Origin: Prolixibacteraceae bacterium
GTDB lineage: Bacteria; Bacteroidota; Bacteroidia; Bacteroidales; Prolixibacteraceae
Reading direction: 5' to 3'
DNA: 32,257 nucleotides
NCBI GenBank assembly: GCA_016938055.1
Contig: JAFGVJ010000365.1
Coordinates: 1-32,257 of the forward strand
The notes below the pieces were generated by a model, which was not told the DNA's origin, made no database searches, and saw only the letters and a program-made list of their open reading frames with translations. Of the stretch, positions 1 through 32,257 are shown one piece after another. Made by a program: the position numbers and the translations under genes. Positions within the stretch are counted from its first letter, which is position 1; the number at the start of each line of letters is the position of its first letter.

Positions 1-3
1 AAG

Positions 4-87
4 TACCCGGAGGGGGACTTGAACCCCCACAGCCATAATGGCCATTGGATTTTAAGTCCAACGTGTCTACCATTCCACCATCCGGGC
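4..87 (-). tRNA. tRNA-Leu (anticodon TAA)
   Basis: Read on the minus strand, 87 to 4 folds as a class II tRNA. The acceptor stem GCCCGGA pairs with TCCGGGT (one G-U at the first pair) and the discriminator is A. The anticodon stem TTGGA/TCCAA encloses the loop CTTAAAA, giving anticodon TAA. A long variable arm and the T-arm sequence GGGGGTTCAAGTCCCCC follow. CCA is not encoded. It lies 91 bases downstream of tRNA-Gly on the same strand and probably shares its transcript. Confidence 0.96.
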
Positions 88-177
88 AGATATAAGGGAA
101 CGAGAAACGGGACTTATCATTGTCAGGCTTCTCGCCCGTTTTCTATGTTGGAAGAATAATCTTCCAGAACTTCAACT

Positions 178-251
<74 letters not shown>

Positions 252-285
252 GTATACTTCAGAACGTACTGCTTTTAAGCGGTTG

Positions 286-317
286 CAAATATAAAACATT
301 TTTTCATACGCCAAAAA
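286..317 (-). promoter_or_regulatory. Bacteroidota-type promoter of the tRNA-Gly/tRNA-Leu unit
   Basis: On the minus strand a TTTTTG element (317-312) is followed after 18 bases by TATATTTG (293-286), a full match to the TAnnTTTG -7 box known for Bacteroidota. The predicted start lies near 279, about 28 bases before the tRNA-Gly 5' end. This is the cleanest promoter in the window. Confidence 0.75.
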
Positions 318-364
318 TGTCTCCATTTTTTATTGGGAAAAATCCTTGTTTTTCTTTACTCCAT

Positions 365-2989
365 TCATTTGCTTTTGATGCCGCTGATTTTTTTGATTTC
401 ATTCAGTTTGTTGAGGGCTTCCACAGGTGTCAGGTTATTGATGTCGAGGTTGATGATCTCGTCCCTGATTTGTTTGAGCACCGGATCGTCGAGTTGGAAG
501 AAGCTGAGCTGGATACCTTCCCGTTCTGTACTGATGGTATCCAATGGTTTCGACAAGGAATCCTTGCGATGGGTGTCTTCCAGCTGAGACAAGATCTCTT
601 CCGATCGTTTTACCAGGCTTTTGGGCATTCCTGCCATGCGGGCTACATGAATCCCAAAACTATGGTTGCTCCCGCCACGGACCAATTTTCGGAGAAAAAT
701 CACCCGATTGTCGATTTCTTTGACCGTTACATTATAATTTTTGACCCTTTGATGGCTGTGTTCCATCTCGTTCAATTCGTGATAATGTGTGGCAAACAGG
801 GTTTTGGCCCTGTATTTCGGGTGATTATGGATGTATTCCACAATCGACCAGGCTATGGATATGCCATCGTAGGTGCTGGTTCCCCGGCCTAATTCATCAA
901 GAAGAATGAGGCTGCGGTCCGAAAGGTTGTTCAGGATGCTGGCGGCTTCGTTCATCTCCACCATAAAAGTCGATTCGCCCAGTGAAATATTGTCGGAGGC
1001 GCCCACGCGGGTAAAAATCTTGTCGATGTAACCGATCTCGGCGGCCTCGGCCGGAATGAAGCAGCCAATCTGGGCCATCAGCACAATGAGGGCTGTTTGC
1101 CTGAGCAAGGCTGATTTTCCCGACATGTTGGGGCCGGTGATGATGATGATTTGCTGCTCATCGCGATCGAGCAGCACGGTGTTCGAAATGTATTCTTCGC
1201 CGGGTGGAAGTTGCTGTTCTATGACCGGATGCCTGCCTTCTTTGATCAAAAGTGTCTGGGATTCATTGATCACCGGTTTCACATATTGGTTGTTGCCCGA
1301 AACGGTGGCAAACGAAAGTAAACAGTCGATTTGTGAAAGCAAATTGGCATTCAGCTGGATGGCCTGGATGTATTCCATCAGTGCCAATACCAGTTCGTTA
1401 AAAAGCTGTTCTTCAATCTGGAGGATCTTTTCTTCAGCCCCCAATATTTTCGATTCGTAAGTTTTAAGTTCTTCGGTGATGTAACGTTCGGCGCTCACCA
1501 GCGTTTGTTTCCTGATCCATTCAGTTGGTACTTTGTCCTTGTGGGTGTTTCTGACCTCAATGTAATAGCCAAAAACGTTGTTGAAGGCAATTTTCAATGA
1601 GGTGATTCCTGTTTTGGCAATTTCGCGCTCCTGCATTTTCAGCAGGTAATGTTTGCCAGATTGTTTGATTTCGCGCAATTCATCCAGTTCGGGGTGAATT
1701 CCATTGGCAATGGTATTTCCTTTGACTACCTGGTTGGGCGGATCGGGGTACAATTCCCTTTCGATGCGTTCAGCGATTTTTGCACAAGGATTCAGTTGCT
1801 CGGCAAATTGTTCCAGCATATCGTTCCCCGATTGGGCACAGAACTCCCGAATGGGCGCGATGGCCTGAAGGGCAATTTTTAACTGCACCACTTCGCGGGG
1901 ATTGATGCGCTGTACGGCCACTTTTGAAATCAGGCGTTCCAGGTCGCCAATTTCCCTGATTTGTTCCTCAATTTGTTCTTTCAATTCGGGTTGATCAATG
2001 AAACAAGCCACTGCATTCAAGCGCTTGTTGATGGCCTGTACATTTTTCAAGGGGAAGGAAATCCAGCGTCGGAGCATGCGGGCACCCATGGGAGTGAGGG
2101 TTTTATCAATCACCTGGACCAGGGTTTTTCCACCTTCGTTCAAAGGATGCAGCAGTTCAAGGTTGCGGATGGTAAAACGGTCGAGCCATACGTAGCGGTC
2201 TTCTTCTACCCGGGCCAGGTTCGAAATGTGTTTGATGTGGTGGTGCTGGGTCAGATCGAGGTAATGCAGGATGGCCCCTGAAGCGACAATGCCATATTCA
2301 AGGTTTTGGACCCCAAATCCTTTGAGTGATTTTACCTCGAAATGACGGTGGAGTCGTTCAACCGCAGCATCGCTGGTATACACCCAATCGTCGAGTTTGA
2401 AAGTATAAAATTTGTGGCCGAAATGTTGGTTAAAATCAGTTTCTTTCCCGCGCTGAAAAAGCACTTCTTTAGGTTGGAACGAGTTCAGCAGTTTATCAAC
2501 ATACTCGAAGGATCCTTCGGCTGTGAGGTATTCACCGGTCGAGATGTCGAGGAAAGCAACGCCGGCCATTTTTTTGTCAAAATGAACCGAAGCCAGAAAG
2601 TTGTTTTCGCGGTGGTTCAGGATGTTGTCGTTAATGGAAACACCCGGCGTGACCAGTTCAGTAATGCCACGTTTGACAATGTTTTTGGTCATTTTCGGAT
2701 CTTCCAGTTGCTCACAAATGGCTACCCGCTGGCCTGAACGGACCAATTTGGGAAGGTAGGTGTCAAGGGCATGGTAGGGAAATCCGGCCAGTTCTACAAA
2801 GCTGGCGGCTCCATTGGCTCTGCGGGTGAGGGTAATGCCAACAATCCCGGCTGTTTTGATCGCATCTTCCCCAAAGGTTTCGTAAAAATCACCTACCCTG
2901 AACAGCAGGATCGCGTCGGGATGCTTGTCCTTGATCGCGTAATATTGTTTCATCAGGGGTGTTTCGGCGTATTTTTTATTGGTGGTCAT
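365..2989 (-). CDS. mutS: DNA mismatch repair protein MutS
   Basis: MutS recognises mismatches and small loops in newly replicated DNA and recruits MutL. The 874-residue protein has the usual MutS1 length. The N-terminal mismatch-binding domain carries the Phe-X-Glu motif as F35-Y36-E37. The C-terminal ABC-type ATPase has Walker [10 protein letters not shown] near residue 615, the segment [15 protein letters not shown], and Walker [13 protein letters not shown]. The lever and clamp domains occupy the middle. The Walker A has Ser where many MutS proteins have Gly (TGPNMGGKS). No mutL is in the window. The gene is monocistronic and divergent from the SDR gene. A TATCTTTG -7 box lies about 60 bases upstream of the ATG. 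Identification is certain. Confidence 0.99.
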
Positions 2990-3048
2990 GGGTTAAATTC
3001 TCAGCTTTCAGTTTATTAGGTGCTTACAATAATTTTCAGGTTTTCAAA

Positions 3049-3056
3049 CAAAGATA
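3049..3056 (-). promoter_or_regulatory. Candidate -7 box for mutS
   Basis: TATCTTTG on the minus strand matches TAnnTTTG exactly and lies 60 bases upstream of the mutS ATG. No TTG lies at the usual 17-23 base distance upstream, so only half of the promoter is supported. Confidence 0.4.
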
Positions 3057-3097
3057 ATTGATTATCGAAGTCTGTGAAAAGCCTCTCAACTTCGACC

Positions 3098-3131
3098 TTG
3101 CTAAAATATCAACAAAATAGCATTAAATTTG
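3098..3131 (+). promoter_or_regulatory. Candidate promoter for the SDR gene
   Basis: TTG at 3098-3100 and TAAATTTG at 3124-3131 (an exact TAnnTTTG match) are 23 bases apart, at the long end of the usual spacing. The predicted start is near 3138. The ATG at 3151 is preceded by GGAG, a modest Shine-Dalgarno match. Confidence 0.4.
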
Positions 3132-3150
3132 ATGAATTGAAACGGAGAAA

Positions 3151-3888
3151 ATGAAGAAGAAAGTTGCCATTGTTACCGGTGCAGGTCAGGGAATCGGACA
3201 GGCCATTGCCATGGCTTTTGCCATGAAGAAATATCATGTGCTTGTTGCTGATATTAACCCAATCACCGGAAATTCAGTGGTCGATACCATTTGCGACAAG
3301 GGAGAATCGGCCCTGTTCATCAAAACCGATGTGTCGAAAGTGGAAGAGCTTGAAGCCATGATCCATAAAACATACAATCAGTTCGGGCGAATTGATGTAC
3401 TGGTAAACAACGCAGGTATCTCAGCATTTGGTGATCCTTTTTTACTCGACGAGGCAACGTGGGACAAAATAATAGACACCAACCTGAAAGGGGTATTTTT
3501 TGCATCGCGCACTGTAGCGCACTACATGAAATCAACCGGGGGAGCCATCGTGAATATTGCCAGTACCCGAGCGTTGATGTCGGAACCCAACAGTGAAGCT
3601 TATGCCGCATCGAAGGGCGGAATCCTTGCCCTGACACATGCCCTGGCAGCTTCTTTTGCTCCCTATAAAATTATGGTGAACGCCATTGCACCCGGCTGGA
3701 TCGAAACGGGTGACTATTCATCCCTGAAAGCCTCTGATCATGAGCAACATTTTGCGAGCAGGGTTGGCAAACCCGATGACATTGCACGGGCCTGTTTGTT
3801 CTTGTCCGATCGGGAGAACAATTTTATCACCGGTACTCAGCTGGTTATCGATGGTGGAATGACCCGAAAAATGCAGTATGAAGATTGA
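3151..3888 (+). CDS. SDR family NAD(P)-dependent oxidoreductase
   Basis: A classical short-chain dehydrogenase of 245 residues, which is typical for the family. The Rossmann cofactor motif TGAGQGIG is at residues 9-16 and NNAG at 86-89. The catalytic set is N111, S138, Y151 and K155 (YAASK). The C-terminus ends with the usual D-G-G-M segment near residue 234. D34 after the second strand (VADIN) suggests a preference for NAD over NADP. The closest well-known relatives are FabG-like reductases and sugar or alcohol dehydrogenases, but the substrate cannot be read from the sequence. It stands alone, divergent from mutS, and its stop codon directly abuts the stop of the next, convergent gene. Confidence 0.93.
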   Translation: MKKKVAIVTGAGQGIGQAIAMAFAMKKYHVLVADINPITGNSVVDTICDKGESALFIKTDVSKVEELEAMIHKTYNQFGRIDVLVNNAGISAFGDPFLLDEATWDKIIDTNLKGVFFASRTVAHYMKSTGGAIVNIASTRALMSEPNSEAYAASKGGILALTHALAASFAPYKIMVNAIAPGWIETGDYSSLKASDHEQHFASRVGKPDDIARACLFLSDRENNFITGTQLVIDGGMTRKMQYED

Positions 3889-4245
3889 TTAAAACGATTG
3901 GATGAGTGAACGGATCACATTGCTGTTGAACCATTCACGTCCGTATAAGTAGAACAAAATGAGCAAGGCTGCCAGAAAAGCGAAGAAAGTTCCGATTTCG
4001 CGGCCAATAAACTTTTTGCCTGCTTTCAAAAATCGGTCTCCAATTTTACCTGCCCATTTATCGATGCGGGTAAAGAGCGGATAATAGATGATCACAACAA
4101 TGCCCATTCCAATCCAGGTTGATACATGGGGAGCATATTTCCATTTGTACGAAAGCATCAATTGATCGATCCAAATGGTGAGCAAGTTCGCCAACAGAAT
4201 ACCCAAAATTAGGACCATTACCCTGAATATGTTCCTGTAATTCAT
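3889..4245 (-). CDS. Small membrane protein of unknown function
   Basis: This 118-residue protein is not recognised. It has three hydrophobic stretches, around residues 7-26, 42-58 and 86-104, which read as transmembrane helices. A basic segment of about 30 residues (RIDKWAGKIGDRFLKAGKKF) lies between the second and third helices. No catalytic motif is visible. It starts 6 bases after the retropepsin-like gene ends, so the two are very probably co-transcribed and may work together at the inner membrane. Its stop codon abuts that of the SDR gene with no bases between and no terminator. The reading frame is credible because of the tight spacing and coherent hydropathy. Confidence 0.75.
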   Translation of the reverse strand: MNYRNIFRVMVLILGILLANLLTIWIDQLMLSYKWKYAPHVSTWIGMGIVVIIYYPLFTRIDKWAGKIGDRFLKAGKKFIGREIGTFFAFLAALLILFYLYGREWFNSNVIRSLIQSF

Positions 4246-4251
4246 TGTTAT

Positions 4252-4689
4252 TCAATAGTAAAATGTAAGTGTGAGTTTTTTAAAATCGATGCATGCCTGG
4301 TGCATCACCAAAAAATCGCTGCCCAGCAGTCCAACAATGCTTTCGTTGCTAAACTGTCGATACAGTTCATTGATATGTCCCAGATCAATGATGGCCACCG
4401 GCCAGTTTTTTAGTTCTGCATCGCCCAGTTTTAGGATGGGGAGCATACCGGTTTGGGTATCGATGTGTCCCTCTCCAATTCCGGCTGATCGGATATCCGT
4501 TGGTTGACTTTCATTCAACTCAAAATAATTGGCCTGATTCAGGTCGAAAACCGTTTTGGAGGCCCCGGTATCGATGGCCCATTTGCCCCGCAGCTGGTGC
4601 TGAAAAACTGTTTCGATCAGGATATGATAATTTTGATCTTCCAGTTCAATCAATTGAATGGGAAGGGTATGTTTTTTTTTTCGCGCCAT
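4252..4689 (-). CDS. Retropepsin-like aspartic protease domain protein
   Basis: The protein of 145 residues carries one retropepsin-type half-domain. The catalytic motif is D40-T41-G42 in AIDTGASKTVFD, and the second signature GLLGSDFL is at about 120-127. One domain per chain implies a homodimeric enzyme, as in other bacterial retropepsin-like proteins. No signal peptide is visible, so it is probably cytoplasmic. The substrate is unknown. I chose the ATG at 4689: the earlier ATG at 4725 lies inside a terminator-like hairpin and would add residues encoded by that structure. Codons 3-6 form a run of ten A's, a possible slippage site. The gene precedes the small membrane protein by 6 bases. Confidence 0.8.
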   Translation of the reverse strand: MARKKKHTLPIQLIELEDQNYHILIETVFQHQLRGKWAIDTGASKTVFDLNQANYFELNESQPTDIRSAGIGEGHIDTQTGMLPILKLGDAELKNWPVAIIDLGHINELYRQFSNESIVGLLGSDFLVMHQACIDFKKLTLTFYY

Positions 4690-4703
4690 ATCCCGACGAA
4701 GAT

Positions 4704-4728
4704 AAAAAAAGGCGTGCAACTGCACGCC
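4704..4728 (-). terminator. Rho-independent terminator (minus strand)
   Basis: GGCGTGCA (4711-4718) pairs perfectly with TGCACGCC (4721-4728), and the minus-strand copy is followed by seven T's (4710-4704). A G+C-rich stem plus a T-tract is a standard intrinsic terminator. It would end a transcript coming from about 4855 and would separate it from the retropepsin gene starting at 4689. Confidence 0.75.
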
Positions 4729-4769
4729 CTTCTTTTGAGAAAATATTTCTGGTTTACCTGCGAGGTTGT

Positions 4770-4844
4770 TTATTTGACTTGTTCAAGGTTGAAGATGAGA
4801 GTAATATTTGGAATGATAAGGATAATATGTTTCATTTTGATCAT
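4770..4844 (-). CDS. Possible 24-residue hydrophobic microprotein
   Basis: A minus-strand ATG at 4844 opens 24 codons ending in TAA. The peptide begins MIKMKHIILIIPNIT, continues with a short hydrophobic segment and ends LEQVK. A TAACTTTG box lies 17 bases upstream and an intrinsic terminator about 40 bases downstream, so a transcript of roughly 150 bases would contain only this frame. I do not recognise the peptide. It could equally be a small RNA with a chance ORF or the remnant of a larger gene. Confidence 0.35.
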   Translation of the reverse strand: MIKMKHIILIIPNITLIFNLEQVK

Positions 4845-4861
4845 TTTTTGAAATGTTGAAA

Positions 4862-4869
4862 CAAAGTTA
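4862..4869 (-). promoter_or_regulatory. Candidate -7 box for the mini-gene
   Basis: TAACTTTG on the minus strand matches TAnnTTTG fully. The predicted start is near 4855, leaving a leader of about 10 bases before the ATG at 4844. A convincing TTG at the -33 position was not found. Confidence 0.4.
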
Positions 4870-5032
4870 AGATGAGTGCTTGAACAGGAAGCAGTTGGTG
4901 GTTTATATCTGCATTATGAAACAATTGCATTACGATTAATATGTCAATGAATTATTAAGTGCCTTGCTGTTTTTACTTCATGCTTCAAAAACAGGCTTTT
5001 GTTAAAAAGATCAGTCATTTTGGTGTAATTAG

Positions 5033-5063
5033 TTGACAGGTAAACATTAATTACCAAACTTTG
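5033..5063 (+). promoter_or_regulatory. Candidate promoter for comF
   Basis: TTGACA begins at 5033 and AAACTTTG (5056-5063, one mismatch to TAnnTTTG) follows 20 bases after the TTG. The predicted start near 5070 lies downstream of the first in-frame ATG (5068), which favours translation from the ATG at 5110. Confidence 0.5.
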
Positions 5064-5109
5064 GGTTGTGAAACTAAGTTTCCACCAAATTATTGGAAAA
5101 AGCAACGCT

Positions 5110-5820
5110 ATGAAATTGCTTACAATGATGGCAGAAATGCTCCACGATTTTGCCGGGCTCATTTATCCCAATTTGTGTATTACCTGCGACAATCCTATGA
5201 TGAAACAGGAAAAGTTGTTGTGTACCAATTGTTTGATTGAACTGCCCCGCACCTATTATCACCTGGTGAATGGTAACCCGGTTGAACAAATCTTTTGGGG
5301 AAGGGTAAGCGTTGAAAAGGCTACGGCCTATTTTATTTTTCAGAAGGGGAGTCGTTACCAAAAGCTCATCCATCAATTGAAATATAAAGGAGCCAGGGAG
5401 GTGGGCATTGAGATGGGCCGAATGTATGGCAATGAATTGAAGCAAACCAGTTATTTCGATGCTGTTGATCTGATCATACCGGTACCCTTACATCCAGTGA
5501 AGGAACAAAAACGGGGCTATAACCAAAGTCTTTTAATTGCCGAAGGATTGGCTCAGAGTCTTGGTAAACCAGTTGAATTCAAATCCTTATACCGGAAAGA
5601 GTTTACTGAAACTCAAACCCGAAAAGGACGTTACGACCGATGGGAAAACGTGAACAGTTTGTTTGCTGTGAAAAACGAAACTGCCCTCAGCGGAAAGCAT
5701 CTGTTACTGGTCGACGACATTGTTACAACCGGTGCTACGCTGGAGGCTTGTACCGCTGTTTTGCTGGAGGTACCCGGGGTGAAAGTCAGCATAGCAACAT
5801 TGGGTTATGCCAATCAATAG
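5110..5820 (+). CDS. comF: ComF family phosphoribosyltransferase-like protein
   Basis: From the ATG at 5110 the protein has 236 residues, the usual ComF length. An N-terminal zinc-ribbon pattern has C23-x2-C26 and C38-x2-C41. The rest is a type I phosphoribosyltransferase fold with the PRPP-binding motif VDDIVTTGAT at 201-210 and the conserved IPVPLHP-x5-RGYNQ segment at about 123-139. ComF proteins act in uptake or processing of transforming DNA in competent bacteria; their role in Bacteroidota is less clear. An ATG at 5068 would add 14 residues, but it lies at or upstream of the predicted transcription start. The gene is single, convergent with queA across a hairpin terminator. Confidence 0.9.
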   Translation: MKLLTMMAEMLHDFAGLIYPNLCITCDNPMMKQEKLLCTNCLIELPRTYYHLVNGNPVEQIFWGRVSVEKATAYFIFQKGSRYQKLIHQLKYKGAREVGIEMGRMYGNELKQTSYFDAVDLIIPVPLHPVKEQKRGYNQSLLIAEGLAQSLGKPVEFKSLYRKEFTETQTRKGRYDRWENVNSLFAVKNETALSGKHLLLVDDIVTTGATLEACTAVLLEVPGVKVSIATLGYANQ

Positions 5821-5836
5821 CAAAGTTTAGAGAAAC

Positions 5837-5862
5837 AAAAAAGGGAGCTGTTCACTCCCTTT
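5837..5862 (-). terminator. Intrinsic terminator of the queA operon
   Basis: AAAGGGAG (5840-5847) pairs with CTCCCTTT (5855-5862) around a 7-base loop. The minus strand continues into six T's (5842-5837). It lies about 24 bases beyond the queA stop. The plus-strand side has only a short T run, so it serves comF less well. Confidence 0.75.
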
Positions 5863-5885
5863 CAGTATATCATACTATTGATTTT

Positions 5886-6935
5886 TTAGATAATCAACAT
5901 GGCATCGCCATAAGTGCCAAAACGGTATTTTTCTTTAATGGCAATTTTGTAGGCTTCCATCAGAAAATCGTAACCGGCAAAACCGGCCACCATCATCAAC
6001 AAGGTTGACAAGGGTAAATGGAAGTTGGAAATCATGCGGTTGGCTACACTGAATTCGTATGGAGGAAAAATGAATTTATTGGTCCATCCTTCGTAAGGCT
6101 TCAGCATGCCATTGGTCGATACGGAGCTTTCAAGGGTACGCATGACGGTAGTACCAACAGCGCAGATATTTCTCCGGTTCTCCTTGGCCGAGTTTACAAT
6201 TTTACAGGCTTCATCTGAAATCCAGATTTGTTCTGAGTCCATTTTGTGTTTGGTAAGATCTTCCACATCAACAGTTCTGAAATTGCCCAAGCCTACATGT
6301 AAAGTGATAAAAGCAAACTCAGAACCCACAATTTCGAGCCGTTTCAATAATTCACGGCTAAAATGCAGGCCAGCAGTGGGGGCAGCTACTGCTCCTTCGT
6401 GTTTGGCAAATATGGTTTGATAGCGGTCTTTGTCTTCAGGTTCCACCGCACGGTTGATGAATTTTGGCAGGGGTGTTTCGCCCAGTCCAAATAAGGTTTC
6501 TTTAAATTCCTCGTAAGGGCCATCATAGAGGAAGCGAAGTGTACGGCCACGGGAGGTGGTGTTGTCAATCACCTCGGCCACCAGCAAATCGTCTTCACCG
6601 AAGTACAGCTTATTGCCAATCCTGATTTTTCTGGCTGGATCGACCAGTACATCCCACAGGCGTTGTTCGCGGTTCAGTTCACGCAAAAGGAAAACTTCAA
6701 TTTCGGCACCGGTTTTTTCTTTGTTTCCATATAATCTGGCAGGAAACACCTTGGTATCGTTAAAAACCAGCACATCACCATCGCCGAAATAATCAATAAT
6801 TTCTTTGAAGGATTTGTGTTCAATTTTTCGGGTTGCCCTGTCGAGGATCATTAAGCGGCTTTCATCGCGATTATACGATGGATGCATGGCGATCAGGTTT
6901 TCGGGTAAATCGAATTTAAACTTGGATAATTTCAT
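5886..6935 (-). CDS. queA: tRNA preQ1(34) S-adenosylmethionine ribosyltransferase-isomerase QueA
   Basis: QueA transfers and isomerises the ribosyl part of S-adenosylmethionine onto preQ1 at tRNA position 34, giving epoxyqueuosine. At 349 residues it has the expected length. Family segments are clear: [17 protein letters not shown] near the N-terminus, [51 protein letters not shown], and the C-terminal [11 protein letters not shown]. The start has a purine-rich AAAAGGAAAAAAG upstream. It is the last gene of a six-gene minus-strand operon, 62 bases after truB, and is followed by a hairpin terminator. Other queuosine genes are not in the window. Confidence 0.98.
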
Positions 6936-6997
6936 GTATCTTTTTTCCTTTTGTTTGTTTGTACTGAGTGGCCTTTTACGGTTAAATCAAAAAATGG

Positions 6998-7702
6998 TTA
7001 CATAATTGCCAGGGTTTTTTCAAAATTTATAATGGTCCAGGCGTTTTCAACCTGAAAATTTCCATTGCGGGTTCGTCGTAACTGTGTCAGGTATGCGCCA
7101 CTGTCAAGGGCTGTACCAATATCGCGTGCCAATGACCTGATGTAGGTTCCTTTCCCGCACTGAATCCTTATTTCCAGTTCAGGCAATTCAAAACGAAGCA
7201 CCTCGATATTGTCTATCCGGATAGTCCGGGCCTGTAGTTCCAGTTCTTTCCCTTTTCGGGCATAGTCAAAAGCACGTTTCCCGTTTACCTTGATGGCCGA
7301 AAAAACCGGTGGTATTTGCTCAATCTTCCCGATGAATTGTTGCAGTTTTTCCTGAATGAGTTCTGCAGTGATATGGTTGATTGGAAAAGTTTCGCTTTCT
7401 TCAGTTTCAAGGTCGTACGAAGGGGTAATCGCTCCCAGTTTGAGTGTGGCTGTGTATTCTTTTTCTTCAGCCTGAATTTCTTCAATTTTTTTGGTAGCTC
7501 TTCCGGTACAAAGCACAACCAGGCCGGTGGCTTTTGGATCGAGGGTGCCTGCATGTCCCACTTTCAGCTTTTTAACCTTAAGTTTTCGACACAACATGAT
7601 TCTTACCCGGTTCACCACATCGAACGAGGTCCAGTCGATGGGTTTATCGAATAAGAGTATTTCGCCTGCAAGAAAATCGGGATTTTGTAACGATTGACTC
7701 AT
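6998..7702 (-). CDS. truB: tRNA pseudouridine(55) synthase TruB
   Basis: TruB converts uridine 55 in the T-loop of tRNAs to pseudouridine. The 234-residue protein shows the family motif VGHAGTLDPKATG with catalytic Asp D55, plus the N-terminal DKPIDWTSFDVVNRV and the later CGKGTYIRSLARDIG. It is shorter than the E. coli enzyme because it lacks the C-terminal PUA extension, which is common in this phylum. It is 48 bases downstream of uppP in the same operon and pairs functionally with the other tRNA-modification gene, queA. Confidence 0.97.
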   Translation of the reverse strand: MSQSLQNPDFLAGEILLFDKPIDWTSFDVVNRVRIMLCRKLKVKKLKVGHAGTLDPKATGLVVLCTGRATKKIEEIQAEEKEYTATLKLGAITPSYDLETEESETFPINHITAELIQEKLQQFIGKIEQIPPVFSAIKVNGKRAFDYARKGKELELQARTIRIDNIEVLRFELPELEIRIQCGKGTYIRSLARDIGTALDSGAYLTQLRRTRNGNFQVENAWTIINFEKTLAIM

Positions 7703-7750
7703 TGATGTGCTTTATAACCAGAAATTTGCAGTTCTGATACTGTTGAAAAA

Positions 7751-8533
7751 TCAGGCCGCAAAGATAGCAATCGCACCGATTAGTGCACAATAAATGGCAA
7801 AATAAATCAGTTTTCCCTTGCTTACAATGCCGATCATCCATTTGCAGGCCAGCAAACCTGCCAGGAATGCAGCCAGGAAACCAGCCACCAAAGGGAGTAA
7901 GTCAACATGGCTTTCGGCGGCCATATCACCAGATATTATTTTTAGAAAGTTTGCACCCATGATCGGGATAATCACCATGAGGAATGAAAACCTTGCCAGT
8001 TCTTTGTTATGATTGCCCAATATCATGCCGGTGGCGATGGTTGAACCGCTTCGCGATATGCCCGGTACAACGGCCAGCATTTGGGCAAATCCGATGATCA
8101 ATGCATCGAGGTAACCAATTTTGCGGGTTCCTTTGCGATAAAAATTGGCAAAAGCCAATAAGGTGGCTGTTACAAGCAGTGCACTTCCCACCCAGATCAT
8201 GTTGCCTACAAACAAGGCTTCAATCTGATCTTCAAACAGTACACCTGCAATTCCTACAGGAACAGCCGACAGCAAAATTTTAAACAGATAGTGGGTTTGT
8301 TCATTCCATTGAAAACGGAAGAAACCACGGAAGATATTGACAATATCTTTTCGAAAAATGACCAGGGTACTCAGCACAGTAGCTCCATGAACCAGAATGT
8401 CGAACAGTAAGTTGCTTTCCCCTTCGATACCAAACAAAGCATGTCCAATCTCGAGATGACCACTGGAGCTAACCGGTAAAAATTCAGTAAGACCCTGGAC
8501 AAGGCCCAGGATGATGGCTTCAATCACTCCCAT
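7751..8533 (-). CDS. uppP: Undecaprenyl-diphosphatase UppP (BacA)
   Basis: This integral membrane enzyme dephosphorylates undecaprenyl diphosphate, recycling the lipid carrier for peptidoglycan and surface glycans, and can raise bacitracin tolerance. The 260-residue, mostly hydrophobic sequence has both family signatures: [17 protein letters not shown] at residues 13-29 and [17 protein letters not shown] in the second half. Only 2 bases separate it from DUF3098 upstream. Its position between a divisome gene (ftsX) and tRNA-modification genes appears to be a common Bacteroidota arrangement. It would also support the glycan cluster located at 12.2-21.3 kb. Confidence 0.98.
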
Positions 8534-8535
8534 AA

Positions 8536-8796
8536 TTACTGTTCGGTCTGTTTGGGTTTTTTCATGATGGCATAAATTTCAAAAAGAAAGCCGGCCAAAA
8601 CAATCATAGGTGCCAGGGTAATCCGCCTGAAACTGAACACTTCGGGGTTGAACACATTAGGGTCGTCGCTTCCGCCGCCTATCATCAGTAAGAAGCCAAT
8701 CACGATGACAATTACCCCGATGATCATCAGTTTATAATTTTCTTTCCCTAAAGCAAAGGTCTCTTTTTGGAGATGCTCACGATTAAGTTTCGACAT
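8536..8796 (-). CDS. DUF3098 family membrane protein
   Basis: A protein of 86 residues with a polar N-terminus, two transmembrane segments (about 23-40 and 60-78) and a glycine-aspartate linker ([19 protein letters not shown]) between them. This pattern and the place between ftsX and uppP fit the Bacteroidota family DUF3098, whose function is unknown. The spacing is 29 bases from ftsX and 2 bases to uppP, so it is co-transcribed with both. A role near the divisome or in lipid-carrier metabolism would be guesswork from context. Confidence 0.85.
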
Positions 8797-8825
8797 AATT
8801 TTTAGAATTTGAGCGGTAAAAATAG

Positions 8826-9704
8826 TTAATAAAATAATTCATCGTATTGTAAACGAAGGAATTTGTTTACGGCCAGGGTGGTCGAAAGCCAGGCAATGAG
8901 CCATCCGGCAACAAAAACAGTGATAAAAACACCGGCCATCAACTGTTGGTTGTTCAATTCAATAATTTCCCTGAATTGCGTATTGTAGGAAACAATCAGG
9001 AACAGCAGTATCAGGTTGGCCAGCAAGGCTCCAATGAGTCCCTGCACTATAGCACGGTTGACAAAGGGTTTGCGAATGAACGACCGGGTGGCTCCTACCA
9101 GTTGCATGGTATGGATGATGAAGCGGTTGGCATAAATCGATAGCCGGATGGTATTGTTGATCAAAGCGAAAAAGATGAGCAGCATGATGACTCCCAGCAC
9201 CCCGATGATGAGGCTGATTTTGTGGGCGTTCTCATTGATCAGGTTGACCAGGTTCCGCTGATAGTAAACTTCTTCGACATGGGGGAAACTCAGAAATTGT
9301 TGTTCCAGCACGTTCAGGCTGTCGTTGTGGGTATAGGCGGCAAATAATTTTACATCAATGGTGGCCTGTAAGGGGTTGTATCCTAAAAAACCTACAAAAT
9401 TTTCACCCAGTTCTTCTTCCAGTATTTTGGCCGCAGATGCTGCATCGACATAGGTAGCTGTTTTAACTTCGGGGCGGGCAGAAAGCATTTTTTCCAGTTG
9501 AATCAAGTCCACTTCCCGCACATCTTCATCGAGCACGAGGGTTAAGCCAATGTTTTCCCTGATGTAAGCGTTCAGGTAACGGGCATTAAAAACCAACAGG
9601 GTGAGCAGTCCGACCAAAAACAACAACAAGGTAATGCTGAGGGTGGACACAAACCAGGCATTCAACAATTTTCGCCTGATGGGCTGCGGGCCTTTTTTAC
9701 GCAT
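8826..9704 (-). CDS. ftsX: Cell division protein FtsX
   Basis: FtsX is the membrane part of the FtsEX complex that activates peptidoglycan hydrolases at the septum. The 292-residue product has an N-terminal helix (about 17-40), a periplasmic domain of about 130 residues, then three helices with the FtsX-like permease signature (INNTIRLSIYANRFIIHTMQLVGAT). I chose the ATG at 9704: it is preceded by AAAAAGGAGAAAGC, a strong Shine-Dalgarno sequence, and overlaps the end of yfhO by 8 bases. The longer frame starting at 9752 adds an unlikely leader, though an ATG at 9731 is possible. The ATPase partner ftsE is not adjacent. Confidence 0.95.
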   Translation of the reverse strand: MRKKGPQPIRRKLLNAWFVSTLSITLLLFLVGLLTLLVFNARYLNAYIRENIGLTLVLDEDVREVDLIQLEKMLSARPEVKTATYVDAASAAKILEEELGENFVGFLGYNPLQATIDVKLFAAYTHNDSLNVLEQQFLSFPHVEEVYYQRNLVNLINENAHKISLIIGVLGVIMLLIFFALINNTIRLSIYANRFIIHTMQLVGATRSFIRKPFVNRAIVQGLIGALLANLILLFLIVSYNTQFREIIELNNQQLMAGVFITVFVAGWLIAWLSTTLAVNKFLRLQYDELFY

Positions 9705-12171
9705 GCTTTCTCCTTTTTCTGAATTCGACATACAACACGCCGGCAGCAGCAAGCATCAGCAAAATGGATGAAGCCAGCGAAATTTTGTTGCCAATTTCGT
9801 ATGATTTTGGTTTGAATTCGAAAACGATTTCATGCTCTCCGGCAGGAACCATCATGGCCCTCAGCACATAATTGGCCCTGAAAATTTCAGTTGCTACACC
9901 ATCAACCCTGGCTGTCCAGCCTTTTGGATAATAGATTTCGGAGAATACTGCCAGCTGATCGGATTGAGCACTCGACCGATAGACCAGTTTCTCAGGAGTA
10001 TAGGATAAGAGTTGAATGCTGGCCGTGCTGTCTGCTTTCAGTGATGATGAAAGGTATTGTTCAAAACGTTTGTCAATAACTGCAACATTTTTGAGGTCAG
10101 TTGCTCCAATCAGTTCCACTTCGTGGTTGGCATTTTCGGCCAATCGATAATTTTCAACAAACCAGGCATTGCCAAAAGCTTGAGGGTTCATCAGCGGCGC
10201 AGCATCTGGATTATAAATTATGTAACGGGTATTGAGCATGTTCAGGGCATTGAGGCCTGTAAATACTGCTTCAACATCGGCCATGGACTGTACATTACGC
10301 AACCTGCTCCCGATTAATTGCATTTCCTTCGAAAGCTGGTGTTCAATCAAATCCTGGTAGCGGCTGAGCTTGGCGCCGGAGTATCCACCCACCGATTTAT
10401 GAAAATACGAAGTGGAGGCATCGGAGAAGGGATTGAGGGCAATATTGAAAACACGGTAATTGGGATCTGTGTCTTTAAGAATCTCCAAATTGGCTTTACT
10501 GGGTTCATAGGGTGTTTCAGCCTTTCGTTTAGGCACAAAATTGTCATTGTTCAGGTAGCGTTTGTTTACCGGCCACATATCGGCCAGTACCAAAACTGCA
10601 GCTGCTATCAGTGCGTATTTGGCTTTTAGTTTGTTTTTCAAAGTGAGCCAGATCAGTCCGGCTGAAAGCAATACGAATACCAAAGAGCGGAATGCATCGG
10701 CCCGTGCAACTGCAATACGGTCGACTTCAAGGGCTTCCAACAATTGATTGGGCCAACCCGAAGCACTCAGCTGTGCATCAACCGATCCTTTAAAATCACC
10801 GGCCAAAGAAGGGATGATGGCAAAAAGCAGGGCAATACCACCTGCCACGATGGTAGCATATTGCAGACCTTTCAGTTGCTTTTTTTGTTCAAGTTTGCGA
10901 TCCTGAAACAATTCTTTTAAGGCCAGCAGGCCCAGTACCCACATGGCAAAATGCTGGATGAAAACGATGTTTTTGACATCCCTGAATTTGTCGTAAAGTG
11001 GAATATAATCAATGGCAAAATGACTGAGAGCAGGGAAATAACGTCCGAGTGAGAGGAGGAAACTTACCACCACCACGCTTACAAGCCACCATTTTTCAAA
11101 TCCCTTCACCAGAAATAGTCCAAGCACAAAAAGGAAGATGGTGATGGCCCCAAAATAGAAGGGACCCGACACAATGGGTTGGCTGCCCCAATACAGCGGG
11201 CTGTTTTCCACGATTCTGGCGGCCTGTTGTTTTCCCTGGCTTTTGGATAGTACCTCGAACAGTTGGGAGTTTTCGCCGAGTGGTTCGCTCATACCACCAC
11301 CTTTCAGGCGGGGAATAAACGCCGTGATGGCTTCTGTAACATCGTAGCTGTAATCGAGGATGTAATCTTTAGACAGCCCTTTATCACTTTCGGTTTCTGT
11401 TTTGGTCAGCTCAGTACCGCCACGGGTTGAGTATTTGGAATATTCCTGAGTACTCAGCAGGTAATTGGCATTGACCCCAACGGCAATGAAAAGAGGGATG
11501 ATCAGGTAAAGGGTGCTGATGAAAAAAGGTTTGACCGTTTTTTCAACGATAGCATAAACCAGTTTGAAGATCCCGTAAAGTAATACGGCAATCAATCCGT
11601 AATAAGTAATTTGCGGGTGAACTGAAGAAATTTCAAGTGCCAGGAACAAGGTGGTAAGCAAGGCTCCGATCAGTTTGTTTTTGTTAAAAGTATAATGAAT
11701 GGCACCTATCAATGGCGGTAAATAGGCCAGAGCCCACAGTTTTGTAATGTGACCTGCTCCAGCCAGAATAAAAAAGTAGCTGGCAAAGGAAAACAGCAGG
11801 GCGCCAAACAGGCTGAGCCAGGGACTTATCCCAAAAAGGATAAGGCAGAGGTAGGCACCCAGGATTAAAATGATGAGAAAGGTGGCCGGATAAGCTCCCA
11901 GTTTTTCAATTTTGCGGAGGCTGGTGATGACATTGCCCTTGAACTTAGCCGCGAAGGTAATGGTAGGCATGCCCCCGAACATGGAATTGCTCCAGCGGAT
12001 TGATTCTCCGGTCTTTTTCAAATGATCGTTGTATTCCTTCTGGGCACCTGCTGCCGTTAAGCGGTCGTGTTCCTGCAGCCTTTTTCCGCTGATTACCGGA
12101 CTGAAATACAGATAGCTCACCAGTATGGCCGTAACGAGGGTGACAATCAAGGGCAAATTTTTCTTCATCAT
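9697..12171 (-). CDS. YfhO family multi-pass membrane protein
   Basis: An 824-residue integral membrane protein with about twelve hydrophobic segments and a soluble C-terminal domain (about 660-790), followed by a last helix and a basic tail (EFRKRRKHA). The N-terminal loop after the first helix contains EHDR and the segment SNSMFGGMP, typical of YfhO-like proteins with a GT-C fold. In Firmicutes YfhO relatives glycosylate teichoic acids; the role in Bacteroidota is unknown, but transfer of a sugar from a lipid-linked donor outside the membrane is plausible. It is the first gene of the operon leading to ftsX and uppP, and lies 53 bases from the divergent flippase gene. Confidence 0.9.
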   Translation of the reverse strand: MMKKNLPLIVTLVTAILVSYLYFSPVISGKRLQEHDRLTAAGAQKEYNDHLKKTGESIRWSNSMFGGMPTITFAAKFKGNVITSLRKIEKLGAYPATFLIILILGAYLCLILFGISPWLSLFGALLFSFASYFFILAGAGHITKLWALAYLPPLIGAIHYTFNKNKLIGALLTTLFLALEISSVHPQITYYGLIAVLLYGIFKLVYAIVEKTVKPFFISTLYLIIPLFIAVGVNANYLLSTQEYSKYSTRGGTELTKTETESDKGLSKDYILDYSYDVTEAITAFIPRLKGGGMSEPLGENSQLFEVLSKSQGKQQAARIVENSPLYWGSQPIVSGPFYFGAITIFLFVLGLFLVKGFEKWWLVSVVVVSFLLSLGRYFPALSHFAIDYIPLYDKFRDVKNIVFIQHFAMWVLGLLALKELFQDRKLEQKKQLKGLQYATIVAGGIALLFAIIPSLAGDFKGSVDAQLSASGWPNQLLEALEVDRIAVARADAFRSLVFVLLSAGLIWLTLKNKLKAKYALIAAAVLVLADMWPVNKRYLNNDNFVPKRKAETPYEPSKANLEILKDTDPNYRVFNIALNPFSDASTSYFHKSVGGYSGAKLSRYQDLIEHQLSKEMQLIGSRLRNVQSMADVEAVFTGLNALNMLNTRYIIYNPDAAPLMNPQAFGNAWFVENYRLAENANHEVELIGATDLKNVAVIDKRFEQYLSSSLKADSTASIQLLSYTPEKLVYRSSAQSDQLAVFSEIYYPKGWTARVDGVATEIFRANYVLRAMMVPAGEHEIVFEFKPKSYEIGNKISLASSILLMLAAAGVLYVEFRKRRKHA

Positions 12172-12224
12172 GCTTTATTTGTCTATTTTCGCAGGGTAAA
12201 AATAGAAATTTAATCCGTGATATT

Positions 12225-13697
12225 TTGGGAATTGTTGCTAAACAAACGTTAAAGGGATCCATCTGGTCGTACCTGGGGGTTGTCATTGGATTTGTAACGA
12301 CCACTTATCTTTATACCAATTATCTGACTCCGGAAGTAGTAGGTTTGTTTGGACTGATCGTTGCGATTGCTACCATTACAAGTGTTTTGGCAGCTCTTGG
12401 TTTTAATGGGGTAACCATACGACTGTTTCCCTATTTCAGGGATCAAAAGAGCGGACATCATGGTTTTCTTTTTGCTATACTTGTCCCACAAATAATTGGA
12501 TTTCTGATATTTACTGTACTTTTCTACCTTTTTAAAGAATACTTGATTTTGACAAATATTGAAAAGTCTGCACTTTTTGCTGAGTATGTTGAACTTATAG
12601 TCCCTGTAACTTTTTTCTTTCTAATTTATAATTTGTTTGATAATTATCTCAAAGTACTTTATGATGCTGTAACTGGTACCTTCCTTCAGGAGTTTTTTCA
12701 AAGGGTACTAATTTTTATCATTGTATTGCTTTATGCTTTGGAATGGATCGATTTTGAACAATTGATTTGGGGTTTTGTATTTGCAGTGTCTGCAAAGGGA
12801 TTGGTTATTATAATATTGGTAGCTAAGAGAGGGGAGCTTAAACTTCAACCCAATATTCAGTTTATTTCTAGAAAAATGAGAAGGGAAATAATCGATGTGG
12901 CCATTTTTTACATTTTTGGAGGTGTTGGTTCAATGATTGTATTTAATATTGATAAAATCATCGTTAATCAGATGCTTGATTTGCGAAATACCGGCATTTA
13001 TACAATAGCTTTTTATTTTGGCACACTGGTCATTATTCCTTCCAGACCACTTCTGAAAATTGCTGGTACTTTGGTTGCTGATGCCTGGGCCAAAAACGAT
13101 TTGTCCAAAATTGATGAAATTTATAGAAAAAGCTGCATCAATCAATTTTTGATAGGATGCTTTCTTTTTATGGGAATTTGGGTGAATATCGATAGCATCA
13201 TCACGATTTTAGGTTCTGATTATGTGCTTTCAAAATGGGTAATATTTTTTGTTGGACTAGGTTATTTATTTGAAATGGCAACAGGAGCCAGTGGTATTAT
13301 TATCAGTATTTCAAAATATTACAGAGTTTTTTTATGGTTTATGTCCATTTTGGTATTGCTTGTCATTGTATTATTATATCTATTAATTCCGCTTTGGGGG
13401 ATTACTGGTGCTGCTATCGCAATAGCTGCAGCTTTGTTTATGCATAATTTAATGCGATCAATATATTTATACCACAAGTTCCGATTGCAGCCTTTCAGTA
13501 AATCTTTTTTCTATGTTGTCTTTTTTTATGGTCTTTTATATCTCATATTGAATTTGATTCCACAACAAAATCTGATTGCTGACATCATCATCAGGAGTGG
13601 TCTGGTTGTTGTGTTAAGCATGGTATTTCTTTTATTTATACCGATTTCTGAAGATGTAACGAGACTGAAAGATAGACTAATTCATAAAGTCCAATAA
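12225..13697 (+). CDS. Polysaccharide flippase (Wzx/PST family)
   Basis: The 490-residue protein has about 14 hydrophobic segments and the family start pattern GIVAKQTLKGSIWSYLGV, as in lipid-linked oligosaccharide flippases. It would move undecaprenyl-linked glycan units across the inner membrane. The frame opens at TTG (12225) and the next in-frame ATG is far inside the conserved N-terminus, so a TTG start is likely. A TATTTTCG box (one mismatch to TAnnTTTG) lies at 12184-12191. Base composition is clearly lower in G+C than in later cluster genes: two sampled 60-base lines have 27-30% G+C against 55% in one line of the second GT4 gene, hinting at separate origin. It leads the nine-gene plus-strand cluster. 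Confidence 0.9.
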   Translation: MGIVAKQTLKGSIWSYLGVVIGFVTTTYLYTNYLTPEVVGLFGLIVAIATITSVLAALGFNGVTIRLFPYFRDQKSGHHGFLFAILVPQIIGFLIFTVLFYLFKEYLILTNIEKSALFAEYVELIVPVTFFFLIYNLFDNYLKVLYDAVTGTFLQEFFQRVLIFIIVLLYALEWIDFEQLIWGFVFAVSAKGLVIIILVAKRGELKLQPNIQFISRKMRREIIDVAIFYIFGGVGSMIVFNIDKIIVNQMLDLRNTGIYTIAFYFGTLVIIPSRPLLKIAGTLVADAWAKNDLSKIDEIYRKSCINQFLIGCFLFMGIWVNIDSIITILGSDYVLSKWVIFFVGLGYLFEMATGASGIIISISKYYRVFLWFMSILVLLVIVLLYLLIPLWGITGAAIAIAAALFMHNLMRSIYLYHKFRLQPFSKSFFYVVFFYGLLYLILNLIPQQNLIADIIIRSGLVVVLSMVFLLFIPISEDVTRLKDRLIHKVQ

Positions 13698-13714
13698 TGT
13701 TATTCTGATCAAAA

Positions 13715-14506
13715 ATGAAGGAACTGATTTATTCAACATATGTTAGTCTTTTAGCCAAACCACAGTTTAAAAGATTTAATCGTTTTATCGTTACCCTCGG
13801 ATTAAAGGGTTTGGGTTTTGACAACTACGAGAACCGCAAACGAAGCGGCGAAGAGCATTTCCTACAATGGTATGCAAAAAACCGGCTATCTGAAAGAGTA
13901 TTCGATGTTGGGGCCAATGAAGGGGACTATGCCCGGATTTGTCTGGATAAAGGATTGAAAACAATTTTTTGTTTTGAACCGGTTAAGAATACTTTTACCC
14001 GTTTGGAACAACGCTTTGTTAACCATAAAGATGTTCATTGTTTTGATTTTGGTTTCTCTGATAGTTCAGGAATTACAACTATTTATGACAAACATGGAAC
14101 AGGATCTAGTCATGCTACCTTATACCCTGAAACCATCGCCAATAGAGAGGACCTAATTCCTAGTACCATCAATTTGGAAACCATTGATCATTACTGTAAG
14201 TCAAATCAAATTGACAGAATTGGCTTATTAAAAATTGATACCGAAGGTCATGAACTGGCTGTTTTAAAAGGAGCTGCCAAGATGTTGGAACAGCAAAAAA
14301 TCGATGTCATTCATTTTGAAATGAACAGGCACAATATCTGTGCTGGAAATTTTATGAAAGATTATCTATCATTGTTGAGCCATTATCGCCTGTATCGTCT
14401 GTTACCACATGCTTTTCTTCCAATAGAATATGACCGTGCGGAAATGGATGAGTTTTTCTTTTTTCAGAATGTGATTGCCCTAAGGAGAGATATTTTTTCT
14501 CTTTGA
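13715..14506 (+). CDS. FkbM family methyltransferase
   Basis: The 263-residue protein has the FkbM-type S-adenosylmethionine-binding motif VFDVGANEGDYA from residue 62, followed by FCFEPVKNTFTRLEQ and the later IGLLKIDTEGHELAVLKGA. These enzymes O-methylate hydroxyls, often on sugars in surface glycans. It follows the flippase by 17 bases and precedes a glycosyltransferase, so a role in decorating the exported glycan is likely. The acceptor cannot be deduced. Confidence 0.9.
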   Translation: MKELIYSTYVSLLAKPQFKRFNRFIVTLGLKGLGFDNYENRKRSGEEHFLQWYAKNRLSERVFDVGANEGDYARICLDKGLKTIFCFEPVKNTFTRLEQRFVNHKDVHCFDFGFSDSSGITTIYDKHGTGSSHATLYPETIANREDLIPSTINLETIDHYCKSNQIDRIGLLKIDTEGHELAVLKGAAKMLEQQKIDVIHFEMNRHNICAGNFMKDYLSLLSHYRLYRLLPHAFLPIEYDRAEMDEFFFFQNVIALRRDIFSL

Positions 14507-14532
14507 TTCGCTAGCTGCGATATTTCTAAGTG

Positions 14533-15756
14533 ATGTTAAAAATGACTATCAGAAATAAAATTTTATATGTTCTTGGCGGAGTACCTCATTATACTGCTCC
14601 ATTGCTGGAAAGAATTGTTGCCAAAGGTTTCAACATCACCATGCTGATTCCGGAACAAAAAGATGATAAGGTTATTGGAGATGGTGTGAAGCTGATGGAC
14701 CACCATGCAAGCTATCATGTAAGGGTAGGTCAGGTCGAAAAAGCTTGGTATGCCAAAAGTGCCTTTTGTGATCTCCGAAATATCATACAGGAGGAGCAGC
14801 CTGATATACTGATGATTGGATGGCCATATTTCTTGCAACTCTTTTTTGAACGGTCCATATTAAAGGTCATGAAACAGCTAAATGTGAAACTGATACTACG
14901 GGAAATTCCTTTTCAGGTACCTCCTTTCGGAAAGTTCCTATATTTTCGCAAACACCCCATTTACAACGAGAACATGGAGTTGCAAAGTCGAGGCCTATTA
15001 TTTTATGTAAGGATTGTATTGATTATGTTTGTCAGGCGCTTTTTATATCGACGTGCCGATGCTTCACTCAACTATGCCTCGGTAGCCAATGAAATAATAC
15101 CCACTTATGGCATCCAAAAAGAAGCTGTCTTTGTCAGTTACAACACTTCCGATACCGACGCACTTTTCCATCAGCTCGAAGCTGTTAAAAATTCAGTAGC
15201 CATCCTTGAATCAAAAAGAAGAGTCCTGCACATTGGCCGGTTGGTGAAATGGAAACGGGTTGATTTACTGATTGATGCATTTCATCAAGTCCTGTTAAAT
15301 TTTCCCGATAGTGAACTGATGATCATCGGGAATGGCCCCGAACGTGCAGCCCTCGAAGTGCAGGCAGCGAGTTTGGGCATAGCCCAAAAAGTTGTCTTTA
15401 CCGGAGCCATTTACGACCCGTTTTTACTCGGAAAATACATGTACGAATCATCGGTATATGTGCTGGCCGGAACCGGAGGTTTGTCCATCAACGATGCCAT
15501 GTGTTTCGGGATGCCTGTTATTTGTGCTGTTTGCGATGGAACCGAACGGGATTTAGTTGAACATGGCGTAAATGGTTATTTTTTTCGGGAAGGTGATGCC
15601 AACGATCTTGCCTTAAAAATTCAGGATATTTTTGCAAGTCCTCAACAATCTGTTTCCATGGGAGAAGCTTCATTTAAGGTGATTCAAAATAAAATTAACC
15701 TGGAGACTGTAGCCAATCGTTACATTGAAGCCTTTCGCTATGTTTTGAATAAATAA
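14533..15756 (+). CDS. Glycosyltransferase family 4 protein
   Basis: The 407-residue GT-B enzyme has a C-terminal GT4-type donor-binding domain with HIGRLVKWKRVDLLIDAF, LMIIGNGPERAAL and VFTGAIYD. The usual E-X7-E loop reads GTGGLSINDAMCFGMPVI, with Gly at the first position and Asp where the second Glu is expected, a variation seen in other GT4 enzymes. The N-terminal half has a run of hydrophobic and basic residues (about 155-180) that may touch the membrane. I take the ATG at 14533; a GTG one codon upstream is also possible. The sugar donor and acceptor are unknown. It lies between two methyltransferase genes in the cluster. Confidence 0.9.
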   Translation: MLKMTIRNKILYVLGGVPHYTAPLLERIVAKGFNITMLIPEQKDDKVIGDGVKLMDHHASYHVRVGQVEKAWYAKSAFCDLRNIIQEEQPDILMIGWPYFLQLFFERSILKVMKQLNVKLILREIPFQVPPFGKFLYFRKHPIYNENMELQSRGLLFYVRIVLIMFVRRFLYRRADASLNYASVANEIIPTYGIQKEAVFVSYNTSDTDALFHQLEAVKNSVAILESKRRVLHIGRLVKWKRVDLLIDAFHQVLLNFPDSELMIIGNGPERAALEVQAASLGIAQKVVFTGAIYDPFLLGKYMYESSVYVLAGTGGLSINDAMCFGMPVICAVCDGTERDLVEHGVNGYFFREGDANDLALKIQDIFASPQQSVSMGEASFKVIQNKINLETVANRYIEAFRYVLNK

Positions 15757-15794
15757 TCTGTAATTTGCAGAAATTTGCATAAAAATCTAAACCA

Positions 15795-16547
15795 ATGTCT
15801 GAGCATTTAACCGACCGCCAGTTTTGGCTCGATTACTGGGAAAATAAAAATGACCTGATACAAAAAATTGGACCCGGGAATTATTTCAAAGCACTTTTTG
15901 ATAGGGTTTTGACTAACAGCAATCACCAAACATCATTGGAGATAGGAGGGTTCCCGGGGTATCTCTCCATCTTTCTTAAAAAATATTATCAACTGACTCC
16001 CACCTTGCTCGATTATGTGATACACCGTGAGAGAATTGAAGAGTTGTTGACATACAATGATTTAGGCATTGATGATGTGACTTGTAATGAAACTGACTTG
16101 TTTACTGCGGAGCCTGATCAACAATATGATTTATGCCTCTCGCTGGGCTTCATTGAACATTTTAGCGATACCCGCGACCTTCTTGAGAGACATGTACAAT
16201 TCCTGAAACCCGGAGGAACCTTACTCATCATTGTGCCCAACTTTTTGGGAATGAACGGTTGGTTTAATAAAACTTTCGATCGGCCACTTTATGACAAACA
16301 TTACCTGGACTGCATGGACAAAGAGCATTTAAAGCTGGTAGCTTCATCGTTGGCTCTGGATAAGGTTGAAACATTCTATTATGGAAAATTTTCAATTTGG
16401 CTCGAGAATTATTCATCACAAAAAATGTTGGTGAAGCTGTTCTTCAAACTCAGCTGGACTATAGGAAAAATATTGACCAAGTTACTCCCTTTTGAATCAC
16501 GCCATTTTTCACCCTATACCGTATTGATTGCAAAAAAGGAGCAATGA
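15795..16547 (+). CDS. Class I SAM-dependent methyltransferase
   Basis: The protein of 250 residues has a motif I variant LEIGGFPGYLS at about 48-58, then a DLCLSLGFIEHFSD segment typical of motif II, and LKPGGTLLIIVPN as motif III. These mark a class I Rossmann-fold methyltransferase of the type common in glycan clusters. It ends 3 bases before the next GT4 gene, so both are translated from one message. The target is probably a sugar of the same glycan, which would then carry methyl groups from two enzymes (this and the FkbM protein). Confidence 0.87.
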   Translation: MSEHLTDRQFWLDYWENKNDLIQKIGPGNYFKALFDRVLTNSNHQTSLEIGGFPGYLSIFLKKYYQLTPTLLDYVIHRERIEELLTYNDLGIDDVTCNETDLFTAEPDQQYDLCLSLGFIEHFSDTRDLLERHVQFLKPGGTLLIIVPNFLGMNGWFNKTFDRPLYDKHYLDCMDKEHLKLVASSLALDKVETFYYGKFSIWLENYSSQKMLVKLFFKLSWTIGKILTKLLPFESRHFSPYTVLIAKKEQ

Positions 16548-16550
16548 ATC

Positions 16551-17801
16551 ATGAAGGTGCTCATCATCAATAAATCCTATTACTCGGGCGGTGCCGGTAT
16601 TGCTGCAGGCCGCTTGTTTCAAACCCTGAAACTTGCCGGAGCCGATGTGTCCTTGCTGGTATTGGATCCAACGCTGCACGAAGAAAAAAAACTTATTAGA
16701 CTTACTATCAATTCTTGGCAACGACTGAAATGGTGGGGAATGTTCCTGGCCGAACGCTTGTATTTTTTACCTTTCGAAAAAAGTAAAGCCTTGCGCTATG
16801 CCTTCTCTCCTGCAGTGGCAGGCATCGATATTTCTAAACATCCAGCTGTACGTGATGCTGATATCATTCACCTGCACTGGTACAACCAGGGCTTTTTATC
16901 TCATCGATCGCTCCGCAAATTGTACGCGCTGGGCAAACCCGTTGTGCATACTCTCCACGACATGTGGGCCTTTACCGGCGGTTGTCATTACAATGGCAGC
17001 TGTGAGCGCTTCACTGATCAATGCGGACAGTGCATCTACCTGAAAAATCCTTCAGCGCATGATCTTTCTTTCAAGGGAATTCAATTGAAAAAAGACAGCT
17101 ATCAAAATGCCAAATTAACCATTGTTACCTGCAGCCGATGGTTGGGTACGATGGCAGCTAAGAGTAGCCTGTTGAAGGAGAAGCAGGTTTTAGCCATCCC
17201 CAATTCCATCGATATCAACTATTATCAGCCCCTTCATCGTAATGAAGTTCGGGAAGCACTCCATCTTCCCAGTCATCGTCAATTGGTATTGTTTGGAGCT
17301 GCCAACCTGAACGATCCCCGAAAAGGCCTGTCCTATTTTCTGGAAGTCCTTGAATTGGTGAAAGCTGATTTCGACATCGTGGTTTTTGGCAAGAATTCAG
17401 TATTGATGAAACAGCAAAGCCGCTACAAAGTACACGACTTTGGTTTGATTGCTTCAGCCGAAAAAATGAAGGCACTGTACCAGGCTGCCGATGTCTTTGT
17501 GCTCCCATCGTTGCAGGATAACCTCCCCAATACCGTGATGGAAAGCCTGGCTTGCGGTACTCCGGTGGTAGCCTTTGAAACGGGTGGAATCCCCGAAATG
17601 GTCGATCACCTGGTCAATGGTTACATCGCCCGCTATCAATCATCATCCGAACTGGCTGCTGGCATTGAATGGGTTCTTAAAAACAACACCGGCAACGTTC
17701 TGGGCAAAGCTGCCCGCGAAAAAGTACTTCGTGTATACAGCGAAGAAGTGGTTGCCCAACAATACCTTCAACTCTATGAAAAGGTGCTGAATGAAAAATA
17801 A
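16551..17801 (+). CDS. Glycosyltransferase family 4 protein with cysteine cluster
   Basis: A GT-B enzyme of 416 residues. The N-terminus NKSYYSGGAGIAAGRL and the segment HTLHDMWAFTGGCHYNG identify a subgroup that includes WcaC-like enzymes. Four cysteines, C145, C151, C158 and C161, are spaced like a small metal-binding or structural knuckle. The donor-binding domain has VLPSLQDNLPNTVMESL, in which the E-X7-E loop keeps its second Glu. It overlaps the following GT2 gene by 11 bases, which points to translational coupling. Donor and acceptor sugars are unknown. Confidence 0.92.
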   Translation: MKVLIINKSYYSGGAGIAAGRLFQTLKLAGADVSLLVLDPTLHEEKKLIRLTINSWQRLKWWGMFLAERLYFLPFEKSKALRYAFSPAVAGIDISKHPAVRDADIIHLHWYNQGFLSHRSLRKLYALGKPVVHTLHDMWAFTGGCHYNGSCERFTDQCGQCIYLKNPSAHDLSFKGIQLKKDSYQNAKLTIVTCSRWLGTMAAKSSLLKEKQVLAIPNSIDINYYQPLHRNEVREALHLPSHRQLVLFGAANLNDPRKGLSYFLEVLELVKADFDIVVFGKNSVLMKQQSRYKVHDFGLIASAEKMKALYQAADVFVLPSLQDNLPNTVMESLACGTPVVAFETGGIPEMVDHLVNGYIARYQSSSELAAGIEWVLKNNTGNVLGKAAREKVLRVYSEEVVAQQYLQLYEKVLNEK

Positions 17802-18546
17802 TCCCAAAATATCTGTCATCACCATTGTTTACAACGATGTTGTACACCTCGAAAGCACCATCCGCTCAGTGCTGGAGCAAACTTATCGGTACATCGACTA
17901 TGTGATCATTGATGGGAATTCAAGCGATGGAACGGTAGATATCATCAGAAAATACAGCAACAAACTGGGATACTGGAGCAGTGAACCCGACAAAGGCATT
18001 TATGATGCCATGAACAAGGGGCTAAATGCTGCAACAGGTGATTATGTGCTCTTCCTTAATTCGGGTGACAAACTTTATCATGCCAATTTGTTGTCGGAGC
18101 TGTTCGAAAATCCGGGAGATCAACTGCCCGATGTGGTTTACGGTGAAACCATGATCATTGCTGAAGATGGCTCCGAGATTGGGCTTCGTCGTTTAAAAGC
18201 CCCCGACGCTCTCACCTGGAAAAGCCTGAAAGATGGCATGCTGGTTTGCCACCAATCATTTTTTGCCAAGCGCGAACTTGCACCCATGTACAACTTGAAT
18301 TATAAAATTGCTGCCGATTACGAATGGATGCTGGCCATTTTGAAAAAGGCCGTGATCATTCATAACTGTCATCAAATTGTTGCAGCATTTCTCGACGGTG
18401 GCCTGTCAAAGAATCACATCAGGCAATCTTTGAAGGAACGTTTTTCAATCATGGTGCACTATTACGGATGGATGCCTACTATATTCAACCACCTTTTAAT
18501 TGGTCTCCGATTTTTTAATTTTTTATTGATAAACAAACGATTTTAA
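17791..18546 (+). CDS. Glycosyltransferase family 2 protein (WcaE-like)
   Basis: The 251-residue GT-A enzyme shows SVITIVYND near the N-terminus, IIDGNSSDGT at 39-48, SEPDKGIYDAMNKG at 64-77, and LFLNSGD at 87-93 in the place of the DxD metal site. CHQSFFAKRE and AADYEWML follow. The pattern matches the WcaE-like group that works on exopolysaccharide repeat units. The ATG lies inside the end of the preceding GT4 gene (11-base overlap). A 73-base gap with a -7 box follows, so this may be the last gene of the first transcriptional block of the cluster. Confidence 0.92.
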   Translation: MKNNPKISVITIVYNDVVHLESTIRSVLEQTYRYIDYVIIDGNSSDGTVDIIRKYSNKLGYWSSEPDKGIYDAMNKGLNAATGDYVLFLNSGDKLYHANLLSELFENPGDQLPDVVYGETMIIAEDGSEIGLRRLKAPDALTWKSLKDGMLVCHQSFFAKRELAPMYNLNYKIAADYEWMLAILKKAVIIHNCHQIVAAFLDGGLSKNHIRQSLKERFSIMVHYYGWMPTIFNHLLIGLRFFNFLLINKRF

Positions 18547-18592
18547 AACCGATAATTTTGGTTTGAACATACTATTCACCGTTTTGATCAGT

Positions 18593-18600
18593 TATTTTTG
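18593..18600 (+). promoter_or_regulatory. Candidate -7 box before the wbpE-like gene
   Basis: TATTTTTG matches TAnnTTTG and lies 19 bases upstream of the ATG at 18620, in the only gap over 60 bases within the glycan cluster apart from the repeat region. No TTG at normal spacing was found, so this is a half-supported internal promoter. Confidence 0.35.
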
Positions 18601-18619
18601 AAAAGAAAAATCAACTTCA

Positions 18620-19708
18620 ATGCAATTCTGCGACCTTAACCGGCAATACAAAGCATATCAATCTGAGATTGATACCGCCATGAAGGCAACAATCGAAAGT
18701 GCTTCCTTCATTCATGGAAGTGCCATCGATGAGCTGGAACAACAACTTGCAAACTATACCGGGGTGAAACATGCCCTTGCCTGCAGCTCAGGGACCGATG
18801 CGCTGTTGCTCGCCCTCATGGTCAAAGGGGTTCAGCCCGGTGACGAGGTCATTTGTCCGGCTTTCAGTTTCTTTGCTTCAGCTTCGATGATCAGTTTTTT
18901 GAAAGCTACTCCGGTTTTTGTGGATGTATCGCCACTGGATTTTAACATCGATGTCAATCAGATCGCAGCAAAAATAAATTCAAAAACCAAAGGCATCATG
19001 GCTGTTTCGCTCTTTGGTCAGTGCGCCGATTTTGATGCCATCAACCAGCTGGCTGAGCAATTTGGTTTGTGGGTGATTGAAGATGGGGCCCAATCGTTTG
19101 GGGCACTCTACCATGGCAAGCGTTCGTGCAGCCTTACCGAGCTGGCTGTGACCAGCTTCTTCCCGGCCAAACCACTGGGATGTTATGGCGATGGAGGTGC
19201 AGTTTTCACCAACAACGATGAGCAGGCTGCCCGAATACGCATGTTACGTTCCCACGGCCAGGTTAGGCGTTACGAACATCACTTCATTGGATTGAATGCG
19301 CGCATGGATACCCTGCAGGCTGCGGTGTTGAAGGTGAAACTCAAATATTTTGAAACTGAAATTGAGAAGCGCAATCAAGCTGCACATCGGTATACTGAAC
19401 TTTTGGACGGAGCCGTATTGTTACCCGAAGTATTGCCGGGTCGGAAAAGTGTTTGGGCACAATACACCATTGGGGTGGAAAATCGTGACGCCCTGAAAAT
19501 CCGTTTGCAGGAGATGGGAATCCCAACGGCAGTCCACTATCCGTCAATACTCCCACGGCAGTTGGCCTTTGATGGTTTAACCTCCGAACACGGTGAATTT
19601 GAAGTGGCCGATTTGCTTTCCAAAACGGTTTTGTCGCTCCCCATGCACGGGCTGATAACAGCCGAAGAGGTTGAGGAAGTATGTACGGCAATAAAGCAGA
19701 TTATTTGA
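18620..19708 (+). CDS. wbpE: DegT/DnrJ/EryC1/StrS sugar aminotransferase, WbpE-like
   Basis: This PLP-dependent enzyme of 362 residues would add an amino group to C3 of a 3-keto UDP-GlcNAc uronic acid. Key sites are SSGTDALLLAL (56-66), PAFSFFASASM, IEDGAQSFGA (153-162) and the PLP lysine K184 in FFPAKPLGCYGDGGA. The N-terminus MQFCDLNRQY is typical of WbpE-like proteins. WbpD-like and WbpB-like genes follow directly, which strengthens the pathway call. A different 3-amino sugar (for example a Qui3N-type) would use a similar enzyme, so the exact substrate is inferred from neighbours. Confidence 0.88.
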   Translation: MQFCDLNRQYKAYQSEIDTAMKATIESASFIHGSAIDELEQQLANYTGVKHALACSSGTDALLLALMVKGVQPGDEVICPAFSFFASASMISFLKATPVFVDVSPLDFNIDVNQIAAKINSKTKGIMAVSLFGQCADFDAINQLAEQFGLWVIEDGAQSFGALYHGKRSCSLTELAVTSFFPAKPLGCYGDGGAVFTNNDEQAARIRMLRSHGQVRRYEHHFIGLNARMDTLQAAVLKVKLKYFETEIEKRNQAAHRYTELLDGAVLLPEVLPGRKSVWAQYTIGVENRDALKIRLQEMGIPTAVHYPSILPRQLAFDGLTSEHGEFEVADLLSKTVLSLPMHGLITAEEVEEVCTAIKQII

Positions 19709-19763
19709 CCGCAAAACCACAAAGCCGCTGAGATTTTTCTTAGCCCCTTTGTGCCCAGGCGGT
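19708..19763 (+). repeat. Imperfect palindromic repeat between wbpE- and wbpD-like genes
   Basis: A left arm from ACCGC through CACAAAG to GCTGAG is answered, after ATTTTT, by CTTAGC, CTTTGTG and GCGGT. The arms are about 25 bases each and pair with several mismatches. The unit starts on the last base of the wbpE stop codon and covers the GTG otherwise read as the wbpD start. Its wording resembles the widespread intergenic family of CACAAAG/CTTTGTG palindromes. Only one copy was seen in this window. Confidence 0.65.
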
Positions 19764-19776
19764 GAAAAAACAAAAT

Positions 19777-20337
19777 ATGGAAGGAATGATACACCCAACG
19801 GCTGTTGTCGATCAAGGCGCCCAAATTGGTGGCGGAACAAAAGTCTGGCACTTCACTCATGTGATGAGCGGTGCCAATATTGGTAATGACTGTGTCCTTG
19901 GACAAAATGTTTACATTGGGGGAAAAGCCATCATCGGGAATCGTGTAAAGATTCAGAACAATGTGAGTGTATACGATGAGGTTGTTCTTGAAGACGATGT
20001 GTTTTGCGGTCCCAGTTGCGTGTTTACCAATGTGATCAATCCCCGTTCTTTTGTAGAACGAAAGCAGGAATACAAAAGCACCCTGGTGAAGAAAGGGGCC
20101 AGCATCGGGGCCAATGCCACCATTTTGTGCGGGGTGACCATTGGAGCCTATGCACTGATAGGAGCGGGAGCTGTGGTGACCACCGATGTGCCCGATTTTG
20201 CATTGATGGTGGGTGTACCGGCTGTTCGCAAAGGATGGGTCAGCCGCAACGGTGTGGTACTGGATGAGCAATTCATCTGTCCCGAAACCCATGAACGCTA
20301 CCAACTGGTGAACGGAACTTTAATATGGAAAACATGA
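19777..20337 (+). CDS. wbpD: Left-handed beta-helix N-acetyltransferase, WbpD-like
   Basis: The protein of 186 residues would acetylate the 3-amino group of the sugar made by the WbpE-like enzyme. It is built of hexapeptide repeats from [13 protein letters not shown] to [18 protein letters not shown]. It carries the WbpD/WlbB signature [16 protein letters not shown] and [15 protein letters not shown], and ends with a short tail ([17 protein letters not shown]). I take the ATG at 19777: an upstream GTG at 19762 falls inside the palindromic repeat. The ATG at 19786 is a third option. The stop overlaps the next start in ATGA, a sign of translational coupling. Confidence 0.88.
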
Positions 20338-21275
20338 AGAAACAATTTGCCTTGATTGGTTCGGCCGGATACATTGCCGAGCGTCACATGCAGGCCATAC
20401 GTGCCGTGGATGGTGAACTGGTGGCGATTGCCGATAAAAACGATGTGATGGGGAAAATCGACAGTTATTTCCCCGGGGCTGATTTTTTTCTGGAAACCGA
20501 ACGCTTCGATCGTTATCTCGACAAGCAACGCCGAAACCAGCAAGCAATCGATTATGTTTCGATTTGTACCCCCAATTACCTGCACGACGCTCACATCAGG
20601 CTGGCCTTGCGAAACCAGGCCCATGCCATCTGTGAGAAGCCCCTGGTGCTGAATCCATGGAACATTGATGCCCTGGAGCAAATTGAAAAGGAATCGGGAA
20701 AGCAGATTTACAACATCTTGCAATTACGACTCCATCCTACCATTATAGCCTTGCGGGAAAAGGTTTTAAAGGCGCCGGCCGACAAAATATTTGATGTGGA
20801 TCTCACCTACATCACCTCAAGGGGCAAGTGGTATTACTATAGCTGGAAAGGCGATGTTTCCAAATCGGGCGGAATAACCACCAATATTGGCATTCATTTT
20901 TTTGACATGCTCACATGGATTTTTGGAGATGCCGAATTCAGTAAGGTACACTTTCAAAATGCACAAAAGGCAGGGGGCTTTCTTCAATTACAGCATGCCC
21001 GGGTCAGGTGGTTCCTGAGTCTCGACCAGAACGATTTGCCCCGGGAACAACGATCCAAAGGATTGAGCACTTATCGTTCCATCACCATCGATGGCGAAGA
21101 AATTGAGTTCAGCAGTGGGTTTACCGATTTGCACACGCAATCGTACCAGCAAATATTGTCAGGACATGGATTTGGGATAGACGATGCACGCACCAGCGTT
21201 GAATTGGCTTATCAAATCCGGAACAGTGAGCCTGCAGGGCTCACGGGTGATTATCACCCTTTCCTTAATTTGTAG
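20334..21275 (+). CDS. wbpB: Gfo/Idh/MocA family oxidoreductase, WbpB-like
   Basis: The 313-residue enzyme would oxidise C3 of UDP-GlcNAc uronic acid with NAD, giving the 3-keto substrate for WbpE. The nucleotide motif is G9-S-A-G12-Y-I-A15 and the family EKP motif is at 101-103 (CEKPLVL). [21 protein letters not shown] in the second half matches WlbA/WbpB-type dehydrogenases. The ATG at 20334 overlaps the wbpD stop by 4 bases; an ATG at 20325 would add three residues. It is the last plus-strand gene of the cluster and converges on the 97-residue protein gene with a 5-base gap and no visible terminator. Confidence 0.88.
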
Positions 21276-21280
21276 TATTA

Positions 21281-21574
21281 TTACGATTTGGGCAATAAGG
21301 AGTTCAGCTGTTCGTAAGCCTTGTTGCAGACTGTCAACAGCTCATTCGAAACTGCCTTGAAATGCTCGTGAACCAGTTTCTTGTTTTCCCTGCCATCGGG
21401 ATGATTTACTTTGGAAATAAGGCTGTTGTGCATTTCAGTAACTTCAATGATGATGTCCAGGATTTTCTTCTTATCCTGCTCTTCAGTGACCATTTCAGCA
21501 AGGTCCAATGCATCCAGGATCACTTGTTGTGTAAGAAAGCGGATGTCTTTCTTGAGTTCTTTTCTACTTGACAT
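21281..21574 (-). CDS. Small helical protein of unknown function
   Basis: A protein of 97 residues, rich in Leu, Glu, Lys and Ile, with no membrane segment or signal peptide. It reads as three or four amphipathic helices (LTQQVILDALDLAEMVTEE, KILDIIIEVTEMHNSLISKV, and EHFKAVSNELLTVCNKAYEQL). I do not recognise a named domain. It lies 41 bases after the Ig-like lipoprotein gene on the same strand, so it is probably the third gene of the PBP1A operon. The reading frame is supported by spacing and by its regular amphipathic pattern. Confidence 0.72.
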   Translation of the reverse strand: MSSRKELKKDIRFLTQQVILDALDLAEMVTEEQDKKKILDIIIEVTEMHNSLISKVNHPDGRENKKLVHEHFKAVSNELLTVCNKAYEQLNSLLPKS

Positions 21575-21615
21575 ATTTGACTTTTTTTGTTGATCAATTT
21601 TTCTGATGATTCAAT

Positions 21616-23448
21616 CTATTCCCGATTTTTTTTAGTCTCCTCGTAAGCTTTCACCGAAATTTTTCCGGACTCAATCATCCAGTTTTCTTTTATTTCCCAG
21701 TTTGACTTCACATTCAGTACATTCTGATAATAATATACCGGTTCGGGTTGTTGTCTTTGATCCAGATTACCGGTATCCCACCGGCCATTTCCATTCAGAT
21801 CCTCAATCAGTTTTAATCGGTAACTGGCAGGTCGCAGGTAAGCAAAGGTAATGGTTTTTGTGCCAGGCTCCACCTTTTGTTCTGCTACAATGGTTTCATT
21901 GTTCGAATGCTGAAGTAATTGTAAAATAGCCTGTCCTTCGATTCCTGAGATATCGATGATCGCTGTTCCATAATAATCAGCCTTTTGAGTTTTGAATACT
22001 TCATCAAAAACTTTGTTGGGAATACCCGAGCGTGTTTGCACCAAACCAGAGTCAATCACCAACTGATAACGGGTAGCTTCTTCGGGTTCATAGCTAATGA
22101 TGTATTTTCGATTTGAATTTTCAAGCACTTTAAAGCTGAAACTGACAGGTTCTTTGACAGAGTCGTTCAGTAGTTTCATGAAAGTAAGCATGGTACTGTC
22201 AAAAACTGCAACAGGTGAAGGAGCCTCAAGCTGAATCATTTTGTTGAGGTCGAAATTGTTGGAAGTGATGTTGCTTTTGAAAGTAAACAGCTCATTTTCA
22301 TGAGTTTCCTCGGCCGATTTATTTTTTGATTTTCCTTTATCTGTTTTGGAAGAATAAACCATCCTGAGGGTATCGTTTACCATGATGGGTTGATTCAGTG
22401 AATCGCGTCCGGTGTACAGCAAATGCAAAAAGAGGGTATCCTGCAGAATGAGCATGGTATCAGTAAGCCAGATGTTCAAACTGTCACGATTAGAGCTGTA
22501 TTCCAACTCAGTAGCCATCGAAGCTTCATCCATGTTTAACAGCGAATATTGAAACGAGTCAGTGAGTGACTCGTTAAAAGTCAGGAATAAGTGATCACGG
22601 CTTTCCCGTTTCGATTGGATGATGTATTGTCTGAATGATTCTTGCTCAAAAATTCGGGCATATACGTCGTCGGGCAAGTATGCCACATAACCAGGTGCCA
22701 GAATGGTATCGTTTTCTTCAAAAATGGTATCCGATGCTTGAATAAAACGTGCCGAAGGAAGCAGAAAACTGTCGATGAATGCAATTTTCTCACTAGCTTG
22801 AGAAAACATCAGGTTATTGTCGATGTCAGTCAAACCGTAAAGTTTGTATGCACCCTCAGGAAGATTGTCGAAAAGAAAAAACCCTTTTTCATCGGTTTTA
22901 GCAATAAAATCGGGGCGTAGGGTTGAAAATACTGAATCTACATCGAGGGTGTAAAGGGTGGCGAAAGCATCTTTCACCGGACTAAGGGTGAAAGCATCAA
23001 CCAGATAACCGCTAATGCGCAGGGTATCGATGCTCTCGTAAGTCGAAAACAGCATCCTGATGCTTTTAATTTTGTTGCCTTCGTTATAATCCTTGATTCC
23101 ATCTTTTAAATCGACCGAATAAGTTCTGTTAGGAATGAGGTCTTCAGTAAACTTAATGTGGATGGATTTCCCTTTCATTTTAATGCTTGGTTTATTGGCC
23201 AGGGGGGGTGAAATCACCATTTTGGCCGAGAGGTTGTCCTGTACCACATATTCATCGAAGCCGATTATCAGTTCATTGTTCGATACATTGGTGGCATAGG
23301 GTTGCGGAACCATGTTGGTGATGACAGGCGGGATGGAATCCTTCTGGCCTCCGTCGGGGCCCGCACCTGGATTGGCACATCCCTGAGTCCAGAGCATCAG
23401 TGCCACGGTCAAAAAAACCAGGAAGATGGATGATACAAGTTTTCTCAC
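21616..23448 (-). CDS. Ig-like domain lipoprotein (SbsA-type)
   Basis: The 610-residue exported protein has a signal peptide ending in TQGC with lipid-modified C24, followed by a flexible Gly/Pro-rich linker (GAGPDGGQKDSIPP). Residues 36-135 match a bacterial SbsA-like Ig domain (ITNMVPQPYATNVSNNELIIGFDEYV). A carboxypeptidase-regulatory-like segment (ISGYLVDAFTLSPVKDAFATL) comes next. The C-terminal part ends with a DLNGNGRWDTGN loop that may bind calcium. Such proteins are common outer-membrane lipoproteins of Bacteroidota with no assigned function. It follows the PBP1A gene by 17 bases, so a cell-wall link is possible. Confidence 0.85.
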   Translation of the reverse strand: MRKLVSSIFLVFLTVALMLWTQGCANPGAGPDGGQKDSIPPVITNMVPQPYATNVSNNELIIGFDEYVVQDNLSAKMVISPPLANKPSIKMKGKSIHIKFTEDLIPNRTYSVDLKDGIKDYNEGNKIKSIRMLFSTYESIDTLRISGYLVDAFTLSPVKDAFATLYTLDVDSVFSTLRPDFIAKTDEKGFFLFDNLPEGAYKLYGLTDIDNNLMFSQASEKIAFIDSFLLPSARFIQASDTIFEENDTILAPGYVAYLPDDVYARIFEQESFRQYIIQSKRESRDHLFLTFNESLTDSFQYSLLNMDEASMATELEYSSNRDSLNIWLTDTMLILQDTLFLHLLYTGRDSLNQPIMVNDTLRMVYSSKTDKGKSKNKSAEETHENELFTFKSNITSNNFDLNKMIQLEAPSPVAVFDSTMLTFMKLLNDSVKEPVSFSFKVLENSNRKYIISYEPEEATRYQLVIDSGLVQTRSGIPNKVFDEVFKTQKADYYGTAIIDISGIEGQAILQLLQHSNNETIVAEQKVEPGTKTITFAYLRPASYRLKLIEDLNGNGRWDTGNLDQRQQPEPVYYYQNVLNVKSNWEIKENWMIESGKISVKAYEETKKNRE

Positions 23449-23465
23449 GCTTACACAATTTTTAT

Positions 23466-25826
23466 TTACCAGAATACATCGTACTCGGGCACAGCCGATT
23501 CATGTTGAGCAGCGCCATCATCGGGGCATTCAAGGTTAATTCTGAAGTTCTCGGGCCGCTCGAAAACAAAATCCTGTTGATAATGAAGGCTTGAATCGGC
23601 AAATACTTTTTTGAAAAAACGTCCAAACACCGGTAAGGCCATGTTGGAACCCTGTCCGCGGGTAATGTCTTCAAAATGGATGCTACGGTAATTGGCACCG
23701 GTCCATACGCCTGCCACCAGTTCAGGTGTAAAACCTACAAACCAGCCATCGCTTTGGTTTTGGGTGGTTCCGGTTTTTCCTGCAAAAGGTGTTTCGAAGC
23801 CTCCATATTCTTCAAAAACCCCGTAGCTCGATGTCAACCTTCGTCCCGATCCGCTGCTCACTACATTCTGGAGCAGGTTGGTCATGAGGTAAGCGGTATT
23901 TTCGTCGAGGGCATCGTGCCTTCGGGGCTGAAACTCCGAAAGTATGTTTCCATGTTTGTCCTCAATCCTTGAAACAATGACAGGGCTGGTATAGACACCT
24001 TTGTTGGCATATACTCCGTAGGCAGCCACCATTTCATACAGTGTAATTTCAGCAGGCCCCAGGAAAAGCGAGGGGACCGAAGGTAAATCACTGTAAATGC
24101 CCATGCGCTGCATAATGTTAATCATGGCATCGGGGTTGTATTGTTTCATGACCCATGCCGAAACCTGGTTGACCGAATTAGCCAGCCCCCAACGCAAGCT
24201 AACCATTTTCCCGTCGAAATCGGTAGGGGAGGAATTACGGGCAGTATAGGGTGTCCCATCGCTGTTGATGATGGTTTGTTCAACATTGGGGACTTTGGTA
24301 CAGGGCGACAGGCCGTTTTGCATGGCTACGGTGTAAAGAAATGGCTTACAGGTGGAGCCAACCTGGCGTTTATAAGTACTTGAGCGAACCATGTCGATTT
24401 CGGTAAAGCCGTAATCAACACCTCCCACCCAAGCCTTCACTTCACCTGTCTGCGGATCCATGGCCATGAAGGATGAACTCAGGTGTTTCAGGTAATATTT
24501 GATGGAATCGAGCGGAGACATGATGGTGTCCTTGAATCCTTCCCAGGTATAAACCATGATGGTATCCGGGAGATCGAATTCCCGCAAAATACGTTCCGAT
24601 GACAAACCTGATTTTTTTAAAGTTTTATATCGGTTGCTTTGGAAAATCATGTTCCGGATAATCTGCTTTGCCTGGTCATCGGTCAAATCGTTGGAGAAGG
24701 GTGAATTCTTGAATTTTTTGACATGGGCATCGAATTGTGGTTGCAACAGCTTCAGATGGGTTTGCACGGCCTCTTCGGCATATTGCTGCATGTTGTAGTT
24801 GATACAGGTATAAATTTTCAGACCATCGTTATACAAATCGTAGGGCGTACCGTCGGGTTTAAGATTTTTGTTGCACCAGCCATAAAGCGGGTCAGTTTGC
24901 CAGGCAACAGAATCCTCAAAATATCGTTGGCGGTTGTTGTAATTTTCCCTGAGGGGCATGGTGGCAATCATGGTTCTTTCAAGGTATTTTCTGAAATAAG
25001 GAGCAATCCCCTTTTTCAAACCGCTACGATTGAATTTCATATCGATAGGTTTCACCCGGGTAGTGTCATATTGTTCACGGTTGATGTAGCGGTTTTTAAG
25101 CATTTGCCCAAGTACAACATTCCGGCGTTGAAGGGCGCGTTCTTCCGAACGGGCAGGGTTGTACAATGCAGGGTTTTTCAACATACCTATCAGCAGGGCC
25201 GCCTGATGCATTTCCAATGAATCGGGGCTGGTACTGAAATAAGTTTGTGCTGCCACTTCAATGCCAAAAGCTCCGTATATAAATTCAAACTTGTTCAGGT
25301 ACATGGTAATGATCTCTTCTTTGGTATAGCTGCGCTCAAGCTTTACGGCAATGATCCATTCCCTGAATTTGCGCACCACCAGTTTAAAGCCCGAGACGTC
25401 CTCACGTGGAAACAGCAGTTTGGCCAATTGTTGCGAGATGGTACTTCCGCCTCCCGAATTGGTATTGTTGGTCAAAATCCCTTTCACTACACGGAACAAG
25501 CCTTTAAGGTCGATACCGGAGTGATTGTAATAACGTTCATCTTCGGTGGCAATCAATGCCTGAATCAGGTATTTGTTTAAATCTTCGTATTCTACAAGGG
25601 TTCGGTTTTCATCCTTGTAATATTTACCCAGTAGCTGATGGTCCGAAGTGATGATCTCTGTGGCTATCAGATTTTTAGGATTTTCCAACTCCTCAAAGGT
25701 GGGCATGAAACCCAGCTTACCGGCTGCCATCAGCCAGAAAAAAACAATGGTCGTTAGCATAAGCAGGGCTGCAGCTGACCAGATGATCCTGATGTAAAGG
25801 GTGAAATGCTTCTTTTCTGTTTCCAT
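23466..25826 (-). CDS. Penicillin-binding protein 1A (bifunctional transglycosylase/transpeptidase)
   Basis: This class A PBP polymerises and cross-links peptidoglycan. The 786-residue protein has an N-terminal membrane anchor (about 11-36). A GT51 transglycosylase domain carries catalytic E95 in EDERYYNHSG and GGGSTISQQLAKLLF at 125-139. The transpeptidase domain has S491-T-C-K494, an SVN motif, and KTGTTQNQSDGWFVG at about 680. I chose the ATG at 25826: a GTG at 25844 would overlap a perfect -7 promoter box. It is the first gene of a three-gene operon and is divergent from topA. Confidence 0.97.
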   Translation of the reverse strand: METEKKHFTLYIRIIWSAAALLMLTTIVFFWLMAAGKLGFMPTFEELENPKNLIATEIITSDHQLLGKYYKDENRTLVEYEDLNKYLIQALIATEDERYYNHSGIDLKGLFRVVKGILTNNTNSGGGSTISQQLAKLLFPREDVSGFKLVVRKFREWIIAVKLERSYTKEEIITMYLNKFEFIYGAFGIEVAAQTYFSTSPDSLEMHQAALLIGMLKNPALYNPARSEERALQRRNVVLGQMLKNRYINREQYDTTRVKPIDMKFNRSGLKKGIAPYFRKYLERTMIATMPLRENYNNRQRYFEDSVAWQTDPLYGWCNKNLKPDGTPYDLYNDGLKIYTCINYNMQQYAEEAVQTHLKLLQPQFDAHVKKFKNSPFSNDLTDDQAKQIIRNMIFQSNRYKTLKKSGLSSERILREFDLPDTIMVYTWEGFKDTIMSPLDSIKYYLKHLSSSFMAMDPQTGEVKAWVGGVDYGFTEIDMVRSSTYKRQVGSTCKPFLYTVAMQNGLSPCTKVPNVEQTIINSDGTPYTARNSSPTDFDGKMVSLRWGLANSVNQVSAWVMKQYNPDAMINIMQRMGIYSDLPSVPSLFLGPAEITLYEMVAAYGVYANKGVYTSPVIVSRIEDKHGNILSEFQPRRHDALDENTAYLMTNLLQNVVSSGSGRRLTSSYGVFEEYGGFETPFAGKTGTTQNQSDGWFVGFTPELVAGVWTGANYRSIHFEDITRGQGSNMALPVFGRFFKKVFADSSLHYQQDFVFERPENFRINLECPDDGAAQHESAVPEYDVFW

Positions 25827-25843
25827 TTCAAAAAATGTTTGCA

Positions 25844-25851
25844 CAAAGATA
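25844..25851 (-). promoter_or_regulatory. Candidate -7 box for the PBP1A operon
   Basis: TATCTTTG on the minus strand matches TAnnTTTG exactly and overlaps the GTG at 25844. Transcription would begin near 25838, giving a leader of about 11 bases to the ATG at 25826. A TTG at proper -33 spacing was not found. Confidence 0.45.
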
Positions 25852-25998
25852 ATGAAATCTGACAGTATCGTTTTTCATGTTAAGGTGAGCATTCACGATA
25901 CTGTTTTCCTTACTTTTTAGGAACTGAAGGCGAGCCTGAAATATTGCCCGGCTGATGAGACAAAATGAAAATAATTGAAAATGAGTGATCAAAAAATT

Positions 25999-26029
25999 TT
26001 GAACTTCGCTTTTGAATTTCTTTACTTTG
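25999..26029 (+). promoter_or_regulatory. Candidate promoter for topA
   Basis: TTG at 25999-26001 is followed after 20 bases by TTACTTTG (26022-26029, one mismatch to TAnnTTTG). The predicted start near 26036 gives a long leader of about 100 bases before the ATG at 26140. Confidence 0.45.
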
Positions 26030-26035
26030 CAAATT

Positions 26036-26112
26036 ATTTTTTTGAGCGTTTTATTTTTCATATTGAATTTCACCTGTTTATATCCTGAGAGGTGATTTAA
26101 GCTCAAAAAAAT
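26036..26112 (+). repeat. Nested inverted repeat in the topA leader
   Basis: ATTTTTTTGAGC (26036-26047) is perfectly complementary to GCTCAAAAAAAT (26101-26112). Inside it TCACCT (26070-26075) pairs with AGGTGA (26090-26095). In RNA the outer arms could hold the 5' end of the topA leader against a site about 28 bases before the start codon. The A/T runs lower its statistical weight. Confidence 0.4.
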
Positions 26113-26139
26113 TAAATAGTGAAAAACGAAAAAGATAAT

Positions 26140-28476
26140 ATGGTAAAAAACCTGGTGATTGTTGAGTCTCCCGCGAAAGCAAAAACAATTGAAAAATTTT
26201 TGGGGAAGGATTTTGTGGTCAAATCTAGTTTTGGGCACATCCGCGATTTGGATAAAAAGGATTTTGGGATTGATATCGAAAACAATTTTCAACCAAATTA
26301 TATTGTATCCACCGACAAGAAAGCGGTGGTGAAGGAATTGAAATCCCTTGCAAAGGATGCCGAGATGGTTTGGCTGGCTTCCGATGAGGACCGCGAGGGA
26401 GAAGCCATAGCCTGGCACCTGATGGAAACACTGGAACTCGATCCGCAGAAAACAAAACGGATTGTGTTTCATGAAATTACTAAGAATGCCATTCTCGAAG
26501 CCATCAATCATCCGCGTCAAATTAACAAGCAGGTGGTAGATGCCCAGCAGGCACGACGTATTCTCGACCGTTTGGTCGGTTTTGAAGTGTCTCCTGTATT
26601 GTGGAAAAAAGTTAAGCCTCAGCTTTCAGCAGGCAGGGTTCAGTCTGTGGCCGTTCGCCTGATTGTGGAACGAGAAAGGGAAATACACCAGTTTGAGTCC
26701 ACTTCGGCATACAGGGTAACAGGTTTTTTCCTGGTGAAAGATGAAAACGGGAAGTTTGCCGAATTAAAAGCTGAGCTGAACCAACGTTTTGATACCCGGG
26801 ATAAAGCCAAAGCTTTTCTGGACCGTTGTACTTCGGCCAGTTTCCGTGTCGAAGATGTCACAACCAAGCCTGCCAAACGGAGTCCTGCACCACCTTTTAC
26901 CACTTCAACATTGCAGCAGGAGGCCAGTCGTAAACTGAGTTTCTCCGTTTCGCAAACCATGAGTGTTGCTCAGAAATTGTACGAAGCCGGTAAAATCACC
27001 TATATGCGTACCGACTCGGTCAATCTTTCTTCGTTAGCCATTCATACAGCCAAAGCGAAAATTGTTGAGTTGTTTGGTGAAGATTACGCTAAAACACGCC
27101 AGTACAAAACCTCTTCGAAGGGAGCCCAGGAAGCACACGAAGCCATCAGACCCACTTACATGGATCAGGAAAACATTTCGGGCACCAAACAGGAGCAACG
27201 TTTGTATGACCTGATCTGGAAACGTTCCATTGCTTCGCAAATGAGCGATGCTTTGCTGGAAAAAACCAACATCACCATACAGGTATCCACCGCACCCGAG
27301 AAATTTATTGCCAGCGGTGAAGTCATTAAATTCGAAGGTTTTCTGAAAGTGTACCTTGAATCGACCGATGACGACGACGAACAGCCAAATGGTGAATCGT
27401 TGTTGCCGCCCATTCAAGTTAATCAGCTCTTGGATTTGAATCAGATTGTTGCTGCTCAGCGGTTCAGCCAGCGTCCGGCAAGATATACCGAAGCCAGTTT
27501 GGTAAAAAAACTCGAAGAACAGGGTATCGGACGACCTTCGACATACGCACCCATCATCACCACCATTCAGAACCGTGGTTATGTTGTGAAGGAAGATCGT
27601 GCCGGTTTTGAACGCGAATTTACCACCCTGACCCTCCATAGCGGAAAAATTGTTGAAAAAGTGAATTTGGAAAATTATGGCTATGAAAAATCCAAACTTT
27701 TCCCCACCGACATTGGCATGGTGGTGACTGATTTTCTGCTGAAGAACTTCAATCCTGTGATGGATTACAATTTCACTGCCAACGTCGAAGAACAGTTCGA
27801 CTTTATTGCCGAGGGAAAAGAAGAGTGGAGCCGGATGATCGGTGATTTCTACAAACCTTTTCACCAATTGGTAGAACAAACCCTGCAAATTTCAGAAAAA
27901 GCAAATGGTGAACGTATTTTGGGCATCGATCCGGCAAGCGGGAAACAGGTTTCAGTAAAAATAGGCCGCTTTGGCCCACTGGCTCAAATTGGTGAAACCA
28001 GCGATGAAGAAGGTGCCGACAAACCAACTTTTGCCAGCTTGCAGTCTGGCATGCACATCGAAACCATCACCCTCGATGAGGCATTGAAACTTTTCAAATT
28101 ACCCCGTGAGGTAGGCGAATATGAAAGTAAAAAGGTCACAGTGGCCATTGGTCGTTTTGGCCCCTATATCAGGCACGACAACAAATTTGTTTCACTGGAG
28201 AAAAGTGATGATCCTTATACAATTATCCTCAGCAGAGCCATTGAACTTATTGAGGCCAAACGCGAAAAGGATTCCAAAGCGGTGATCAGAGTGTTTGACG
28301 AAGATCCCGATATGAAACTCCTCAACGGAAGATGGGGACCATACCTGAGCTACCAGAAGAACAATTACAAGCTTCCGAAGAACAGCCAGGCCGAGAGCCT
28401 TACTTATGCCGACTGTCAAAAAATTATTGAAGCGGGAAACAGTCCGAAAAAAGCAACAAGGAAAAAGAAAAAATAA
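26140..28476 (+). CDS. topA: Type I DNA topoisomerase TopA
   Basis: TopA relaxes negative supercoils by cutting one strand and forming a 5'-phosphotyrosine link. The 778-residue protein has the Toprim motifs VIVESPAKAKTIEKFLG (E9) and SDEDREGEA (D82, D84), and the catalytic tyrosine Y288 in TYMRTDS. KLEEQGIGRPSTYA lies in the core. Instead of the C4 zinc fingers of the E. coli enzyme, the C-terminus has three GR(F/W)GP repeats at about 609, 671 and 730, followed by a Lys-rich tail. I take the ATG at 26140, which gives the family start MVKNLVIVES; the GTG at 26119 is less likely. An intrinsic terminator follows. Confidence 0.98.
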   Translation: MVKNLVIVESPAKAKTIEKFLGKDFVVKSSFGHIRDLDKKDFGIDIENNFQPNYIVSTDKKAVVKELKSLAKDAEMVWLASDEDREGEAIAWHLMETLELDPQKTKRIVFHEITKNAILEAINHPRQINKQVVDAQQARRILDRLVGFEVSPVLWKKVKPQLSAGRVQSVAVRLIVEREREIHQFESTSAYRVTGFFLVKDENGKFAELKAELNQRFDTRDKAKAFLDRCTSASFRVEDVTTKPAKRSPAPPFTTSTLQQEASRKLSFSVSQTMSVAQKLYEAGKITYMRTDSVNLSSLAIHTAKAKIVELFGEDYAKTRQYKTSSKGAQEAHEAIRPTYMDQENISGTKQEQRLYDLIWKRSIASQMSDALLEKTNITIQVSTAPEKFIASGEVIKFEGFLKVYLESTDDDDEQPNGESLLPPIQVNQLLDLNQIVAAQRFSQRPARYTEASLVKKLEEQGIGRPSTYAPIITTIQNRGYVVKEDRAGFEREFTTLTLHSGKIVEKVNLENYGYEKSKLFPTDIGMVVTDFLLKNFNPVMDYNFTANVEEQFDFIAEGKEEWSRMIGDFYKPFHQLVEQTLQISEKANGERILGIDPASGKQVSVKIGRFGPLAQIGETSDEEGADKPTFASLQSGMHIETITLDEALKLFKLPREVGEYESKKVTVAIGRFGPYIRHDNKFVSLEKSDDPYTIILSRAIELIEAKREKDSKAVIRVFDEDPDMKLLNGRWGPYLSYQKNNYKLPKNSQAESLTYADCQKIIEAGNSPKKATRKKKK

Positions 28477-28489
28477 ATAATGTAAGAAT

Positions 28490-28522
28490 GGCAGGCCATA
28501 AGGCTTGCCTTTCTTATTTTTA
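28490..28522 (+). terminator. Intrinsic terminator after topA
   Basis: GGCAGGCC (28490-28497) pairs with GGCTTGCC (28502-28509), with one G-U pair and an ATAA loop, followed by the T-rich TTTCTTATTTTTA. It lies 13 bases after the topA stop. Confidence 0.75.
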
Positions 28523-28542
28523 GTATTATTTTCATCCTGGCA

Positions 28543-28610
28543 TATTTTTGATTGCCTGCAAACCGGAAAGGATCACTCAACAGGATCCCAAACGGTATTT
28601 TGTAGTTTTG
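28543..28610 (+). promoter_or_regulatory. Two candidate -7 boxes for the arginase-like gene
   Basis: TATTTTTG (28543-28550) and TAGTTTTG (28603-28610) both match TAnnTTTG. The first would give a leader of about 65 bases and the second one of only about 6. Neither has a clear TTG at the right spacing, so the choice is open. Confidence 0.3.
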
Positions 28611-28622
28611 ATTGGAGCATAG

Positions 28623-29813
28623 ATGTTTAAAGAGAAAATTGCCGAAACACTCCGTTTTTTTGAGCCTGTTCAACACCGGGACTTCATCGATCTGTCGTAT
28701 ATCAACGACCAGGGATCGGTGGGAAATTGGCTATGGACCAATACAATGGGTGAAACAGTACCTCCTCCTTCCAAATTTGAATTGGCGCTGATTTTCGCCG
28801 ACATCTACCTTAACCCCGATGGTCATCTGACCAACCAAAGCCCGCAACGGATCAGGGAAGAATTTTACAAATTGCGAAAACTATCGCCCGGGTTCAGGGT
28901 TGCCGATTTGGGAAACCTGAAAACAGGAAAAAGTATCCAGGAAGCCATTTTTGTGCTCGACGAAATATGCACCCGGCTTTTTGCCTTAAAAGTGAATGTT
29001 GTGGTTGTTGGAGGTTCCCAATTGCTGACGCTGGGCATGTTCAATGGTTTTAAAACCTTTGAGAACAACATCAACCTTTTGCATGTTGATGCACGGATTG
29101 ACCTGTCGGTGAATGATGAAAGCATGTCCGGAAGTCATTACCTGAATCAACTGATGGGCGAAGGTGCCCCAAATATTTACAACATCGCCTGCCTGGGCTA
29201 CCAGACATATTTCGTCGATACTCAGCAAATCAAACTTTTGAACGAAAATTATTTTGAGCATTACCGATTGGGCGATGTACGGGCAACTCCCGAAGCATTT
29301 GAACCAGTCATCCGTGATGCCGACCTGGTAAGTTTCGACATTTCGGCGGTTCGGATGAGTGAAGCACCTGCTCAGCGCCATGGTTCGCCCAATGGTTTTT
29401 TTGCTGATGAAGCCTGCCGTTTGGCGCGTTATGCAGGCATCAGTGACCGGGTTCAAGCTTTTGGGCTCTTCGAAATTGACGCGCTTTGTGATCGCGACCA
29501 GGCTACAGTAAAGCTGGCCGCACAAATGATTTGGTATTATCTCGAGGGATATATCAACCGAAAACACGATTATCCACAAGCTTCTCTGGAGGATTGTACA
29601 AAATATGCGGTACAAATAGACGAAATCGATTTTCCAATCGTTTTCTATAAAAGCAACAAATCGGGCCGATGGTGGTTAGAGGTAAAAACGCCTCAAAACC
29701 AGGAAAATAAACAGGCAACTGTGATTGTTTCCTGTCATGAAGATGACTACCGGAATGCTTGTAATAATGAGATTCCTGACCGTTGGTGGCTCAATTTTAA
29801 GAAATTAAAATGA
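28623..29813 (+). CDS. Arginase-fold (formimidoylglutamase-like) protein with lost metal ligands
   Basis: The 396-residue protein has the ureohydrolase fold: VVVVGGSQLLTLG (127-138), NLLHVDARIDL (151-161) and LVSFDISAVRM (235-245) stand at the places of GGxHS, DAHxD and DxDxxDP. Of the six usual manganese ligands, three acids remain (D156, D160, D239), while both histidines and one acid are replaced (Q133, R158, S241). Hydrolysis of guanidino groups is therefore unlikely. A C-terminal extension of about 75 residues (from 320) ends in RWWLNFKKLK. It lies between topA and the porP-gldK-gldL genes. Databases would probably label it formimidoylglutamase, which this sequence does not support. Confidence 0.88.
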   Translation: MFKEKIAETLRFFEPVQHRDFIDLSYINDQGSVGNWLWTNTMGETVPPPSKFELALIFADIYLNPDGHLTNQSPQRIREEFYKLRKLSPGFRVADLGNLKTGKSIQEAIFVLDEICTRLFALKVNVVVVGGSQLLTLGMFNGFKTFENNINLLHVDARIDLSVNDESMSGSHYLNQLMGEGAPNIYNIACLGYQTYFVDTQQIKLLNENYFEHYRLGDVRATPEAFEPVIRDADLVSFDISAVRMSEAPAQRHGSPNGFFADEACRLARYAGISDRVQAFGLFEIDALCDRDQATVKLAAQMIWYYLEGYINRKHDYPQASLEDCTKYAVQIDEIDFPIVFYKSNKSGRWWLEVKTPQNQENKQATVIVSCHEDDYRNACNNEIPDRWWLNFKKLK

Positions 29814-29823
29814 AGGTTCGTCT

Positions 29824-29850
29824 TTGGGAAAACAGAATATCTTATTTTTG
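29824..29850 (+). promoter_or_regulatory. Candidate promoter for the porP-gldK-gldL operon
   Basis: TTG at 29824-29826 and TATTTTTG (29843-29850, an exact TAnnTTTG match) are 16 bases apart, slightly short of the usual spacing. The predicted start near 29857 gives a leader of about 34 bases to the ATG at 29891. The -7 box sits in the 77-base gap after the arginase-like gene. Confidence 0.45.
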
Positions 29851-29890
29851 TTGCAGATCGATACCATTACTGAAAGGTAGAGAAGCTTTT

Positions 29891-30868
29891 ATGAAAAAAA
29901 TATTTTCTTTTTTTATTTTGTTTATATTGGTTAATTTAGCAGCTAATGCCCAAAACGAACCATTATTTAGCAATTACATGCTAATGAGGAACATAACTAA
30001 TCCTGCGATGGTAGGTGCAGGCAGCACAATTAATGCTATTTTTAACAACCGAACCATGTTTGCCGGTTTTGGTGATGGTAAACCTGTAACTTCGGTATTT
30101 GGAGTGGAAGCTCCTTTTGAAATGTTGGGTGTACGGAATGGTGCTGGTTTAACAGTGGTGAGTGATGAGATTGGGTTTTTTACCTCGGTGAAGGTTGATG
30201 CAGCATACGCCTATCATCATCAACTGGAAAGCGGTACCCTGGGGGGAGGATTTACCATGGGATTCAATAGTTTTTCACTATCTGAAGCCGATTGGAAATT
30301 TCCATCGGATGATGACCGGTTTGGTACCGCCGATGGTGATGATCTCATTCCTGATCAGTTTGAAATACTCACGTTCAGCGTCGGGCTTGGGGTTTATTAT
30401 GAAACTCCCCGGTATTACATCGGGTTTTCGGCCTCCAGAATTAACCGGGCTAACTGGGTGGATACCGGAACCGACCAGGCAGAGGTAGTTGTGGGTTATG
30501 ATATGCCTACTTACTATTTAACAGGGGCATACAATATTGAATTGCCCGATCCGTTATTTGACTTGCGGCCGTCATTTATGCTGAGAAGCGATTTTGCAGC
30601 ATACATACTTGATGTGAATGGAACGGTGTATTACCAGAAGAAATACTGGGCTGGTTTAGGATTAAGAGTATCACCTGCGAACATTGCCGCAATAACAATT
30701 TTAGGAGGCGTTCAACTCATGAATGGGTTAAACATTGGATACGCAATGGATATAAATACGAGTGCGATGATTGTGGGTGGTGCCACCTCGCACGAAGTAT
30801 TGGTAAGCTATTCGTTTAATTTGGATACGAAGCGAGACCAAAAATATAAAAGTGTCAGGTACTTGTAA
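29891..30868 (+). CDS. porP: PorP/SprF family type IX secretion system membrane protein
   Basis: PorP/SprF proteins are outer-membrane beta-barrels tied to type IX secretion and gliding. From the ATG at 29891 the protein has 325 residues with a clear signal peptide (MKKIFSFFILFILVNLAANA, cleavage before QNE). The mature start NEPLFSNYMLMRNITNPAMVGAG is characteristic of the family (motif of the type Y-x5-NPA-x-AG). Alternating beta-strand patterns run to the C-terminus (EVLVSYSFNL). A frame opening at 29810 would add an unlikely 27-residue leader that spans the -7 box. gldK follows after 18 bases, as in the P. gingivalis porPKLMN order. Confidence 0.94.
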   Translation: MKKIFSFFILFILVNLAANAQNEPLFSNYMLMRNITNPAMVGAGSTINAIFNNRTMFAGFGDGKPVTSVFGVEAPFEMLGVRNGAGLTVVSDEIGFFTSVKVDAAYAYHHQLESGTLGGGFTMGFNSFSLSEADWKFPSDDDRFGTADGDDLIPDQFEILTFSVGLGVYYETPRYYIGFSASRINRANWVDTGTDQAEVVVGYDMPTYYLTGAYNIELPDPLFDLRPSFMLRSDFAAYILDVNGTVYYQKKYWAGLGLRVSPANIAAITILGGVQLMNGLNIGYAMDINTSAMIVGGATSHEVLVSYSFNLDTKRDQKYKSVRYL

Positions 30869-30886
30869 GATTTGAATCTTATTGTT

Positions 30887-32188
30887 ATGAAAAATTATAA
30901 AATCATTTTATCGCTCCTGGTCATCTCGATGATCGCAAGTTGCAGCCAAACTGGTGAAAGTGGTGAACTGATCGGGTCTACCCGTTCAAGGGGAAGTTGG
31001 TTCGAGCCTGTTCCCTATGGCATGCAGTTCATTCGCCGTGGTTCTATCCGCATCGGGCCCAGCGATGAAGATCCAACCGGAAGTATCAGCCCTACCAGAA
31101 CCATCTCGGTAGATGCATTCTGGATGGACGATACCGAGATCACCAACAATGAATACCGCCAGTTTGTGAACTGGGTTCGTGACTCTATTGCCAGGGATCT
31201 CCTGTACAACAGTTCCAACCCCAATGCCCAATACTACGGCAACCTCGATGCCGATGGCAATTTCGTGGGGCTGAACTGGAAAGAACCCATTGACTGGAGC
31301 GATACCCTCAGCTTGGAGAGTATACTCATTCCTGCAAGCGAACGCTTCTACCGCAAGCAAGAGCTTGATGCCCGAAAACTGTTTTTCGACTATACCTGGA
31401 TCGACCTGCAAAAAGCAGCTAAACGGCAGAACAGCTACAATTACGAGACCCAAAGTTATGGAGGAGGTATTACTGACCGTTCCGATTTTATTGTTCGTGA
31501 ACGGACCCATGTTTACCCCGATACCCTTTGCTGGATCCGTGATTTCACCTATTCTTACAACGAGCCCTGGACCAGCAAGTATTTCTGGCACCCGGGTTTC
31601 GACGATTATCCTTTGGTTGGTGTGTCATGGGATCAGGCCAATGCCTTCTGCCAGTGGAGAACCAAAATGCAAAACGAATTTTTCGCAAAAGTAGGCGATG
31701 CCACAGTTCAGGATTATCGCCTGCCCACCGAATCGGAGTGGGAATATGCTGCCAGGGGAGGTTTGCAAAACTCCATGTACCCATGGGGTGGATACTATTC
31801 CCGTAATCAGTTGGGCAATTTCATGGCCAATTACAAACCCATGCGGGGTAATTATATCGAAGATGGCGGACTTGCTACCATGAAAGTGGCACATTATCCG
31901 CCAAACGACTATGGTCTGTACGATATGTCAGGTAACGTGGCCGAATGGACCAGTACTGCATTCGATCCGCTGGCCATGTCGCTGGTAAGTGAATTGAACC
32001 CCGACTTTAAATACAATGCAGCCGACAACGATCCTCCAGCATTGAAACGTAAGGTGATCCGTGGAGGCTCATGGAAAGATGTGGGTCTTTACCTCCAGGT
32101 TTCAAGCAGAACTTTTGAATACCAGGATTCAACAACTTCCTTTGTGGGATTCCGTTGTGTCCGTTCATCATTTGGAAACGATTTTTAA
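30887..32188 (+). CDS. gldK: Gliding motility/type IX secretion lipoprotein GldK (PorK)
   Basis: GldK/PorK forms the periplasmic ring of the type IX secretion system together with GldN/PorN, attached to the outer membrane. The 433-residue protein has a lipoprotein signal ending I16-A-S-C19. It has the formylglycine-generating-enzyme fold: GMQFIRRGSIRIG near the start, VGVSWDQANAFCQWR, YRLPTESEWEYAARGG, MSGNVAEWTST, RGGSW and GFRCVRS at the end. The active-site cysteine pair of true FGE enzymes is absent between RGGSW and GFRC, in line with a structural role. The ATG at 30887 is chosen; a TTG at 30872 would lengthen the signal peptide. It lies 18 bases before gldL. Confidence 0.96.
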   Translation: MKNYKIILSLLVISMIASCSQTGESGELIGSTRSRGSWFEPVPYGMQFIRRGSIRIGPSDEDPTGSISPTRTISVDAFWMDDTEITNNEYRQFVNWVRDSIARDLLYNSSNPNAQYYGNLDADGNFVGLNWKEPIDWSDTLSLESILIPASERFYRKQELDARKLFFDYTWIDLQKAAKRQNSYNYETQSYGGGITDRSDFIVRERTHVYPDTLCWIRDFTYSYNEPWTSKYFWHPGFDDYPLVGVSWDQANAFCQWRTKMQNEFFAKVGDATVQDYRLPTESEWEYAARGGLQNSMYPWGGYYSRNQLGNFMANYKPMRGNYIEDGGLATMKVAHYPPNDYGLYDMSGNVAEWTSTAFDPLAMSLVSELNPDFKYNAADNDPPALKRKVIRGGSWKDVGLYLQVSSRTFEYQDSTTSFVGFRCVRSSFGNDF

Positions 32189-32206
32189 TCAAGTAATAAT
32201 AAGCGT

Positions 32207-32257
32207 ATGAATATTGGGGATTTTTTGCGTTCAAAACGTTGGAAGCTGGTCCAGAAC
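32207..32257 (+). CDS. gldL: N-terminus of GldL (PorL), cut by the window edge
   Basis: An ATG at 32207 opens 17 codons that run off the right edge, reading MNIGDFLRSKRWKLVQN. GldL proteins begin with a similar short polar segment with SK-x-W/Y-K before the first of two membrane helices, and form the proton-driven motor with GldM. Position 18 bases after gldK is exactly where gldL is expected. The identity rests mainly on this order. Confidence 0.8.
   Translation, partial: MNIGDFLRSKRWKLVQN

Follow-up and report, generated by a model that had tools for sequence, protein, structure and literature searches.

Based on gene families, gene order and comparisons with related genomes, we propose that the segment at 12.2-21.3 kb is probably a mosaic O-antigen-like surface-polysaccharide locus that produces a 2,3-diacetamido uronic acid, placed beside genes of the type IX secretion system (T9SS) by inherited synteny. 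The window, i.e. the whole stretch of DNA analysed, covers positions 1 to 32,257 of contig JAFGVJ010000365.1, from an assembly that is 80.7% complete and is called G000 in the comparisons. Gene content, family assignments, gene order and the relatives of the genes are direct observations (Table 1). Nine genes at 12225-21275 lie on the same strand at spacings of 17, 23, 38, 3, -11, 73, 53 and -13 bp, and on account of this tight arrangement they probably form one transcription unit. Relatives of wbpE, wbpD and wbpB close the run, which otherwise holds a flippase, two methyltransferases and three glycosyltransferases; neither a Wzy nor an initiating transferase was recognised within the window, which counts against the polysaccharide reading.

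Table 1 Features of the window with position, strand and supporting match.
Feature	Position	Strand	Support
Wzx-like polysaccharide flippase	12225..13697	+	PF01943 57.3 bits, cut-off 28.2
FkbM-family methyltransferase	13715..14506	+	TIGR01444 93.4 bits, cut-off 37.7
GT4 glycosyltransferase	14530..15756	+	PF00534 100.1 bits
SAM methyltransferase	15795..16547	+	PF13489 36 bits, cut-off 27
GT4 glycosyltransferase	16551..17801	+	PF13692 90.7 bits
GT2 glycosyltransferase	17791..18546	+	PF00535 81 bits; nearest NCBIfam models, WcaE and TuaG, each far below cut-off
wbpE, UDP-3-oxo-GlcNAcA aminotransferase	18620..19708	+	WbpE chains; DegT family 365 bits
wbpD/wlbB, 3-amino N-acetyltransferase, hexapeptide-repeat protein	19762..20337	+	3mqg E=1.1e-74
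wbpB, UDP-GlcNAcA 3-dehydrogenase	20325..21275	+	3oa2 E=1.3e-102, 3o9z 1.1e-97
u97, 97-aa protein, convergent with wbpB	21281..21574	-	neighbour comparison; no Pfam or NCBIfam match at E<=0.001
Big_5 lipoprotein, backbone gene	21616..23448	-	PF13205 66.5 bits; lipoprotein from N-terminus reading
PBP1A-like protein, backbone gene	23466..25844	-	PF00912 and PF00905; TIGR02074 464.3 bits, below cut-off 508.75
topA, backbone gene	26119..28476	+	TIGR01051 690.9 bits, cut-off 456.4
Arginase-family protein, backbone gene	28623..29813	+	PF00491 65.1 bits
porP/sprF family T9SS protein	29810..30868	+	TIGR03519 190.8 bits, cut-off 90.55
gldK/porK ring lipoprotein	30872..32188	+	TIGR03525 551.3 bits, cut-off 350
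gldL start, 51 bases (17 codons), rest cut by contig end	32207..32257	+	reading frame

An earlier note on this DNA had assigned WbpE, WbpD and WbpB to the open reading frames at 18620-19708, 19762-20337 and 20325-21275, which are all present on the forward strand, and comparison with solved structures bears this out. The first matches chains named WbpE (3nu7, 1.7e-103; 3nys and 3nyu, also about 1e-103), scoring about equally with 8e75, an unnamed DegT-family aminotransferase (2.1e-104), and further families follow at 2.1e-85. The second matches the LPS acetyltransferase 3mqg (1.1e-74), which we take to be WlbB, the second-best match being at 1.5e-37, and the third matches WbpB (3oa2, 1.3e-102; 3o9z, presumably the Thermus enzyme, 1.1e-97), the third-best match reaching only 1.1e-8. 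Orthologues of WbpB, WbpE and WbpD of the 2,3-diacetamido uronic acid pathway are thus all present in the window. From the sequence we infer the sugar product, the fate of the glycan and the supply of UDP-GlcNAcA as follows. A WbpA absent from the G000 assembly would provide UDP-GlcNAcA, the C3 of which WbpB, WbpE and WbpD would oxidise, aminate and acetylate, respectively, yielding UDP-2,3-diacetamido-2,3-dideoxyglucuronic acid, UDP-GlcNAc(3NAc)A. Assembly and decoration of an undecaprenyl-linked glycan containing the derived sugar may then fall to the three glycosyltransferases and two methyltransferases, and the Wzx-like protein would flip this glycan so that it can be polymerised or ligated onto LPS.

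The partner search proposed in the earlier note succeeded in part: PorU, PorV and the O-antigen ligase/polymerase family (PF04932, two matches over cut-off) were found in G000, and WbpA, WbpS and TIGR03019 (VimA-related) were not. The UDP-GlcNAc 6-dehydrogenase WbpA has no match in this 80.7%-complete assembly, a gap even in a plain uronic acid route and therefore a point against the polysaccharide reading; three PF03721 hits were rejected, the proteins being read as 3-hydroxyacyl-CoA dehydrogenase, TrkA and malate dehydrogenase. Were the enzyme truly missing, WbpB, WbpE and WbpD could act on UDP-GlcNAc and yield the neutral UDP-2,3-diacetamido-2,3-dideoxyglucose instead of a uronic acid, in line with G003 and G004, which both carry wbpB without the close WbpA type. 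We consider this highly improbable, as the assembly is incomplete, the close type was found in five of seven congeners, and G003 and G004 retain a distant UDP-sugar dehydrogenase. WbpB also keeps 95 of 98 near-invariant columns (defined from 35 other rows of the alignment), and two of its three departures, V28 and G30, are shared with 3o9z, so that nothing in it points to a changed substrate. In G005, G010 and G031, the WbpA gene sits between wbpD and wbpB.

A WbpI-type epimerase (manno form only), which would have pointed to a separate O-antigen role, did not appear: PF02350 gives nothing over cut-off in the 80.7%-complete genome, and a single sub-threshold hit, of 22.5 bits, was rejected as MurG. 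The WbpS amidotransferase (P. gingivalis form only) was not found in the same 80.7%-complete assembly either, the sole match at E<=1e-30, to TIGR03108, being rejected as asparagine synthase B, AsnB (925.9 bits to PRK09431, cut-off 499). TIGR03019, a model whose sensitivity for the amino-acid transferase VimA is without a positive control, has no match in G000. Among 81 relatives it matches 22 of 49 genomes with WbpB and 12 of 32 without (p=0.65), the only match over cut-off, in G058, lying on a contig other than that of wbpB. The 49 were counted at E<=1e-90, leaving out G065 and G079 (fragments, 59-67% identity) as well as G006 and G002 (40-41% identity).

On the T9SS side, the earlier statement that porP, gldK and gldL lie about 9 kb away proved accurate, porP starting 8535 bp (8.5 kb) and gldK 9597 bp (9.6 kb) downstream of the end of wbpB. 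The porP-gldK unit is distinct from the wbp run, with three opposite-strand genes (21281-25844) and topA in between. The end of the window shares 57 exact bases with contig C69 of the same genome, which encodes gldL (157.6 bits, cut-off 68.3), gldM and gldN. Genome profile searches identified PorU (1177 bits) and PorV (491 bits), and a GldJ-like gene is present; for the type A C-terminal domain (CTD, TIGR04183), 64 of 66 matches are over cut-off. Judged by PorU, PorV and these 64 matches, a sortase-type T9SS exists in G000, and the absence of PorU/PorV or of CTD cargo that the earlier note had envisaged as a refutation did not occur. GldM scores 244 bits to PorM 7cmg, which we take to be from P. 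gingivalis, versus 127 bits to GldM 6ys8, which only weakly suggests proximity to Porphyromonas.

All these components favour the alternative advanced in the earlier note, in which the operon supplies the linking sugar and a portion of the glycan that receives the C-terminus of T9SS cargo from PorU, following the P. gingivalis and T. forsythia model; WbpA and VimA/VimE (VimE being a deacetylase of the broad CE4 family) would then lie in the missing 19% or be too divergent for the models applied. Likewise, WbpS and WbpI are dispensable in the known cases: T. forsythia is apparently without an AsnB homologue, and P. gingivalis lacks WbpI (PMC7468200, PMC4031482). The gene calls behind this proposal are right and none of its refuters came true; however, the first Wbp step (WbpA), amidation (WbpS) and the VimA step that turns the sugar into an anchor were not detected in the 80.7%-complete genome. 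The lone AsnB match and the TIGR03019 results, no commoner with WbpB than without, also weigh against it, as do the linking sugars solved so far, which bear an aminoacyl group (PMC7468200, PMC11969387). We therefore see cargo anchoring as possible, though rather unlikely. A more specific form is doubtful, namely that a constant 2,3-diamino uronic acid derived from the Wbp pathway ties cargo to a surface polysaccharide that varies, with selection holding wbp beside the T9SS core and with an aminoacylating enzyme unlike known VimA. The two roles, surface polysaccharide and anchor glycan, can coexist, which counts against the polysaccharide reading: the P. gingivalis linker is itself bonded to O-polysaccharide (PMC13086638).

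Gene order in relatives argues for synteny as the source of the proximity. A further 15 relatives, 13 from the same family and two from others, were examined over the 20 kb upstream of gldK: the topA-arginase-porP block is present in all 15, pbp1A adjoins topA in 13, and a wbpB orthologue lies within these 20 kb in none, 11 having WbpB elsewhere and four being without an orthologue. Because relatives have the block without wbp, nearness to porP-gldKLMN probably reflects inherited gene order; the wbp locus lies at the left edge of a block of pbp1A, topA, arginase, porP and gldK, which here is preceded by u97 and Big5. The neighbourhood comparison suggested in the earlier note nevertheless has a positive side. 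In three genera of one family, wbp adjoins the topA-arginase-porP-gldK block, and the wbp-gldK distance of 9.6-9.8 kb is retained in G010, G031 and G028 despite 54-59% WbpB identity, a point against the polysaccharide reading and contrary to the unconserved distance that would have spoken against a link. The order is kept in G000 and these three genomes and, up to topA, in G005 as well. Three congeners, G001, G003 and G004, have wbpB elsewhere, there beside u97 (one gene between in G003), which is not beside Big5. Among 29 further relatives with WbpB, wbpB and gldK lie on different contigs in 26, where contig breaks, as in G005, may hide linkage; the separation is 75 kb in G030 and about 415 kb in G044, and G056 has no gldK over cut-off. 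In G055, of another family, wbpB lies 19 kb from gldK, which was rejected as independent conservation and treated as chance, the intervening stretch being mostly housekeeping genes by reading; a dehydrogenase and two epimerases, also by reading, stand beside this wbpB.

Conserved flanks with a changing middle, together with the same-strand flippase and glycosyltransferase run, favour the polysaccharide reading. The flanks of G010 are as here (queA-truB-uppP-ftsX-yfhO left, u97-Big5-pbp1A-topA right); in place of the fkbM-GT4a-MT of the window, it carries two LicD genes plus a different methyltransferase. The flippase is 67% identical in G010, in the same place, and the GT4 at 16551..17801 and the GT2 have counterparts there (51% and 63%); none was mapped in G010 for the FkbM methyltransferase. 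In G028, with yfhO on the left and a matching right flank, the middle consists of glycerophosphotransferase, IspD-SDR, FkbM, GT2 and a 37% identical flippase. Throughout, wbpEDB stay constant while the other genes vary between syntenic genera, which also suits the anchoring alternative. The WbpB tree groups the syntenic G010, G031, G028 and G005 copies in a clade (support 98/93) that excludes those of G000 and G001, and on this basis the cluster is mosaic. The gene order could instead reflect a real but different functional tie, e.g. coordinated cell-envelope growth (uppP, ftsX, pbp1A, polysaccharide, T9SS ring), rather than cargo anchoring. In support of this, G000 and G010 both retain uppP-ftsX to the left of the polysaccharide locus and pbp1A-porP-gldK to its right. 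The arrangement is seen in few genera, however, and a wbpB orthologue is missing from the 20 kb ahead of gldK in all 15 other relatives, so that such a tie is improbable.

In a phylum sample (WbpB at E<=1e-40, one 41% match, G195, included), WbpB occurs in 53 of 197 genomes with PorU versus 7 of 99 without (p=2.9e-5, uncorrected for kinship), or, conversely, PorU in 53 of 60 genomes with WbpB and 144 of 236 without. Of the WbpB-bearing relatives, 46 of 49 have PorU over cut-off, the exceptions being G022, G039 and G056. These figures favour anchoring and count against the polysaccharide reading, but the genome-level association was set aside, PorU-negative genomes being concentrated in few genera. 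When genomes are collapsed to 140 Bacteroidota genera, WbpB does not track PorU (38 of 122 with PorU versus 4 of 18 without, Fisher p=0.59). As many as 84 of the 122 PorU genera are without WbpB, and PorU-less WbpB bearers (7 of 60 genomes) amount to 4 of 42 genera, both facts opposing the anchoring alternative. The wbp locus and the T9SS genes may be linked in function.

Compared with known systems, the locus shares with the Wbp (Wlb) O-antigen pathway of P. aeruginosa PAO1 and Bordetella the clustering of WbpB, WbpE and WbpD with a flippase and glycosyltransferases, and differs in that neither WbpA nor WbpI was found in G000. The core porP-gldKLMN operon is split between the window (porP-gldK) and C69 (gldLMN), and differs by a second gldK after gldN. 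G000 resembles the P. gingivalis and T. forsythia Wbp/Vim linking-sugar pathway (PMC7468200) in having WbpB, WbpE, WbpD, PorU, PorV and type A CTD matches, whereas WbpA, WbpS and a TIGR03019-type VimA were not detected in it. The wbp genes, clustered in G000, are scattered separately in the P. gingivalis genome (PMC4031482); hence nearness to T9SS genes is no mark of the pathway. P. intermedia shares the PorU/CTD-type T9SS and anchors cargo through an N-alanyl deoxyhexose without WbpB, WbpD, VimA or VimE (PMC11969387), so that T9SS anchoring does not imply Wbp, a further point against the anchoring alternative. Neither the presence of Wbp genes nor their closeness to T9SS genes should thus be taken, by itself, as marking an anchoring system. 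In the papers cited here, the solved cargo linking sugars come from the oral species P. gingivalis, T. forsythia and P. intermedia and differ among the three (PMC7468200, PMC11969387); the present locus represents a testable candidate for Wbp-sugar use in other Bacteroidota.

The genes wbpE, wbpD and wbpB close a same-strand run of nine genes that opens with a Wzx-like flippase at 12225, and they are as the earlier note had described. Their products match solved structures (see table), although the wbpE product scores equally well against 8e75, an unnamed DegT aminotransferase. The WbpB, WbpE and WbpD route to UDP-GlcNAc(3NAc)A was reportedly established for P. aeruginosa by Larkin and Imperiali in 2009. 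In the route proposed here, WbpB would oxidize C3, WbpE would then aminate and WbpD would acetylate, jointly yielding UDP-GlcNAc(3NAc)A, after which the glycosyltransferases, methyltransferases and flippase of the run would assemble a surface glycan. Ordinary activity is expected of WbpB, since 95 of 98 near-invariant alignment columns are retained and two of its three changes are found in 3o9z. Residues 26, 28 and 30 are changed, and are kept by 33-35 of the 35 other rows. In a midpoint-rooted tree of 36 WbpB rows, this protein has the longest end branch (0.44; 0.43 for relatives G004 and G058; median 0.23).

Features of the window and of loci in its own and related genomes
Feature	Location	Strand	Match or remark
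wbpE	18620-19708	+	solved WbpE chains, about 1e-103
wbpD	19762-20337	+	LPS acetyltransferase 3mqg, 1.1e-74
wbpB	20325-21275	+	WbpB 3oa2, 1.3e-102
u97	21281-21574	-	97-aa protein, no family match
Big5	21616-23448	-	Big_5 lipoprotein gene
second gldK (own genome, contig C69)	L128:3753-5093		TIGR03525, 521.6 bits
PIG-L de-N-acetylase (G001)	L051:15261-15905		59.5 bits
small inserted protein (relatives)	L042:7783-8169; L050:4281-4685; L057:7602-7988		presumably GxxExxY family

The surroundings of the wbp genes are mosaic. The left flank queA-truB-uppP-ftsX-yfhO is common to the window and relative G010, and between it and u97 the two share a flippase (67%) and two glycosyltransferases (GT4b, 51%; GT2, 63%), together with wbpE (67%), wbpD (68%) and wbpB (55%). 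In G010, however, two LicD genes and a different methyltransferase replace the fkbM, GT4a and methyltransferase genes, and wbpA sits between wbpD and wbpB. Relative G028 has yfhO to the left and encodes, besides a flippase of 37% identity, a glycerophosphotransferase, a fusion of IspD and SDR, FkbM and GT2. A fixed position with swapped contents is the usual sign of O-antigen-like loci. In the WbpB tree, a clade of eight rows (G004, G028, G010, G031, G005, G003, G041 and G027; support 98/93) excludes our genome and its congener G001, whose own pairing is weak (82/51). The small inserted protein occupies differing insertion points in the relatives' wbp clusters and is absent from the window.

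WbpB orthologues (E<=1e-90) occur in 49 of 81 genomes; another four, represented by fragments or by matches of 40-41%, are not counted. The order wbpB-u97-Big5-pbp1A-topA is contiguous in our genome and its congener G005, in G010 and G031 (genus g4) and in G028 (g22), and extends to gldK, 9.6-9.8 kb off, in all of these but G005, whose contig ends inside topA. The congeners G001, G003 and G004 have a u97 homologue near wbpB, but Big5 does not adjoin it. The proximity to type IX secretion system (T9SS) genes from which the earlier note argued is kept in G010, G031 and G028. In 15 further relatives, 13 from the same family and two from other families, read over the 20 kb upstream of gldK, topA-arginase-porP is present in 15/15, pbp1A adjoins topA in 13/15 and a wbpB orthologue lies there in 0/15. 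The T9SS block therefore occurs without wbp. WbpB is encoded elsewhere in 11 of these relatives, and four (G018, G019, G023 and G048) have no orthologue. G055, of a third other family, carries the block with wbpB 19 kb away. For the remaining 29 WbpB-bearing relatives, compared by coordinates only, wbpB and gldK lie on different contigs in 26 and on one contig in two (75 and about 415 kb apart), and one has no gldK above cut-off. Linkage is accordingly seen in three genera, and contig breaks may hide more. Since u97 adjoins Big5 without wbp in G013 and G033, the wbp genes of the window sit at the margin of a backbone that is older than they are. u97 borders wbpB in our genome, G001, G004, G005, G010, G028 and G031, with one gene between in G003, irrespective of T9SS genes nearby.

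In the window, porP and gldK exceed curated cut-offs and gldL is cut after 17 codons at the end; contig C69 of the same assembly shares 57 bases with that end and carries gldL, gldM and gldN beyond it. A second gldK directly after gldN gives the order gldK-L-M-N-gldK2; two gldK about 5 kb apart also occur in family relatives, e.g. G010, G028, G036 and G047. The GldM is nearer 7cmg (244 bits) than 6ys8 (127 bits), which we take to be P. gingivalis PorM and Flavobacterium GldM, so the source lineage may stand near the order of P. gingivalis. Contig C307 encodes PorU (1177 bits, cut-off 420), followed by PorV (491 bits, cut-off 250), with a GldJ-like gene on the other side (430 bits, below the 458-bit cut-off), and 64 of 66 matches to the type A C-terminal domain TIGR04183 exceed the cut-off. 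The sortase and cargo presupposed by the earlier note's proposal, a cargo-anchor sugar locus as in Porphyromonas gingivalis, are hence present. Four relatives (G022, G039, G063 and G067; 97-99% complete) have GldK above cut-off and no PorU match, i.e. a T9SS-like ring without detected sortase.

Among the partners named with that proposal, besides PorU and PorV, the genome encodes a Wzy_C/O-antigen-ligase family protein, with two matches above cut-off. The window is one entire contig, C128, of 32,257 bases; the assembly comprises 403 contigs totalling 3.37 Mb and is 80.7% complete. In this genome no match to the G010 WbpA (UDP-GlcNAc 6-dehydrogenase) and no WbpI epimerase above cut-off was found, a WbpS search at E<=1e-30 gave AsnB alone, and TIGR03019, run without a VimA positive control, matched nothing. 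Three PF03721 matches were read as enzymes other than WbpA, a weak WbpI match is MurG, and AsnB was rejected as WbpS. In the published account, VimA is described only by its match to TIGR03019 in a conserved-domain search (PMC7468200). As 19% of the genome is missing, these absences are no proof. Close WbpA proteins occur in congeners G001 (as two pieces at contig ends), G002, G005, G006 and G007, and distant matches only in G003 and G004. In G001, the PIG-L de-N-acetylase comes after a second wbpEDB set, and a deacetylase next to such genes would fit a step like that of VimE.

The surface glycan that this locus would make may also receive PorU-cleaved cargo, though this is less likely than not. 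The idea keeps some weight because one locus can serve as both O-antigen and anchor locus: in the 2026 P. gingivalis model, the linker contains SAGA and is attached to the ordinary O-polysaccharide (PMC13086638). Likewise, in Cytophaga hutchinsonii the O-antigen of a ugd mutant is truncated and the cargo Cel9A is left unanchored, which suggests that both can involve a uronic-acid route (PMC11858162).

Across 296 Bacteroidota genomes (our own and 295 at >=90% completeness), 60 carry WbpB (E<=1e-40) and 197 carry PorU (E<=1e-60). The two are associated by genome (both/WbpB alone/PorU alone/neither, 53/7/144/92; p=2.9e-5) and show no association by genus (38/4/84/14; p=0.59), genus collapsing being the only treatment of kinship; the 81 relatives give 46/3/26/6 (p=0.14). 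By these counts, PorU genomes do not require WbpB, and WbpB is not confined to them. This agrees with the description of P. intermedia, which links cargo through an N-alanyl deoxyhexose and is without WbpB, WbpD, VimA and VimE (PMC11969387), and with P. gingivalis, whose wbp genes are scattered and apart from one another (PMC4031482).
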